Shown: piece after piece, positions 1-64,000 of the stretch
Position numbering within the stretch: the stretch's first letter is position 1
Layout: every line of letters starts with the position of its first letter
Origin: Rhodospirillales bacterium
GTDB taxonomy: Bacteria > Pseudomonadota > Alphaproteobacteria > Rhodospirillales > Rhodospirillaceae
DNA length: 64,000 bases
Direction of reading: 5' to 3'
Assembly (NCBI GenBank): GCA_028281845.1
Contig: JANQJD010000008.1
Span: forward strand, 62,001 to 126,000
Notes under the pieces: model-generated
Seen by the model: the letters and a program-made list of their open reading frames with translations, nothing else
What the model was told of the DNA's origin: nothing
Databases searched by the model: none
Made by a program: the position numbers and the translations under genes

Positions 1-2
1 CG

Positions 3-389
3 CTGGTACGCGACGTTATGGCTGCCGCTTCTACTGATGTACGCACAAAAGATGACTTCGGAAGCTTTCGTGACCCCTTGTTTTGCATGGCAACGGTTGG
101 AGAGTATGTCGCGCTGCTCAGCGGTCCTGGTTTTGACGTTCATGATGCCTGGATAGAGCGGGAAACCACGCGTCATACATCTCAGGAAGCTCTGAATCTC
201 CTGCGAGCCATGGCAGGTGCAGCGCTTTTCAACAGAGCTTGCTACAAGCGCGATGTCAGCAACACATTTTTCAAGAATCTCAATGCTGTGATACGTGAAA
301 CGATTCACGCCGGCAGCGGTGAGGACGGCCTGATAGAGGTAAACGTACATCGACTCTACATTTTTGCCATCAAACCACTACTCGCTTGA
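3..389 (+). CDS. C-terminal part of a probable SAM-dependent methyltransferase (5' end outside window)
   Basis: The reading frame is open from the left edge of the window (codons from base 3), so only the last about 128 residues are seen. The tail has the layout of the end of a class I SAM methyltransferase: a segment before a loop (YVALLSGPGFDVHDAW), a helix-rich stretch rich in Ala and Arg, and a final beta strand (RLYIFAIKP) typical of the last sheet strand. The SAM-binding Gly-rich motif would lie upstream and is not visible, so the family call is tentative and no substrate can be named. It runs toward recA, which is on the other strand, with 132 bases between the two stop codons. Confidence 0.4.
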   Translation: MVRDVMAAASTDVRTKDDFGSFRDPLFCMATVGEYVALLSGPGFDVHDAWIERETTRHTSQEALNLLRAMAGAALFNRACYKRDVSNTFFKNLNAVIRETIHAGSGEDGLIEVNVHRLYIFAIKPLLA

Positions 390-448
390 TCTCTCCTTTC
401 CAACTCTTGCAAAGAGCGAAGGCAAAATCACCAAGCAGCTGCTCCCTT

Positions 449-475
449 GTGGAGGAGACCTAGTGGAGGAGACCT
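449..475. repeat. 13-bp direct repeat with 1-bp spacer
   Basis: The unit GTGGAGGAGACCT occurs at 449-461 and 463-475 in the spacer between the methyltransferase-like gene and recA. On the recA strand the second copy continues a GGAGG-TCT-CCTCC hairpin, so one hairpin arm is duplicated. No T tract follows, so this is not a convincing terminator. Confidence 0.8.
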
Positions 476-521
476 CCCTCCCCAGCCAGCGCACTCTCCC
501 ATCCTCGCGGCAGCAGGAAGA

Positions 522-1592
522 TTACGCTCTTGACCTGTCCACACCCACACTGTCACCATCGCTCCCTTCACCCGTCATGTCACGAGGACTCGCAGCCAGT
601 ACTTCCGATAACAAACCCGTGTTGGCGCGGATGAGACTCTCGATCTCCTCAACAATCTGTGGATTGGCCCGCAGGAAGTTCTTCGCATTTTCACGCCCCT
701 GGCCAATGCGTTGCGCATTGTAAGAAAACCATGAACCGGCCTTTTCAATCACGCCAGATTTTACACCTAGATCTATAATTTCCCCACTTTTTGATATACC
801 AAATCCATATATAATATCAAATTCAACAACTTTAAAAGGTGGTGCTATCTTGTTCTTTACTATTTTTACACGTGTTTGGTTGCCAATGATATCATCCCTC
901 TCTTTTATGGAGCCAACACGGCGTATATCTAAACGTACAGAAGAATAAAACTTTAATGCATTACCACCAGTAGTTGTTTCATGATTACCAAACACGATCC
1001 CGATCCTCATCCGGATCTGATTAATAAATATGACAAGCGTATTGGAGCGAGCCACTGAGGCGGTCAACTTTCGCAGAGCCTGGCTCATCAGACGGGCATG
1101 GAGACCAACATGACTATCGCCCATCTCACCGGCTAATTCTGCACGTGGTACTAGTGCTGCTACAGAGTCAACAACTACTACATCTATTGCCCCTGACCGT
1201 ACTAAGATATCACAGATTTCCAGTCCTTGCTCCCCCGCATCTGGCTGTGAGAGCAGTAACTCCTTAAGAATCACACCGAGCTTGCAGGCGTAGATGGCAT
1301 CCAGGGCGTGTTCAGCGTCTATAAAGGCACATGTCCCGCCCAGCTTTTGGGCCTCGGCAATCACATGCAAAGCCAAAGTCGTCTTCCCTGAGCTCTCCGG
1401 ACCATAGATTTCAACGATCCGCCCCCGTGGCAACCCACCCACGCCAAGAGCAATGTCCAACCCTAAGGAACCTGTAGGAATGCTCTCAACCTCTATCCCG
1501 CTGTCGCGGGCACCGAGGCGCATAATAGACCCCTTTCCGAAGGCCCGTTCAATCTGGTTCACAGCAGCTTCCAAGACCGTATGCTTATCCAT
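522..1592 (-). CDS. recA: RecA recombinase
   Basis: RecA forms the ATP-dependent filament for homologous recombination and SOS signalling. Seen here: Walker A GPESSGKT at residues 64-71, the DAEHALD segment at 92-98, Walker B VVVVDS at 138-143, the IFINQIRM segment and DNA-binding loop 2 ([10 protein letters not shown], 201-210). Length 356 aa is normal. Start chosen at 1592 because GGAAGAG sits 4-6 bases upstream; an ATG at 1607 has GAGG only 2 bases away. Oddities: the usual FGNPETTTGG reads [10 protein letters not shown] (Pro to His, E. coli position 206), HALDPIYAR reads HALDAIYAC, and GLAAR reads GLHAR, at places normally almost invariant. Bases about 758-990 are strongly AT-rich compared with the rest of the gene. 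The motor core looks intact, so function is still likely. Confidence 0.97.
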
Positions 1593-1618
1593 TCGACTCT
1601 TCCACATGACCTCACATT

Positions 1619-1650
1619 CGAGACTACCCTCTCTCGAGACTACCCTCTCT
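1619..1650. repeat. 16-bp perfect tandem duplication upstream of recA
   Basis: The unit CGAGACTACCCTCTCT is repeated twice head to tail (1619-1634, 1635-1650), just upstream of the recA start, inside its presumed untranslated leader. Confidence 0.9.
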
Positions 1651-1720
1651 AGTCCCAGAGAGTGTAATCTTGGCGGCCCTGGTGTCCCTGAACGAAGAGG
1701 ATTTTACGCGCAAGGAAGTA

Positions 1721-1737
1721 CATTTTCCGAGAAAATG
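1721..1737. promoter_or_regulatory. 17-bp inverted repeat upstream of recA
   Basis: CATTTTC-CGA-GAAAATG is a perfect 7-bp inverted repeat about 130-145 bases upstream of the recA start. It could be an operator or an RNA hairpin. It does not match the GTTC-N7-GTTC LexA box known from alphaproteobacteria, and no such box was found between recA and meaB. Confidence 0.3.
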
Positions 1738-1777
1738 GCAGCCACCATACGCGGGTGTGCCTCCCACAAGAGGCACA

Positions 1778-1799
1778 TTTGCTCATCTTTTGCTCATCT
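1778..1799. repeat. 11-bp perfect tandem duplication
   Basis: TTTGCTCATCT is repeated twice (1778-1788, 1789-1799) in the spacer downstream of meaB. It is directly followed by a run of AAAAACCAT/AAAAACCCT motifs. Confidence 0.85.
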
Positions 1800-1854
1800 T
1801 TTAAAAACCATTTTCTGCTAAAAACCATTACAATAAAAAACCATCTAAAAACCC

Positions 1855-1893
1855 TCTTAAAAACCCTCTCTAAAAACCCTCTCTGCGAGAGGG
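1855..1893 (-). terminator. Rho-independent terminator of the mcm-meaB operon, with duplicated 3' arms
   Basis: Read leftward, CCCTCTC-GCA-GAGAGGG (1893-1877) forms a perfect 7-bp stem with a 3-base loop and is followed directly by TTTTT. The stem lies inside the last codons of meaB and its T tract overlaps the meaB stop codon. Downstream, the right arm plus T tract (GAGAGGGTTTTTA, then AAGAGGGTTTTTA) is repeated, as if the terminator half had been duplicated by slippage. Confidence 0.75.
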
Positions 1894-2952
1894 AATCATT
1901 TGTTTCATATTTTTTGTTTCATCTTTTTCGAAGAACGTCCCTAAAATGCGCGCTGCGGCAACGGATGGACTGGTGCGATTCTGCACAAGATCTTTTTCTA
2001 TCTGCGGCAGCATTTTCTGAACTGGTTCATGATGACGCAACATCAGCATCAGCCTCTCCTCAAGCAGCGACCACATCCAGCGAATCTGCTGTTGCTGTCT
2101 TTTGACGAGCCATGCACCCTTCTCTGACAAAATACGGCGGTGTTCTTGCACTGCGGCCCACATGGGCCAAAGCCCATGACCCGTTAGACCAGAGCAGACG
2201 ACTACCTGCGGCTTCCAGAAAAGGCTGGGCTGTGTCACAATGCGCAGGGCGTTATCATATTCTCGTGCCGCCAACCTCGCGCGTAGTTCGTTCTCGCCAT
2301 CCCCCTTATTCACCGCAATCATGTCGGCAATTTCCAAAACGCCCTTTTTCATCCCCTGGAGTTCGTCGCCAGCGCCTGGCAACATCAGGACGAGAAAGAA
2401 ATCCACCATGTTGGCCACGACTGTTTCTGACTGCCCGACCCCGACAGTCTCTACAAGAATCACATCGTAGCCAGCGGCTTCACAAATAATCATGGTTTCG
2501 CGAGTTTTCTGAGCGACGCCACCGAGGGTTCCGGCAGCGGGCGATGGACGGACAAAGGCGTTGCTGTCAACAGAGAGCTTCGCCATGCGCGTCTTGTCGC
2601 CAAGGATACTGCCGCCACTTCGTGTGCTGGACGGATCCACTGCGAGTACAGCGACTTTGTGGCCACGTCCAGTGAGCATAGTGCCGAGGGATTCGATAAA
2701 AGTGCTCTTTCCCACGCCTGGCACGCCGGTAATGCCAACACGATGTGCCCGTCCACTGTGAGGCAGGAGACGTAAAACCATTTCCTCTGCTTGCCGGAGA
2801 TGTGCTGGATTCCGGCTTTCTACCAGAGTGATCGCACGACCGACAATAGAACAGCTGCCCGCACGGACTCCTTCTACATAATCCCCGACACTCAGATCAC
2901 GGCGACGAGCGCCCATTGCAGGGGCCTCACTATCCTGAGGAAGGATTGCCAC
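1870..2952 (-). CDS. meaB: MeaB/ArgK-type GTPase, chaperone of methylmalonyl-CoA mutase
   Basis: MeaB is a G3E-type GTPase that protects and reloads methylmalonyl-CoA mutase with its B12 cofactor. Visible motifs: P-loop GVPGVGKS at about 76-83, a DPSS segment (VDPSSTRSGG) about 105-114, the ETVGVGQSE switch region and the NKGD base-specificity motif. Length 360 aa is slightly above the usual about 330. It begins 5 bases after the large mutase subunit and is clearly co-transcribed. The start used is a GTG at 2952; an ATG at 2916 (MGARRRD) with GTGAGG upstream fits the family N-terminus equally well. The last codons double as a terminator stem. The context confirms the mutase role over the older ArgK name. 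Confidence 0.95.
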   Translation of the reverse strand: MAILPQDSEAPAMGARRRDLSVGDYVEGVRAGSCSIVGRAITLVESRNPAHLRQAEEMVLRLLPHSGRAHRVGITGVPGVGKSTFIESLGTMLTGRGHKVAVLAVDPSSTRSGGSILGDKTRMAKLSVDSNAFVRPSPAAGTLGGVAQKTRETMIICEAAGYDVILVETVGVGQSETVVANMVDFFLVLMLPGAGDELQGMKKGVLEIADMIAVNKGDGENELRARLAAREYDNALRIVTQPSLFWKPQVVVCSGLTGHGLWPMWAAVQEHRRILSEKGAWLVKRQQQQIRWMWSLLEERLMLMLRHHEPVQKMLPQIEKDLVQNRTSPSVAAARILGTFFEKDETKNMKQMIPSRREGF

Positions 2953-2957
2953 TGTCT

Positions 2958-5171
2958 TTAGGCCACATTTGATTCAAAGCCAAGCGTTTCATTCAGCTTG
3001 TGCATCAAGTCTACAGCAGCCTCTGGAATCACAGTCCCCGGTGCGAAGATTGCCTTCGCTCCTGCCTTGTATAAGGAGTCGTAGTCCTGTGGCGGAATGA
3101 CGCCCCCAAGTACAATGAGCACGTCATCACGATCGAACCGCTGCAGCTCGCGCCGCAGTTCTGGTACAAGTGTCAAGTGACCAGCTGCAAGAGAACTCAC
3201 GCCGATGATATGAACGTCGTTTTCCACAGCCTGTTTTGCAGTCTCAGCCGGCGTCTGAAACAGCGGTCCGATATCCACATCAAAACCCAGGTCAGCAAAT
3301 GCTGAGGCTATCACCTTTTGGCCACGATCATGACCATCCTGTCCCATCTTGGCAATAAGGATACGCGGCCTTCTTCCTTCCTGCCTTTCGAAATCAGCCA
3401 CCATACCCTGTACTCTGCTAACAGAATTAGAAGTCGTGCCCATCTCACTTCTGTAGACACCAGAAATAGTCCGTATTTCTGCCCGATGACGACCGAAGAT
3501 CTTCTCAAGCGCATCGCTAATCTCACCGACAGTTGCCTTAGCCCGTGCTGCCTCAAGAGCGAGTTCCAGCATGTTGCCGGAGCCAGTCTCAGCGGCTCTG
3601 CTCAGGCTGTCGAGCCTCTGGGCTACTAACAGCGAATCCCTTTCCTCCCGCAGTCTTTTAATTTTCTCGATCTGTCGTGTACGTACAGCCGTGTTGTCCA
3701 CCTTGAGCACGTCTATGGTCTCTTCGCCATCCAATGGGTATTTGTTTACACCCACCACCGTTTGGCGTCCTGAGTCAATGCGCGCCTGCGTCCTGGCGGC
3801 GGCTTCTTCAATACGCAGCTTTGGGATTCCTGCCTCAATCGCCTTGGCCATGCCACCAGTCTGTTCGACTTCTGTGATGTGGATCCAAGCGCGTTGGGCA
3901 AGATCATGAGTCAGGCGTTCCACATAATAACTACCCCCCCAAGGATCAATCACGCGACAGGTCTTGCTTTCTTGCTGTATAAACAACTGTGTATTGCGGG
4001 CAATACGAGCAGAGGAGTCAGTTGGCAGTGCTAGCGCTTCGTCGAATGAATTGGTGTGCAGAGACTGAGTGTGCCCTTGCGTTGCAGCCAGCGCCTCGAT
4101 GAGGGTACGAGCGACGTTGTTGTAGACATCCTGCGCTGTTAAACTCCAGCCTGAAGTTTGTGAATGCGCTCGGAGCGACAGAGACTTTGGATTCTGCGGC
4201 GCAAACTGCCTGATCAATTTTGCCCATAGCATGCGAGCTGCCCGCAGCTTGGCAATTTCCATGAAAAAGTTCATGCCAATGGCCCAAAAGAAGGATAGCC
4301 GTGGCGCAAAGGAATCAATTTTCAGACCAGCGTCAAGGCCCGCACGGACGTATTCAACACCATCAGCCAATGTGTAGGCGAGTTCCAAATCGGCCGTGGC
4401 GCCAGCTTCTTGCATGTGGTAGCCAGATATAGAAATCGAGTTAAACTTCGGCATTTTTCTGGCAGTGAAGGCAAAGATATCCGAAATGATCCTTAGAGAC
4501 GGCTTTGGTGGGTAGATGTAAGTATTACGGACCATAAACTCCTTGAGAATGTCATTCTGGATAGTCCCTGAGAGTTTGTCAAACGACACGCCCTGTTCCT
4601 CAGCGGCGTGGATGTAGAGGGCCATCACCGGCAAGACAGCGCCGTTCATCGTCATAGACACGCTCATTTGGTCAAGCGGGATCCCGTCAAACAGCGTGCG
4701 CATATCATAAATCGAGTCTATAGCGACTCCAGCCATACCAACGTCGCCCAAGACGCGTTCATTGTCGGAATCATAGCCGCGGTGGGTAGCGAGGTCAAAG
4801 GCCACGGAGAGACCCTTCTGACCAGCAGCGAGGTTCCGACGGTAGAAAGCATTAGAGTCCTCAGCAGTAGAGAAACCAGCATACTGGCGGATTGTCCACG
4901 GCTGCACAACGTACATTGTTGGGTATGGACCGCGCAAAAAGGGTGGGAATCCAGGCATGGTGTCAAGCTGCTGATCGAGCCCAGAGAGGTCAGCCGCTGT
5001 GTACAGAGGCTTCACGTCAATCTGTTCTGGAGTCCTCCATGACATCTGCATGGGACTCTGGCCAGTTGCCGCCTGAAAGCATTGTTGCCAGGTAGAGAAC
5101 CGATCAGAAGAGGGCAACGCCGTATGATCTGGCGTAAGGGGAACACGCGTAAAGTCAGGAATCTGCGTCAT
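2958..5171 (-). CDS. mcmA: Methylmalonyl-CoA mutase, large (catalytic) subunit
   Basis: Interconverts (R)-methylmalonyl-CoA and succinyl-CoA with adenosylcobalamin. The N-terminal TIM barrel carries the substrate-binding segments [16 protein letters not shown] (85-100) and [12 protein letters not shown] (125-136). The C-terminal B12 domain carries the base-off ligand motif D-G-H-D-R-G (D612, H614, G617) and later SSLAAGH and GGVIP loops. Length 737 aa is typical. The ATG at 5171 shares its A with the TGA of the small subunit (TGATG), giving translational coupling. It serves propionyl-CoA carboxylation products or, in the reverse direction, propionate and PHA precursor formation. No carboxylase or epimerase gene lies in this window. 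Confidence 0.98.
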
Positions 5172-7255
5172 CAGTGTGTCACTCCCAGGTGAGAGAGGGT
5201 TGTGCGTAGCGACGCCAGAACGTTACAACCCATAAAGATAAAATCATCCACGCCAGCCTCCATATAGGCCTTCTTTTTGTCACCAGGATGACCAGCCAAG
5301 AAGAGCAACGTACAGCCGGCAGCCTTGAGAGCCGGGGCCATTCTCTCAACGTATTTCTCATAGAGCGCATCAGAGGAACACAGAATAGCGATGCGGGCCC
5401 CGCTGTCTCTAAATGCGGATGTGCAGGAATCAGCTTCTATGAAGCCGTCATTAGTCAGTGTCTGGATTCCGCCAGCCTCAAAGAAGTTCTTCGCATACGT
5501 CGCCCGCACAGTATGAGCGGCAATTGGCCCAAGATTGGCAAGAAAGATGGTCGGCAAAGTCCCTGTCCTAGTCTTGTAAGAGACAGCCGCATCCCGCAGG
5601 GCTTCAAAGGATTCCGCAAAATGCCGTCTGGGCAGAGCCTGGATACGCGTGTGTACAGCATCTGCTGTTAGGACAGTAGAAATACTTCCTATAGTTGCTT
5701 CTTTTGCAATTGCTGCAACTACAGTTGCTGTGATACTGCCAAGTTGAATGCCCCTGAGAGTCTCTGCGGCTGCAACACGATTAGCAGGCAAAGTGACCCG
5801 CGCCTGCTCAATGAGATATTCTCTTTTTGTACTACTTGAGTGGCGTGGCAATGTCTCGGCAATATTCGGGAACTCGGATAGGCCTGTGAGCGGGTCGCTA
5901 CGGTGGGCGATGTTTTTTTCACGGACGCGCCACACGGAGTCCATGTGCTCCGCGAGAACACCGCCGCAGAGAGCGGCGGCCATGCCGCCAGCCTTTTCGA
6001 TATCCTGGAACACCCCCCACGCGGCGTGGGCTAGTTCTTCTGTCAAGCGTTCAACATACCACGAGCCGCCAGCCGGATCAATCACCTGGGTCAGAGAGGA
6101 TTCCTCGCGCAGAATGATCTGGCTATTGCGGGCTATACGGCGTGCGAAATCACTTTGTTGGCCTAATGCATGGTCAAACGGCAGCATAGTGATGCTGTTC
6201 GCACCGGCAAGACCAGCGGCACAGGCCGCCGTCGTAATGCGCAGCATGTTAACCCACGGGTCATAGCGGGTCATCATCCGTTCTGTTGTCCGAGCGTGTA
6301 TGAGAGCCGCAGTAGGTGTTGCGGCGCATGATTCCGTGACACGGGCCCACAGCTTACGCGCTGCACGCAGCTTGGCCATAGAGAGGAAGAAGTCACAGCC
6401 CACTGGCAATGTAAACGAGATCTGCTGGCAGGCTGTGTTGACATCGAGACCAGCAGCCGTCATAGCCCGCAGATAAGCAACACCGGTCGCTATGGCACAC
6501 GCGAGATCCTGGCTCTCTGTCGCACCAGCCTCGTAGTAAGGCGTCGTATCAACGCCAACCGCAGTCACACCCGGCCAGTTGCGGGCCGTATAGGCTGCGA
6601 GGTCTGCCATGTGCGCCAGAGATTTTTCTACTGGCATTGGCAGAGCGCCAGTAGTGGCCAGAGCCCCCAAGGGATCAGCGTTGAAGGCGCCCTTCGCCTG
6701 ATCCCTGGAGACATTACGCTGCTGCCACAGAGACGCTAACAGCGCCGCAGCACTGAGGAACTGACTGCCAGCGGCCAGAGCAATGGGAACGCTGTCAAGC
6801 GGGACCCTCTCCATGAGGAGATCGAAATCAGCGCGCGCATATGCCATGACCCCATCGACGCCGATCAAAGTGGGGCTTGCTCGATCGGGATCAAAGCCAC
6901 TTCTCGCAGCCTGATCGAGACGGACCAAAAAAGATGTCACACCGCCTTTGAGATCGGCGAGTATAGCAGCGTTTGCAACCCTCAGATCAGGCTCGACATG
7001 CTCTTGACGAACGCACCACCCTTCAGCCCCCACCCCGCTCGCGCCAAAGCCACGGGTAAACGGTTGCATTCCCGGAAACCCAGATGGATCCCCCATAGCA
7101 GGCCAATCCTGACGGGTATAGAGGGGCTGAAGAGCGATTTCTTCGTATGTCCTGCTGACCATCTTCTTTTCGAACGGAGCGCCCTTCAGCGCTTTGTTTA
7201 CCGCGCTGCGCCATTCGGCATAGTGCTGTGTGGGGAAATCACCGGCCATATTCAT
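5171..7255 (-). CDS. mcmB: Methylmalonyl-CoA mutase, small subunit
   Basis: Non-catalytic partner of the heterodimeric mutase. It has the same two-domain fold as the large subunit (694 aa) with barrel segments such as [18 protein letters not shown] and the [17 protein letters not shown] region. Its C-terminal cobalamin-like domain lacks the D-x-H-x-x-G ligand motif: the aligned place reads [12 protein letters not shown], as expected for this subunit. First gene of the mcm operon; AGGAAAG lies 5-11 bases before the ATG. A heterodimeric enzyme is known from Actinobacteria and several Alphaproteobacteria, whereas E. coli Sbm is a single chain. Confidence 0.95.
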
Positions 7256-7300
7256 AGCTTTCCTTGCTTTCCTTCATTATTTTTCCGTGCACATGGGCAG

Positions 7301-7328
7301 ACCCTGTGAACACTACCCTGTGAACACT
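7301..7328. repeat. 14-bp perfect tandem duplication
   Basis: ACCCTGTGAACACT occurs at 7301-7314 and 7315-7328, about 50 bases upstream of the mcm small-subunit start. Confidence 0.9.
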
Positions 7329-7450
7329 CAGGACCGCTCTCCTCTAAGAGGCCACAACGGCAGTTGCCTATTCTTTTGCCTGTTCGTAAGTCTCCGCAAA
7401 GACACATCCTTCAAGCTTTCACACGTTACGAGACAATACCCCCTAGCGTC

Positions 7451-7487
7451 AATAAGAGGACTAAATAAGAGGACTATAAGAGGACTA
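7451..7487. repeat. 13-bp tandem repeat, three copies (last one short)
   Basis: AATAAGAGGACTA occurs at 7451-7463 and 7464-7476, followed by an 11-base partial copy at 7477-7487. It sits in the same spacer as the 14-bp duplication. Confidence 0.9.
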
Positions 7488-7623
7488 TGGAGAATCACAC
7501 AGCGAAGTTTTTCTGGCATCCCTCACAAAGCGCCCCCTACCCTAGAAGAGGGGTCACAGAGAACTAGAGCCTTGCCGTGAGGAGTCGCCGTTTTGTCTTG
7601 TTGTCTAGAACGCCGCTGAGCCC

Positions 7624-8694
7624 TCAAGAGTCCTCCTGTCCAGCCATTCTCTCTGACCTCAGATTGGTAATGGTAACCAGTGTTTCCAGAGCGTCGTGAG
7701 CCCGACCACCATCCACGGCCGCAGTCGCTTGTGCGATACCTTCCTTCAGATTCCTTGCTGCGCCCGCTACGATCAGACCAGCCGCTGCATTGAGGAGAGC
7801 GACATCTCTGAACGGACCAGGAACACCATTGAGCAGCGCCCGTATAGCGGCGGCATTGCCAGCAGGAGTCCCGTCCCCCTTCAGATCTTCAGGACGCGCT
7901 TTGACGAGCCCAGCCGAGTCGGGTGTGATGGTAAAGGTCCTGACAGTGCCGTTGCGGTACTCGGCGATGTCTGTCGGGCCTATCGTGCTGATCTCATCAA
8001 GGCCGTCGTGGCTATGCACTACCCAGACCCATTCTGCCCCAAGACGTCCGAGTACCGTAGCCATGGGCTGCATCCAGTCAGCAGAAAAGACACCCACTAC
8101 TTGGCGGCGAACTCCCGCAGGATTGGACAAGGGGCCTAAAAGGTTAAAAATAGTACGGATACCCATCTCTTTCCGAGAAGTCATTACGTGGCGCATAGCC
8201 TCATTGTATCTGGAATTCATGAGGAAGCAGATTCGTGCCTTGGCTATGGCTTCTCCCATGAGCATGGGCTCAGCATCTATTTTGACACCCAGCGCTTCCA
8301 GTACATCGGCAGAACCTGAGCGAGACGTCACTGCTCTGTTGCCATGTTTGGCGACCGGGACACCGCACCCCGCGATGATCAAAGCGGCGGCGGTGGAAAT
8401 GTTGTAAGTCCCTCTGGCATCACCACCTGTCCCACAGGTGTCAATGGCTTCGGACGGCACGACAATGGTGGATGAAAGGGAGCGTACTGCGCGTGCCGCT
8501 CCTGTGATTTCCGCAACGGTTTCACCACGAATCCGCAGTGCCATGAGAAAGGCACTAATCTGAGCAGTGGTCGCCTTGCCGGACAGAAGAATCTCAAAAG
8601 CCATTTCCGCTTCCATCTCATTCAATGTCGTACAAGTAGCAAGGCTCTGCAAGAGTTCCTGCATGCCCGGGGATTGTATTGAAAACGCTCTCAT
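7624..8694 (-). CDS. trpD: Anthranilate phosphoribosyltransferase
   Basis: Transfers phosphoribose from PRPP to anthranilate, second step of the tryptophan branch. The PRPP-binding loop DTCGTGGDARGTYNIST (about 84-100), KHGNRA (about 115-120), SGSADVLEALG and GIRTIFNLLGPLSNPA are all present. Length 356 aa is normal. The substrate-channel segment usually read as AP-x-HH-x-AMKHV is altered here to SRYNEAMRHV. The ATG overlaps the trpG stop by 4 bases (ATGA), so the two are translationally coupled. trpE, trpC, trpB and trpA are not in this window. Confidence 0.96.
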   Translation of the reverse strand: MRAFSIQSPGMQELLQSLATCTTLNEMEAEMAFEILLSGKATTAQISAFLMALRIRGETVAEITGAARAVRSLSSTIVVPSEAIDTCGTGGDARGTYNISTAAALIIAGCGVPVAKHGNRAVTSRSGSADVLEALGVKIDAEPMLMGEAIAKARICFLMNSRYNEAMRHVMTSRKEMGIRTIFNLLGPLSNPAGVRRQVVGVFSADWMQPMATVLGRLGAEWVWVVHSHDGLDEISTIGPTDIAEYRNGTVRTFTITPDSAGLVKARPEDLKGDGTPAGNAAAIRALLNGVPGPFRDVALLNAAAGLIVAGAARNLKEGIAQATAAVDGGRAHDALETLVTITNLRSERMAGQEDS

Positions 8695-9281
8695 ACTTTC
8701 TTTCTTAAAATTATTGAGTGATTTGTTAAAGAGAGAAAATTTGCTATTAAAACGTGTCCATATGTAGAGGCAACACTTTCAGGGTGAAACTGGACGCCAA
8801 AAATCGGTCGTGTCCTGTGGGAGAGGCCCATGATAAGACCATCGCGAGTCACGGCTGTCACTTCTAAACAGTCAGGGAGTGTGTTTCTCTCGACGATCAG
8901 CGAGTGATAGCGGGTTGCCTTGAACGGACTCGATATACCGGCAAACAAAGAACTACCGGTATGGTAGATAGAACTGACCTTGCCATGCATTGGTACGGGC
9001 GCCCTGACGACCTTACCACCGAATGCCTGGCCAATCGCTTGATGGCCCAGACAGACGCCTAAGGTTGGCACACAGACCTGACTAATCAGATCTAAGCAGA
9101 TGCCCGCCCTCTCTGGATCACCTGGTCCAGGTGAAATAATTATTCCTTGAGATGCAATAGACAATATTCCTCTAACAGTAAGAGAATCATTTCTTTTCAC
9201 GACAACTTCAACGCCATGTTGACGAAGATAATGCCATAAGTTATATGTAAAACTATCATAATTATCTATTAAAACAAACAT
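8691..9281 (-). CDS. trpG: Anthranilate synthase glutaminase subunit (TrpG/PabA family)
   Basis: Class I glutamine amidotransferase that feeds ammonia to anthranilate synthase component I. Family start MFVLIDNYDSFTYNL fixes the initiation codon at 9281, although the frame is open ten codons further. Oxyanion motif SPGPGDPE (about 55), nucleophile Cys in GVCLGHQAIG (about 83) and the His-Glu of VQFHPES (about 175) complete the triad. 196 aa is normal. It could also serve p-aminobenzoate synthesis, since TrpG and PabA are often shared; coupling to trpD favours tryptophan. The first 50 codons are notably AT-rich. Confidence 0.95.
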   Translation of the reverse strand: MFVLIDNYDSFTYNLWHYLRQHGVEVVVKRNDSLTVRGILSIASQGIIISPGPGDPERAGICLDLISQVCVPTLGVCLGHQAIGQAFGGKVVRAPVPMHGKVSSIYHTGSSLFAGISSPFKATRYHSLIVERNTLPDCLEVTAVTRDGLIMGLSHRTRPIFGVQFHPESVASTYGHVLIANFLSLTNHSIILRKKV

Positions 9282-9382
9282 AACACCGCCTGGGTCTGCT
9301 GAATGGAGCAACAGTCAAGAATAAGAACATAAAAATGCATATTTTTTGTGGACAGAATGAGGTTAAGACTAGAAGAGCGCCA

Positions 9383-9407
9383 TATTGGCATATGAGTCAT
9401 GCCAATA
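9383..9407. promoter_or_regulatory. Perfect 9-bp inverted repeat in the trpG/gyrA divergent spacer
   Basis: TATTGGCAT-N7-ATGCCAATA lies between the divergently transcribed trpG and gyrA. The dyad looks like a dimeric repressor or LysR-type operator. Its right arm overlaps the second copy of a dispersed 15-base repeat, AATAAGAACATAAAA (9320-9334 and 9404-9418). The regulator is unknown. Confidence 0.45.
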
Positions 9408-9536
9408 AGAACATAAAAGGTACAATTGAGAGCGGTGAAAGTTTTCTGTTCCCACGTGCAAATCATTGCCATGTCCGGTATATGGGACCGCTAGAGACTG
9501 CTATCCCTGTCCATATCACGCTTCAACCAAAGGAGA

Positions 9537-12314
9537 ATGGAAATTAAAAGTACAACTGCTGTGTCTACATCGGAAATCACACCTGTTCCCATCGAAGAGG
9601 AGATGAAACGTTCGTATCTCGATTATGCCATGAGTGTAATCGTCAGCCGGGCGCTCCCCGATGTTCGGGACGGCTTGAAACCTGTGCACAGGCGCATCCT
9701 TTTTGCAATGAAGGAAGGCGGTTATGATTACAACCAAAAATTTCGTAAATCCGCGCGCATTGTTGGCGACGTGATGGGAAAATATCATCCGCACGGCGAT
9801 ACAGCGATTTATGATGCTATGGTTCGTATGGCACAGGCTTTTGCTATGCGTCTCCCTCTCGTGGATGGACAGGGCAACTTTGGTTCCATGGATGGTGACC
9901 CGCCCGCCGCTATGCGGTATACTGAGGCCCGTCTGGCTCCTTCTGCACATGTTCTGCTGGAGGAACTGGAGAGGCAGACAGTCGATTTTCAGCCTAACTA
10001 TGACGAAACTATCAGCGAACCAACAGTTCTCCCAGCGCGTTTTCCCAATCTCCTCGTCAACGGGACTGGTGGCATTGCCGTGGGCATGGCGACCAATCTG
10101 CCGCCCCACAATCTGGGAGAAATCATCGACGCCTGCTGTGCCTATGTCGACGATCCGTACATTTCCATTGACTCATTGATGGAATACGTCCCCGCACCAG
10201 ATTTCCCGACTGGTGGGACTATTCTCGGTCGCGTTGGCGTACGAGCAGCCTATGCTACGGGGCGCGGTCCGATCATCGTGCGCGGCCGGTGCCATGTGGA
10301 GACATTGCCCAAGGACCGTCGGGCCATCGTGATTACAGAAATGCCGTATCAAGTGAACAAGGCGCGCATGATCGAGAGGATCGCCGAGCTCGTACGCGAG
10401 AGACGTATTGAGGGAATTGCAGACCTACGCGATGAGTCTGATCGCCATGGTCTACGGGTCGTCGCGGAACTGAAGAGGGATGCCGTCGCTGAGGTAGTGT
10501 TGAACCAGCTTTATCATTTCACACCTTTGCAAACTACTTTTGGTGTCAATGGACTCGCTCTGAATGGGGGGAGGCCAGAGATGATGACTCTGAAGGGGAT
10601 TATTGCTGCCTTCATCACTTTCCGTGAAGAAGTCATACGCCGGCGCACAGTCTTTCAATTGAAGCAGGCACAAGAGAAAGTCCACACCATGATCGGCCTG
10701 GCGATTGCTATTTACAATTTAGAAGATGTGATTTCTTTAATAAAAACAACAAATGATAGAAAAAATGCTCGTGCGGAGTTAGTCGCACGCATCTGGCCAG
10801 TTCGAGACGTCGCCCCTCTGATCCTTTTCGCAGACGGGACGGGTCGGCCTGTTGTGAACGACGGCTACCATCTGTCAGAAACCCAGGCCAACGCTATTCT
10901 TGATCTGCGTTTGCATCGTCTCACCGGGCTCGAGCACAGCAGACTGCACGCTAATCTGCGCGAGAACACAGAGCAGATTGCGGAATATCGCCACATTCTC
11001 TCTTCGCGCACCCATCTCTACACAATCCTCCGCCAGGAATTAGTCCAGATTAAGGAGGCCTTCAACACACCACGCCGGACCTCTATAGAAGAAAACAAAC
11101 TAGAACAAGACATCGAGGACCTCATACGGCGGGAAGATATGGTGGTCACTGTCACGAACACCGGCTATATTAAAAGGGTTCCCTTATCGACGTATCGCGC
11201 CCAACGCCGCGGGGGCAAGGGACGCACAGGGATGGTCACAAGGGAGGCAGATTTCGTCAGCCGCGTCTTCGTCGCCAGTACCCATGCACCTGTGCTTTTC
11301 TTCTCCTCAGCCGGCATCGTCTATAAACTTAAAATTTATAAACTTCCAGATGGAACTCCTCATAGTAGAGGCAAGGCCATGGTGAATTTGTTACCATTAA
11401 GAGAGAAACAAAGAATCTCCGCTGTGATGCCTCTCCCAGAAAAAGAGTCTATGTGGAAAGATTTACATGTTATGTTTGCAACATCTTCTGGTCATGTGCG
11501 GCGCAACCTGCTCTCGGATTTCACCAGTATCATGGCGAGTGGCAAAACTGCTATGAAGTTTGATTCAGAGGATAGTCTCATCAGTGTTTTACCGTGTACG
11601 GAGAATGACGACATCTTACTTTCGACACGTTATGGCAAGTGTATCCGTTTCCCCGTGACAGATGTACGTGTCTTTGCCGGACGGACATCTATCGGTGTGC
11701 GAGGGATCAAGCTTACAGAAGGAGACACGGTGATTGCAATGTCTGTATTAAGCCATGACGATTCTTCTCTGGAGCATCGTTCTACTTATCTGCGCTTGCG
11801 GCGCGGCAGCGAATCAGAGGGCATGGAGGATGAAGACGGCACGCTAGGCGACAGAACAGTGCTGTTATCCGAGGACTATGATCGCATGATGACAAAGGAG
11901 GAATTCATCCTGACCGTGACGGAACAAGGCTTCGGTAAGCGGACATCTGCCTATGAATATCGTGTCACGAGTCGCGGTGGACAAGGAATCGTCAATATAG
12001 AAACAACCCGTCGGAACGGGTTGGCAATCTCAGCGTTTCCTGTACGGCACAATGACCAAATTGTCATGATTGCTGACACAGGACAGATTATCCGTCTTCC
12101 TGTGGATAGCATACGCCTGGCGCGCCGTGCCACGCAAGGCGTGACTCTCTTTCGCACGGGAGAAAATCAGCGGGTGGTTTCAGCTGTGCGGCTGACGGAC
12201 GTTGGTCGTGAGGTGATGAATCCTCACGCTGGCAATAGCCCAGTCAGGGGCGGACAATCCTCGCAGGATGGCAGAGGAGGTAATGAGAAAGGAGCTGCTC
12301 ATGGGAATGGGTGA
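9537..12314 (+). CDS. gyrA: DNA gyrase subunit A
   Basis: Breakage-reunion subunit of gyrase, which introduces negative supercoils. Quinolone-determining region [17 protein letters not shown] (85-100), catalytic Tyr128 in AMRYTEARL, and the GyrA box QRRGGKG (about residue 555) at the start of the C-terminal pinwheel, which separates it from ParC. 925 aa is typical. Thr occupies the position of E. coli Ser83. The Shine-Dalgarno AAGGAG (9530-9535) is followed after one base by the ATG, an unusually short spacing, but no better in-frame start exists. Segments near 10711-10770 and 11320-11490 are AT-rich. It overlaps coaD. Confidence 0.98.
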
Positions 12315-12825
12315 GCGCATCGGGGTCTACCCAGGTACATTCGACCCGATTACCAGTGGGCATCTCGACATTATCACACGTGCAACGAAGGTAGTCGATT
12401 GTCTGATCATTGCTGTCGCTGACAACGACGAGAAAGCGCCACTCTTCCCACTCTCTGAAAGAGTTTCTATGATTCGTGGGGAACTAGCCACTGTGCAATC
12501 TGGTACTAGCACTCGAATTGATGTACGTTCTTTTAACATGCTTCTGGTAGATTTCGTCCGCCTGTGCGGGGCCAGTCTCATCGTCCGCGGCTTGCGAGCT
12601 GTTTCGGATTTTGAATACGAATTCCAGATGGCAGCTATGAATACTCGTCTTGCCCCGACTATTGAGACTGTCTTCCTGACAGCTTCAGAACGTTGCCAAT
12701 TCATATCGTCGCGGTTTGTGAAGGAGATTGCGCGGCTGGGAGGTGATATATCGTCCTTTGTCTCACCCAGAGTGATGGGTTGTCTGGACGACAAGCTCCG
12801 CGCCAGCTGCCTCACGGGCAGCTGA
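12301..12825 (+). CDS. coaD: Phosphopantetheine adenylyltransferase
   Basis: Adenylates 4'-phosphopantetheine to dephospho-CoA, the fourth step of CoA synthesis. The nucleotidyltransferase signature [10 protein letters not shown] is at the N-terminus, and the C-terminal motif reads [20 protein letters not shown] in place of the common ISS-T-VRE-AR-GGD. 174 aa is slightly long. The ATG at 12301 is chosen because AAAGGAG lies six bases upstream; an ATG at 12283 also has a GGAGG. It overlaps the end of gyrA by 14 bases, and the gyrA-coaD pairing is a known alphaproteobacterial arrangement. With panB in the same window it belongs to the pantothenate/CoA route. Confidence 0.95.
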
Positions 12826-12852
12826 GGTGTCGTGAGCGGCTATGGGCACGCA

Positions 12853-12868
12853 TGCATGATTGCATGAT
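12853..12868. repeat. 8-bp tandem duplication next to a 12-bp palindrome
   Basis: TGCATGAT is repeated at 12853-12860 and 12861-12868, followed by the perfect palindrome CGTGACGTCACG at 12872-12883. The palindrome overlaps the stop codon of the gamma carbonic anhydrase gene. The spot lies between two convergent genes. Confidence 0.75.
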
Positions 12869-12878
12869 TGACGTGACG

Positions 12879-13427
12879 TCACGCCGTATCCCCGAGCAGA
12901 GCCCGGTACTCCTGGTGTAAATCAACGTACTTGCGAGTGATGACAGAGAAGCTGTTCCTTTCCTCCTGAGAGAGTGGCCGCAGCAGCTTGGCTGGGCTCC
13001 CTGCCCATAACTCTCCTGATCGCACTGTTTTCCCTGGTGTGATCATGGCATTCGCAGCGACCATGGCACCAGACTGAACAACAGCCCCATCCATAACAAC
13101 GGCTCCCATACCGATGAAACAGCCATTCTCAAGAGTGCAAGCGTGAATAATCGCTCTGTGACCAATGGTGACATCTGAACCTATATAAGTACCGTACTTG
13201 CCGCCGGTCACATGGACAACGGAGTTATCTTGGATGTTTGTTCGTGCGCCAATACGAATCTCGTGTACGTCGCCGCGAATCACAGTACCGAACCAGATAG
13301 AGCTTTCCTGTCCAATCGTCGTGTTACCGATGACAAAAGCAGTCGGGGCGACAAAAGCACTGCTATGGATGTGCGGCTGGACACCACGCCATGCCAGAAG
13401 ATTGCCAGTAGTCATCATCATCATCAT
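12879..13427 (-). CDS. Gamma-class carbonic anhydrase-like hexapeptide protein (YrdA/PaaY/CaiE family)
   Basis: Left-handed beta-helix protein with repeated hexapeptides (IGNTTIGQESSIWFG, IGSDVTIGHRAIIH). The zinc ligands of the gamma-CA family are present: His in NSVVHV and the GH-x4-H pair in IGHRAIIHAC. It is a likely zinc-dependent carbonic anhydrase or related enzyme; the exact substrate in this family is often unknown. The N-terminus is odd. The ribosome reaches it through a repeated ATG tract, and the start is placed at 13427, the first in-frame ATG of the inner tract, giving MMMMMTTGNLL and about 182 aa. The frame is open to 13520, which would add a peptide containing six Asp. It lies downstream of argC in the rplM-rpsI-argC group. 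Confidence 0.85.
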   Translation of the reverse strand: MMMMMTTGNLLAWRGVQPHIHSSAFVAPTAFVIGNTTIGQESSIWFGTVIRGDVHEIRIGARTNIQDNSVVHVTGGKYGTYIGSDVTIGHRAIIHACTLENGCFIGMGAVVMDGAVVQSGAMVAANAMITPGKTVRSGELWAGSPAKLLRPLSQEERNSFSVITRKYVDLHQEYRALLGDTA

Positions 13428-13450
13428 GTAGTCATCATCATCATCATCAT
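13408..13450. repeat. Duplicated CAT/ATG trinucleotide tract at the gamma carbonic anhydrase start
   Basis: GTAGT(CAT)5 at 13408-13427 is followed by GTAGT(CAT)6 at 13428-13450. On the gene strand these are runs of five and six ATG codons separated by ACTAC. The five extra bases put the two runs in different reading frames. Confidence 0.95.
13424..13450 (-). CDS. Possible eight-codon leader ORF overlapping the gamma carbonic anhydrase start
   Basis: The outer ATG run reads ATGx6-ACT-ACA-TGA (MMMMMMTT). It is preceded by GGAAAGG with a 7-base spacing, a good ribosome binding site. Its TGA overlaps the first ATG of the inner run (ATGA at 13427-13424), so a ribosome ending here is placed to restart on the carbonic anhydrase gene. 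Translation of this mini-ORF is inferred only. Confidence 0.35.
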   Translation of the reverse strand: MMMMMMTT

Positions 13451-13522
13451 GGGTGTGCCTTTCCTCTCGCGGCGTGGCGGGGTGTGCTGATGAATGAAAC
13501 ATATGAGAACAGATGCGCAACT

Positions 13523-14566
13523 TTATGGAAACAGTGGCAGCTGTTCCAACCCCTGTCTTTCCGGCAGAGCAGTCATCAGATTGAAATTCTGAACTGCCTG
13601 TCCTGCAGCGCCCTTCATCAGGTTGTCAAGCACAGCACACAAAATGGCCTGACCTGGGACACGATCCGCAAATACGCTCAGCAAGCAGAAGTTTGAACCA
13701 CGGACATGACGTGTGTGTGGCACTCGTCCTTCTGGGAGGACTCGCACAAATGGCTCACCAGCGTAGTACTCAGCGAGGGCTGTGCGCACGTCTGCTGCTG
13801 TTGCTCTGCCAGTCAACCGAACATAGAGCGTGGAAAAGATACCGCGACTCATTGGGACAATGTGTGGTGTAAAAGTCACAAAGACAGGCCTTTCTGCGGC
13901 GAGAGACAACCCCTGTTCTATCTCAGGAAGATGACGATGGCCAGCAATGCCATAGGCATGTAAACCGTCTGCGAGCTCACAGAACAGAGAGCCTTCTTGA
14001 ACCGCTCGCCCGGCACCGGAGACTCCCGATTTGGAGTCAATGATAATTCCCTCGGCTGCAATCAATCCCGCAGTAAGAAGAGGAACCAACGGTAACTGGA
14101 CTGATGTCGGGTAACACCCTGGGCAGGCTACAACGCGGGCAGCGCGTATAGCTGGCCGTGCCAGTTCTGACAAGCCGTAGACCACTTCTTTTTGTAACGC
14201 TGGTGCCTTGTGGACTCGACCGTACCATTGAGCGTAGAGATCGACGTCTGCAAGGCGCAGATCAGCGGATAAATCAATCACCTTTAATGTGTTCGGCAAG
14301 GTTGTAATGATTTCCTGAGTCCTTCCAGGTGGAAGGGCACAAAACACAACGTCCAACGTGTCCCAGTCCACTGTCTGAATGTTCTCTAATGCGGGCAAAG
14401 GTCTCTGGCTCAGATGTGGTAGGACATCGCCCATGGCCATCCCAGCGTGGCGTTCCCCTGTGAGCACGCACAAATGCGCTGCGGAATGACAAGCAAGCAG
14501 CCGCACCACTTCGCTCCCTGTATAACCACTCGCCCCCAGGACGGCGACTCGTTGTGTTCTGCTCAT
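13523..14566 (-). CDS. argC: N-acetyl-gamma-glutamyl-phosphate reductase
   Basis: NADPH-dependent reduction of N-acetylglutamyl phosphate, third step of arginine synthesis. NADP-binding GASGYTGSEVVRLL at the N-terminus, catalytic Cys in VACPGCYPTSVQLPL (about 143) and FTPHIVPMSRGI (about 265) identify it. 347 aa is normal. The frame is open further upstream, but that part overlaps rpsI in another frame; the family start MSRTQRVAVLGASG gives 14566, five bases beyond the rpsI stop. It is co-transcribed with rplM and rpsI, a conserved alphaproteobacterial order. Confidence 0.96.
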   Translation of the reverse strand: MSRTQRVAVLGASGYTGSEVVRLLACHSAAHLCVLTGERHAGMAMGDVLPHLSQRPLPALENIQTVDWDTLDVVFCALPPGRTQEIITTLPNTLKVIDLSADLRLADVDLYAQWYGRVHKAPALQKEVVYGLSELARPAIRAARVVACPGCYPTSVQLPLVPLLTAGLIAAEGIIIDSKSGVSGAGRAVQEGSLFCELADGLHAYGIAGHRHLPEIEQGLSLAAERPVFVTFTPHIVPMSRGIFSTLYVRLTGRATAADVRTALAEYYAGEPFVRVLPEGRVPHTRHVRGSNFCLLSVFADRVPGQAILCAVLDNLMKGAAGQAVQNFNLMTALPERQGLEQLPLFP

Positions 14567-14570
14567 GACC

Positions 14571-15044
14571 TTAGCGCTTTGAAAATTGAAAGCTGCGCCT
14601 TGCCTTAGCTTTCCCGTACTTCTTGCGTTCAACAACGCGTGCATCACGTGTAAGACAATGGCTCGCTTTAAGGACAGGTCGCAAATCAGGCTCACAGTAT
14701 GTTAAAGCCCGGCTAATGCCATGGCGAATCGCCCCTGCCTGGCCTGATAAGCCACCACCGTTGACCGTGCAAAGAACATCAAATTCTTGATGCCTATTTA
14801 CGAGTAAAAAAGGTTGTTTTACACGCATCTGCAATGATGAACGTGTAAAATAATCCTTGAGACGGTGTCCATTGACCGTCATCTGGCCGCTGCCATGCCA
14901 AACCCATACACGTGCCACAGCGCATTTACGTTTACCAGTTGCATAGCTGCGACCAGAGGAGTCAACACGGGGCTCACGCTGTACAGGTTCTTGAGTCACG
15001 ACTATCCTTTTCAGATCTTCAAGCGACTTGATTTCCTCAGTCAC
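14571..15044 (-). CDS. rpsI: 30S ribosomal protein S9
   Basis: Small-subunit protein whose C-terminal tail reaches the P-site tRNA. Recognised by [17 protein letters not shown]-like [21 protein letters not shown] and the C-terminal [17 protein letters not shown], ending in the invariant SKR. 157 aa, with the N-terminal extension common in alphaproteobacteria. Start is a GTG whose GTGA overlaps the rplM stop, so translation is coupled. Confidence 0.98.
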
Positions 15045-15511
15045 GCTGCAGCGCTCCTTCTGTTCTTCGGATTACGGGCACCAATATCGAGACCCTCCGG
15101 GCGCTGTGCGGCATGCGGATGCGCAGCGCCGCCATAAACATGCAATTTTCGCATTTGAGCCCGGCCCAGGGAAGAACGTGTAATCATCCTTTCCACTGCT
15201 TTGAGAAGCACACGTTCTGGATGCAATCCAGAGAGAATTTGTGCTATTGTTCTATTTTTTATTCCCCCAGGATACCCCGTATGCCAGTAGAATTTTTTAT
15301 CTTTACGTTTATTCCCTGTGAGTCGTACGCCAGCCGCATTGATGACAACCACGTGGTCACCTGTATCGATATGCGGTGAATAGATCGCCTTATGCTTGCC
15401 GCGCAAAATCTTAGAGATTTCTGCCGCGAGGCGGCCGAGGACGACGTTCTGGGCGTCAACGACAAACCACTTTCTTTTGACCTCAGCTGGCTTTGCCGCA
15501 TAGGTTTTCAT
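15041..15511 (-). CDS. rplM: 50S ribosomal protein L13
   Basis: Early-assembly large-subunit protein. Diagnostic segments: [58 protein letters not shown] and [20 protein letters not shown]. Start [11 protein letters not shown] (15511) fits the family; another ATG four codons upstream (15523) is possible. About 156 aa. First gene of the rplM-rpsI-argC-gammaCA run; its leader contains a 7-bp repeat. Confidence 0.98.
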
Positions 15512-15530
15512 TGAAGTTTCCATTCTTCTA

Positions 15531-15548
15531 ATGGATAATGGATAATGG
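15531..15548. repeat. 7-bp tandem repeat in the rplM leader
   Basis: ATGGATA occurs at 15531-15537 and 15538-15544 with a partial third copy (ATGG), about 20 bases upstream of the rplM start. Confidence 0.8.
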
Positions 15549-15868
15549 AGGCACTAATAAAGTTAGACGCCCAAAGTAAGTACGCCATAGTCCTGCAGCC
15601 TGTCAACGCTGGAGAAACTACGGAGAAAAATAAGCAGGACTCTCAGTCAGAAATCCTTTCTCAGGTCAAAAGCTCTTGGAATGAGGTAGGAGGATTAAGA
15701 GTGCACTGCATGCGGGCGATGGGGCGATACACTGCTCGGTAAGGTATAATCCCATCGCTACCTACTGGCCGCTGTTATGAGTTGGCGTACTGGTCTCGCT
15801 GAGAGACTTAGTCTTAGCGTCGTTGTGGGGTGGTGGATGATTTTGCTATAACTGTCGCCTTACTGGTA

Positions 15869-15887
15869 GTGAATGGTGAATGTGAAT
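15869..15887. repeat. 7-bp tandem repeat upstream of panB
   Basis: GTGAATG occurs at 15869-15875 and 15876-15882, then a partial copy TGAATG at 15883-15888. Located about 90-105 bases before the panB start. Confidence 0.7.
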
Positions 15888-15974
15888 GGAAGAAACGCCG
15901 ACCACGCCCTTGCAGCGAGATTCGTATAGCTGTAGGGTAGGATTGGTTGATAGTGGTCAGGGAGGAAAGCAGTC

Positions 15975-16802
15975 TTGAGTATTGCGGCCAACGTCAAGCG
16001 GATCACCATCCACGACATCCGTCAACGCAAGGGTGGTATCCCTATTGCTGTACTGACTGGATATACTGCGACTATGGCTCGTTTGCTTGACCCATTAGTA
16101 GATATTATATTAGTTGGAGATTCGCTTGGTATGGTAATTTATGGTATGGAAACCACACTTGGCGTTACAGTTGATATGATGATTCATCACGGTGAAGCTG
16201 TCGTGCGTGCTAGTCGTCGCGCTTGTATCATCATCGATATGCCGTTCGGCAGCTATCAGGAATCTCCGCAAACTGCATTCCGTACAGCGGCCCGTGTGAT
16301 GGCGATGACTGGTTGTGCCGGTGTCAAGCTGGAAGGCGGAGATGAAATGGCAGAAACCATCTCTTTTTTAGTTCAGCGTGGAATCCCGGTCATGGGGCAC
16401 GTCGGTTTGATGCCACAGTCGGTGCACGCGTTTGGCGGATTCCGAACACAAGGACGTGATGAGGCTGCTGCTGAGACTATCGTTGCGGATGCCATGGCCA
16501 TTGCAGCAGCTGGCGTTTTCTCTATCGTGGTCGAAGGCGTCATGGAGTCAGTCGGTCGCCGGATCACAGAAAGGGTGCATGTGCCGACAATCGGTGTCGG
16601 CGCTTCGCCAGCTTGTGATGGACAGGTGCTTGTCACAGAAGACATGTTAGGAATGTTTAACGAATTTCAGCCTCGCTTTGTGAAGCAATTCGCCCATCTC
16701 GGGATGGAAGCCCAGAAAGCATTCGCGGCCTATGTTGAGGAAGTAAGGGCCAGAACCTTTCCGGGCCATGAACACTGTTTTGGGATGAAGAAAGGAAACT
16801 GA
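15975..16802 (+). CDS. panB: 3-methyl-2-oxobutanoate (ketopantoate) hydroxymethyltransferase
   Basis: Uses 5,10-methylene-THF to hydroxymethylate 2-oxoisovalerate, first committed step to pantothenate. Family segments: [11 protein letters not shown] (about 47-57), [28 protein letters not shown] and [14 protein letters not shown]. 275 aa is standard. The start is TTG (15975) with the strong site GGAGGAAAG (15961-15969), spacing five bases. Single-gene unit with no panC beside it. Bases about 16090-16150 are AT-rich. Confidence 0.97.
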
Positions 16803-16896
16803 GCCCATAAATCAGGGGGTCGACTGTTCACGGTTCAAATATTTCTCTCGCTAGGTTTTCAAGAGCAGCCCGCATGGTTATCAGCGAGACGGGGGG

Positions 16897-17490
16897 TTAA
16901 GGATAGAGGCATTCCGTCCACCAAGCGGCCCCCTGCCTGTGATAGACCAGACGTTTGTGCAATCTGAACGGGCGGTCACGCCAGAATTCTATGGTATCCG
17001 GCACCACCCTGAACCCTGACCAGTATGGGGGGCGCGGTACAGGCCCTAGAGCGTAGCGAGCAACTACCTCCGCAATCTGGCGGTCCATTTCTCGGAATCC
17101 TCCTGATAAGGGACGGGATTGCTGTGAAGCCCAAGCGCCAAGTTGACTCAGACGTGAGCGCGAGGCAAAATAGGATTCCGCTTCTGCTGGGCTAACGAGT
17201 TCTGTTCTCCCTTCCACCCGTACCTGACGCCGTAGTGCCTTCCAGTGGAAACACAATGCCGCGCGGGCGTTAGCGAGTAGCTCTTTTCCTTTACGACTCT
17301 CTAAATTAGTATAGAAAATGAATCCGCGCTCATCTACGGCCTTCAGTAGAACCATCCGAACGCTCGGCTGCCCATCGGGTGTGGCCGTGGCAAGACTCAT
17401 GGCATCGGGATCATTGATTTCTTTCTGTGTCGCTTTCCTCAGCCATTGACGGAAACGCGCAATGGGATCCTTCTGTAGAGAATAACGCAT
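16897..17490 (-). CDS. pdxH: Pyridoxamine/pyridoxine 5'-phosphate oxidase
   Basis: FMN enzyme that oxidises PNP or PMP to pyridoxal 5'-phosphate. Motifs: RMVLLK (FMN), [27 protein letters not shown], and [17 protein letters not shown] with RLHKR in place of the frequent RLHDR. The final CLYP replaces the usual RLAP/RLYP. 197 aa is normal. A monocistronic gene; the 208-base spacer on its upstream side, shared with the oxidoreductase operon, shows no clear promoter. Confidence 0.96.
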
Positions 17491-17698
17491 TGAGCTCTCT
17501 TAATGAATTTTATTGCTGTGATGCAGGATTGGGAACAGCTGAACATATCGAACGCCTTGTGCATTTTCGCCTATGCAAAGAGACAAGCAACCTCTATCTT
17601 CTGCTCTCCGGAGTCTTGGCCTACTCTGAATCAGAAGAGCCATAAGCTCGGGACGCGGGACCATACAGCAACCTTGCAAACTACACAAATGGAGAGCG

Positions 17699-18274
17699 AT
17701 GATCGAAATTCGCATTCATGGCCGCGGAGGTCAAGGGAACGTGGTGGCAGCGTACCTGCTTGCCTCCGCGGCTTTTGAAGTAGGGCGCTACTGCCAAGCC
17801 TTTCCGAATTTCGGTGCTGAACGTCGAGGGGCACCAGTGATGGCCTTCGTCCGCCTTGATGTACGGCCTATTCTGCGTCGATCACAAGTCCGCACTCCTG
17901 CTTTCCTCATCATTCAAGATCCTGGCCTCCTGAACGTGGCGGGAGTCTTGGATGGCCTGCAAGAACGCGGAGGGGTTTTGGTGAACTCTTCCCGTTCCTC
18001 TGAGGAATTGTCACATCAGACAGGCAAGACCGTCGTCTCTTTTGCAGCGACGCATCTAGCCATGCAGATCACTGGCAAGCCCTTGGCTAACGTTGCCCTG
18101 TTATCAGCCTTTGCCAGTCTGACGGGCCTCCTCCCGAGAGAAGCTCTCGTCAAAGCGCTGTCTTCTCGCTTCAAAGAAGATGTCCTAGCTAAGAACTTAA
18201 AGCTGGTTGACATGATTGCTGATCGAGTGCCGAGTAAATCATGGAAGGAGATCGCTGATGCTCTCAGCACTTGA
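17699..18274 (+). CDS. porG: 2-oxoacid:ferredoxin oxidoreductase, gamma subunit
   Basis: Gamma domain of the thiamine-dependent 2-oxoacid:ferredoxin oxidoreductase, contributing to CoA binding and subunit contact. Seen: N-terminal RIHGRGGQGNVVAAYLLA (Gly-rich loop), GAERRGAPVMAF and a Rossmann-like remainder; 191 aa. First gene of a four-gene rightward operon (gamma, alpha, beta, flavin/Fe-S subunit). AUG preceded by GGAGAG with short spacing. The subunit order gamma-alpha-beta with separate chains is typical of multi-subunit POR enzymes. Confidence 0.93.
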   Translation: MIEIRIHGRGGQGNVVAAYLLASAAFEVGRYCQAFPNFGAERRGAPVMAFVRLDVRPILRRSQVRTPAFLIIQDPGLLNVAGVLDGLQERGGVLVNSSRSSEELSHQTGKTVVSFAATHLAMQITGKPLANVALLSAFASLTGLLPREALVKALSSRFKEDVLAKNLKLVDMIADRVPSKSWKEIADALST

Positions 18275-19433
18275 AGGGTCACAGGCTGTTGCACGTGCTG
18301 TAGGGCTGTGTCGTCCGGGAGTCGTCGCGGCGTATCCTATCACCCCGCAGACTCACATCGTGGAGAACATTTCGAAGCTTGTAGCAGATGGCCAACTGCA
18401 GTGTGAACTCGTCAGCGTGGAAAGTGAATTCTCAGCGGCTTCTGTCGCCTTAGGCGCGGCCGCCGCGGGGACACGAGCCTATACAGCAAGTTCGTCGCAG
18501 GGCATTCTGTTGATGGGAGAAGTACTCTACAATATCTCTGGACTGCGTGTTCCGATGGTTCTTACTTGTGCTAATCGCGCTCTTGGGGCTCCACTCAACA
18601 TCTGGAACGACCAGCAAGATTCTATGGCCGTGCGTGATGCCGGCTGGATTCAGCTCTACTGTGCCGATAATCAGGAAGCAGTGGATACGACAATCCAAGC
18701 TTTCCGCATCGCGGAGCACACAGAAGTGCCTGTCATGGTCTGTGTAGATGGTTTCGTCCTCACGCATACCCTGGAACCCATTGACCTACCCACTCAGGAA
18801 CAGGTAGACCGTTTTCTGCCGCCATATCGTTTTGAGCGCGCACTTGATTCGCGCCATCCTCTTTCTCTTGGCACATGCGTAGACCCGCTCTTCTTTACGG
18901 AGTCACGTCATTCCCAGCACAAAGCACTGCTGCGGTCGATGCAAGAGATCGTCGCAGCCGATTCTGACTATGCCGGAATTATCGGCCGTTCTTGTGGTGG
19001 TGTCTTGTCAGTTTTTGGTTCTGCCGAGGCGGAAATCGCTATTCTGGCCATGGGTTCTGTCTGCTCGACCCTACAGGAGGGTATGCAGATCTTCTCACAG
19101 GAACGCGTAGTCAAGTTGATCAAGTTGCGGGCCTACAGGCCATTCCCGGTCTCTGCCTTACGGGAAGTTCTCCAGGGAGTCCGTGAGCTAGTTGTGCTAG
19201 AACGTGCTTTGGCTCCAGGCTCAGGTGGTATCGTCGGGATGGAGGTGCGCAGTCTTGCCACGACAATGAACTCTCCCCCTAGGATTCACAACTATGCCGT
19301 CGGCCTTGGCGGCCGAGATGTCCCCATAGAGATCTATCCCCGTCTCATCGAAGCAGTCACCTGTGCAACTGAGCCCGTGTGGTTTGAAATCTTCGATGTG
19401 GAGGTGGAAAGACTCCCGATAGAAGACCGCTAA
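18258..19433 (+). CDS. porA: 2-oxoacid:ferredoxin oxidoreductase, alpha subunit
   Basis: Alpha subunit with the pyrimidine-side TPP domain. Opening LEGSQAVARAVGLCRPGVVAAYPITPQT and the SVESEFSAASVALGAAAAGTRAYTASSSQGI block are diagnostic for PorA/KorA. C-terminal domain includes LGLAPGSGG-like LERALAPGSGGIVGMEV. Start set at 18258: AAGGAGA lies 6 bases upstream and the family begins at MLSALEGS; this overlaps porG by 17 bases. 391 aa is normal. The sequence alone suggests pyruvate as substrate because of the partner beta subunit, but 2-oxoglutarate or another 2-oxoacid cannot be excluded. Confidence 0.94.
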   Translation: MLSALEGSQAVARAVGLCRPGVVAAYPITPQTHIVENISKLVADGQLQCELVSVESEFSAASVALGAAAAGTRAYTASSSQGILLMGEVLYNISGLRVPMVLTCANRALGAPLNIWNDQQDSMAVRDAGWIQLYCADNQEAVDTTIQAFRIAEHTEVPVMVCVDGFVLTHTLEPIDLPTQEQVDRFLPPYRFERALDSRHPLSLGTCVDPLFFTESRHSQHKALLRSMQEIVAADSDYAGIIGRSCGGVLSVFGSAEAEIAILAMGSVCSTLQEGMQIFSQERVVKLIKLRAYRPFPVSALREVLQGVRELVVLERALAPGSGGIVGMEVRSLATTMNSPPRIHNYAVGLGGRDVPIEIYPRLIEAVTCATEPVWFEIFDVEVERLPIEDR

Positions 19434-19445
19434 GGGAGAATCCGC

Positions 19446-20534
19446 ATGACAACTATCAATGAATCGGCTTTTGACGTCGAGATTCGAAAGGCGGTCCTTC
19501 GCAGTAAGCTGAAAGAAAGACATAGAGTAGAAACGTCGTTTCCTCGTAAAAGGAAAGAAGAACCTGCTCTTGCAGAGCTGCGCGAGCGTCAGCCTGCTTT
19601 TCGCGGTCTGGAAGCTGGGCATCGCGCTTGCCAGGGCTGCGGGGAGGCGCTAGCGGCTCGCTTAGTGGCAGAGGCCGCTGGGCCTGACGTCATTCTCACT
19701 AACGCCACTGGTTGTCTTGAAATCTTTACATCACCGTGGCCGCAATCTGCCTGGCGTGTGCCATGGATTCACTCACTGTTCGAGAACTCAGCAGCCATTG
19801 CTGCCGGAATTGAGGCGGCGATGAAGCATCAGGGGAAGGCCACCAAAGTCATTGCGCAAGGTGGAGACGGTGGGACTTTCGACATTGGTTTCCAGGCTCT
19901 TTCTGGTATGTTGGAGCGCATGCATAACGTGTTATATGTTTGTTATGACAATGAAGCGTATATGAATACCGGTATCCAGCGGTCAGGGTCGACACCGCAC
20001 GCGGCTTCTACGACGACTTCACCCGCAGGTCAGGAACGGATGGGCAAGCGGCATCTGAAGAAGGATCTCCTCAGTATTATCGCCTCTCACCATATTCCCT
20101 ACGCTGCTAGCGCCTCTGTGGCTTATCCGCGTGACTTGCGTCGCAAAGTACGTCGCGCCATGGAGGTCGATGGCCCGACTTTTCTACAGGTTCATTGTCC
20201 GTGCCCGCTTGGCTGGGGGCATGAGGGGGCAGTGACAATTGAGGTAGCACGTTTGGCTGTGCAAACTGGCCTCTTTCCAGTGGTGGAATTTGAACGTGGA
20301 GAAGTGGCAGGCGTGATGCCACTTCGCAATCCTAAATCTGTCACAGAATATCTCAAGCGACAGAACCGCTTTCGTCACTTGTTTTCCAACGATCCAAGAG
20401 CGCGCGAGGAACGCGAGCATCTTCAGGCACTTGCTGATCGTAATATCGAAAAATTTAATCTCCGCGGTGAGGGTATGGATCCTCTTGATAGTGAAGGCGC
20501 CGACACCGTTCGGCGTGGTGGCCTTGTAGCATAG
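19446..20534 (+). CDS. porB: 2-oxoacid (probably pyruvate):ferredoxin oxidoreductase, beta subunit
   Basis: Carries the TPP pyrophosphate site and an [4Fe-4S] cluster: GDGGTFDIG (about 139-147) followed by YDNEAYMNTGIQRSGSTP gives the GDG...N Mg/TPP motif, and CQGCGEAL plus two further Cys (ATGCLE, VHCPCPLGW) supply cluster ligands. The NTGIQRS-TP segment resembles pyruvate enzymes. An N-terminal stretch of about 50 basic residues precedes the conserved core. 362 aa. It acts with PorG and PorA in oxidative decarboxylation of pyruvate or in reductive carboxylation of acetyl-CoA. Confidence 0.94.
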   Translation: MTTINESAFDVEIRKAVLRSKLKERHRVETSFPRKRKEEPALAELRERQPAFRGLEAGHRACQGCGEALAARLVAEAAGPDVILTNATGCLEIFTSPWPQSAWRVPWIHSLFENSAAIAAGIEAAMKHQGKATKVIAQGGDGGTFDIGFQALSGMLERMHNVLYVCYDNEAYMNTGIQRSGSTPHAASTTTSPAGQERMGKRHLKKDLLSIIASHHIPYAASASVAYPRDLRRKVRRAMEVDGPTFLQVHCPCPLGWGHEGAVTIEVARLAVQTGLFPVVEFERGEVAGVMPLRNPKSVTEYLKRQNRFRHLFSNDPRAREEREHLQALADRNIEKFNLRGEGMDPLDSEGADTVRRGGLVA

Positions 20535-20542
20535 GGGGGGGC

Positions 20543-22237
20543 ATGCTAGTTCTGACTCGAGGGAGTTATGCCTTACCAGGCACATCAATTGATTTTAAAA
20601 CTGGCACATGGCGCACCAGTCGACCGTTGCACAAACACTGGGCAGCACCATGTCATAGCGCCTGTCCAGCGGGCGAAGATCCCCAGGCTTATATTGCCAA
20701 TGTTCAGGAGAACCACCATCGCGAGGCCTGGGAGAGCATTGTCCACATCAACCCCATTCCGTCTATCACCGGCCGTATCTGCCCGCATCCGTGTGAGCAT
20801 GCCTGTAATAGGGGTCGTTTTGACCAACCCATCGCTATTCATTCCATCGAAAGATTTTTAGGGGATGAAGCACGTCAGCGTGGATGGGAGTATCCCATCG
20901 ATCTCGGGCGTGGTGCCGGGGCGACTGTTGCTGTGATTGGAGCGGGCCCGGCTGGCCTCAGTGCGGCCTATCATCTGCGCCGTCGCGGTTATCAGGTGAC
21001 CTTGCTGGATGCCTTGCCAGAAGCTGGTGGTTTGATGCGATCTGCTATTCCCATCAACAGGTTACCGCGGGACATACTAGATGCCGACATCGCCCGCATT
21101 CTCGCACTCGGAATTGAATTCCGTGGCAGGACAAGATTGGGAGTTGACGTCCATTTAGATGAACTGCGCAGTGATTATCGGGCGTTATTTCTAGCGCCTG
21201 GGACTTCGAAGGCTAAGGCATGGAGCGTGGATGGGGCCGTTCCTACTGACCATCGTACAGCACTAGAGTTACTGCAAGAGTGGGTGGCCGTTGGCTCCTT
21301 ACCAGCGCCCCAGTCAGTCATCGTTCATGGCGGTGGGAACACAGCCGTTGATCTATGCAGGGCAATGAGGCGGGCTGGTGTTAAAGAGGTTCATTTGGTC
21401 ACAGCCTCCGGTCTGCCAGGTCCAGACACAGAACCAGACGACATCATTAACATCGTGCCACGTGAACTGGAGCAGGCGATTGAGGAAGGCATTACGCTCC
21501 ACCCGCACAGGACCATCCAACGTCTTCTATTTCGCGGCTCAAGGGTGGTCGGCGTTGAAATGGTGACTTTGCGAAAGCTGCCAACGAAAAGTGGGCAGAC
21601 TGGTCGGATCGCCTTCGAAGGCACGGAAACGCTGTTACACGCTGACATGGTGATTCCTGCGATAGGCGAGAGCGTTGACCCAACAGGCTTAGGTACGCTT
21701 TTGGGGGGAGGCAGAGAGTATCTGTGGCCGGGAAACCCATTTGGCCGTTTGGAGCATACACCGGGGCTTTTTGTGGGTGGTGATGCGCGTGGCGACAGAG
21801 GGACTGTGTCAGCGGCTGTTGGCGATGGCCGATTAGCAGCGGCTGCCATTGATTCCTATATCCGTCAGAGTGATGATCCAGAGGTCATGTCACGCGCAGT
21901 CATTACTTTTGACCACATCAACAGCAGCTATTTTGAACCGGCACAACGTGTCGAAGAGCCCACATTATCTGTAGCAGAGAGGACAGATACAGCAGAAATC
22001 GACAGGCCACTCTCCAGTGCAGCTATTACCCACGAGGCGAATCGCTGCTTCTCTTGCGGAAGCTGTCTTGCCTGCGATAACTGCTGGACGTTCTGTCCTG
22101 ACAATGCTGTCGTTAAGACAGTTGCGCTGGCAAAGGACGGTTCACATTATGTTTTCGACTACGAATACTGTAAGGGTTGTGGCATCTGTGCTGCGGAATG
22201 TCCATGTGGTTATATCGTGATGGAAGCAGAATTGTAG
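20543..22237 (+). CDS. GltD-like flavin/NAD(P)H oxidoreductase fused to a 2[4Fe-4S] ferredoxin domain, electron partner of the POR complex
   Basis: 564 aa with three visible parts. N-terminal Fer4_20-type cysteine region (CHSACPAGEDPQAY at 37-50, then CPHPCEHAC). FAD motif GAGPAGLS (133-140) and a second nucleotide site HGGGNTAVD (about 258), with GDARGD near the FAD ribityl position. C-terminal bacterial ferredoxin domain with CFSCGSCLACDNCWTFCP and CKGCGICAAECP. The architecture is that of glutamate synthase small-subunit/NfnB-like proteins. No glutamate synthase large subunit is present; the gene starts 8 bases after porB, so it most likely moves electrons between POR-bound ferredoxin clusters and NAD(P)H. 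The start has a G-run (A-G8) directly upstream. Confidence 0.9.
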   Translation: MLVLTRGSYALPGTSIDFKTGTWRTSRPLHKHWAAPCHSACPAGEDPQAYIANVQENHHREAWESIVHINPIPSITGRICPHPCEHACNRGRFDQPIAIHSIERFLGDEARQRGWEYPIDLGRGAGATVAVIGAGPAGLSAAYHLRRRGYQVTLLDALPEAGGLMRSAIPINRLPRDILDADIARILALGIEFRGRTRLGVDVHLDELRSDYRALFLAPGTSKAKAWSVDGAVPTDHRTALELLQEWVAVGSLPAPQSVIVHGGGNTAVDLCRAMRRAGVKEVHLVTASGLPGPDTEPDDIINIVPRELEQAIEEGITLHPHRTIQRLLFRGSRVVGVEMVTLRKLPTKSGQTGRIAFEGTETLLHADMVIPAIGESVDPTGLGTLLGGGREYLWPGNPFGRLEHTPGLFVGGDARGDRGTVSAAVGDGRLAAAAIDSYIRQSDDPEVMSRAVITFDHINSSYFEPAQRVEEPTLSVAERTDTAEIDRPLSSAAITHEANRCFSCGSCLACDNCWTFCPDNAVVKTVALAKDGSHYVFDYEYCKGCGICAAECPCGYIVMEAEL

Positions 22238-22316
22238 TGAGTGAGAGGGAGCAGCAGAGTCTGTCTGGCGACAGTCAAGTCCGAAACCCCTGCCATGGCA
22301 TGGCATAACAATCGTC

Positions 22317-22949
22317 TCACCCCGTTTTCTCTTCAACGGGGGAGGGGATTTTTTCGCCAAGATGCGGTTCAGTCCCCGCAAGCAGGCGACGGAGATTCTC
22401 TTGATGGCGAAAGCAGCCAAGGGCTGCGAGTCCCGCAAACACCAGCACCGTGCTGCTACTGTTAGCAAAGATCTGTGCATAAACAGGTGCAAGTGTCAGG
22501 GCACACAAGGCTGCTAGCGACGAGTAGTGAGAGATCGCGGCGATCCCCAACCAAGTTAAACTGGACAATAAACCGACTGGCCAGACTGTCGCTAGCATCA
22601 CCCCGAGGGTAGTAGCCACGCCCTTGCCACCCTTAAAACGAAGCCAGAGGGGAAAATTGTGTCCAACAACGGAAAAAGACCCTGCGGCCAATGTCACGGC
22701 GCTGGCCTGATCGGGAAAAAAAAGCACAGCGAGCCAGACCGCCACCATACCCTTGCCAGTATCGAGCAATAGGGTGACCAGGGCGATGTCTTTACGACCA
22801 GTACGCAAGACATTTGTAGCACCAATATTTCCAGACCCTATGATACGAATATCACTCAGGCCGACAAGCCGTGTCAAGACAAGCCCAAAGGGCACCGTTC
22901 CCAGCAGATAACCACCCGCTGCTGCAAGGAGTAAATGACTGACGTCCAT
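22317..22949 (-). CDS. plsY: Glycerol-3-phosphate acyltransferase PlsY
   Basis: Integral membrane enzyme that acylates glycerol 3-phosphate from acyl-phosphate, first step of phospholipid synthesis. About five hydrophobic segments and the family motifs GSGNIGATNVLR (phosphate loop), GHNFPLWLRFKGGKGVATTLG and HQENLRRLLAGTE are present. Start MDVSHLLLAAAGGYLLG at 22949 follows GGAG by 4-5 bases and lies just after the pyrC stop; the open frame upstream overlaps pyrC and is ignored. 210 aa is normal. Last gene of pyrB-pyrC-plsY, a known alphaproteobacterial order. Confidence 0.96.
   Translation of the reverse strand: MDVSHLLLAAAGGYLLGTVPFGLVLTRLVGLSDIRIIGSGNIGATNVLRTGRKDIALVTLLLDTGKGMVAVWLAVLFFPDQASAVTLAAGSFSVVGHNFPLWLRFKGGKGVATTLGVMLATVWPVGLLSSLTWLGIAAISHYSSLAALCALTLAPVYAQIFANSSSTVLVFAGLAALGCFRHQENLRRLLAGTEPHLGEKIPSPVEEKTG
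22320..22354 (+). terminator. Possible terminator after the POR operon
   Basis: CCCCGTT-N8-AACGGGG (22320-22341) forms a 7-bp stem, followed after GAGGGGA by TTTTTT (22349-22354). It overlaps the 3' coding end of plsY on the other strand. The gap between stem and T run is longer than usual, so the call is weak. Confidence 0.35.
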
Positions 22950-22956
22950 GATGCTC

Positions 22957-24279
22957 CTAGACACTCTCTTCAACGGCCGCGGAGAACACGGTGCGCCCAT
23001 CTATCACTGTGCGTAAAACTCGACCTTGCACGGGCAGATTGTCGAATGGGGAATTTTTCGACTTGCTTCCCATCACGTCTGCCACCACTATCCAGGCCGT
23101 GTCTGGCGTAAACAAGACAAGATCTGCGGCGCCTCCCCGAATCAGACGTCCAGCTTCTAACCCTAAGAGGTTCGCTGGTCCTGAGGTCACTAAATGCAAG
23201 GCAGAGAGCAAGCTCATGTGGCCGTTCTGGTACAGTTCGAGTGTGACGGCCAGCAATGTCTCAAGACCCACACCACCGGATGCAGCCTGTGCGAACGGTC
23301 TACGCTTTGAATCCTGGTCCTGCGGCGCGTGATCAGAAACAATGGCGTCGATCAACCCAAGACACAAACCTTCCATCACAGCCTGTCTGTCTCTTTCACA
23401 CCGCAGTGGCGGCGATAGCTTAGCGAAAGTACGATAATCGCTGACGGCCAGTTCATTCAAGGCGAAGTAGAAGGGCGCCGTATCACAGCTCACTGGCAAG
23501 CCTTTGTCTTTTGCCCGGCAGAGCGTTTCCAGCCCCTCAGCCGTCGAGATATGAGCAGCGTGATAGCGACTGCCGGTTAATTCTACCAATCGGAGATCGC
23601 GTGCAAGCAGGATGGATTCGGCACACGCGGGAATCCCCGCTAATCCCAGACGGGTAGCGACTTCCCCCTCGTTCATCACACCCCCTGCAGCCAAAGACGG
23701 CTCCTCAGGGTGCTGGACGATTGTCAGACCGAACGTGCCGGCATAAGACAAAGCACGGCGCATGACTAATGCATCAGCGATGGGATGAATCCCGTCCGTG
23801 AAACCGACGGCACCAGCCTTCGCGAGTAAACCCATTTCTGCGAGTTCAATACCCTGGAGGCCTTTTGTGGCTGCGCCGTAGGCGTAGACCTTCGTCAAGC
23901 CAATCAGCCGAGCCCGGCGCGCAATAAACTCAACTGTTGCTACATTATCAATAACAGGAATTGTATTCGGCAGGCAAACCATCGAGGTGACACCACCTTT
24001 GACAGCAGATAAACATGTATATTGCATTGAATCCTTGTATTCATACCCAGGCTCGCGCAGTTGCATGCGTATATCCACCAAGCCTGGGGCTAAGCAGTAG
24101 CCGCAACAGTCCACTATTCTCGTACCCTCTGGTAGGGATTCAGGCTGGAAGAGTCCTTGGCCAAAGTCTACAATGTGTTCGCCGTCCGCCAAAAGGCCTC
24201 CTGGCCCGTCCAATCCCGTTGCAGGATCTAGAAGTCTGGCTTTGATGTAGGCAATGCGCCCTGGCGTGGGCAGTGCCAT
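22957..24279 (-). CDS. pyrC: Dihydroorotase (or non-catalytic PyrC-like partner of ATCase)
   Basis: Amidohydrolase of pyrimidine synthesis (carbamoyl-aspartate to dihydroorotate). Seen: APGLVDIRMQLREPG (64-78), GGVTSMVCLPNT, QHPEEPSLAAGGVMNEGE, YHAAHIST, and SDHAPQDQDSKRRPFAQA. The canonical H-x-H metal pair before LREPG is replaced by R71-M-Q73. The later His residues and the SDHAP Asp are kept. Many alphaproteobacterial PyrC sequences show this variant, and the family also includes inactive PyrC-prime proteins that hold ATCase together. 440 aa. It starts 6 bases after pyrB and precedes plsY. Confidence 0.9.
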   Translation of the reverse strand: MALPTPGRIAYIKARLLDPATGLDGPGGLLADGEHIVDFGQGLFQPESLPEGTRIVDCCGYCLAPGLVDIRMQLREPGYEYKDSMQYTCLSAVKGGVTSMVCLPNTIPVIDNVATVEFIARRARLIGLTKVYAYGAATKGLQGIELAEMGLLAKAGAVGFTDGIHPIADALVMRRALSYAGTFGLTIVQHPEEPSLAAGGVMNEGEVATRLGLAGIPACAESILLARDLRLVELTGSRYHAAHISTAEGLETLCRAKDKGLPVSCDTAPFYFALNELAVSDYRTFAKLSPPLRCERDRQAVMEGLCLGLIDAIVSDHAPQDQDSKRRPFAQAASGGVGLETLLAVTLELYQNGHMSLLSALHLVTSGPANLLGLEAGRLIRGGAADLVLFTPDTAWIVVADVMGSKSKNSPFDNLPVQGRVLRTVIDGRTVFSAAVEESV

Positions 24280-24285
24280 AAGAAA

Positions 24286-25233
24286 TTACTTTCTTTGATT
24301 GTGAATAAGTATATCTAGCACAGCCATTCGTACTGCTACCCCCATTTCGACCTGCTCACGAATGACACTGCGCTCGACATCATCTGCTACATCTGACTCT
24401 ATTTCAAAGCCGCGATTCATCGGTCCAGGATGCATGATGAGGGCGTCTGGTTTCATCACAGAAAGTTTCGCGTAGTCCAGACCAAAGAAAGAGAAATACT
24501 CACGAATGGAGGGGATGAAGTGGCCACTCATGCGTTCGTTCTGAACTCTTAACATCATCACGATGTCCGCTCCACGCAAACCTGTTCGCATGTCGTGATG
24601 CCTCTCCACTCCTAAGGACTCAATGCCGGTAGGCAAAAGGGTTTGAGGCGCTACGACTCGTACACGTGCCCCCATGATGTTAAGCAGGCAGATGTTTGAA
24701 CGCGCAACACGACTGTGCAGAATATCACCGCAGATGGCAACAATCAGCCCGGCGAGCCTGCCCATACGGCGGCGGATTGTCAGAGCATCCAGTAAGGCTT
24801 GTGTCGGGTGTTCATGTGTGCCATCCCCTCCATTGATCACCGCACAGTTGACCTTTTCAGCGAGAAGTGTCACGGCCCCTGAATCAGGATGGCGCACCAC
24901 CAGTACATCAAGATGCATAGCATTTAAGGTCACCGCGGTATCAATCAGCGTTTCACCCTTGCTCATAGAACTCGTCGCCATTGGCATATTGATCACATCA
25001 GCACCCAGACGCTTGCCCGCTAGTTCAAATGAAGTGCGTGTGCGAGTGGAGTGCTCGAAAAACAGGTTAGTGACCGTGCAACCATGCAACAGATTTTTCT
25101 TCTTGTTAGCGGTCTCCCGGTTATGGGTGACATAACTATCGGCTCTGTCCAGTAGCGACTCGATCTCTACAGGCGTGAGACCATGGATACTGAGAAGATG
25201 TTTGTGGCGGAAGGCGGACATGTTCATGCTCAT
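24286..25233 (-). CDS. pyrB: Aspartate carbamoyltransferase, catalytic chain
   Basis: Condenses carbamoyl phosphate with aspartate. Carbamoyl-phosphate site [21 protein letters not shown] (STRTR), MSKGETL loop, [14 protein letters not shown] and the aspartate loop LRVQNERM are all present. 315 aa is normal. No regulatory pyrI is seen; as in other alphaproteobacteria the enzyme probably assembles with the adjacent PyrC. First gene of the operon; three in-frame ATGs open it, without a strong Shine-Dalgarno. Confidence 0.97.
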
Positions 25234-25833
25234 ACAGATGAGCTGCCCAAGATATAGGAGATTAGCTCTTTTGCAACAAGCTGATCGATGATGTTTGTGG
25301 ATATGGTAGGAGACGAGAATCTCCCTGGGAACTCTCTTGCGTCAGCCCTCTCTCTGTGGTCTGTCGCAGCATGGCTGATGGCTCTCACTTCACTTGATGT
25401 TGATGAGGATGTGATGTTGATGAGGATGAATCCCCGTTCCAATGGCAGCGCAAGATTGGGACCTTGTCGCCTTGACGAGGAACCACAAGCTCTGGAAGAA
25501 TAGTATGCTAGAGCTCTTGCTGGCGTGCGGGGCGCCTGACCCTCATGCGTGTCTGAGGACCGCCAGGAGGCCGAGAAAGGGGAAGACATACTAGATTTTT
25601 TCTGTTTAGACAATCTTCTAGTGCACCACCACACGTTCTCTGAAGGGGGTGGGTGCGGGGGCCACGGCTGCTGCACAGGCGCACAGGCAGCATTGTTTGA
25701 TATCCAAATCAAAATATCGTTGCCGCTGTACGATTCATCCCCCCATCCCCCTCTCGACTCATCAGGCGAAAAATCAAATTCAGGCATTGGCCAGGTTAGA
25801 CTCTATTGTGACAGCAGCCTCAAGGAGGTGCGG
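25234..25833. other. Gene-free 600-bp divergent spacer between pyrB and sua5
   Basis: No recognisable gene on either strand; long frames crossing it (for example leftward 25787-25230) have biased composition and no family features. It contains a 17-bp tandem duplication (25395-25428), a TTTGAT-N6-ATCAAA inverted repeat (25696-25713) and a G-rich patch near 25640-25665. No tRNA-like cloverleaf was found. Confidence 0.55.
25395..25428. repeat. 17-bp perfect tandem duplication
   Basis: TGATGTTGATGAGGATG is present at 25395-25411 and again at 25412-25428, in the pyrB/sua5 spacer. Confidence 0.95.
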
Positions 25834-26820
25834 TTGAGGGGGAACGTACGTAGCAAAATTGCTGCAGCTGTGGTTCCAGCTACGCCGGAGGCGGTCATCA
25901 AAGCCGCACGGTTGATTCGTAATGGTGGACTTGTCGCCTTTCCGACAGAAACGGTTTATGGTCTTGGAAGTAATGCCAGTGACGATGCGGCAGTGCTTTC
26001 GCTCTTCACCGTTAAAGGTAGACCTTTCTGGAATCCTTTAATTGTGCATGTTGATTCAATAGATTCTGCCACAGCTCTGGTAGATTTGGAGGAGCGGGGT
26101 TCTGTCCTGGCAAGAGAGAACTGGCCAGGGCCACTGACCCTCGTGGCGCGCCGGCGGTCCGGCTGTGCCATCTCACGACTAGCCACTGCAGAATTAGAGA
26201 CTCTGGCCGTGCGTGTGCCGGATCATCCAGTCGCCCTCTCTCTTTTAGCTACATTAGGTTGTCCTATCGTTGCCCCGAGTGCCAATCTTTCTGGTTTCAC
26301 GAGTCCGACAACGGCGGCTCATGTGGCTGATTCTCTGGCAGGAGCTGTTGATCTGATTCTAGACGGCGGTTCATGCCGTGTGGGACTCGAATCGACAGTC
26401 ATCGATCTCTCGGGTCCGCATGCAACACTTTTACGGCCTGGTGGCGTGACAATAGAAAAAATTGAACGGTTAATAGGTCCTTTAGCGCCCGCTTGCAGCA
26501 GAACGGAAAGTGTCACTCGCTCTCCTGGGATGCTCCATCGTCATTACGCACCTAGTCGGCCACTGAGGCTCAACGCTCACGATGTCCGGCCCGGTGAAGT
26601 TTTATTAGGATTCGGCCGAGTGCCAGGGGCAACACTCAATTTAAGTCAGCAGGCCGATGTTGAAGAAGCTGCGGCTAATTTGTTCCATATGTTGCGTGCC
26701 CTCGACAGACGAGACGTGACAGTGATTGCTGTGAGCCCTGTGCCCTCCATTGGGTTGGGAGTGGCAATTAACGATCGTCTGCGTCGGGCGGCTGCAGGCA
26801 AAGACGAGCCGGTAGGATAA
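25834..26820 (+). CDS. tsaC: L-threonylcarbamoyladenylate synthase, Sua5 type
   Basis: Makes threonylcarbamoyl-AMP for the t6A modification of ANN-decoding tRNAs. YrdC domain: AARLIRNGGLVAFPTETVYGLG, KGRPFWNPLIVHV, WPGPLTLVARR and APSANLSGFTSPTT. It is followed by a Sua5 C-terminal domain (SPGMLHRHYAPSRPL linker, then GEVLLGFG...). The frame is open from 25549, but TTG at 25834 is chosen: AAGGAGG lies five bases upstream and the product (328 aa) matches the family length and N-terminus. Confidence 0.94.
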   Translation: MRGNVRSKIAAAVVPATPEAVIKAARLIRNGGLVAFPTETVYGLGSNASDDAAVLSLFTVKGRPFWNPLIVHVDSIDSATALVDLEERGSVLARENWPGPLTLVARRRSGCAISRLATAELETLAVRVPDHPVALSLLATLGCPIVAPSANLSGFTSPTTAAHVADSLAGAVDLILDGGSCRVGLESTVIDLSGPHATLLRPGGVTIEKIERLIGPLAPACSRTESVTRSPGMLHRHYAPSRPLRLNAHDVRPGEVLLGFGRVPGATLNLSQQADVEEAAANLFHMLRALDRRDVTVIAVSPVPSIGLGVAINDRLRRAAAGKDEPVG

Positions 26821-26899
26821 AGTGCTAGGCTAGGCTATGTGGGATGAGACCGATCCTCTCCTCCTGCCAACACACTCTTCTGACCGCACAACACGACGA

Positions 26900-27877
26900 C
26901 TAAGGGAGCGTGGCACAATAGCGTTCAATGCTCTCACGCACGCGTGAGTGTATGGGAGGTGTGAGAGGTGGTGGCAGAAATGCTATCCCCGTCACAGCTT
27001 CGTAAAGACTCACGTAACGGCGTGTGAAATCAACAACCTTTTCTAGCGGAAGCATTGGGATGGGCTGATGATAGGGATCACAACAGGCCAGGACCCATGA
27101 GCGTGCAAAGTCCTTATCTAAGTTCTCGGGCCTCTCTTCCCGAGACAGCCTGTCCTCGTAGGTGTCAGCGACCCAGTAGCGGCTGCTGTCAGGAGTGTGA
27201 ATTTCATCCGCTACCATCAGTCTACCATCTGTCGCGAAGCCGAATTCGTATTTTGTATCGGCGAGAATCAGCCCTCTGCGCCGTGCGATTGCACTGCCAC
27301 GAGCAAATAAACGCATAGCAATATCAGCAATACGTTCCCACTGTTTTGAGGAAAGAACACCATTTGTTACAATATCAGCAGGAGATATAGGCGTATCAAC
27401 TGCACCCTTCGTCGTAGGAGTAATTACTGGTTGCGGTAGCGGATGATTTTCTTGCAATCCCTCTGCAAAGCAGAGGCCATATAGGGTGCGTGCTCCTGCC
27501 TTGTACAAGGTCCAGAGAGAGGTTCTGCTAGTCCCAGTTATATAGGCACGCACGATGACTTCAAGCGGAATCATAGACAACTGTTCAACCACGACGACAT
27601 TAGGATCAATCGCTGCCCGCACATGATTAGCAACTATGTCAGCTGTCTGCTGAAACCAGTATAAGGCCATCTGGTTAAGAATCTGTCCCTTGAAGGGAAT
27701 ACAGCCAATGACCGTGTCAAACACGCTGATTCTGTCAGTGGACACCACTATCCTGCTCCCGTCTGCAAGGTCAAAGTTATCTCGGACCTTCCCGCGATGA
27801 CGGCATTGCAACGTTGGCAGATCGACACCAACGAGGGTTGCGGTGAGTCGCTGTTCTATCTCAGGCGTGTGACTCAT
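26900..27877 (-). CDS. purC: Phosphoribosylaminoimidazole-succinocarboxamide (SAICAR) synthase
   Basis: ATP-dependent ligation of aspartate to CAIR in purine synthesis. Motifs: RGKVRDNFDL (nucleotide loop), STDRISVFD, PLEVIVRAYITGTS, ILADTKYEFG and DEIHTPDSSRYW. 325 aa places it in the longer, yeast Ade1-like branch rather than the 240-aa bacterial form. Monocistronic, with short spacers on both sides. Bases about 27300-27380 are AT-rich. Confidence 0.97.
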   Translation of the reverse strand: MSHTPEIEQRLTATLVGVDLPTLQCRHRGKVRDNFDLADGSRIVVSTDRISVFDTVIGCIPFKGQILNQMALYWFQQTADIVANHVRAAIDPNVVVVEQLSMIPLEVIVRAYITGTSRTSLWTLYKAGARTLYGLCFAEGLQENHPLPQPVITPTTKGAVDTPISPADIVTNGVLSSKQWERIADIAMRLFARGSAIARRRGLILADTKYEFGFATDGRLMVADEIHTPDSSRYWVADTYEDRLSREERPENLDKDFARSWVLACCDPYHQPIPMLPLEKVVDFTRRYVSLYEAVTGIAFLPPPLTPPIHSRVRESIERYCATLP

Positions 27878-28094
27878 CCCTATTCACGTCAAATAAACCT
27901 TACAACAGCCCTTAGTCTGCTGAGCAGGCCATCTCTGCAGCTGCAGGGTCAGATCAGGGGCCCTCGGAAGGCTCCTCGCTCATTCTAACTCATTGCTGCC
28001 TAGAAATCGTCCAGAAACTATGTTAGAGCAGCACGGTTTCCAGTGCATTTCTTTATTTTGTCTCCATTCCTCTTTGTCGCTACAAGGAGACGCG

Positions 28095-29489
28095 GTGGAT
28101 ATGACCTTCGATGTCATCATGATAGGCAGTGGGCCGGGTGGGTATGTATGCGCCATCCGGGCAGCGCAACTTGGGCTTAAAGTTGCCTGTATTGAGAAAA
28201 GCCCGACATTGGGCGGGACATGTCTCAATATTGGTTGCATCCCATCGAAGACTTTACTCCACTCTTCGCACTTGTTCGATGTTGCCAAACGTACGTTCGT
28301 CACCCATGGCATTGGCGGCAGCGAGGGTCTCACTGTGAATCTGCCTGTCATGCAGGCACACAAGAACAAGACAGTTGAAGGACTCACCATGGGTATTGCA
28401 ACGCTGTTCCATAAAAATGGGATTGAGCATGTCGTGGGGAGTGGGCAGCTCTTAGGAGCAGGGAAAATCCGTGTCGGAGCACGGATTCTGGAGGCTGGCG
28501 CCATCGTTCTCGCCACGGGCGCCGAATCACTCAGGCTGCCCGATGTGCCGGTTGATGAAGAACACATCGTCACATCTACTGGCGCTCTGTCCTTACCCGC
28601 CGTGCCTACGCGGCTTGCGATCATAGGGGCTGGAGCAATTGGTCTGGAACTCGGGTCCGTGTGGCAGCGTCTGGGGGCACATGTCACAGTCATTGAAGGT
28701 CGTGACCACATTCTCCCCTCTATGGATGGGGAAGTGCGTCAGCATATGCAACGCCTTCTGGAACGGCAGGGCTTTGTATTCCGACTCGGCCACAAGGTCA
28801 CAGTGGCCGAACGATCAGAGACGGGTGTGGCGCTCACGGTAGAAAGAAACACAGGAGGTGGAAAAGAAGTACTTTCTGTGAATGTTTTACTGGTGGCCGT
28901 GGGGCGACGGCCTTACACAGATGGTCTTGATCTCGCTACGGCAGGCGTGGCCTGCGATTCCCAGGGATTCATTATTGTAGATCAGCATTTTGCCACTAGT
29001 GCTGCTGGTATCTATGCGATTGGGGATGTGATAGGTGGCACAATGCTCGCTCACAAGGCGACAGAAGAGGGAATTGCTGTTGCCGAACAGCTAGCCGGTC
29101 TATCTGGTCATGTGAATTATAACGCCATCCCACTAGTGGTCTATACATGGCCAGAGGTCGCAGCAGTCGGTCAGAGCGAGGAGGGCTTGCAAGAGTCTGG
29201 TATAAGGTATAAGGTGGGCAGGTTTCCGTTCTCTGCTAACGCACGTGCTCGTTGTCATGCCGAACACGCTGGCTTTGTCAAGCTTCTGGCAGACGCCCGC
29301 ACAGACAGGCTACTAGGGGCGCATGTCATTGGTCCTCATGCCGGCGATCTGATTGCAGAAGTGGTGCTAGGAGCAGAGTTTACAGCCGCTGCGGAGGATA
29401 TTGCGCGCACAAGCCATGCTCACCCTTCGCTGGCAGAGGCGGTACGTGAGGCGGCGTTAGCTGTAGGGGGAGGGGCGTTCCATCTTTGA
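28095..29489 (+). CDS. lpdA: Dihydrolipoamide dehydrogenase (E3)
   Basis: FAD/NAD disulfide oxidoreductase that reoxidises lipoamide in 2-oxoacid dehydrogenase or glycine cleavage complexes. FAD site MIGSGPGGYVCAIRAAQLG, redox-active disulfide GGTCLNIGCIPSK, NAD site IGAGAIGLELGSVWQRLG, and catalytic His-Glu in HAHPSLAEAVREAAL. About 464 aa is normal. GTG at 28095 is taken because AAGGAG lies 5 bases upstream; ATG at 28101 is the alternative. No E1 or E2 gene is adjacent, so its complex is not defined by this window. Confidence 0.95.
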   Translation: MDMTFDVIMIGSGPGGYVCAIRAAQLGLKVACIEKSPTLGGTCLNIGCIPSKTLLHSSHLFDVAKRTFVTHGIGGSEGLTVNLPVMQAHKNKTVEGLTMGIATLFHKNGIEHVVGSGQLLGAGKIRVGARILEAGAIVLATGAESLRLPDVPVDEEHIVTSTGALSLPAVPTRLAIIGAGAIGLELGSVWQRLGAHVTVIEGRDHILPSMDGEVRQHMQRLLERQGFVFRLGHKVTVAERSETGVALTVERNTGGGKEVLSVNVLLVAVGRRPYTDGLDLATAGVACDSQGFIIVDQHFATSAAGIYAIGDVIGGTMLAHKATEEGIAVAEQLAGLSGHVNYNAIPLVVYTWPEVAAVGQSEEGLQESGIRYKVGRFPFSANARARCHAEHAGFVKLLADARTDRLLGAHVIGPHAGDLIAEVVLGAEFTAAAEDIARTSHAHPSLAEAVREAALAVGGGAFHL

Positions 29490-29791
29490 TGGGAAGAGAC
29501 AGGGATGTGCAGGTATGTGCGCTGCGACACGCTCGATGGTGTTCTCCTTTTTGCTCCGTGTGAGAGCGAGAGAGGGTCAGAAAGAAGGCCAGACAATCTA
29601 CCGTCTCTCAACCCAAAAAGACGGCTCGATTCGGTTCAGGCGGTCCTGGATGGCAGGGGCACGGGTACGAAAGGCTATCCACCCCCTGTGATTCCGCTTG
29701 ACGACAGGCTCCATCGCAAACTTCGTCTTGCAGACGAACAACTGTTTCGGACAAAGTGCCAACAGCGCCCCGCGTATGCGGACACACTAGC
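29490..29791. other. Spacer between lpdA and the DUF2934 gene
   Basis: About 300 bases. A 106-codon rightward frame (29505-29825) runs through it, but it has no recognisable domain and overlaps the DUF2934 start, so it is not called. No convincing terminator or promoter was seen. Confidence 0.45.
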
Positions 29792-30115
29792 ATGGAAGCA
29801 AACAGGATGGGAACAGAATTTATGAAGCGGGTCCGTGAACGTGCCTACCAACTATGGGAGGCAGCAGGATGTGGGCATGGTCATGATATGGAGCACTGGT
29901 TGATGGCAGAATCCCAGATTGCCGCTGAACAGGCAACGGCGCAGAGCAAGTCGCCGCAACACACGTCCACGTCTGCGCCCACGTCTCCTGCCGAGACTCC
30001 CCAAAAGTCGTCGAGAGACCGCGGCAAGGCCGCTGCTAAGGAAAAAATGGAAAACAAGGAAATCCCCACTGTTGCTGCATCCCCTATCCCGCGCAAGACT
30101 CGGTCTAAAAAATAG
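29792..30115 (+). CDS. DUF2934 protein with a basic low-complexity tail
   Basis: Small protein of about 107 aa. The N-terminal core KRVRERAYQLWEAAG...DMEHWLMAE matches the DUF2934 pattern (RIRERAY-LWE-x-GRP...HW), a short helical domain of unknown function common in alphaproteobacteria. The remaining about 65 residues are Ala/Ser/Thr/Pro/Lys-rich and end in a Lys/Arg cluster (PRKTRSKK), like histone-H1-type tails, which hints at nucleic acid binding but proves nothing. Start uncertain: ATGs at 29792, 29807 or 29822; all keep the domain. It stands just ahead of the glycogen genes and is followed by a hairpin. Confidence 0.75.
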   Translation: MEANRMGTEFMKRVRERAYQLWEAAGCGHGHDMEHWLMAESQIAAEQATAQSKSPQHTSTSAPTSPAETPQKSSRDRGKAAAKEKMENKEIPTVAASPIPRKTRSKK

Positions 30116-30143
30116 GCTGCACCCGTGGAATCCCGGGTGCAGC
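30116..30143 (+). terminator. Strong hairpin after the DUF2934 gene
   Basis: GCTGCACCC-N10-GGGTGCAGC forms a perfect 9-bp stem that begins one base after the DUF2934 stop codon. Only TTGCCTGT follows on this strand, while AAAAAATA precedes the stem, so it would be a better terminator on the minus strand. A 7-T run occurs later (30224-30230). Confidence 0.5.
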
Positions 30144-30372
30144 TTGCCTGTCTCTGGTCTCTGGGAGGCAGTGAGCCCGGTAGAGATTTTCTGGGTAGGA
30201 ACGACTTGGGTCGGAAAGACTTTTTTTGTTACGGCTCGTCCGTGAAAGGCAGCTGTTCATAGGGGTTGACAGTTTTTTGGTAGCTGGAAGATGCAGGATG
30301 CATACCCTGGATATGGGGTTTGCTATCTTCAGAAGAAGGCGCCTGGCTGTAAAACAGAGGGTAGCATCAATC

Positions 30373-32574
30373 ATGAATGACCAAGCAATCGACGGAGCTG
30401 TTCTGAGTATCATTCATTCAGACCATGCGGATCCGTTCTCCATTCTCGGCATTCATCCTGCCGAGCCGGAAGCTGGGATGGTTATCCGAGCCTTCTTGCC
30501 ACATGCCCTGCGTGTCGATGTGGTGAATCCTGCAGGGACAATGCTGGCACAGATGGAGCGAATCCACCAACACGGATTCTTCTTGGCTCGATTTCCCGAG
30601 GCGACTGGGCCATTTGCGTACAGGTTCCGTCTGTACTTCTGGGGAGGGGATTGCATAGAAATAGAAGATTCTTATAGATTTCCACAAGTTTTAGGTGAGA
30701 TAGACCAGTATCTGCTTGCGGAAGGGACACACTTGCGCAGCTACGAGAAGCTTGGTGCCCATCCGATGGAAATGGATGGGATTGAGGGTGTTGCCTTCGC
30801 TGTTTGGGCGCCAAACGCACGGCGTGTGAGTGTGATCGGTGACTTTAATGAATGGGATGGTCGGCGGCACCCAATGCGTCTGCATCCCTCCTGCGGTGTG
30901 TGGGATATCTTCATACCGTGTATTGGCATTGGGACTCATTACAAGTTCGAAATTCGCGGACCGCATGGGAATCTGATGCCGGCGAAGGCTGATCCACATG
31001 CCTTTTGGTGCGAGATTCCGCCACAGACGGCTTCACGTGTCTATCAATCTAGATTCATGTGGACAGACGGCGAATGGATGCAAAAGCGCTCGCAGGGCAT
31101 AGGTCACGATCAACCTCTCTGCATTTATGAAGTCCATCTGATGTCGTGGCGGCGTAATCCAGAACAGGGATTCCGGTCTTTAAGCTATCGGGAGCTCGCG
31201 GAGGAGCTTGTTGACTACGTCAAGGAGATGGGCTACACTCACATTGAGTTGCTGCCTGTGAACGAACACCCGTTTCTGGGGTCTTGGGGCTATCAACCCA
31301 TTGCCCTGTTCGCGCCAACCAGCCGTCTTGGTGAACCAGACGATTTCCGCTATTTTGTCAATAGATGCCACGAAGCCCAAATCGGTGTCATTTTGGACTG
31401 GGTACCAGGCCACTTTCCAGAGGATGCCCATGGGCTCGGATTTTTTGACGGCACACATCTGTACGAACACATGGACCCTCGCCAGGGGCGGCATAGTGAC
31501 TGGGGGACTTTGGTCTATAACTACGACCGCTCTGAAGTACAAAACTTTTTGCTTTCCAACGCTCTTTTTTGGCTAGAGCAATACCACATTGATGGACTGC
31601 GTGTGGATGCTGTCGCGTCGATGATTTATCTTGATTACAGTCGCATTCCTGGAGAGTGGATACCGAACGAGTACGGAGGAAAAGAAAACCTAGCAGCGAT
31701 ATCCTTTCTGAAGCGTGTTAATGAAATCGTCTATGCCCAGCACTCTGGAGCCTTTACGTGCGCAGAAGAATCCACAGCGTGGCCCATGGTCTCCCGTCCC
31801 ACCTATCTGGGTGGACTGGGTTTCGGCTACAAGTGGAATATGGGCTGGATGCATGACACATTGCAATATATCTCAAAAGACCCAGTCTATAGGAGATTCC
31901 ACCATGATAAACTGACATTTGGCCTATTATACTCTTTTCACGAGAATTTCGTTCTTGCGATTTCCCATGATGAGGTTGTGCACGGTAAGGGATCTCTTGT
32001 GGGTAAGATGCCTGGTGACGAGTGGCGTAAGTTTGCCAATCTGCGGCTTTATTTCACCTTTATGTACACACAACCAGGTAAGAAGCTCTTGTTCATGGGA
32101 TCGGAGTTTGGGCAGACATGGGAATGGAATCATGATGACAGTCTCTCGTGGCACCTTCTGCAATACCCCGTCCATCAGGGTGCACAGAAATGTCTGCGTG
32201 ACCTGAATGTCCTTTACCGCAATGATACTGCCCTGCACCAACTAGACAACGAACAAGAGGGTTTCCTCTGGATCGATTGCCACGACCCCGACCAGAGTAT
32301 TTTGTCTTATGTCCGGCGGGGGCGCAACCAGGATGATTTCGTGATTGTAGTATGCAATTTCACGCCTGTTGTGCGGCAGAATTATCGAATTGGTGTACCA
32401 AAAAACGCAATTTACAAGGAAATTTTCAACTCTGATTCTGTCCTGTACGGCGGTAGCAACGTCGGCAATGCTGGTGCTGTGATGTCAGAGTCCGCTCCCA
32501 TGCATGATCAGCCATGTTCTCTGACGCTTATTCTTCCCCCTCTTGGGGCTGTGATGTTCAAGCCTGAGTCCTGA
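30373..32574 (+). CDS. glgB: 1,4-alpha-glucan branching enzyme
   Basis: Cuts alpha-1,4 chains and re-attaches them as alpha-1,6 branches in glycogen. N-terminal CBM48 modules (DPFSILGIHP, then FAVWAPNARRVSVIGDFNEWDG), GH13 barrel with ELLPVNEHPFLGSWGYQ, nucleophile Asp in DGLRVDAVASM, acid Glu in CAEESTAWP and ISHDEVVHGKGS. About 733 aa. Start set at MNDQAIDGAV (30373); the frame is open upstream without family similarity. First gene of glgB-glgX-malQ; the glgX start follows after 16 bases. No glgA, glgC or glgP gene lies nearby. Confidence 0.97.
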   Translation: MNDQAIDGAVLSIIHSDHADPFSILGIHPAEPEAGMVIRAFLPHALRVDVVNPAGTMLAQMERIHQHGFFLARFPEATGPFAYRFRLYFWGGDCIEIEDSYRFPQVLGEIDQYLLAEGTHLRSYEKLGAHPMEMDGIEGVAFAVWAPNARRVSVIGDFNEWDGRRHPMRLHPSCGVWDIFIPCIGIGTHYKFEIRGPHGNLMPAKADPHAFWCEIPPQTASRVYQSRFMWTDGEWMQKRSQGIGHDQPLCIYEVHLMSWRRNPEQGFRSLSYRELAEELVDYVKEMGYTHIELLPVNEHPFLGSWGYQPIALFAPTSRLGEPDDFRYFVNRCHEAQIGVILDWVPGHFPEDAHGLGFFDGTHLYEHMDPRQGRHSDWGTLVYNYDRSEVQNFLLSNALFWLEQYHIDGLRVDAVASMIYLDYSRIPGEWIPNEYGGKENLAAISFLKRVNEIVYAQHSGAFTCAEESTAWPMVSRPTYLGGLGFGYKWNMGWMHDTLQYISKDPVYRRFHHDKLTFGLLYSFHENFVLAISHDEVVHGKGSLVGKMPGDEWRKFANLRLYFTFMYTQPGKKLLFMGSEFGQTWEWNHDDSLSWHLLQYPVHQGAQKCLRDLNVLYRNDTALHQLDNEQEGFLWIDCHDPDQSILSYVRRGRNQDDFVIVVCNFTPVVRQNYRIGVPKNAIYKEIFNSDSVLYGGSNVGNAGAVMSESAPMHDQPCSLTLILPPLGAVMFKPES

Positions 32575-32590
32575 ACAGGGGTAGGATACG

Positions 32591-34924
32591 ATGGCCCAAT
32601 GGACGGTTTGGCCAGGCGTGCCCTATCCTCTAGGGGCGACTTGGGACGGATATGGTGTCAATTTCGCCTTGTTCTCTGCCGGTGCGGAGCGGGTTGAGCT
32701 GTGCTTGTTCGACTCAAGCGGTCAGCACGAACAAGCGCGCATTCCACTGTCTGAGTACACAGACCAGATATGGCACGCTTGTCTGCCGGAGTGTCGGCCA
32801 GGCCAACTGTATGGTTATAGGGTTTATGGACCCTATGAGCCTGCAAATGGCAGGCGATTCAACGGCAATAAACTACTGATTGACCCTTATGCCCGTGCTA
32901 TTGCTGGCAGGATCCATTGGCATGATGCTCTGTTCGGTTATCGCACCGATAGTCTGCACAAGGATCTGTCGTTTGATCGCCGTGATAGCGCCCGTTACAT
33001 GGCAAAGGGCGTTGTGACAACATCTGGGCCATCCCCATGCGACGAGAATCTGCCTCAGCGACCGCACACGCCATGGAGTCAGACTGTTCTCTATGAGGCT
33101 CACGTCGCTGGTCTTTCGCGGCGCCATCCGCATGTCCCAGCAAGTCAGCGCGGGACGTATGCGGGTCTGGCTTCGGAACCGATTCTGCGTCACTTGCAGA
33201 GCCTAGGCGTCACGGCTATCGAACTGTTACCTGTTTTCCCTTTTCTGGATGAACAGCATCTTGTTCAGAAGGGACTCACAAACTACTGGGGCTACAATCC
33301 TTTCGCTTTCTTTACCCCCCATTCTGCTTACATGGGTGAGACGGGCGGTGCTGAATTCCAATTAATGGTCCACCGCTTTCATGAAGCGGGCATTGAAGTG
33401 ATTCTGGACGTGGTCTTCAACCACACGGCAGAAGGTAGCCACCTTGGGCCAACCCTTTCTCTCAGAGGAATAGACAATCTGAGTTATTACCTTACCGTTC
33501 CCGGAAACGCCCGTTACTATATGGATCATACCGGCTGCGGTAACACATTAAACATACCGCATCCTCGTGTCATGCAGATGGTGACAGATTGCCTGCGCTA
33601 TTGGATGACAGAAATGGGGGTAGACGGCTTCCGTTTTGATCTTGCTCTGTCCTTGGCACGGCTCCCAAATGGGTATCACCCTGGGTGCCCATTTCTCTCT
33701 GCGATAGGCCAAGATCCCATTCTGTCCAGGGCAAAGCTAATTGCTGAACCGTGGGATCTCGGCTTGGGTGGCTACCATGTTGGACGCTTCCCCCCTGGCT
33801 GGGCAGAGTGGAACGACCGTTTTCGCGACACTGTGCGTGGTTTCTGGCGGGGGGATTATGGTCTCGTGAGCGACTTTGCCACTCGTGTGACAGGCTCCTC
33901 TGATCTGTTTAAACACGATGGCCGCCGTCCACAAGCCAGTATCAATTTCATCACTGCGCATGATGGATTCGCCTTGCATGACCTCGTCAGCTACACTGTT
34001 AAGCATAACGAGGCGAACGGCGAAGATAACCACGACGGCACTGATCATAACATCAGTTGGAACTGCGGTGTGGAGGGTGAAACGGCAGACCAAAGAGTCA
34101 ACGCTCTGCGTCAGCGCCAGAAGAAGAACATGCTTGCAACACTGCTCTTGTCCCAGGGTGTGCCAATGTTAGTCGCTGGTGATGAAATGGGACGGACTCA
34201 GCATGGCAACAACAACGCATATTGCCAAGATAATACAGTAAGCTGGGTTGATTGGTCCATGAGCAGGGCGGAGGAGGATCGCGCACTGTTGGACTTTACG
34301 CGCATGCTGCTTAGCTTACGCCGCAGATATGCCGTCTTTAGACGCACGACCTTCTTCACGGGAGCAGTGGTGCCCCCTCTTGGTGGGCTCAAGGATGTGA
34401 CTTGGTTGAGTGTCAGTGGCTGTGAGATGCAGGCGGAGGAATGGCGTGCGCCATTCATTCGCTGCTTTGGGTTTCACCTCAACAGTATGACGGATACGGA
34501 TCACACAGATCATGAGCGTTTCATTATCTTGCTGAATGCCCACGATGGCCCAGTAGACTTTTTTCTGCCTGCCGTTGCCTACGGCCAGCGGTGGACACGT
34601 GTATTCGACACAGCTAGGCCTGATTCCCATAGGCCTGATTCCCAAGAATCACAAGAATCAGCAGAAACATTTCTTGCTTCTACTGTGTACCCACTGGAGC
34701 CGCGCTCGTTCGTGCTCCTGCTCTGTGAGCAACCACTCTATGATCAAACACAAAGTGAAAATAATTCACACCATAATTCACACCATTTAGTTTGCAAGAC
34801 AGTCCTGAATCGTTCCAGGCAGCATATTCCTGGATATTCCCGACAGCAGCATAAGAAAATTTTGCGCAAATCCAGGACGCAGCAGCCTAGGAGAGAGCGA
34901 TCATGGATCAAAGTGAAACATTGA
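32591..34924 (+). CDS. glgX: Glycogen debranching enzyme GlgX
   Basis: Isoamylase-type GH13 enzyme that hydrolyses alpha-1,6 branches of phosphorylase-limited glycogen. N-terminal CBM48 (YPLGATWDGYGVNFALFSAGAERVELCLFD), NYWGYNPFAFF, DVVFNHTAEG, nucleophile in DGFRFDLALSLAR, acid in LIAEPWDLG and FITAHDGF. The family normally ends near YPLEPRSFVLLL (about residue 711). Here about 60 more residues follow, low-complexity and His/Asn/Arg-rich, containing tandem repeats (NNSHHNSHH), and run into the malQ start with a 22-base overlap. This looks like loss of the original stop and read-through into spacer. AGGGGTAGG lies before the ATG. Confidence 0.96.
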   Translation: MAQWTVWPGVPYPLGATWDGYGVNFALFSAGAERVELCLFDSSGQHEQARIPLSEYTDQIWHACLPECRPGQLYGYRVYGPYEPANGRRFNGNKLLIDPYARAIAGRIHWHDALFGYRTDSLHKDLSFDRRDSARYMAKGVVTTSGPSPCDENLPQRPHTPWSQTVLYEAHVAGLSRRHPHVPASQRGTYAGLASEPILRHLQSLGVTAIELLPVFPFLDEQHLVQKGLTNYWGYNPFAFFTPHSAYMGETGGAEFQLMVHRFHEAGIEVILDVVFNHTAEGSHLGPTLSLRGIDNLSYYLTVPGNARYYMDHTGCGNTLNIPHPRVMQMVTDCLRYWMTEMGVDGFRFDLALSLARLPNGYHPGCPFLSAIGQDPILSRAKLIAEPWDLGLGGYHVGRFPPGWAEWNDRFRDTVRGFWRGDYGLVSDFATRVTGSSDLFKHDGRRPQASINFITAHDGFALHDLVSYTVKHNEANGEDNHDGTDHNISWNCGVEGETADQRVNALRQRQKKNMLATLLLSQGVPMLVAGDEMGRTQHGNNNAYCQDNTVSWVDWSMSRAEEDRALLDFTRMLLSLRRRYAVFRRTTFFTGAVVPPLGGLKDVTWLSVSGCEMQAEEWRAPFIRCFGFHLNSMTDTDHTDHERFIILLNAHDGPVDFFLPAVAYGQRWTRVFDTARPDSHRPDSQESQESAETFLASTVYPLEPRSFVLLLCEQPLYDQTQSENNSHHNSHHLVCKTVLNRSRQHIPGYSRQQHKKILRKSRTQQPRRERSWIKVKH
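34615..34660. repeat. Two in-frame tandem duplications in the glgX 3' region
   Basis: TAGGCCTGATTCCCA occurs at 34615-34629 and 34630-34644 (15 bp, giving RPDSH-RPDSQ), then CAAGAATCA at 34643-34651 and 34652-34660 (9 bp, giving QES-QES). Both unit lengths are multiples of three, so the reading frame survives. Confidence 0.95.
34761..34784. repeat. 12-bp in-frame tandem duplication in the glgX tail
   Basis: ATAATTCACACC occurs at 34761-34772 and 34773-34784, giving NNSHHNSHH in the C-terminal extension of GlgX. Confidence 0.95.
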
Positions 34925-37122
34925 GCAGGCTTGCCGCACTTGTTGGCATCGAACCAGTGTATTGGGATATTTTCGGTCATCGCCACGAAACAGAAGAAGA
35001 CACTAGGCTTTTGCTAATGTCCGCCATGGGGTTGGCAATAGACACCCCTGATACTGCGAGAGAACACCTGAAGGCCATTGAGGAGCGAACGTGGGGGCGT
35101 TGGCTCAGGTTTTTCACCGTCGTTCGCCGCGGCAGGCCAATGACCGTGCCGCTGTATCTGCCAGCCGATGTGACTCGGCATCCAATGGTTTGGAGTCTTT
35201 CTGCTGAGGATGGCCGTGTGTTGAGTGGACGCCTGTGGCCCGGGACTCTCAAGAGCACTGAAAGCTGTGTGATTGACGGGAAAAAGATTGTGCGGCTGCT
35301 GCTGCTTTTACCAGAAGAAGTGTGTGATGGCTATCATACTCTCACGCTTCAGGATGGAAAAGACTCTGTACGTGGGACTGTTGTTGTCGCACCGTCGGCC
35401 TCCTACCTTCCCGCCTGGTTCAGCCGCGCTCAGGAGCGGCGCTGGGGTGTTGCCTGCCATCTGTATGCCCTGCGTTCTGAGAAAGACTGGGGTATTGGTG
35501 ACTTCACTACCCTGGTCCAGCTTGCGACAGCGCTTGCCGGGAGTGGAGCGACATGCATTGGTCTCAACCCTCTCCATGCCTTGTTCCCCCATAACCCATT
35601 GCATTGTAGCCCCTATTCCCCGTCAAGCCGGCTGTTTTTGAACCCGCTTTACATTGATGTGAGCGCTGTGCCAGAGTTTGGAGAATGCGACAGGGCGTCC
35701 AGGCGCATCAAAACGGCCAAATTCAAGAAACGTTTGGAAAAAGCACGGACTACGCCGTACGTGGATTATCCAGCAGTGGCCGCATTAAAGTTTGAAGTTC
35801 TTGTATTGCTTCATGCGTGCTTCGAATCGCTCCATCCTGCTGGACACACAGCCGATAAACGCCGTAGGGCCTTTCAGCTCTTCTGCGAAGAAGGGGGAGA
35901 GCCGCTTTATCGCTTAGCCCTTTATCAGGCTCTTGTTGAGGCCCACAATGGCCTGGGTTGGCCAGATTGGCCAGTGGCGTTTCAGAATCCTAACAGCGCG
36001 GCAGTGCGTGCCTTTGCACGGGATAAAGCACATGCGAAACGCATTGCTTATCACCTCTACCTGCAATGGGAGGCAGACCGTCAGCTGTGTGCAGCTGCGC
36101 ACCGTTGCACTGATAGCGGACTGTCTGTTGGCTTATACCGCGATCTCGCTGTCGGCGTGGACTCCGCTGGAGCCGATGTGTGGAGTCACAAGGAAACTTT
36201 TGCCGCTGCTCGTGTGGGGGCACCGCCGGATCAGTTCAATGCTCAAGGGCAAGACTGGGGTTCCCCGCCGTTGAATCCACTGCGGCTACAGGAGGAAAAC
36301 GGTTACGCTGATTTCATCGCCGTGTTACGGGCTAATATGCGCCATGCCGGTGCCTTACGCATCGACCATGTCATGGCGCTGCTGCACCTTTTCTGGATTC
36401 CACTCGGCGGTAACCCATCTACCGGCGCTTATGTAAGCTATCCCTTAGAGGACCTGCTGGGAATCGTCGCCCTGGAGAGTCATCGTCACCAATGCATGGT
36501 GATAGGTGAGGATCTAGGCACTGTCCCGCCTGCATTTCGCGATCATATGACGGCTGAAGGCATTCTCTCCTACCGGGTGCTAATGTTCGAACGCTGGCCA
36601 GATACAAACTTTTTCAAGAGACCACATACATATCCACCATTTGCACTAGCAATAGCTTCTACACATGATTTACCAACTGTGGCTGGGCACTGGTATGGCA
36701 CGGATATCACGCTGAAAAAGCGACTGAATCTAGTCTCAGCGGACAAATCAGCGGCAGCAATGGCAGAGCGGAACACTGATAGAAGGTTGTTACGCGCAGC
36801 CCTTGTTGATCAACACTTGATAGAACAGTCTTTCCCACTGGATACCAGTCTCGACGCAGAGAATCTGCAGGCTTTAGTTCTCGCGGTACACCGTTTCCTC
36901 GCTCGATCCGCTAGCCGCTTTATGCTCGTTAACCTAGATGATCTCTTACTTGAAACTACACAGCTTAACTTGCCGGGGACGATAGACGAATATCCTAACT
37001 GGCGGCGGAAAACTCCACAATTGATAGAATCACTGCATACTAACTCCTACATACGTACCAGCGCAGCAGCGATTAACGCCGATCGTTCTTTATCCGTATC
37101 CGTAGAACGAGAATTATCTTAA
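34903..37122 (+). CDS. malQ: 4-alpha-glucanotransferase (amylomaltase)
   Basis: GH77 disproportionating enzyme acting on malto-oligosaccharides released during glycogen breakdown. Barrel signatures: GDFTTLVQLATALAGSGATCIGLNPLHALFP, LYIDVSAVPEFGE, catalytic Asp in LRIDHVMALLHLFWIP, Glu in VIGEDLGTVP and Asp in STHDLPTVAGHW. 739 aa includes the N-terminal extra domain seen in E. coli-like MalQ. GGAGAG lies 8 bases upstream of the ATG, inside the glgX tail. Last gene of the operon. A short AT-rich stretch occurs near 36610-36670. Confidence 0.97.
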   Translation: MDQSETLSRLAALVGIEPVYWDIFGHRHETEEDTRLLLMSAMGLAIDTPDTAREHLKAIEERTWGRWLRFFTVVRRGRPMTVPLYLPADVTRHPMVWSLSAEDGRVLSGRLWPGTLKSTESCVIDGKKIVRLLLLLPEEVCDGYHTLTLQDGKDSVRGTVVVAPSASYLPAWFSRAQERRWGVACHLYALRSEKDWGIGDFTTLVQLATALAGSGATCIGLNPLHALFPHNPLHCSPYSPSSRLFLNPLYIDVSAVPEFGECDRASRRIKTAKFKKRLEKARTTPYVDYPAVAALKFEVLVLLHACFESLHPAGHTADKRRRAFQLFCEEGGEPLYRLALYQALVEAHNGLGWPDWPVAFQNPNSAAVRAFARDKAHAKRIAYHLYLQWEADRQLCAAAHRCTDSGLSVGLYRDLAVGVDSAGADVWSHKETFAAARVGAPPDQFNAQGQDWGSPPLNPLRLQEENGYADFIAVLRANMRHAGALRIDHVMALLHLFWIPLGGNPSTGAYVSYPLEDLLGIVALESHRHQCMVIGEDLGTVPPAFRDHMTAEGILSYRVLMFERWPDTNFFKRPHTYPPFALAIASTHDLPTVAGHWYGTDITLKKRLNLVSADKSAAAMAERNTDRRLLRAALVDQHLIEQSFPLDTSLDAENLQALVLAVHRFLARSASRFMLVNLDDLLLETTQLNLPGTIDEYPNWRRKTPQLIESLHTNSYIRTSAAAINADRSLSVSVERELS

Positions 37123-37208
37123 GAACGAGTGAGTACAAGGGGGTCTGCGAATTTTCTGAGAGGATTCTCCCTCACACTGCCCAAAGCCATCCCGCCACGC
37201 CATGAGGC

Positions 37209-37254
37209 AGGGATATCCCTCTTTATCTGTGTGTGTGTGTGGGTGTGTGTGTGG
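37209..37254. repeat. 12-bp palindrome and GT microsatellite between malQ and tusA
   Basis: AGGGATATCCCT (37209-37220) is a perfect palindrome. It is followed by a (TG)n run interrupted once by GG (37229-37254) that reaches the tusA stop codon. The two genes converge here. Confidence 0.85.
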
Positions 37255-37256
37255 AA

Positions 37257-37481
37257 TCAGCTAGTCCGTTTGATTTGATACGTGTAAATCCCACCTGCCT
37301 CGAGACTCTCCACTAGCTCGTGGCCCGTCTGGCGACAGAAAGCCTCAAAATCCTTAACAGAGCCAGGATCAGTGGCATGTACTTGAAGGATTTCACCAAC
37401 AGCAATGTCCTTCAGGGCCTTTTTCGCTCGCAAGATGGGCAGAGGGCAATTCAAGCCCTTGGCATCAAGAATGCTACCCAT
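37257..37481 (-). CDS. tusA: TusA/SirA-family sulfur carrier protein
   Basis: 74-aa protein with the family signature LDAKGLNCPLPILRAKKAL; Cys12 in the CPxP motif carries sulfane sulfur. TusA proteins serve tRNA thiolation and, in sulfur oxidisers, deliver sulfur to the Dsr or sHdr oxidation pathways. Here it follows dsrE2 by 72 bases and lies across a promoter region from sulfide dehydrogenase genes, which supports the sulfur-oxidation role. Confidence 0.93.
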   Translation of the reverse strand: MGSILDAKGLNCPLPILRAKKALKDIAVGEILQVHATDPGSVKDFEAFCRQTGHELVESLEAGGIYTYQIKRTS

Positions 37482-37553
37482 TACTTTTTCTCCCCCTTCT
37501 TAGTTACCCCGCTGCCACCATACGCCAACAGTATTGGTCAAAAATGATCAAGA

Positions 37554-38042
37554 TTAAATGAACAGATTCACGTTACATTTGGAAGCTGTTTCAATATAGG
37601 TCGCAGCTCCAGCGTATTCGAGGCCATCCATCATATCTGATGTTTTGTACTCAAAAAGATCCATTGTCATCTGACAGGCAATTAAACGCACCCCCGCTTC
37701 TTGAGCCAGTTCTCGCAGCTCTTCTATTGAAGCCACCCCTTTTTTCTTGATGAGATCCTTCATCATGGCGGTGGCCAAGCCATCGATGCCTGGCAACATC
37801 CCAACCACATTAGGCATCACGAGATGCATACCCATAAGCGGCATTTCCATTGCTGCATTGCCAAGAGTCGTAACCTTCAGATCAAGTTTTTTCTTGCATA
37901 GGGCCAGTCCATAGAAAGTGAAGAAGAGGGTCACATCGAGCCCCATACTTGCCCCTGTGGTTGCCAGAATAAACGGAGGATAAGCCCAGTCCAGAGTCCC
38001 TTTAGTCACAATGATTGACATGCTCTTCGTGTTGTCCGACAT
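37554..38042 (-). CDS. dsrE2: DsrE2-like sulfur-transfer protein
   Basis: 162-aa DsrE/DsrF-like protein. N-terminal SMSIIVTKGTLDWAYPPFILATTGASMGLDVTLFFTFYGLAL and a later RLIACQMTMDLF are typical of the DsrE2 branch, with a probable membrane-associated hydrophobic segment and the Cys in IACQMT as candidate sulfur acceptor. In sulfur oxidisers rhd-tusA-dsrE2 genes form a cytoplasmic sulfur relay; here the rhodanese is missing locally. GGGAGGG precedes the ATG. A hairpin lies in its leader. Confidence 0.88.
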   Translation of the reverse strand: MSDNTKSMSIIVTKGTLDWAYPPFILATTGASMGLDVTLFFTFYGLALCKKKLDLKVTTLGNAAMEMPLMGMHLVMPNVVGMLPGIDGLATAMMKDLIKKKGVASIEELRELAQEAGVRLIACQMTMDLFEYKTSDMMDGLEYAGAATYIETASKCNVNLFI

Positions 38043-38419
38043 TCATCCCTCCCTGTGCACAAAACAGCCTTTGTGCGTCGCGACGGAGACAAAAGGCCCT
38101 GCCGGAGGGGCGTGCTGTCTTTAGCCCGCTTTCGACACGACCCGCACCAGCATAGTCATCCCCTTCACATCGCTTGTAGTTGACACTTCTGGAATCAGAA
38201 TGGATTAGGGCGTCACAATCTAACGTGAAATCTGACGAGCGCAAAGAGAATTGCGCGATCGCTGTCAAAACGAGATTTGTAGTATTGTCAGCCCAGTGAG
38301 AAGCAGTCCCTATGCCCCTGCCATCGACACACGACGCACACACTTGGTTGTGATCTTTATCGTGACTATGATTTTATGTATCTGAGGTCGAGGGGACATT
38401 GAGACAGCGAGGGAAGACC
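38043..38419. other. Divergent regulatory spacer between dsrE2-tusA and fccAB
   Basis: 377 bases without a gene. About 25 bases upstream of dsrE2 lies GCCTTTGT (38067-38074) facing ACAAAAGGC (38089-38097), enclosing the perfect palindrome CGTCGCGACG (38076-38085). This is a possible leader hairpin or operator. A sigma-70-like promoter faces fccA (listed separately). Confidence 0.55.
38344..38372 (+). promoter_or_regulatory. Probable sigma-70 promoter of fccAB
   Basis: TTGGTT (38344-38349), 17-base spacer, TATGAT (38367-38372). The predicted transcription start is about 40 bases before the fccA ATG. Confidence 0.5.
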
Positions 38420-39028
38420 ATGAGGAAAAACAAAGCGAGTCTCTTGGCAGTCTTATTATGGGGGGTGGCAGGGGGACTGGTAATCGTAGGGAACAGTTCC
38501 GCTGCAGACCCGGTCACCCCCAGGATGTTGAGTTACGCCTGTGCTGGTTGCCACGGGACAAATGGCGTCAGCGCTGGGCCAGCAATCCCGACGATTGCCG
38601 GCATTGATGCCGACTATTTTGTTTCTGCCATGCAAGGTTATAAGAAGGACGAGTGGGCCTCCACAGTAATGGGTCGCCTCGCTAAAAACTATAGTGACGA
38701 TCAAATCATTGCCATGGGAAAGTTCTTTGCGAAACAGCAGTTTGTTCCTGCAGATCAGGTCGTAGACAGCGAAAAAGCAGCACTAGGCAAGTCCCTCCAC
38801 AGGCAGCACTGCGAGAAGTGTCATGAGAATGACGGTGCGAGCAGCGAGGGAACAGGTGTGTTAGCGGGGCAATGGATGCCTTATCTTCACGCAGCGCTGC
38901 ATGACTACATTTCTGGAATGCGGCCGATGAGCAAGAATATGGAGGCCAAGATTGACGCCGTGCTCAAGGAGCACAAAAAAGCTGGGATCGAGGCACTTGT
39001 TCATTTCTATGGCAGTAAGAGCCATTGA
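38420..39028 (+). CDS. fccA: Diheme cytochrome c subunit of flavocytochrome c sulfide dehydrogenase
   Basis: Periplasmic electron acceptor from FccB. Signal peptide (basic N-terminus, hydrophobic 8-24, cleavage near SSA-AD) followed by two heme c sites, CAGCH (41-45) and CEKCH (131-135), with Met candidates at M84 and in GMRPMSKNM. 202 aa matches the diheme FccA form. ATG at 38420 has GAGGGA about 5-10 bases upstream. fccB starts 16 bases later, so the pair forms one sulfide:cytochrome c oxidoreductase. Confidence 0.94.
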   Translation: MRKNKASLLAVLLWGVAGGLVIVGNSSAADPVTPRMLSYACAGCHGTNGVSAGPAIPTIAGIDADYFVSAMQGYKKDEWASTVMGRLAKNYSDDQIIAMGKFFAKQQFVPADQVVDSEKAALGKSLHRQHCEKCHENDGASSEGTGVLAGQWMPYLHAALHDYISGMRPMSKNMEAKIDAVLKEHKKAGIEALVHFYGSKSH

Positions 39029-39044
39029 GGGGGGGGTAGTGCTT

Positions 39045-40334
39045 ATGTTCAATGTTAACCGCCGTGGTTTCTTGAAACTCACGACAGCCGCTGCTACCAT
39101 ACCAGCGCTTAGCGTCCCATACATCGCACGTGGTGCGGGCCAGAAGGTAGTGGTTATTGGTGGCGGTCCAGGAGGCGCTACAGCTGCTAAGTACATCAAA
39201 ATGGCAAACCCACAGATTCACGTGACTCTGATCGAGTCTAGTAAAGAGTACATCGCCTGTTTTCTGTCCAATGAAGCCCTGATCGGCCAACGTACGATGG
39301 ACTCACTCACTATCAGTTTTGATTCTCTGAAGAAGCATGGCATTCACATCATCATAGAGACCGTGACAGGTATTGACCCAACAAGCAAAATGGTCAGTAC
39401 CAGGGAAGGAAACACTCATACCTATGACCGCTGTGTTGTCGCTCCCGGTATCGACTTTCGATGGGATGCGATCGAAGGCTATAATGAAAGGACAAGTGAG
39501 ACCATTCCCCATGCCTGGAGAGCAGGCGTGCAGACGAGTCTTTTACGAAAACAGATCGAAAGCATGCGGGATGGTGGAACGCTCATTATCGTCGCGCCCC
39601 CCAATCCATTTCGCTGCCCCCCTGGGCCATATGAGCGCGCCTCACTCATCGCACACTATTTCAAAACTCATGGCAAGAATAAGTCCAAGATTATTATCCT
39701 TGATCCAAAGGATTCTTTCATTAAGAAAGAACTATTCATCCAGGCGTGGAGCCGCATGTACGGTTATGGCACACAGGACAGCATGATTCAATGGGTTGCG
39801 GGGGCAGAGGGTGGCAAGGTGGATAAGATTGATCCAAAGACATTGGTTGTCCAAGCTCAGATAGAGGATTTCAAAGCAGATGTCCTCAACGTCATACCCC
39901 CCCAGAAGGCAGGGGCTATCGCCGCAACTGCCGGTCTGACAGATCATCAGGGCTGGTGTCCTGTCAATCAGAAGACCTTTGAATCCACCCTTCATACGGG
40001 CATTCACGTTATTGGGGACTCCTGTATCGCAGGCAGCATGCCTAAATCAGCTTATTCTGCCAATGCCCAGGCTAAAGTAGTGGCTTCTGCTGTTATGACC
40101 TCTCTCGAGGGAAGAGAGCCAGAAACGCCATCGTACGTGAATACCTGTTATAGTATCGCTGGTCACAACTATGGATTTTCAGTGGCAGCGGTTTATACAT
40201 TTGATGATGACAAGAAGACGATCACCGGTAAGGCAGCCGTAACGGCCCCCGATGCTTCACCGGTAACGCTGAAGCGTGAAGTCTCTTATGCCCACAGCTG
40301 GTTTAAGAACATTGTCGCCGATAGCTGGCAATAA
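39045..40334 (+). CDS. fccB: Flavocytochrome c sulfide dehydrogenase, flavoprotein subunit
   Basis: Oxidises sulfide to sulfur or polysulfide in the periplasm. Tat-type leader NRRGFLKL followed by the FAD motif VVVIGGGPGGATAAKY (35-50). Cys72 in ACFLSNEALIG aligns with the Cys that binds FAD covalently (Cys42 of the mature Allochromatium protein). Cys191 in PFRCPPGPYERA and Cys368 in NTCYSI align with the redox-active disulfide (Cys161/Cys337). C-terminal Fcc domain (NYGFSVAAVY...EVSYAHSWFKNIV) is complete. 429 aa. With all key residues present the enzyme should work. Confidence 0.96.
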   Translation: MFNVNRRGFLKLTTAAATIPALSVPYIARGAGQKVVVIGGGPGGATAAKYIKMANPQIHVTLIESSKEYIACFLSNEALIGQRTMDSLTISFDSLKKHGIHIIIETVTGIDPTSKMVSTREGNTHTYDRCVVAPGIDFRWDAIEGYNERTSETIPHAWRAGVQTSLLRKQIESMRDGGTLIIVAPPNPFRCPPGPYERASLIAHYFKTHGKNKSKIIILDPKDSFIKKELFIQAWSRMYGYGTQDSMIQWVAGAEGGKVDKIDPKTLVVQAQIEDFKADVLNVIPPQKAGAIAATAGLTDHQGWCPVNQKTFESTLHTGIHVIGDSCIAGSMPKSAYSANAQAKVVASAVMTSLEGREPETPSYVNTCYSIAGHNYGFSVAAVYTFDDDKKTITGKAAVTAPDASPVTLKREVSYAHSWFKNIVADSWQ

Positions 40335-40346
40335 AAACACACGTCT

Positions 40347-40373
40347 CCCTCCGTTTTTCCGCGGAACGGAGGG
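40347..40373 (+). terminator. Hairpin after fccB
   Basis: CCCTCCGTT-N9-AACGGAGGG is a perfect 9-bp stem 12 bases after the fccB stop. No T run follows (AATGTGCC); an A-rich run precedes it, so it may also act on the opposite strand after dadA. Confidence 0.5.
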
Positions 40374-40428
40374 AATGTGCCAGTGCCTTCCATGCACTGC
40401 AACACATTGGGAATGTACCTGCTCTGAG

Positions 40429-41682
40429 TCAGAATCTCTCTAAGCCTAGACCATGCAGATCAATAGCAGGGGATCGGCCAGCGATAAGGTCAGCGATGAC
40501 GTAGGCTGAGCCGACGGCCATTGTCCACCCTAACGTACCATGACCAGTGTTCAGAAGAAGTTCAGGCCATTGTGTGTAGCCAATCATGGGGAGACTGTCC
40601 GGGGTTTTCGGCCGCAACCCTGCCCAGGGCACAGCGCTGGTGTAGTCCCCGCCATTGGGGAATAATATTCTAGCACGTTTTAGTATCAAAGATGCTCTTA
40701 AAGGTATTATCGCAGAATCCCACCCTGCAAAATCGGCAGTCCCGGCAATACGTAAACGGTCTCTCAATCTTGAGTAAACCATCTTATATGCGTCGTCCGT
40801 AATACTAACATGTGGGGCCCCGGAAAAACCCGTAGTATTTACTGTTATGGAATACCCTTTAGCGGGATAAATGGGCAAGCGTAAGCCAACAGTCCGCGCA
40901 ATCAACGGGCTGTAGCTGCCTAGTGCTAAGATGTAAATGGTGCCAGTGATTGGTCCGTGGTCCGTGACAACGTGCAAAATTCTGCCAGCCTCTGTCTGGA
41001 ACCCAAGAACGGTCACTCCAAAACGGAACTCCACACCGGCAGATTGGGCTAGTTGAGCGAGACGGGTAGTAAAAATATGCGCATCGCCGCTCTCATCGTC
41101 TGGACTATAAAGGCCACCGGCTAGATGTGGCGCCACATCTCTCAGGGCAGGTTCTATCGTCAAACATGTGGTCACTGAGCATTGTTGACATTCCAACCCA
41201 TGGGCTCGCATGATTTCCGCAGCAGCGCAAGCGCGGGTGAACGCACGTGCAGCACGATAAATATGCAGAATACCTTTGTTGCAAGAGTCATAACTAAGCC
41301 CTGTCTCCGCTCTGAGTGCTTTCAGCATTGTCCGACTGTAAAGGGCAAGACGCAGAATACATTCTGTATTGTGGCGAGCACGGGAGGATGTGCAGTTGCA
41401 CAGGAACTGCCAGAGCCAAACCCACAAGGCTGGGTCCCAGCGCATCCACCGGAATACCAGAGGCGCATCGGAGCGCCAAAGCCATCGCAACACATTGAGA
41501 AGGGCTTTTGGTGTAGCCCACGGCTCAGCGTGACTGGCTGAAACCTGCCCACCATTAGCAAAGCTTGCTTCCAGTCCAGCATACGTCCTGCGGTCGATCA
41601 CAACGACATCATGCCCCTGTTGAGAAAGGCAATATGCGGTTGAGACACCAATGACACCTGCACCAAGAATAATCACACGCAA
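40429..41682 (-). CDS. dadA: D-amino acid dehydrogenase-like FAD oxidoreductase
   Basis: Oxidises D-amino acids to 2-oxoacids with electrons to the respiratory chain. N-terminal VIILGAGVIGVSTAYCLSQQGHDVVVIDR (FAD), ASFANGGQVSASHAEPWATP typical of DadA, and C-terminal GHGTLGWTMAVGSAYVIADLI. The frame is open to 41739 (GTG), but TTG at 41682 with GGGAG eight bases upstream fits the family start (about 417 aa). Bases about 40670-40870 are AT-rich. Unlinked to any alanine racemase here. Confidence 0.9.
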   Translation of the reverse strand: MRVIILGAGVIGVSTAYCLSQQGHDVVVIDRRTYAGLEASFANGGQVSASHAEPWATPKALLNVLRWLWRSDAPLVFRWMRWDPALWVWLWQFLCNCTSSRARHNTECILRLALYSRTMLKALRAETGLSYDSCNKGILHIYRAARAFTRACAAAEIMRAHGLECQQCSVTTCLTIEPALRDVAPHLAGGLYSPDDESGDAHIFTTRLAQLAQSAGVEFRFGVTVLGFQTEAGRILHVVTDHGPITGTIYILALGSYSPLIARTVGLRLPIYPAKGYSITVNTTGFSGAPHVSITDDAYKMVYSRLRDRLRIAGTADFAGWDSAIIPLRASLILKRARILFPNGGDYTSAVPWAGLRPKTPDSLPMIGYTQWPELLLNTGHGTLGWTMAVGSAYVIADLIAGRSPAIDLHGLGLERF

Positions 41683-41925
41683 TTTTCTCACTCCCGCATA
41701 CTGTGATACAGCCTTTCTATAAAGGAAATTTTCTTTCACAAGAAGGTCTTCTCTTTAACTATTATTCTTCCTTTTTGAGATCTGTTTCCTGGGTTGAAAT
41801 AGTGTTAGTCGAGGGTGAGGCGGCATAGTGAGGGTGGCTTTTGCGGGTTGTCTCGATGACAATCTGGAGTCACAATCAAGTCCTCGACTCGTGACACAAC
41901 TGCGAGACTCTCTCTCTGTAATGAA

Positions 41926-41945
41926 GTATGCCGTCGTATGCCGTC
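41926..41945. repeat. 10-bp perfect tandem duplication
   Basis: GTATGCCGTC occurs at 41926-41935 and 41936-41945 between dadA and petA. Confidence 0.9.
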
Positions 41946-42124
41946 TCTCGAAAAAGGACAAAGCTACCCCTCTGACTCCTTGCCTGAGTCCGTGGCTTTG
42001 AGACGCATTTTAGAGACTGCTAATCTTTCGACTTTCCAAGAGAGAGTGGATTGGATTACACTGAACTTTTCAGGTGGACGGTGAATGCGACCGGGATGCT
42101 TTATGGTAATTATGATTGTTATAG

Positions 42125-42171
42125 ATGTGAGTATCACATGTATATCTTTTTAGTTTGTAATACAAACTAAA
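42125..42171 (+). promoter_or_regulatory. Paired inverted repeats upstream of petABC
   Basis: ATGTGA-GTA-TCACAT (42125-42139) and TTTAGTTTGT-AAT-ACAAACTAAA (42149-42171; 10-bp arms) lie 20-66 bases before the petA ATG within an AT-rich segment that should contain the promoter. Both have 3-base centres. They could be operator sites or leader hairpins. Confidence 0.5.
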
Positions 42172-42190
42172 GTTCTATTGAGGTTACAGG

Positions 42191-42745
42191 ATGGCTCATG
42201 CAGTTAATCTCCCAAAATTTGATAAATATGAATCTAAAACTCGCCGTGATTTTCTTACCTATGCGACTATCACAACTGGAGCGGCTGGAACGGTCTTGGC
42301 CCTATGGCCGTTCATTCACAGCATGAACCCGGCCGCCGATGTGTTAGCATTGTCCTCGTCCGAAGTAGACTTGACACCAGTCTTTCCAGGACAGGCGATT
42401 ACTGTCACGTGGCGCGGTAAACCCGTCTTTATCCGCCACAGAACACCTGAGGAGACTCAGGCAGCCCGCGATGTCGACATAAGCGGATTGCCCGATCCAC
42501 AAAAGGACGAAGATCGTGTTCAAAATCCAGAATGGCTTATTCTCGTTGGCGTGTGCACACATCTAGGATGTGTCCCGCTCGGGCAAAAGCAAACAGATCC
42601 ACACGGAGACTACAATGGTTGGTTCTGCCCCTGTCATGGGTCCCATTATGATGTGTCTGGACGCATACGCAAGGGACCGGCACCATTTAACTTGATTGTA
42701 CCACCATATACATTTACTAGTAAAAATACGATCAAAATCGGTTAG
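42191..42745 (+). CDS. petA: Ubiquinol-cytochrome c reductase, Rieske iron-sulfur subunit
   Basis: Carries the 2Fe-2S cluster that takes the first electron from ubiquinol in complex III. Twin-Arg-like [11 protein letters not shown] then a single membrane helix (about 24-45), cluster ligands CTHLGC (122-127) and CPCHGS (146-151). 184 aa is normal. AGG two to four bases before the ATG and GAGG further up. First gene of petABC. Confidence 0.98.
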
Positions 42746-42758
42746 GAGCCTCCAAGAG

Positions 42759-43979
42759 ATGAGTGCCTCGGTACATAGTCATAGGGTTGTCCGGTGGATT
42801 AATGACCGGCTGCCGATCTTTACCATGGTACATCACTCGGCAGTTGAATATCCGACTCCGAAGAATCTCAATTATTGGTGGAATTTTGGTTCCCTGGCAG
42901 GGTTTATCCTCGCGGTCATGATTCTCACTGGCATTTTTCTTGCCATGAATTACACCGCCCACACGTCCTATGCCTTTGAGAGCGTTGAACGCATTATGCG
43001 TGATGTCAATTATGGCTGGCTCCTTCGCTATCTGCACATGAACGGGGCGTCAATGTTTTTTCTGATTGTCTATATCCATATATTCCGTGGTTTATACTAT
43101 GGCTCCTATAAATCACCACGAGAAGTACTATGGTGGATCGGAGTCCTCATATTTCTGACGATGATGGCCACGGCGTTCATGGGCTATGTGCTGCCATGGG
43201 GCCAGATGAGTTTTTGGGGGGCGACCGTGATCACTAATCTATTCTCGGCTGTGCCTTGGGTAGGTCAGGATGTTGTCACCTGGCTGTGGGGCGGATTCTC
43301 AGTGGACAATCCAACACTGAATCGCTTTTTTGCTCTCCACTACCTTCTGCCGTTCATGATTCTCTTTTTTGTTGTCGTACATGTGTGGGCACTACATACT
43401 GTCAAGTCCAATAATCCTCTTGGCATAGATGTCAGGGGGTCGCAGGACACTATTCCATTCCATCCATATTACACCATTAAAGATCTCTACGGCATTGGGC
43501 TGTTTCTTATTCTTTATCTGTTCTTCGTTTTTTTCGCGCCTAATTTCTTTGGAGAGCCGGATAACTACATTCCAGCTAATCCAATGGTCACTCCTCCCCA
43601 TATCGTCCCTGAGTGGTATTTCCTACCATTCTATGCCATTCTTCGGGCTGTGCCGGACAAGTTGTTCGGAGTCGTGCTCATGTTTTCCGCTATTTTCATC
43701 CTGTTCATTCTGCCCTGGCTAGACAGGTCAATAGTTCGTTCAGCGCATTTTCGGCCGATCTACAAGCAGCTTTTCTGGATTTTTCTGCTAGACTGCCTGG
43801 TTTTAGGTTGGATAGGGGCGAAGCCGCCGGAAGGTGCTTATCTGATGATCGGCCGGGTGGCTACGATCTATTACTTTGTCCACTTCCTGATTCTTACACC
43901 ACTAGTCGGCATCTTTGAAAAGCCACGGTCACTGCCAGAAAGCATTTGCACGCCAGTGGTCAAGGCAGCCAAGCTCTGA
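42759..43979 (+). CDS. petB: Cytochrome b of the bc1 complex
   Basis: Eight-helix diheme membrane subunit with the Qo and Qi quinone sites. Paired heme His residues in [15 protein letters not shown] and [12 protein letters not shown], and in [10 protein letters not shown] and VVVHVWALH. Qo-site PEWY motif is present ([16 protein letters not shown]). Start MSASVHSHR at 42759, 13 bases after petA; GGAG lies 10-13 bases upstream. 406 aa is typical. Confidence 0.98.
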
Positions 43980-43991
43980 GGAGAGCACGAC

Positions 43992-44756
43992 ATGCGCCGG
44001 TTGTTCGTTTTTTTTCTGGTTGCCGCTCTGTGGCTCGCTGTTCCTGCTATAGCGTCTTCTGAGAATCTCCGACTGGAGATTCAATCCTGGTCCTGGCAGG
44101 GGATGTTCGGGCGTTATGACAAGGCACAGCTCAGGAGGGGATTTCAGGTCTACAGTGAAGTGTGTGCTAACTGTCATGGCTTGCGGCTCGTAGCCTACCG
44201 CAACCTGGAAGATCTCGGATTTACGGAGGAGGAGATCAAGCGAATCGCAGCAGAAAAGGAAGTGCAGGATGGGCCCAACGAGCAGGGAGAGATGTTTACC
44301 CGTTTTGCGCGTCCTTCTGATCGATTTGTCTCTCCTTATGTCAACGATCAGGCAGCCCGTGTTGCAAACCACGGAGCCCTGCCACCTGACCTATCTCTCA
44401 TGGCGAAAGCCCGTGCCGGGGGACCAGATTATCTCTACAGCCTGTTAACAGGCTATGAAGACCCACCCTCTGGGGTCATTCTGACCCCTGGGATGAACTA
44501 TAACAAGGTCTTCCCGGGCCACCAGATTGCTATGCCACAGCCTCTTTTTGAGGACATGGTGACATACGACGATAGTACATCAGCCGCCTTGCCACAACTT
44601 GCTCAGGATGTGACAGCATTCTTGAATTGGACGGCTGAGCCGGAGCTAGAGGGGAGACACGCGCTGGGCCTCAAGACTCTGGCATTTCTCGTGTTGCTAA
44701 CAGGATTGCTTTACGCTCTCAAGCGGCAAATCTGGTCTGGTGTGCAGCATGGCTAG
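43992..44756 (+). CDS. petC: Cytochrome c1
   Basis: Heme c subunit passing electrons from Rieske to soluble cytochrome c. Sec signal peptide (1-22), CANCH at 58-62, Met ligand in HQIAMPQPL (about 180), and a C-terminal membrane anchor (LGLKTLAFLVLLTGLLYALKR). 254 aa, normal. It starts 12 bases after petB and completes a three-subunit alphaproteobacterial complex III. Confidence 0.97.
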   Translation: MRRLFVFFLVAALWLAVPAIASSENLRLEIQSWSWQGMFGRYDKAQLRRGFQVYSEVCANCHGLRLVAYRNLEDLGFTEEEIKRIAAEKEVQDGPNEQGEMFTRFARPSDRFVSPYVNDQAARVANHGALPPDLSLMAKARAGGPDYLYSLLTGYEDPPSGVILTPGMNYNKVFPGHQIAMPQPLFEDMVTYDDSTSAALPQLAQDVTAFLNWTAEPELEGRHALGLKTLAFLVLLTGLLYALKRQIWSGVQHG

Positions 44757-44849
44757 GTGATTCGTGATTTCTGCAATGGTGTCGCGCCATATTGATGGTA
44801 TTGGCACTGGCGGTGGCACAGACTGGCCACCAGTCTGACCACCGACACG

Positions 44850-45764
44850 TCAGCGTGTCGGCCGTGAGAGGCATGGAATATCGAGCAGACCATTCCTTTT
44901 TTGAAACCAATCATATCGGCCCAGCAGGCAGGCCAAAAACAAACGCATGATGGGTGGCCTCGCAAGAGTATGCCGAGGATGGAATAGGTCAAAACCGCTA
45001 TGGCGTAAACGAGCAAGATCCACTGTGATCGTAATGGCGGGGAGCAGTAGCGGGATGAGTTCTGGTGGAGGGCGCACAATATCACGTGTGACAGGCAAAA
45101 GGGCGGTCGCCACGGCCGCCATCTCTGCAGCCACTTTCGGCAAACCGGTAGGGCGTTGGCCAACAAGAAGTCCCTCAGGCGTGATTCCAGAGGCCCGTAA
45201 ACGGTCGCGTGGCAGAACGATCCGGCCCATAGCCACATTCTGCGGTACGGCCTTGAGCCATCTGACAAATGTTGCTGCTACTGCAATTTTTCTGCCCGTT
45301 AAGGCTAATGGCTCCGCCAACAGACTTGGACCTCCTCCTCCGAGAAGGGTGAGGCTCAAGCGAGTCAGAGGATCTGTTGTCGCTGCCACGTGTGCGAGTA
45401 ACGCCTCTGTATTGGGCATAAAAATGGAGTCTAAAGCCTCTGCATGGGCGTCTATCAGCGCTAGCATATCCGCTATGTCTAGTCTGTATCGCTTGATAAC
45501 AGGCGTCAACGATTCAGCGATAGAGTGGCCGCACGCTCCTGCCGCCGTCGCAAAGCGATCTTTTGTTATGCGTACGACATCCCGCCACCATTGCAAGCGC
45601 AGATGACCTGCTAAAGGCCCGTTGACTCGCCCGAGCGCTGCGGCAAAAGCATACAACGTGAAGAGATCTTCCCGCCGCTCACTGGGGGAAAAGAGGGCTG
45701 CAACAAAGCGGTCATAGTCATGACAACGGAGTTCAGCACCTGTGACGGAAAGAAACGGCGTCAT
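44850..45764 (-). CDS. Squalene/phytoene synthase-like protein of the NDUFAF6 type
   Basis: About 304 aa with the alphaproteobacterial pattern DYDRFVAALFSPSERREDLFTLYAFAAALGRVNGPLAGHLRLQWWRDVV, as in mitochondrial NDUFAF6 homologues. The two Asp-rich (D-x-x-x-D) motifs needed for prenyl diphosphate chemistry are not visible: the aligned first site reads AFAAALGRV. So a catalytic synthase role is unlikely; a complex I assembly role is only an analogy. Start MTPFLSVTGAE at 45764 chosen over 45785. Between petC and hpnC, on the opposite strand. Confidence 0.7.
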   Translation of the reverse strand: MTPFLSVTGAELRCHDYDRFVAALFSPSERREDLFTLYAFAAALGRVNGPLAGHLRLQWWRDVVRITKDRFATAAGACGHSIAESLTPVIKRYRLDIADMLALIDAHAEALDSIFMPNTEALLAHVAATTDPLTRLSLTLLGGGGPSLLAEPLALTGRKIAVAATFVRWLKAVPQNVAMGRIVLPRDRLRASGITPEGLLVGQRPTGLPKVAAEMAAVATALLPVTRDIVRPPPELIPLLLPAITITVDLARLRHSGFDLFHPRHTLARPPIMRLFLACLLGRYDWFQKRNGLLDIPCLSRPTR

Positions 45765-45987
45765 GTTTCCACACTGAGCCATCATTGTGCTCCGCCTAAA
45801 GAGAGATCGCTAGAGGATGTCCGCCATGGGCGATCTTTGCCGCAGCTGACCGTCCAATCTATCGAAATGCCACAAACTCTTGACATGCAAGAAGAAGTCC
45901 ATGCTGCCACAGAGAAAACCAGGGATCCCCCCCCTACACGAAGGGGGACTCTAGCAGAGAGTATATCATAAGGAGGATTATTCTGCC

Positions 45988-46908
45988 ATGTTCAGCAATG
46001 CTAGCTTTGAGACTAACGAGAATCCTCGCCTTACTGGCAAAAATCAGTACAATGAAAACTTTCCAGTAGAGTCATTTCTTCTGTCAAAAAAAGTGCGCCC
46101 CCTTGTAAGAGCCTTCTATCTCTTTGCCCGTATTGGCGATGACATTGCTGATGACCCGGAATTGGATCGTTCTACTAAGCTTGCGAAGCTCGACAAACTT
46201 GCCAAGAGTCTACAAGAAGAGCAAGAGCACCCTCCAGCCGCAGGAGGGACAAGAGCAGCCTGGCATCTCAAGCAGCTACTACAGCACAGTGGTTTCACTG
46301 TCGACCAGCCACTGGCCTTGCTGCTTGCATTTCGGCGCGATGCGGCTGGTAACGCGGACACCAAGAGTTGGGCAGATTTACTCGACTCCTGCAGCCTGTC
46401 TGCTAATCCCATCGGTCGGTTTCTCTTAGAGATTCATCACGAGACGACTCATACGGCTCTTATGGCGTCTGATGCGCTGTGCACGGCTCTGCAGGTGTTA
46501 AATCATCTACAGGATTGCCACAAAGATTATACAGCTCTGAATCGCGTGTACGTGCCTGCTGACTGGCTGGCCGCAGAGGGACTCGATCGAAGAATCCTCG
46601 GTGAACGTCGGGCACCACCAGGATTGCTGCGGGTCTTCGATCACACGCTGGACAAAGTTGAGTCTCTTGTCACTGTAGCGCGCCATTTGCCAGCGGCTAT
46701 AGTCGGCCGCCGCCTGCGGCTGAAATCTTCTGTCATTGTGGCTTTTGCCATTCGTCTGATGTGCCGGTTACGCCGGCAGGATCTGCTAGCACACTTTCAC
46801 GGCTTGAAATATTGGGACTGGATTGTGGCCACGACTGTGGGCGTTGCTGCAGGATTAAGTCAGGATGTAAAGCGTGACCAGCCATTTCCTCCGTTACAGA
46901 GAAGGTAG
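45988..46908 (+). CDS. hpnC: Hydroxysqualene synthase-type enzyme HpnC
   Basis: Trans-isoprenyl diphosphate synthase of the HpnCDE squalene route feeding hopanoids. N-terminal ENFPVESFLLSKKVRPLVRAFYLFARIGDDIADDPEL has the first Asp-rich motif; LNHLQDCHKDYTALNRVYVPADWL is the second. 306 aa is normal. AAGGAGG (45971-45977) is 10 bases before the ATG. hpnD, hpnE and squalene-hopene cyclase are not adjacent, unlike in most hopanoid clusters. Confidence 0.88.
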   Translation: MFSNASFETNENPRLTGKNQYNENFPVESFLLSKKVRPLVRAFYLFARIGDDIADDPELDRSTKLAKLDKLAKSLQEEQEHPPAAGGTRAAWHLKQLLQHSGFTVDQPLALLLAFRRDAAGNADTKSWADLLDSCSLSANPIGRFLLEIHHETTHTALMASDALCTALQVLNHLQDCHKDYTALNRVYVPADWLAAEGLDRRILGERRAPPGLLRVFDHTLDKVESLVTVARHLPAAIVGRRLRLKSSVIVAFAIRLMCRLRRQDLLAHFHGLKYWDWIVATTVGVAAGLSQDVKRDQPFPPLQRR

Positions 46909-46919
46909 AAATGTGCTCC

Positions 46920-47681
46920 TCAGAGTTGAATAGCGCGGTTGCGAGCGATATCGAGGAAGACCTCTTCTAAGGTCTCACGACCATAACGGCGAATCAGATC
47001 GGGAGGAGTACCACGGTCATAAATGCACCCATGCCTCATGATCAAAACGAAATCACACAACCGCTCAACTTCCGCCATGTTGTGCGACGCTAATAGCAGT
47101 GTAGCGCTGTAAGATTCAAGGTAGCTCCGTACCCAGTCGCTTGTGTCCGGATCCAGGGAAGCAGTCGGTTCATCCAGAAACAACAATTCTGGTCTATTTA
47201 AGAGCGCCTTGGCGAGAAGGACGCGCGTTCGCTGTCCAGCAGAAAGTTGGCCGCATGGACGATTCAGCAGATTCTCTATATTGAGTTCCCGCGCTAAATT
47301 AGCAATACGGCCCCGTGCATCCGGAATGCCGTACAGATGGGCATAGACTGTCATATTTTCTCGCACTGAAAGTCTATGTGGGAGATCAACATATGGAGAA
47401 GAAAAATTAATACGAGAAAGAACACGATACCGTTGATTGACCATATCCTCGCCAAGCACCCTGATTGTACCAGAACTCGGTAGGAGAAGACCAAGGAGTA
47501 TAGAAATGGTTGTCGTTTTCCCAGCACCATTCCCCCCTAAAAGGGCAACTCTCTGTCCGAGATTGACTTTAAAAGAAATAGAATTAACGGCAGCAACTTC
47601 ACCATACCGTTTTGTCAGGTCCTGCACCTCAATCACTGGGGCATGGGCTGTGCAGGAGAGAACTGTTGCGCACTGCATCAT
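46920..47681 (-). CDS. ABC transporter ATP-binding protein (ABC-2/NodI-like), permease not adjacent
   Basis: About 254-aa ATPase: Walker A LLGGNGAGKTTT, signature QLSAGQRTRVLLAKALL, Walker B LLFLDEPTASLDP, and switch His (ASHNMAEVERLCD). The C-terminal GRETLEEVFLDIAR is typical of ABC-2 exporters that move polysaccharide, antibiotics or lipids. Start at MMQCATVLSC (47681); the longer open frame overlaps the phaC end and is unlikely. Neighbours are hpnC (convergent) and phaC, so no permease partner is present within this window. Confidence 0.88.
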   Translation of the reverse strand: MMQCATVLSCTAHAPVIEVQDLTKRYGEVAAVNSISFKVNLGQRVALLGGNGAGKTTTISILLGLLLPSSGTIRVLGEDMVNQRYRVLSRINFSSPYVDLPHRLSVRENMTVYAHLYGIPDARGRIANLARELNIENLLNRPCGQLSAGQRTRVLLAKALLNRPELLFLDEPTASLDPDTSDWVRSYLESYSATLLLASHNMAEVERLCDFVLIMRHGCIYDRGTPPDLIRRYGRETLEEVFLDIARNRAIQL

Positions 47682-47835
47682 CACTCGGACGATAGGCAGA
47701 CAGCGGCAAATCTGCCGGAATCGTGAAGAAGATGCAGCACAGCAAACAGAAATGTCTGCTGCCAGGAGTGGCTGGCGGATACGAGAAGACGCACCCGCAC
47801 ACCCCTTGCGTCTCCGCAGACGATACTCACCGAAA

Positions 47836-49638
47836 CTACCCGACCCGCATTTTGACATAACTCCCTGGTGCTTCATCAAGCGCCTTCATGGGGCCTTCGC
47901 CTGGCACACGAGCCTGGGCCTGGACTTTGTCCGGCGCCTGTTTTGACACCCAATCGAGCCAATCTGGCCACCAAGAACCAGGTTGTTGCTGGGCTCCCTG
48001 GAACCAAGACTCAGGATTTTTGAGCAGCTTTTTCGCACTGGTCCAGTGATGATACTTTTTACCCGCTGGTGGGTTAATCACACCAGCAATATGACCAGAA
48101 GCAGCCAGAACAAAGCGGACAGGCCCCCCCAATAACTGGGCACTAGCATAGTTAGATTTCCAAGGTGCGATATGATCTTCAATGGTTGAGAGGAAATAGG
48201 CTGGTGCCTTGACTTTCCCAAGATCAACTGGCACGCCCAACATATTCAGAGCACCAGGCTCCTTGAGCTTGTTTTCCTGATAGAACTTGCGGAGATAAAA
48301 GCTATGCATAGCATAGGGCATGCGCGTAGAATCGCTATTCCAGTACAGAAGATCAAATGGGAAGGGATCCTTGCCCAGCAGGTAGTTATTGACCACAAAT
48401 GACCAGATGAGGTCGTTTGCGCGCAAGAGGTTGAACGTGGTGGACATTTCCGCACCATCGAGATAACCACGCTCACGCATCTTTGCTTCAGCCAGTTGAA
48501 TCTGCGCCTCATCCACGAACACGCCCAGTTCTCCTGGCTCGGCAAAATCAAGCATGCAGGTAAAATACGTTCCGCTTTTGATTCGACCCTCTTCTTTTGC
48601 GGCGAGAACCGCCTGTGTGGCCGCTAGCAGCGTGCCTCCTAAACAGTACCCAAGCCCGTTGACCTCTTTCTCCCCAGTGATCTGTTCGATAATGTTGAGC
48701 GTTTCAATGGGACCCAGTCGCATATACTCGTCAAACGTGTATTTTGATAATTTTTCGTCTGGATTGACCCAAGACATAACAAAAACCGTGTGCCCTTGGT
48801 CGATACACCACTTGATAAATGAATTCTTGGGACTCAGATCCATGATGTAGTACTTGTTGATCCATGGCGGTACAATCATAAGAGGTCTCTTGAAGACATG
48901 CTCTGTTGTTGGCATGTACTGAATGACCTGCGCCAGTTCATTCTGATGAATGACCTTGCCAGGAGTGGAGGCGATATTCTCTCCCACATTGAAGGCATCA
49001 TAATCTGTCATCCTGATCCGAATCTGGCCTTTTCCCTGCTCAAGGTCGCTCAATACATTATTAAGACCTTTTAAGAGATTTTCTCCACCACTATCAATCG
49101 TAGCACGTAATACTTCTGGATTAGTCATAATAAAATTTGTCGGTGCCATAGCATCGACAAACTGTCTTGTGTAGAAATCAACTTTGCGGGCTGTTTTTTC
49201 ATCTAAACCATCAACATTTTTCACCACAGATTGAATCCAGCGGGCACTGAGCAGGTAGGATTGCTTGATAAAGTCAAACACATGATTTTTTTCCCATGTC
49301 GCGTCCTTAAAGCGTTTGTCGCTCGGATCAGACTCGATCACAGAGGGTCTTGCTTCGCCTAGCATACGGCGAGTCGTGCTCTGCCACAGAGCAAGAGAAT
49401 CTTGCCACAGTGACATCTGTGCGTTCATGACTCTTTGCGGGTCCGCTAACAGTTTTTCCGTCATCTCCATGAAGGCACTGCCGATGTTCATAGGGTCAAG
49501 CCCAAACTTCACATTCTCTGTCTGTCTCTGTAGAAAAGCAGCGACAACCCTCTGGCTCCGTTCAGCAATGTTCACCATTGTCTTAGACAACTCGGCAGGG
49601 TTCGGCGTATTCAGTATTCCACCCTGTTGATCACCCAT
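47836..49638 (-). CDS. phaC: Class I poly(3-hydroxyalkanoate) synthase
   Basis: Polymerises (R)-3-hydroxyacyl-CoA into storage PHA granules. Lipase-like box GYCLGG (330-335) with nucleophile Cys332, Asp488 in STIEDHIAPW and His516 in ASGHIAGVINPP. N-terminal domain and length (600 aa) fit class I (single subunit). Start MGDQQGG at 49638, with GAGGA seven bases upstream. A near-consensus promoter lies about 108 bases upstream. phaA, phaB and phasin genes are not in the window. Confidence 0.97.
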   Translation of the reverse strand: MGDQQGGILNTPNPAELSKTMVNIAERSQRVVAAFLQRQTENVKFGLDPMNIGSAFMEMTEKLLADPQRVMNAQMSLWQDSLALWQSTTRRMLGEARPSVIESDPSDKRFKDATWEKNHVFDFIKQSYLLSARWIQSVVKNVDGLDEKTARKVDFYTRQFVDAMAPTNFIMTNPEVLRATIDSGGENLLKGLNNVLSDLEQGKGQIRIRMTDYDAFNVGENIASTPGKVIHQNELAQVIQYMPTTEHVFKRPLMIVPPWINKYYIMDLSPKNSFIKWCIDQGHTVFVMSWVNPDEKLSKYTFDEYMRLGPIETLNIIEQITGEKEVNGLGYCLGGTLLAATQAVLAAKEEGRIKSGTYFTCMLDFAEPGELGVFVDEAQIQLAEAKMRERGYLDGAEMSTTFNLLRANDLIWSFVVNNYLLGKDPFPFDLLYWNSDSTRMPYAMHSFYLRKFYQENKLKEPGALNMLGVPVDLGKVKAPAYFLSTIEDHIAPWKSNYASAQLLGGPVRFVLAASGHIAGVINPPAGKKYHHWTSAKKLLKNPESWFQGAQQQPGSWWPDWLDWVSKQAPDKVQAQARVPGEGPMKALDEAPGSYVKMRVG

Positions 49639-49745
49639 CTTCACATCCTCATGTTATCCATCCGCGGCGCGAGACTTCCCGCGCCCAGTCATCGTTGCAG
49701 GGCTTTCCGGCAAAGCTACAGCCGCGCCAAGGGCAAGCTGCCTGC

Positions 49746-49774
49746 ATTATATAAAAATTGCCTGTGAATGTCTA
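49746..49774 (-). promoter_or_regulatory. Sigma-70-type promoter of phaC
   Basis: On the minus strand TAGACA (49774-49769), 17-base spacer, TATAAT (49751-49746): five of six and six of six consensus matches. The implied leader is about 100 bases long. Confidence 0.65.
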
Positions 49775-49936
49775 TTCCATGTCGATGAGAGCGCACAGTT
49801 AGCTATGATGGCATGGGTATGCATGATTCACATGTCCCCACCACGCTAGGGATCTGCAGGCATAGATAGCCTCTCTTTTGCAATTATTCAGTGAGAATAT
49901 CCCTTCTAGGGGGGGTATTGGAAAAGGAATGGTCTC

Positions 49937-50812
49937 ATGACACTCCGCGCACAAAGTTCCACGGCTCGTCTCCATGACCTCCTGGCACAATCTGGCAGCC
50001 TTGTCATCCCTTGCTGTTTTGACTCTTTGTCAGCCCGTCTTATTGAGCGTGCTGGCTTTCCATTGACATTCATGAGCGGCTTTGCTGTTTCAGTTTGTCG
50101 GATTGGAGCCCCTGATACAGGACTGATTTCCTATGGCGAGATGGTAGATCAAGGCCGCAACATTTGCACCGCAGTCTCCATTCCTGTCATCGGCGACGGG
50201 GATACAGGCTATGGCAACGTCATGAACGTCAAGCGCACTGTGCAAGGGTACGCCGCAGCTGGGTTTGCTGGGGTCACAATCGAGGATCAGAGATGGCCCA
50301 AACGCTGTGGCCACACCCGCGGCAAGCTTGTTGTGCCTCGGGCAGAGGCTATCACCCGTGTGCGGGCCGCAGTGGATGCCAGAAATGAGGGAGCCAACAT
50401 TCTCATCATAGCCCGCACTGATGCCCGTGCCACTCATGGTCTCATCGAGGCTGTTGATCGAGCGCAAGCTTTCATCGACGTAGGGGCCGACATCACCTTT
50501 CTTGAAGCGCTGTTGAGTGAAGAAGAAATGCGAGAGTATTGCAAGGCGGTGACAGGGCCGAAAATGGCAAACATGGTAGAGCACGGAGAGACACCGCTGC
50601 TTTCTCCGGTTCTTCTGGAAGAGATTGGTTACAAGCTGATCCTCTATCCATTGACTCTGATGAGCGCTGCCGTACAGGCCATGCAGGAAGCGTTACTGGC
50701 ACTACAGAATCGGCAGGTGCCGAGTGGGCTGTCTGACTTCGTCGAGATTCAGGATATAGCTGGGTTTACACATTACGAGAGGGAGGAAAAGCGCTACGAT
50801 GGGCTGTCCTGA
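49937..50812 (+). CDS. Isocitrate lyase/PEP mutase-family enzyme (methylisocitrate lyase-like)
   Basis: TIM-barrel C-C lyase family. Seen: SLSARLIERAGFPLTFMSGFAVS, GDGDTGYGN (Mg site), TIEDQRWPKRCGHTRGKLVV with the catalytic KRCGH Cys loop, and ARTDARATHG. 291 aa matches PrpB and related oxaloacetate decarboxylase or carboxyphosphonoenolpyruvate mutase members, which cannot be separated by eye. Methylisocitrate lyase would pair with the mcm operon in propionyl-CoA metabolism, but no prpC or prpD is adjacent. Transcribed divergently from phaC. Confidence 0.8.
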   Translation: MTLRAQSSTARLHDLLAQSGSLVIPCCFDSLSARLIERAGFPLTFMSGFAVSVCRIGAPDTGLISYGEMVDQGRNICTAVSIPVIGDGDTGYGNVMNVKRTVQGYAAAGFAGVTIEDQRWPKRCGHTRGKLVVPRAEAITRVRAAVDARNEGANILIIARTDARATHGLIEAVDRAQAFIDVGADITFLEALLSEEEMREYCKAVTGPKMANMVEHGETPLLSPVLLEEIGYKLILYPLTLMSAAVQAMQEALLALQNRQVPSGLSDFVEIQDIAGFTHYEREEKRYDGLS

Positions 50813-51069
50813 AATAAAGTGTCCGTTTTAAAAAAGTAGATTGCGGGTGGGCAAACGTTCTTGTGCGTGCGGGCAACGGACTGATACCGCTCAATGTGCT
50901 TGAAGGCAAGTGCGACGGAAACGTTTCATGTCAGAGTCGTCGTCTTCTCTCTGATCACTGTGCGCTCCGTTGACAGCTGTGCTGTTTTACGTTCTCCTCT
51001 GCGGGGGGCTGTGCCCTCTCATAAGGGGGAGCAGGGTCAGCAGAGGATGATTCTGCGCTGCGGTTTGTC

Positions 51070-52077
51070 ATGACTCTATCGCACACGCGGAAAAAAGGCT
51101 TTCATGCACCAGTGCTGCTGCGGGAAGCTGTGTCGTTCCTTGCCCCGCACGGCGACGGTCTTTATGTGGATGGCACCTTTGGAGGTGGCGGCTATAGTGT
51201 GGCCATTTTAAGGGCAGCTAACTGCCGTGTTGTGGGCATAGACCGTGATCCAGCCGCCATTGTCGACGGTCTCACTGTGACTCGGCGGTTCCCTCAAAGA
51301 CTCACTCTGATAGAGGGATGCTTTAGCAACATGGCGACGTTACTCGCAGCACGTGGTCTTAAAACTGTAGACGGCGTTGTTCTAGATCTTGGCGTCTCCG
51401 CTTTGCAGCTAGAGACACCAGAGCGCGGTTTCTCTTTTCTTGCTGACGGACCCCTGGATATGCGTATGGGGCGCAGTGGGCTCACTGCTGCTGAAATCGT
51501 CAATACCTATGCCGAACCACAACTGACTTGTATCATCAGAGCCTTGGGCGAGGAGAGATTAGCGCGTCGAGTGGCTCGTACTATCATTGCTGCAAGACCT
51601 ATTACACGCACTACTTCCTTAGCTAAGCTCGTAAGAAGAGTTATTTCGAGGACTTCCAACGGCGTAGACCCAGCCACTCGAACATTCCAGGCGTTGCGTT
51701 TGTGTGTGAATAATGAAGTTGAAGAATTGACTCGCGCTTTAATTGCCAGTGAACAAATTTTGTCTCCAGGAGGAAGGTTAGTTGTAGTGGCCTTTCACTC
51801 CTTGGAAGATCGCGTCATTAAACGCTTTTTCAGAGATCGTGCTAGGAACTCACCACGTGTTTCCCGCCATCGGCCAGAGAACTCATGCAGTTGTCGTCAA
51901 AAAGCCACTTTTAATGTTTTAACATCTAAAATTATTAGACCTTCTGCGAGTGAAATGATCACTAATACACGCGCGAGATCTGCCAGGCTCAGGGCAGCCG
52001 AACGCACGACCGCTCCGCCGTGGCCATCAGAACCGCCGGAAACGGAAAGACAGGGCATCCCATGGTCCGTGCCGTAG
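51070..52077 (+). CDS. rsmH: 16S rRNA (cytosine-1402-N4)-methyltransferase
   Basis: First gene of the division and cell-wall cluster. HAPVLLREAVSFL, SAM loop DGTFGGGGYS, GIDRDPAAI, DLGVSALQLETPERGFSF and GPLDMRMGR, then TFQALRLCVNNEVEEL and FHSLEDRVIKRFF are characteristic. 335 aa. No good ribosome site precedes the ATG. mraZ, usually just upstream, is absent from the preceding 257 bases. Bases 51590-51800 are relatively AT-rich. Confidence 0.97.
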   Translation: MTLSHTRKKGFHAPVLLREAVSFLAPHGDGLYVDGTFGGGGYSVAILRAANCRVVGIDRDPAAIVDGLTVTRRFPQRLTLIEGCFSNMATLLAARGLKTVDGVVLDLGVSALQLETPERGFSFLADGPLDMRMGRSGLTAAEIVNTYAEPQLTCIIRALGEERLARRVARTIIAARPITRTTSLAKLVRRVISRTSNGVDPATRTFQALRLCVNNEVEELTRALIASEQILSPGGRLVVVAFHSLEDRVIKRFFRDRARNSPRVSRHRPENSCSCRQKATFNVLTSKIIRPSASEMITNTRARSARLRAAERTTAPPWPSEPPETERQGIPWSVP

Positions 52078-52457
52078 CAATGGCTCTGTGGAGTATTCTT
52101 GTCCTTGGGATGAGCGTGAATCTCTTCATCCTCACGTATAACGTGAGGTCCCTGGAAAGAGAACTCTTCCAGATTCAGCACACCATAAGGTTCACACAGG
52201 AGGGAATCCATGTGCTCACAGCAGAATGGAATCTCCTGAATCACCCGGCCCGTTTGCATCAGCTCGCCAGACAGCATCTTGGTATGGCGACGCTGGATCC
52301 CCAGCAGATGACTGTGGAGGCTGCTCTGTCCACTGTGCTGGAATCTCTAGAGCGTAGTAGCCACCTGCCGCTGGCACAGCAAAACATTCCATCCTCCTCC
52401 TTCCGGCACGGCGCCAGGAGCGAGCTCCCCGAGGCCATGAACGGGGACTGTCAATAG
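52062..52457 (+). CDS. ftsL: FtsL-like cell division protein
   Basis: Small bitopic protein of about 131 aa: one N-terminal membrane helix (MALWSILVLGMSVNLFILTY), then a heptad-like coiled-coil region (VRSLERELFQIQHTIRFTQEGIHVLTAEWNLLNHPARLHQLARQHLGM) and a polar tail. The segment ending HPARLHQLARQHLGM is typical of FtsL. It would bridge FtsB and FtsI at the septum. ATG at 52062 overlaps rsmH by 16 bases. Primary sequence is weakly conserved, so position between rsmH and ftsI is a main argument. Confidence 0.85.
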   Translation: MVRAVAMALWSILVLGMSVNLFILTYNVRSLERELFQIQHTIRFTQEGIHVLTAEWNLLNHPARLHQLARQHLGMATLDPQQMTVEAALSTVLESLERSSHLPLAQQNIPSSSFRHGARSELPEAMNGDCQ

Positions 52458-52491
52458 AAAATCGAACGACTCAGAAGAAGAGAAAACACGG

Positions 52492-54216
52492 ATGCTCGTC
52501 TGTCTTTTTCCGTGCCGCAAACCATTTTTCTACCCAGGGGTGGATGCTGTGTCTGTAGGATTCTCGCACAGCACTGACAGTGAATCAAGACGCCGGCAGG
52601 AAGCGCTATGGGTGGGCCGCGGCCGGCTTCTGATTATCGGTAGCATTTTTATGCTGGCGTTTGCCGTTATTGCTGGGCGCCTGCTGGAGATCACTGTTTT
52701 CACAGAGAGCGTGGCCCACCAGACAGTACTGAGGCACACGCCAAGAGCGGCCTCAGCAGCACGGGCAGACATCACGGATCGCAACGGAGCTGTGTTAGCG
52801 ACAAACCTGCCAATAGCCAATCTGTATGCCAACGCGCGCGCGATAGACGACCCACACAAAGTGACTCGTGAGGTTGTGCGAGTCTTACCTGGCATGAACT
52901 TTGACAATGTGCTGAGTAAGCTCACCTCCGGAAAGAGTTTTGTGTATCTCAAGCGTGCACTGACTCCTCACCAGCAATCTGCCATCAATCGCCGTGGTAT
53001 CCAGGGGTTATCTTTCGAAAAGGGAGAGCGACGAGTTTACCCATATGGTCCTCTCGCTGCTCACGTGATCGGCGTTGTCGATATCGACAATCGTGGCATA
53101 GCCGGTCTCGAAAAGACCTTCAATGAGCGTCTCAATGTCAAGCCAAGACAACCATTGCAAGTAGCGCTCGATATGCGTCTGCAGCATATTCTTCGTGAGG
53201 AGCTGCAGCGCTCAGTGGACATGTTTCGCGCGGCGGGTGGGGCCGGTGTGATTTCCGATGTCCACACGGGAGAAATCCAGGCACTCGTCTCTCTACCAGA
53301 CTTTAACCCGAACAGCAGAAGTATACCAAAACCAGAAGCGCAGTTCAACCGTGCAACGCTCGGAGTCTACGAAATGGGCTCAACATTCAAGCTCTTTACA
53401 GCAGCGGCTGCTTTAGATGGAGGGTTTGTTCGTTTGGGAGACAGGTACGACGTCACGCATCCGATCAAGATCGCGCAGTTTACTATCCGCGACTATCATC
53501 CGCAACGCCGTTGGCTCACTGTGCCAGAAATCATGATTCACTCTTCCAACATTGGTGTCGTCAAGATGGTCCAGGCTGTGGGCACTCAAGCCATGCAGAG
53601 CTATCTAGGCAATCTGGGGTTGTTACAACAGCTGAGCCTTGAATTGCCAGAAACGAGCAAGCCCTTGATTCCCTCCCCATGGCGTGAGATCAACACACTG
53701 ACTATTGCCTATGGTCATGGTCTTGCCGTAACACCGGCACACATGGCCACAGCCATTGGGACTCTAGTGAACGGCGGTGTTCATTATCCTGCTACCCTGA
53801 TCCGTCGCAGACAGGGAATCCCGAGTCACGGCAAGCAGATGCTCAAGACAGAGACATCGTGGCAAATGCGTTGGCTGATGCGGCAGGTCGTCGAAAAAGG
53901 GACAGGTGCCAAGGCAGAGATAGCAGGGTATTGCATTGGGGGCAAAACAGGTACTGCCGAAAAAAGTCGTCAGGGGAGCTATGCCAACAAAGCCTTACTC
54001 GCCTCCTTTGCAGCCGCCTTCCCAATGGATGATCCACGCTATGCAGTCATCGTTGTCATAGATGAGCCAGAAGGCCAGAAGAAGACATTTGGCTATGCGA
54101 CTGGTGGGTGGACTGCTGCCCCAGCAGTGGGGCGCATCGTGGCGCGGATGGCACCCATCGTAGGGATTGCTCCTGTGCACACTGGTTGGGGGGTAGACGG
54201 CCCACCACCACAATAG
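52492..54216 (+). CDS. ftsI: Peptidoglycan DD-transpeptidase FtsI (PBP3)
   Basis: Septal transpeptidase. Membrane anchor at about 46-64, pedestal domain, then catalytic motifs STFK (S297-K300), SSN (351-353) and KTGTAEK (about 485). 574 aa is normal. The ATG is 34 bases after ftsL; the first 35 residues before the anchor could be partly untranslated if a later start is used. A target of beta-lactams in other bacteria. Confidence 0.97.
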   Translation: MLVCLFPCRKPFFYPGVDAVSVGFSHSTDSESRRRQEALWVGRGRLLIIGSIFMLAFAVIAGRLLEITVFTESVAHQTVLRHTPRAASAARADITDRNGAVLATNLPIANLYANARAIDDPHKVTREVVRVLPGMNFDNVLSKLTSGKSFVYLKRALTPHQQSAINRRGIQGLSFEKGERRVYPYGPLAAHVIGVVDIDNRGIAGLEKTFNERLNVKPRQPLQVALDMRLQHILREELQRSVDMFRAAGGAGVISDVHTGEIQALVSLPDFNPNSRSIPKPEAQFNRATLGVYEMGSTFKLFTAAAALDGGFVRLGDRYDVTHPIKIAQFTIRDYHPQRRWLTVPEIMIHSSNIGVVKMVQAVGTQAMQSYLGNLGLLQQLSLELPETSKPLIPSPWREINTLTIAYGHGLAVTPAHMATAIGTLVNGGVHYPATLIRRRQGIPSHGKQMLKTETSWQMRWLMRQVVEKGTGAKAEIAGYCIGGKTGTAEKSRQGSYANKALLASFAAAFPMDDPRYAVIVVIDEPEGQKKTFGYATGGWTAAPAVGRIVARMAPIVGIAPVHTGWGVDGPPPQ

Positions 54217-54242
54217 AGATACTATAAATAGATGAGAAAATA

Positions 54243-55739
54243 ATGCCAGAATGTTCTTCCTTGCGGACAGCTCCACTAGCTCATGGCAGGAGTCGCCATG
54301 TGTTAGATGTGCAAAATCTCAGAGGTTTAACGGCTGACTCACGGCAGGTTCAACCCGGTTATCTGTTTGCGGCATTAGCAGGTCGTGTACGTGATGGACG
54401 TACCTATATTGAAGAGGCTATCGCGCGTGGCGCACGAGTCATTCTTGCAAGGCATGGAACAAAAATATCTGCACAAGGAGTTTTTCTCGTAGAAGATAGT
54501 AATCCTAGAAAAAGATTTTCTAAAATCGCAGCATGTTTTTACAAAAAACAACCTAAAATAATTGTTTCTGTCACGGGGACAAATGGAAAAACATCAGTCG
54601 TGAACTTTGTGCGTCAGCTCTGGGCACAGCTTGGTGTTTCGGCCGGGAGTCTCGGGACATTAGGGGTGAGAGCGCCTGGCGTGACATTTCCGGGTGGTCT
54701 GACTACACCAGACCCTGCAGCCCTTCACGCCATTCTGGCGGACTTGGCGAATCGCGGTATTGAACAGGTTGCTTTAGAAGCCTCCAGCCACGGTCTTGAT
54801 CAGTGTCGCTTAGATGGTGTGCACTTAGCTGCTGCGGCCTTTACCAACCTGACTCGCGATCACCTGGACTACCACGGCACCATGAATGCTTACATTAATG
54901 CAAAATTGCGATTATTCACAGAATTACTACCAAAAAAAGCACCTGCCGTGCTCAATGCTGATGACCCTGCTTTTCCCATCTTCAGAAAGGCAGCAGCGGC
55001 TTGTGGCGCGCGGGTGTTGTCCTATGGTCTGAGGGGGGAAGATCTCCGCCTCGTTGCAGGCGTGTCGACAGAATCAGGACAGATGTTGGAGCTGTGCATA
55101 CAGGAAAAGCGTTTCAAGGTACATTTTCCATTGCTGGGATCGTTCCAGGTTATGAATGCTCTGTGTGCTCTGGGGCTCGTGGTAGCGATGGGCTGGCCCG
55201 TTGATGCGGCGACAGCAGCTTTTGCTACTTTAGAGGGTGTTCCAGGCCGCCTACAGTGGGCTGCAACACGGTGTCATGGCGCGCCGATTTATGTGGACTA
55301 CGCTCATACACCAGCGGCGCTGGAGACAGTCCTAACTGCGCTGCGCCCCCAGAGGAGAGGTAGATTATTAATAGTATTCGGATGTGGAGGTGATCGTGAT
55401 AATGGTAAAAGAACACAAATGGGACTCATTGCCGCGCGTCTAGCCGATGTGGTGATTATCACAGACGATAATCCAAGAAGCGAAAAACCAGAAGATATAC
55501 GTTCTGAAATTTGTAAAGGATGCAAAAATTTTTATAATATAGAAAATCGCTATATAGCAATACAATTTGCTATATCAATTCTACAGCAGAATGATGTATT
55601 ATTAATAGCAGGAATGGGACATGAGAAAAAATATGTTGTTATAGATGGAAAAGTACAATTTTTAGACGATAAGACAATCTGTCAGCACGCTGTCGCCCTG
55701 GTTGATACGTCAGCCGATCACATCGGAGAGTGTGCATGA
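54243..55739 (+). CDS. murE: UDP-MurNAc-tripeptide ligase adding meso-diaminopimelate
   Basis: Adds the third stem-peptide residue. ATP loop VTGTNGKTSVVN (GTNGKT at 112-117), LEASSHGLDQCRLDGV, TNLTRDHLDYHGTM, VDYAHTPAALE, and DDNPRSE: the DNPR motif marks meso-DAP specificity. 498 aa. Two long AT-rich islands, about 54460-54590 and 55480-55680 (about 23-27% GC per 60 bases), interrupt GC-balanced coding. Starts 26 bases after ftsI and overlaps murF by ATGA. Confidence 0.97.
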   Translation: MPECSSLRTAPLAHGRSRHVLDVQNLRGLTADSRQVQPGYLFAALAGRVRDGRTYIEEAIARGARVILARHGTKISAQGVFLVEDSNPRKRFSKIAACFYKKQPKIIVSVTGTNGKTSVVNFVRQLWAQLGVSAGSLGTLGVRAPGVTFPGGLTTPDPAALHAILADLANRGIEQVALEASSHGLDQCRLDGVHLAAAAFTNLTRDHLDYHGTMNAYINAKLRLFTELLPKKAPAVLNADDPAFPIFRKAAAACGARVLSYGLRGEDLRLVAGVSTESGQMLELCIQEKRFKVHFPLLGSFQVMNALCALGLVVAMGWPVDAATAAFATLEGVPGRLQWAATRCHGAPIYVDYAHTPAALETVLTALRPQRRGRLLIVFGCGGDRDNGKRTQMGLIAARLADVVIITDDNPRSEKPEDIRSEICKGCKNFYNIENRYIAIQFAISILQQNDVLLIAGMGHEKKYVVIDGKVQFLDDKTICQHAVALVDTSADHIGECA

Positions 55740-57160
55740 CGATTGTATGGACTGCAGCGGAGGCAGCTGCCGCTACTGGCGGGTCCATTGCCGCCAACTG
55801 GCATGTAAGTGGCGTGTCCATCGACAGCCGTACTGTGAAAAAGGGTGAACTCTTCATCGCTCTGCAGGGACACCGTTATGATGGACATGAATTCGTCACC
55901 ACTGCCTTGGCCAGGGGCGCAACGGCAGCGGTCGTCACGCGGATTCCCGACGGGATAGTTTCTGTAAAATCACTTTTAATAGTAGAAGACACACGGGTTG
56001 CTCTTGAGTCTCTTGCCCGTCAGGCCCGTGTCCGCAGTACGTCCCGGGTTGTGGCCATCACTGGTTCTGTTGGCAAAACCAGTACAAAGGAGATGTTGCG
56101 GCTTGTCCTCGCAGAACAGGGGCTCACCCATGTTTCCGAAGACAACCTTAACAACCATTTGGGTGTACCACTGACACTGGCTCGCATGCCAGCTGCCACT
56201 GATTTTGTTGTCCTAGAAATGGGGATGAACCATGCGGGCGAACTGTCCACGCTGTCACGGCTAGCACGGCCAAATGTAGGGGTGATTACTACAGTTGAAG
56301 CGGTCCATCTCGAATCTTTCACCTCTATGCGCGGAATCGCTGATGCTAAAGCAGAGCTCTTCACCGGTATGAAGAGGAATGGGATTGCCATTCTCAACAG
56401 AGACAGCAAACATTTTGATTATATCACTCGTAATGCGATTGATCATGGTATTAAATATATTTACAGTTTTGGTTATCATTGTGATTCTGATTTCAAATTG
56501 TATAATTGTCACATGACAAACGAAGGGACTCTTGTCAGAGCGAGTATTTTGGACCAGCCAGCCGCTTACTCACTAAGCACGTATGGGAGCCACTGGGCCA
56601 TCAACAGTTTAGCTGTGCTGGCAACTGTCCATGCCGTGGGCGGACACGTCAGCCGGGCAGCCTCGGCTCTAGAAAAAGTGCAACCTCTGCCGGGTCGTGG
56701 CGCCCGTCTGAAGTTGCTTGTCACTGCCGATTGCGGCAGCATTGAAGTGATCGATGAAAGTTATAATGCCAGTCCAGTCGCTGTGCGGGCAGCCATGGAG
56801 GTCCTGGGAGCTGCGCATCCAGGCCCAGGGGGACGCAGAATTGCCGTTTTGGGGGACATGCTGGAGCTTGGTGAAAGCGCTGCAGCACTGCATGCAGAAT
56901 TAGCAGATTCTGTTCTGTCTAACAAGATAGACCTTGTGTTTACTGCTGGGCCGCTAATGGCATACTTGCACACGGCCTTGCCACCAGAAAGACGCGGTCG
57001 CCATGCCGTAAACACCGCCGTTCTTGCTACGCATGTGGTAGCGGCAACCAGGCCAGGCGACGTGGTGCTCGTCAAAGGGTCTGCCTGTAGCAGGACAGGC
57101 GTGATTCTCACAGCGCTGCAAAGGCATGCCGCGTCTGTCTCTGTCTTTCCCAGGGGATAG
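55736..57160 (+). CDS. murF: UDP-MurNAc-tripeptide:D-Ala-D-Ala ligase
   Basis: Adds D-Ala-D-Ala to finish the pentapeptide precursor. [19 protein letters not shown] near the N-terminus, ATP loop [23 protein letters not shown], and [15 protein letters not shown]. 474 aa. ATG at 55736 overlaps the murE stop (ATGA) with GGAGAG six bases upstream. An AT-rich island at about 56410-56515 encodes an Asn/Tyr/Ile/Lys-rich stretch. Confidence 0.97.
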
Positions 57161-57171
57161 CGGAGGATGTC

Positions 57172-58266
57172 ATGCTGTATACTCTCCTCGCTCCACTAGC
57201 GGATGAGACAGGACTTTTCAATCTGTTCCGCTACCTGACTTTCCGAACAGGCGGCGCCGTGCTGACGGCCCTGCTTTTCGCCTTTATCTTTGGTGAGCCC
57301 ATTATCCGCTGGCTCAAGCGTAGGCAAAGCCATGGTCAGCCAATACGCACTGATGGGCCTGAGCGTCATCTAATCGAAAAAAAGGGCACTCCAACTATGG
57401 GTGGCCTAATGATTATACTGGGAAGCGGGCTCTCCACTGTTCTCTGGGCAGATTTAGGCAACGGGTTTGTGTGGGTCACGTCGTTGGTGACTCTTGGGTA
57501 TGGTGGCATTGGTCTCATTGATGATTACCTAAAGGTCACGAAGCATCACAGCGGTGGTCTGTCCTGTCTGATGAAGTTTCTCTGTCAGTTCCTGATTGGG
57601 ACCTTTGCCGCCGCTATGATTATCCACTTCACTCAGAGTCAAGACGTTGTGGCCACTGGTCTGACCCTACCCTTTCTGAAGAGCGTGATATTGGACCTTG
57701 GAAGGTTCTATTGTGTGTTTGCAACCATTGTGATGGTTGGGGCCTCAAATGCAGTGAATCTCACTGATGGCCTCGACGGGCTTGCCACCGTCCCAGTCCT
57801 TATCGCCGCTGGGGTCTTCATGCTGATTGCCTACCTTTCAGGGCATGTGGTGTTTGCCACGTACTTACAGATCCACCACGTCCCTGGGGCTGGTGAATTG
57901 GCCGTTTTATGCGGTGCTCTGATTGGAGCAGGCCTTGGGTTTCTGTGGTTCAACGCACCGCCTGCTATGGTCTTCATGGGTGACACGGGCTCTCTTGCCA
58001 TGGGGGGGGCGTTGGGAGCCGTCAGTGTCATCACTAAACACGAACTAGTGCTTGCAGTGGTCGGCGGTTTGTTTGTCCTTGAAGCTGTCTCTGTCATTGT
58101 CCAAGTGGTCTCCTTTAGGCTGACTGGCAAGCGCGTTTTCCGCATGGCCCCTCTACATCATCATTTTGAGAGGAAGGGATGGCCTGAGTCTACCATTGTC
58201 ATTCGATTCTGGATCATCGCCACGATTCTCGCAATTGCAGGGCTGTCAACCCTAAAGTTGCGGTAG
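57172..58266 (+). CDS. mraY: Phospho-MurNAc-pentapeptide transferase
   Basis: Multi-pass membrane enzyme that makes lipid I on undecaprenyl phosphate. [14 protein letters not shown], catalytic Asp pair in [37 protein letters not shown] and [15 protein letters not shown] are all present; about ten hydrophobic segments. 364 aa is typical. Eleven bases after murF; murD starts immediately at its stop codon. Confidence 0.98.
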
Positions 58267-59667
58267 GTGGTCGTGATTGAGCCAAGACGATATACGGGCC
58301 AGACAGTAGCGGTGATGGGATTCGGCAGATCCGGTTCGTCGACCGCACGTGTCCTACAGAGAATTGAGACAAAGGTCTGTGTCTGGGACGACGATCCTGT
58401 AAAGAGGGCAAAGGCAACGGCGGAAGGGTTTAGAGTCCTTGATCTGACAGCTACAAGCTGGCAGGATATAGCCTGCGTGGTATGGAGTCCTGGCATTCCC
58501 CACACATTTCCAGCGCCACACCCTGTTGCGCAGAGTGCGCGCGCCGCTGGTGTCGCGCTTGTGTGTGACGTTGAATTACTTATGCAAAGTCAGCCAGTTG
58601 CCAGTTGTGTTGGTATCACCGGTACCAACGGTAAATCAACCACGACCAGCCTGCTCACTCACATCCTCACTTATGCCAGTCGACCTGTGGGGGCGGGCGG
58701 AAACATGGGGATTCCTGTCCTGTCTTTGCCGCAGTTAGAGTACAATGGTGTTTATGTGATTGAACTTTCATCCTATCAGCTTGAACTGATACCTTCTCTT
58801 GCCATTGATGTGGCAGTGCTCCTGAACATCTCCTCTGATCATCTCAGCCGGCACGGTGGTAGAGGGGGATATGTCGCTGCCAAGCAGCGGCTTTTTGATG
58901 GTCTCAAACAAGGCGGGACGGCAGTGCTCAGTGTTGATGACCAGCACAGCGCGGCCCTGCATGAGATTCTAAAAAGCAGAGGTTTCAAGGTCATCCCGAT
59001 CTCTGTGCTCAAACACGTCGGCGGTGGTGTCTCTCTCGGCGGCGGCTGTCTCCTTTGGGACAACAAGAACGGCGTGAGGGAAGTGGCCGATCTCACAGTT
59101 GCGAAAGCATTACCTGGTCCGCATAACAAGCAAAATGCTGCCGCAGCCTTTGCCACAGCACGGGTGCTTGGCATTGAACCTGCTGTCATCGCTGCGGCGT
59201 TGCAGACATTCCCAGGGCTTCCTCATCGTCAGGAGCTGATTGATGTGATTGATGGGATACGCTATGTTAACGATAGTAAAGCCACTAATGCCGCAGCTGC
59301 GGCCCAAGCCATGACCTGCTATGAGGTTCTGTACTGGATTGTTGGCGGTCAGGCAAAAGAAGGTGGCATCACAGCACTGACCTCCTTATTCCCACGTGTC
59401 CGCCATGCTTTCCTGATCGGGGAGGCTGCTCCTACTTTTGCTCGTACACTGCGAGAATGGCATGTATCCTATACGCCCTGTGGGACTCTTGCTGTTGCTG
59501 TCGCACAGGCGCATACACTGGCCACTCGCGAGCGCCGACCAGGAGCAGTCGTTCTGCTCTCTCCTGCCTGTGCCTCGTGGGATCAGTTTGACGATTTCGA
59601 ACACCGTGGTCTTGTCTTCCGAAGACTCGTGGCCGCTCTCCATGGCAGGAGAGAGAATCCACGATGA
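58267..59667 (+). CDS. murD: UDP-MurNAc-L-Ala:D-Glu ligase
   Basis: Adds D-glutamate. N-terminal VAVMGFGRSGSSTA dinucleotide-fold loop, ATP loop VGITGTNGKSTTTSL, NISSDHLSRHGG, LPGPHNKQNAAAA, and NDSKATNAAAA. 466 aa. Start is GTG at 58267 directly after the mraY stop, or GTG at 58273; both are in frame, neither has a strong ribosome site, so translation is probably coupled to mraY. Confidence 0.97.
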   Translation: MVVIEPRRYTGQTVAVMGFGRSGSSTARVLQRIETKVCVWDDDPVKRAKATAEGFRVLDLTATSWQDIACVVWSPGIPHTFPAPHPVAQSARAAGVALVCDVELLMQSQPVASCVGITGTNGKSTTTSLLTHILTYASRPVGAGGNMGIPVLSLPQLEYNGVYVIELSSYQLELIPSLAIDVAVLLNISSDHLSRHGGRGGYVAAKQRLFDGLKQGGTAVLSVDDQHSAALHEILKSRGFKVIPISVLKHVGGGVSLGGGCLLWDNKNGVREVADLTVAKALPGPHNKQNAAAAFATARVLGIEPAVIAAALQTFPGLPHRQELIDVIDGIRYVNDSKATNAAAAAQAMTCYEVLYWIVGGQAKEGGITALTSLFPRVRHAFLIGEAAPTFARTLREWHVSYTPCGTLAVAVAQAHTLATRERRPGAVVLLSPACASWDQFDDFEHRGLVFRRLVAALHGRRENPR

Positions 59668-60803
59668 TACGAGCCGCCCCTTTTATTACACGTCTTGATA
59701 CGAGTATCTTGGGGCGCTGGTGGTGGACCGTAGATCGGTGGACATTTGGTGCGGTGGTCGTCCTCGTGAGTATCGGCGCCCTGCTCACACTTGCGGCTAG
59801 CCCAGCGGTTGCACACCGTATTGGTGTATCCCGTTTTTATTTCGTCTATCGGCAGGCTGCTTTTATTCCCTTAGCAGCTGGCCTTTTGTGGCTTGTCTCG
59901 TTACAAACACATCGTACCGTACGCCGCATTGGAATGATTGGGTTTCTTACCTCCCTCAGCTTGATGGCACTCACCCCTCTTGTTGGGGAGGAAGTTAAGG
60001 GGGCCACTCGCTGGATCAATCTGATGGGTTTTTCTTTACAACCTTCCGAGTTTATCAAGCCGACCTTCGCCGTTGTCACCGCCTGGATTCTTGCAGAGAG
60101 CCGTGCCAGGACACAGGCTTTTCCTGGTGACTGGGTTGTCGCTGCCCTCTATAGCGGGATTGTCATCTTGCTGCTTATGCAGCCAGATATTGGTATGGCA
60201 TTGATGGTGACACTGCTGTGGGCAGTTCAATCCTTTTTGTCTGGCCTTTGTTTTTTCTGGGTGGTGTGGCTGGCAATGGGCGGTATCGCATCAGGAGTCG
60301 GCGTCTATTTTTTCTTCAGCCATGTACGTAACCGTGTTGATCTTTTCCTCGATCCCCATGCGGGTGATTCTTACCAGATTGCTAAGGCATTGCAGTCATT
60401 CCGCAATGGTGGTTTTGTTGGGAGAGGTCCAGGAGAAGGGCGCGTCAAGGAGGTGCTGCCGGATGCTCATACAGATTTCATCTGTGCCGTTGCGGGAGAA
60501 GAATTTGGTTCACTATTATGTTTTCTCATCATAGGATTGTTCATATTTATAATACTTCGTGGATTCGTACAAATATTCAAGACTAATAGTCTTTTTACTT
60601 TTTTATCTGTCAGTGGAATACTTTTTCATATTGGATTACAAGCAGTTATTAATATGGCGTCCTCCTTACGTTTAATACCAACTAAAGGGGTGACACTTCC
60701 ATTTATTTCCTACGGTGGTTCTTCTTTACTGGCCCTCAGCATGGGCATGGGAATGGTGCTCGCTCTGACCAGGCGCCCTCCAAGGGAGGGGAATCTGCCA
60801 TGA
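59664..60803 (+). CDS. ftsW: Peptidoglycan glycosyltransferase FtsW (SEDS family)
   Basis: Septal SEDS polymerase working with FtsI. About ten membrane helices; GATRWINLMGFSLQPSEFIKP, LLMQPDIGMALMV with the essential Asp, DAHTDFICAVAGEEFG, and PFISYGGSSLLAL. 379 aa. ATG overlaps murD by 4 bases. Bases 60500-60700 form an AT-rich island (about 25-30% GC) in an otherwise balanced gene. Confidence 0.97.
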   Translation: MIRAAPFITRLDTSILGRWWWTVDRWTFGAVVVLVSIGALLTLAASPAVAHRIGVSRFYFVYRQAAFIPLAAGLLWLVSLQTHRTVRRIGMIGFLTSLSLMALTPLVGEEVKGATRWINLMGFSLQPSEFIKPTFAVVTAWILAESRARTQAFPGDWVVAALYSGIVILLLMQPDIGMALMVTLLWAVQSFLSGLCFFWVVWLAMGGIASGVGVYFFFSHVRNRVDLFLDPHAGDSYQIAKALQSFRNGGFVGRGPGEGRVKEVLPDAHTDFICAVAGEEFGSLLCFLIIGLFIFIILRGFVQIFKTNSLFTFLSVSGILFHIGLQAVINMASSLRLIPTKGVTLPFISYGGSSLLALSMGMGMVLALTRRPPREGNLP

Positions 60804-61963
60804 TGGTCTTGGGACACTCACGACAAAAAACAGTTGTACTCGCGGCTGGAGGCACTGGTGGACACGTGTTCCCAGCCTCTGCCCTGGCAGAGGAACTGGG
60901 GCGTCGTGGCTATGCGCTAGCGTGCGTGACTGACCTGCGTGGCAGTGCTGCCTGGTCGCGCAGTAACATCTCTGTTCATACTCATACTGTCGTCAGCAAC
61001 GGCTTAGCAGGCGCCCCGGTGGCCTTCATCAGTAGGAGTGCTCGGCTCACATGGAACCTGGGCAAGGCGTGGCTCCTGCTCAGAAATTTACAACCATCTG
61101 TTGTAGTTGGTTTTGGCGGCTCTCCCTCAGTACCCGCCACAGCAGCAGCAATATTCGCTGGCTATCCCACAGTGGTGCATGAACAAAATGCTGTCCTTGG
61201 CAGAGCGAACCGTCTGCTGATGCCTTGGGTCAGCCGCGTAGCCGTCTCCTCATTGAGAACCGTCCCTGACAGCAGCAAGAACAATTCTCTGGAGCAGATT
61301 GGTGTCCCAGTGCGACGGGAGGTGCGGAGCATACGCGAGGTGCCTTATGTTCCTCCCAACAGCGAAAATGTGGTACGTGTTCTGATCATCGGCGGCAGTC
61401 AGGGCGCTCGTGTGTTTGGTGAAGTCATTCCTGCTACTATGAGAATTTTACCCATTTCTTTACGCAACCGTTTAAGAGTGAGCCAGCAGGTTCGTGCCGA
61501 GGATTGTGCGAGCGTCGTTGCAACCTATAAAAGTTTAGGGATTGATATCGAAGCCGAGTCATTCTTTGACGACTTACCAATTCGCCTGGCAAAGGCTCAC
61601 CTCGTCATCGCTCGAGCAGGCGCCTCAACTGTAGCAGAACTGACTGTTGCCGGCCGTCCGGCCATTCTTGTGCCCTATCCCCATGCCACCGACGACCATC
61701 AGACGGCTAATGCCCGTGTCTTAGCGGAAAGAGGCGGGGCTTGGCTCATCCCACAGGCTGCTCTGACGCCTGAGAGACTGGCCACCAGGCTGCAGACTCT
61801 GTTTGGCCTTCCGACTCTCCTCACGCGGACGGCCATGTGTGCCCGCAGAATGGGTTCACCGGATGCGGCGCAACAATTGGCCGATCTGATCGATTCCTTG
61901 AGTCAGTGCAAGCGGCACAGGCCCTCCAGATTATGGTGGACGAGCATCAAGAGAGCCACATGA
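60800..61963 (+). CDS. murG: UDP-GlcNAc:lipid I N-acetylglucosaminyltransferase
   Basis: Converts lipid I to lipid II at the inner membrane face. VLAAGGTGGHVFPASALA, VVHEQNAVLGRANR, IIGGSQGARVFGE, and IARAGASTVAELTVAGRPAILVPYPHATDDHQ are the GT28 signatures. 387 aa, with a basic Cys/Arg-containing tail slightly longer than usual. ATGA overlaps with ftsW upstream and murC downstream. Confidence 0.97.
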   Translation: MMVLGHSRQKTVVLAAGGTGGHVFPASALAEELGRRGYALACVTDLRGSAAWSRSNISVHTHTVVSNGLAGAPVAFISRSARLTWNLGKAWLLLRNLQPSVVVGFGGSPSVPATAAAIFAGYPTVVHEQNAVLGRANRLLMPWVSRVAVSSLRTVPDSSKNNSLEQIGVPVRREVRSIREVPYVPPNSENVVRVLIIGGSQGARVFGEVIPATMRILPISLRNRLRVSQQVRAEDCASVVATYKSLGIDIEAESFFDDLPIRLAKAHLVIARAGASTVAELTVAGRPAILVPYPHATDDHQTANARVLAERGGAWLIPQAALTPERLATRLQTLFGLPTLLTRTAMCARRMGSPDAAQQLADLIDSLSQCKRHRPSRLWWTSIKRAT

Positions 61964-63384
61964 TCCGTATCCCACCACTTGACGTCGGGATCATCCATTT
62001 TGTTGGCATCGGCGGGATGGGCATGTCCGGGATCGCTGCAATCCTACACAATATGGGGTATGCGGTCCAGGGTTCAGACGTGGCGGATGGTCCAAACGTC
62101 CAGCGTCTACGGTGGCTCGGCATTCCAGTCACTGTAGGGCATGCCGCAAGAAACTTGGGTGCAGCTACAGTAGTAGTGGTCTCAACTGCTATTGGGAGCG
62201 ATAACCCCGAAGTCACTGCTGCCCGCCAGAGTCTGATTCCAGTTGTGCGACGATCTGAGGTGCTAGCCGAACTGATGCGGTTCAGGTACTCTATAGTAGT
62301 GGCAGGAACTCATGGAAAAACAACTATTACGTCAATGATCGCCGCACTCTTAGATTCTGCAGGTCTTGATCCTACAGTTGTCAATGGTGGTATCATCAAC
62401 GCCTATGAGACGAATGCCCGATTAGGGGGAGGAGACTGGATAGTAGTGGAGGCTGATGAATCCGATGGCACTTTCACTAAAGTGCCCGCTACTATTGCGG
62501 TGGTCACGAGTATCGATCCTGAGCACCTTGATTTCTGGGGTGGTTTGGATCAGCTGCGTGAAGCTTTTTGTCTCTTTACCCAAAATGTTCCCTTTTACGG
62601 GTTTGCCATTTTATGCCTTGATCATCCAGAGATTCAAACACTGATTGCCCGTGTGTCAGACCGTAGGATAATCACCTATGGCCTGACACAACAGGCTGAT
62701 ATTCACGCGCGCAATGTTGTCCTGGATGCTCAAGGGGCAACATTCGATGTCGTATCTGAAAAAAGTGTTATAAAAAATACTACATTTAATATTAATATTC
62801 CTACTTATGGTCTTCACAACGTACAGAATTCACTTGCTGCTATCGCAATAGCTGTCATTCTGGGGATTGAGAATCACATTATTGTTCGTGCTTTGGCTAG
62901 ATTCAGGGGTGTCAAGCGTCGCTTTACCCGCATAGGGGTTGTGGATGGCGTAGAGGTCGTAGACGATTATAGCCATCATCCAATAGAAATTGCTGCTGCC
63001 CTGAGGGCGGCCCGCAGTGTTTGTAGGGGAAAGATATTGGCTGTAGTACAACCACATAGATATACTCGTCTTAGAGACCTATTTGGGTTATTTTGCACGT
63101 GTTTTGATGATGCCGATATTGTGATCGTGGCTGATGTCTACTCAGCCGGTGAGCCTGTGATTGATGGTATGCACCGCGATGCCTTAGTCGAAAGTCTGCG
63201 CGCTCATGGTCATAAGCATGTTCTTGCCCTACCACATGAGAAAGTCCTAGCGAGGGTGGTCCAGGCGCTGACGCAGCCAGGAGATTGGGTTGTCTGTCTT
63301 GGGGCTGGAAGTATCACGCAGTGGGCCCACGCCCTCCCAGGTGCACTAGAGAGCTTAGGAACAGCCGCAGGGGACGGAATGTGA
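61960..63384 (+). CDS. murC: UDP-MurNAc:L-alanine ligase
   Basis: Adds the first stem-peptide residue. FVGIGGMGMSGIAAIL, GSDVADG, ATP loop VAGTHGKTTITSM, EADESDGTF, SIDPEHLDFW, VVDDYSHHPIEI and QPHRYTRLRDL. About 474 aa. ATG at 61960 overlaps the murG stop (ATGA); the frame is open upstream inside murG and is not used. AT-rich islands at about 62755-62815 and 63020-63090. Confidence 0.97.
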   Translation: MIRIPPLDVGIIHFVGIGGMGMSGIAAILHNMGYAVQGSDVADGPNVQRLRWLGIPVTVGHAARNLGAATVVVVSTAIGSDNPEVTAARQSLIPVVRRSEVLAELMRFRYSIVVAGTHGKTTITSMIAALLDSAGLDPTVVNGGIINAYETNARLGGGDWIVVEADESDGTFTKVPATIAVVTSIDPEHLDFWGGLDQLREAFCLFTQNVPFYGFAILCLDHPEIQTLIARVSDRRIITYGLTQQADIHARNVVLDAQGATFDVVSEKSVIKNTTFNINIPTYGLHNVQNSLAAIAIAVILGIENHIIVRALARFRGVKRRFTRIGVVDGVEVVDDYSHHPIEIAAALRAARSVCRGKILAVVQPHRYTRLRDLFGLFCTCFDDADIVIVADVYSAGEPVIDGMHRDALVESLRAHGHKHVLALPHEKVLARVVQALTQPGDWVVCLGAGSITQWAHALPGALESLGTAAGDGM

Positions 63385-64000
63385 TGAAAGAAAAGAGCAT
63401 CGTCTTAGCAGGACGGTCTCACGCCGCTACTCGTTTGATAGATTGCTTGCCTCCTGTACGTGGACGTTATACAGCACGGCATTCCCTAGCGCACACTACT
63501 TGGTTTCGTGTGGGCGGGAAGAGCGAAGTCACGTTCTGGCCAGAAGATGTCGAAGATCTCGCCTATTTCCTTGCTACTCGTCCCGTCTATGTGCCAGTGA
63601 TGGCGATCGGTGTTGGTTCTAATCTGTTGGTGCGCGACGGTGGCGTACCGGGAGTCATCATTAAGCTCGGGCGCAATTTTTCTGCAATTAATCTTGAAAA
63701 AGATAATTTTTTACACTGTGGCGCTGCTGCGCTGGACGGCAACGTCTCTGCCGTGGCAGCCATGGCTGGCGTGGGCGGTCTTGAATTCTTGTCTTTTATT
63801 CCCGGCACAATTGGCGGAGCGCTGCGTATGAACGCCGGTGCCTATGGGGCTGAGATTCGTGACGTTTTGGTAGAAACAGAAGCGATAGACGGGCGCGGCC
63901 AACGGCATCGTGTAGGACCGACGGCCTTTTCCTATCGCTATGCTGCTGTGAAGAGGGACTGGGTTTTCACATGGGCCGTCTTACAAGGCCGTCGCGAGAA
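63384..64000 (+). CDS. murB: UDP-N-acetylenolpyruvoylglucosamine reductase, 5' part (cut by window edge)
   Basis: FAD enzyme that reduces UDP-GlcNAc-enolpyruvate to UDP-MurNAc. ATG at 63384 shares its A with the murC TGA (TGATG). About 205 residues are visible and the frame is still open at 64000. Recognised by HTTWFRVGGKSEVTFWPED, VGSNLLVRDGGVPGVIIKLG and FLSFIPGTIGGALRMNAGAYG, all in the order of the FAD-binding domain. ddlB, ftsQ, ftsA and ftsZ probably follow outside the window. Confidence 0.96.
   Translation, partial: MKEKSIVLAGRSHAATRLIDCLPPVRGRYTARHSLAHTTWFRVGGKSEVTFWPEDVEDLAYFLATRPVYVPVMAIGVGSNLLVRDGGVPGVIIKLGRNFSAINLEKDNFLHCGAAALDGNVSAVAAMAGVGGLEFLSFIPGTIGGALRMNAGAYGAEIRDVLVETEAIDGRGQRHRVGPTAFSYRYAAVKRDWVFTWAVLQGRRE

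Follow-up and report, generated by a model that had tools for sequence, protein, structure and literature searches.

A 64,000-nucleotide stretch of a Rhodospirillales genome (the window; contig JANQJD010000008.1) contains core genes of balanced composition that are interrupted by short AT-rich islands with sharp edges. These islands raise the question of whether they are real features of the genome and, if so, which process produces them. The host genome (G000) is small (1.33 Mb, 97% complete), with most relatives in its family at 2.6-5.5 Mb. The sole other genome of the genus in the comparison (the sister genome, G001) is a coral-skeleton MAG that was matched to Rhodospirillales bacterium isolate PL23a_bin.50 (JANQEW010000008.1); the PL23a bins originate from Porites lutea skeleton at Heron Island (PMC11070183). 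The two genomes share approximately 88% nucleotide identity and are syntenic across the window. Alignment to the sister fails or is weak at 53074-53761 (ftsI) and 59671-60044 (the 5' part of ftsW), in genes that are otherwise syntenic. A single GyrA/ParC-type match was found in each of the two genomes, and nearly all family relatives have GyrA and, in addition, a second, ParC-like match, which suggests that this genus has lost topoisomerase IV subunit A.

Genes were called by ORF length in a sample of about 29% of the host genome, and gene identities rest on E-values and family names, so that functions are predicted. By family models, the places examined lie in recA, gyrA, a trpG-type amidotransferase gene, a PHA synthase gene (phaC) and a D-amino-acid dehydrogenase gene, as well as in murE, murF, ftsW and murC of a division and cell-wall cluster. 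A synonymous scan held the amino acid fixed and shuffled synonymous codons within each gene, and a dip was defined as a 30-codon drop in synonymous GC3 at z<-4. For tract calling, a two-state HMM was fitted to synonymous GC3 in the host and the sister alike. The comparison set (n=14) comprised G002, G005 and G006 of the same family, ten other alphaproteobacteria (1.2-2.8 Mb, most 1.2-2.0 Mb; GC 0.28-0.64) and E. coli.

AT tracts are genome-wide and specific to the genus

Windows of 60 bases are over-dispersed in G/C content (SD 4.51 versus a binomial 3.87). Recounting reproduced the G/C values per 60 bases that had drawn attention to the islands at 55501-55560 (14), 55621-55680 (15), 62761-62820 (13), 60541-60600 (15), 10711-10770 (13) and 781-840 (16), and corrected the one at 54481-54540 from 16 to 17. 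The neighbouring stretches are GC-richer, as claimed, with 0.47-0.54 GC in the 300 bases on each side. The synonymous scan also upheld the islands proposed at 9135-9265 (trpG-type, p<1/2000) and 49060-49130 (phaC, p=1/2000). The island proposed at 40670-40870 in the D-amino-acid dehydrogenase gene was not upheld (GC 0.44, scan p=0.17), and the one in murF is AT-rich as described, with marginal significance (Table 1). In the focal interval of murE (55480-55680), GC at the three codon positions is 0.45/0.23/0.14.

Table 1. AT tracts and AT-rich stretches in the window, with values for the host genome unless the sister genome (G001) is named; scan p is per gene.
Gene or ORF	Coordinates	Strand	Codons	GC3	GC3 in G001	Scan p	Remarks
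murE, C-terminal part (focal)	55470..55664	+	65	0.11	0.23	<1/2000	scan z -6.17; HMM; nucleotide identity to G001 0.733
murE	55359..55424	+	22	0.09	0.32		stronger than in G001
murE, N-terminal part	54432..54569	+	46	0.11	0.22		common to G001; alignment
ftsW	60498..60683	+	62	0.19		1/2000	HMM
murC	62746..62835	+	30	0.13	0.10	0.027	common to G001; HMM
murF (AT-rich stretch)	56410..56515	+				0.08	GC 0.26, in G001 0.34; marginal alone
PHA synthase (phaC)	49054..49158	-	35	0.17	0.26	1/2000	common to G001
ORF 46920-47879	47355..47435	-	27	0.11			common to G001
ORF 34903-37122	36622..36678	+	19	0.00			
ORF 26900-27877	27299..27406	-	36	0.14	0.39		not called in G001
ORF 15975-16802	16047..16193	+	49	0.27			common to G001
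gyrA (AT-rich stretch)	10711..10770	+		about 0.1	0.19	0.009	GC3 about 0.79 in 28 relatives
trpG-type glutamine amidotransferase gene	9117..9290	-	58	0.14		<1/2000	scan z -5.66
methylmalonyl-CoA mutase small-subunit-like gene	5657..5731	-	25	0.04			
recA	756..851	-	32	0.06	0.19	<1/2000	common to G001
recA	924..989	-	22	0.05			common to G001
recA	1131..1190	-	20	0.10	0.40		not called in G001

The pattern reaches well beyond the places first listed, since dips were found in 15.7% of genes across 306 kb around the window, compared with 0.36% under the shuffle null. Peaks of GC (>4) in the same 306 kb were near the null (0.5% of genes versus 0.2%). About a quarter of genes bear short AT tracts of about 90 bases, and the share of genes with a dip is 18-22% in the two genomes. 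Two-state tracts are strongly preferred (delta logL 429); in both genomes the low state has a mean length of 14-16 codons, covers 7-9% of codons and has a GC3 of 0.18-0.22 versus 0.53. Confident tracts in the host number 97 in 386 kb (median 29 codons, GC3 about 0.1-0.2 versus about 0.55). Their spacing is about Poisson (gap CV 0.95), and they are placed uniformly along genes with no strand asymmetry. The original prediction held that uniform mutation pressure should not give such patches, and both the amino-acid-conditioned dips and the two-state tracts bear this out.

None of the 14 comparison genomes, among them reduced alphaproteobacteria and family members matched in GC, has a comparable excess of dips. 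In the same-family controls of equal GC the HMM returned weak gene-scale variation only; dips were present in 3 of 22 genes in G153 (GC 0.64; 0.6 expected) and in 3 of 63 in E. coli. A strong dip signal in the control G006 was a gene-calling artefact that vanished with homology-supported genes. The islands are thus confirmed as real, genome-wide and genus-specific.

Conservation in relatives, shared positions and elevated substitution

A constraint on the encoded proteins would be expected to show in GC-rich relatives, and it does not. For the murE, gyrA, phaC and recA islands, 25-28 relatives are without a dip and conservation is average, and at invariant codons of these four genes GC3 is 0.00-0.29 in tracts versus 0.40-0.53 outside. 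A further comparison of tract columns covered 19 genes that have a G011 orthologue and, for the most part, orthologues in G018, G010 and G004 too. Relatives have a GC3 of 0.73-0.88 at these columns, and identity between G011 and G018 is 0.665 there versus 0.711 elsewhere, compared with 0.587 versus 0.746 between the host and G011. This combination of normal GC and near-normal conservation in relatives leads us to reject protein constraint. Relaxed or constrained protein segments were likewise rejected as a source of the dips, which neither track amino-acid variability nor occur in relatives. At sites where G011 and G018 agree, the excess in tracts is 5-fold for changes specific to the host and 1.7-fold for those on the shared stem. 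Tracts also lie further from outgroups in total amino-acid distance.

Tract positions are largely held in common by the two genomes. Among 59 alignable host tracts, 47 overlap a tract in the sister, compared with 23% after random shifting. Across the edges of host tracts GC3 in the sister falls from 0.49 to 0.25, a sharpness partly inherited from the edge definition. The sister's values at host tracts are graded rather than all-or-none, and intermediate states exist. With regard to a single-event origin, graded intermediates and ongoing change point towards repeated events, and a few tracts resemble single replacements. Some genome-specific tracts do resemble wholesale replacement, including one at codons 136-156 of the C17:150380 gene, with 42% of the nucleotides differing at its centre.

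The near-invariant lysine of the MurE GKGHE motif is replaced in both genomes (GMGHE), within the AT tract at 55480-55680. Over positions 49054-49233 the PhaC protein of the host is 95% identical to that of the GC-rich G011 and 85% identical to that of the sister, an order that reverses the one in the rest of the gene; the sister's copy has residues of more distant family members.

Rates were obtained from this one genome pair, with tract edges partly ascertained, and on that basis A<->T differences per paired A/T 4-fold site are 6.0-fold up in shared tracts (95% CI 4.6-7.3) and amino-acid differences 3.1-fold up (2.6-3.6). Total 4-fold differences are 1.6-fold up, a value compressed by two-letter composition. 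Across tracts of any kind, G<->C is 3.2-fold up (CI 1.2-5.3) and A<->T at positions 1 and 2 is 7.5-fold up. Changes at positions 1 and 2 are 4-9-fold above background when they lead to A/T and 1.5-3-fold when they lead to G/C, and those from G/C to A/T are 4-5-fold up. Transitions and transversions from G/C are raised equally at 4-fold sites in tracts. When tracts were set on non-4-fold codons only, 4-fold A<->T was 0.12-0.21 versus 0.03, and G/C-to-A/T change was still raised. Polarised replacements that lower GC12 stand at 92:9 in tracts and 192:106 outside, and the replaced residues are present in relatives in 58% of cases in tracts versus 77%.

Local AT content is not the driver of these rates: sites in GC-richer surroundings inside tracts evolve fast, and those in AT-rich surroundings outside do not. 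A neighbour-context or self-reinforcing melting feedback was discarded because AT-rich contexts outside tracts mutate no faster. There is no strand coordination, as per-tract A versus T at 4-fold sites is not over-dispersed (p 0.19, 0.06), and strand-specific deamination was rejected on this test. The product bias suggested a pure A-insertion rule, which was rejected because it would give more A<->T than the roughly 12% of paired A/T sites inferred for genome-specific tracts. Outside tracts, A<->C plus G<->T differences at 4-fold sites between the two genomes (0.089) exceed transitions (0.061); this unusual transversion-rich background could point to oxidative damage.

Origin of the tracts

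The composition, discreteness, lineage specificity and sister sharing of the tracts are established, as are their raised rates and the bias of their products towards A/T. The reading that we prefer, at a probability of roughly 45%, is one of discrete, heritable hypermutable tracts, in which recurrent, tract-confined, AT-producing substitution acts in place and is filtered by selection. Under this reading, random stretches of tens of bases to about 200 would be hit repeatedly in this genome-reduced genus, with the new base mostly A or T regardless of the old one. Purifying selection would clear most amino-acid damage, confining saturation to silent positions, which level off at about 85-90% A/T, and the proteins would shift slowly towards Ile, Lys, Asn and Ser/Thr. 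We infer mutation in place on four grounds: substitutions have gone on accumulating since the two species separated, intermediate stages are present, divergence outside tracts has a clonal look, and no donor turned up among the 118 relatives screened. Of the causes put forward earlier, region-specific repair, taken here as a mutation or repair process, would fit best, and the earlier interpretation as a whole is partly supported.

A molecular source is speculative and might be, for example, low-fidelity resynthesis that repeatedly refills patches left damaged or persistently single-stranded. Y-family polymerases (PF00817; DinB/UmuC/ImuB) are absent in both genomes of the genus and in the nearest outgroup, G011, and a search of 19 genomes detected them in 15; such resynthesis would therefore need replicative-type or Pol I enzymes. 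Against hypermutation in place, there is no mutator or positional signal, UDG, MutS and HhH-GPD glycosylases are present, and some genome-specific tracts are replacement-like. The tracts showed no flank motif, flank structure (hairpin or G-quadruplex-like signal) or strand bias. A common sequence source or inserted element was rejected, as tracts have no second copies in 386 kb, no shared repeat or repeat family, and no indel excess between the two genomes. The broader proposition, that position-stable heritable tracts of about 90 bases are rewritten to A/T several times faster, independently of base content, strand, motif and protein constraint, as a local regime undescribed in bacteria, we hold tentatively and consider somewhat unlikely; for bacteria, the open-licence literature yielded no matching description of AT tracts within genes or of local hypermutation.

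The main rival, which we judge unlikely, is that AT-rich sister lineages, one or several and so far unsampled, donated short homologous segments, each of which brought in codon usage and divergence in one step. Such imports would be discrete, randomly placed and in frame with all substitution classes raised, as the tracts are; they would account for the near-total replacements with clean flanks, and an AT-rich donor would bring amino acids already filtered by selection. However, no donor was found among the 118 relatives, where the order of tract similarity is G001, then G011, then others, and the phaC tract ranks G011 above G001 yet follows no AT-rich donor. One old import does not predict the excess of A<->T within tracts of both genomes, the replaced residues are less common in relatives, and the sister's values are graded. 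Silent divergence outside tracts is nearly uniform (variance within genes 1.06x binomial, between genes 1.29), which argues for clonal evolution and would require imports to be exclusively AT-rich.

Selection for local AT-richness, through nucleoid-protein binding, mRNA softness or ribosome pausing, for instance, appears improbable. It would agree with positions being kept despite sequence turnover and with the equal rise of transitions and transversions from G/C, but a preference for AT content would not by itself raise silent A<->T changes, which are 4-6-fold up. The random placement along genes and genome without a motif, and the cost of amino-acid replacements such as that of the MurE lysine, also speak against it.

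The same uniformity of silent divergence disfavours patchy gene conversion, which the original prediction had listed among possible causes. In a related explanation, conversion, possibly GC-biased, homogenises most of the genome and diverged segments escape to an AT mutational equilibrium. All substitution classes are indeed deeper in tracts, the terminal-branch excess (5-fold) is greater than that of the stem (1.7-fold), and the presence of MutS would permit mismatch-dependent barriers. Nevertheless, no mosaic of divergence exists outside AT tracts between the two genomes, and deeper coalescence alone does not predict the raised amino-acid distance to outgroups; we consider this account quite improbable. 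Ordinary heterogeneity, whether from assembly error or from variable stretches of protein under relaxed codon constraint, is very improbable: tract columns do vary slightly more among relatives, but GC3 is low at invariant codons, tracts are not depleted in conserved genes, controls from the same pipeline are clean, and most tracts recur with intact frames in an independent MAG at 88% identity, by which the suggested strain mixing in the assembly is also rejected for most tracts.

Implications and comparison with known systems

In molecular clocks, codon-usage tests and genome-decay models, the silent sites of a gene are taken to follow one regime; here the silent rate and equilibrium differ several-fold inside one gene, over distances of tens of codons. 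Should local hypermutation be the correct reading, AT-enrichment in symbionts may proceed patch by patch rather than uniformly, and a mutagenic or repair mechanism of a new kind would be at work. Should import be correct, an unsampled AT-rich lineage would be exchanging very short tracts.

The tracts resemble several known systems in part. They share low local GC with xenogeneic AT-rich islands, but are tens of codons long and belong to core genes passed on vertically (murE, recA, gyrA). Insertions of the Rickettsia palindromic element type are extra sequence absent from homologues, whereas the tracts align to relatives through conserved residues. As in reduced symbiont genomes, there is a drift to A/T and to Ile, Lys and Asn in a small genome; unlike symbiont-wide AT enrichment, it is confined to patches of about 7-9% of codons, and the ten other alphaproteobacteria are without comparable patches. 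GC-biased gene conversion is said to be a driver of bacterial GC content that links local recombination to local GC. By itself it would be expected to change the balance of G/C and A/T only, whereas here A<->T is strongly raised and there is no visible mosaic of conversion. In bacteria, short imports by homologous recombination likewise give sharp-edged, in-frame patches of raised divergence in core genes, but the present tracts are exclusively AT-rich and very short, with no donor found and a clonal, even background. Mutation showers and kataegis are short clusters of substitutions that span tens to hundreds of bases and stand far above background, as the substitutions in the tracts stand above their nearly uniform surroundings. 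Kataegis typically consists of strand-coordinated C-to-T/G changes in one burst; the tracts described here are strand-symmetric, have transversions equal to transitions and raised A<->T, and continue to change in the same places after the species split.
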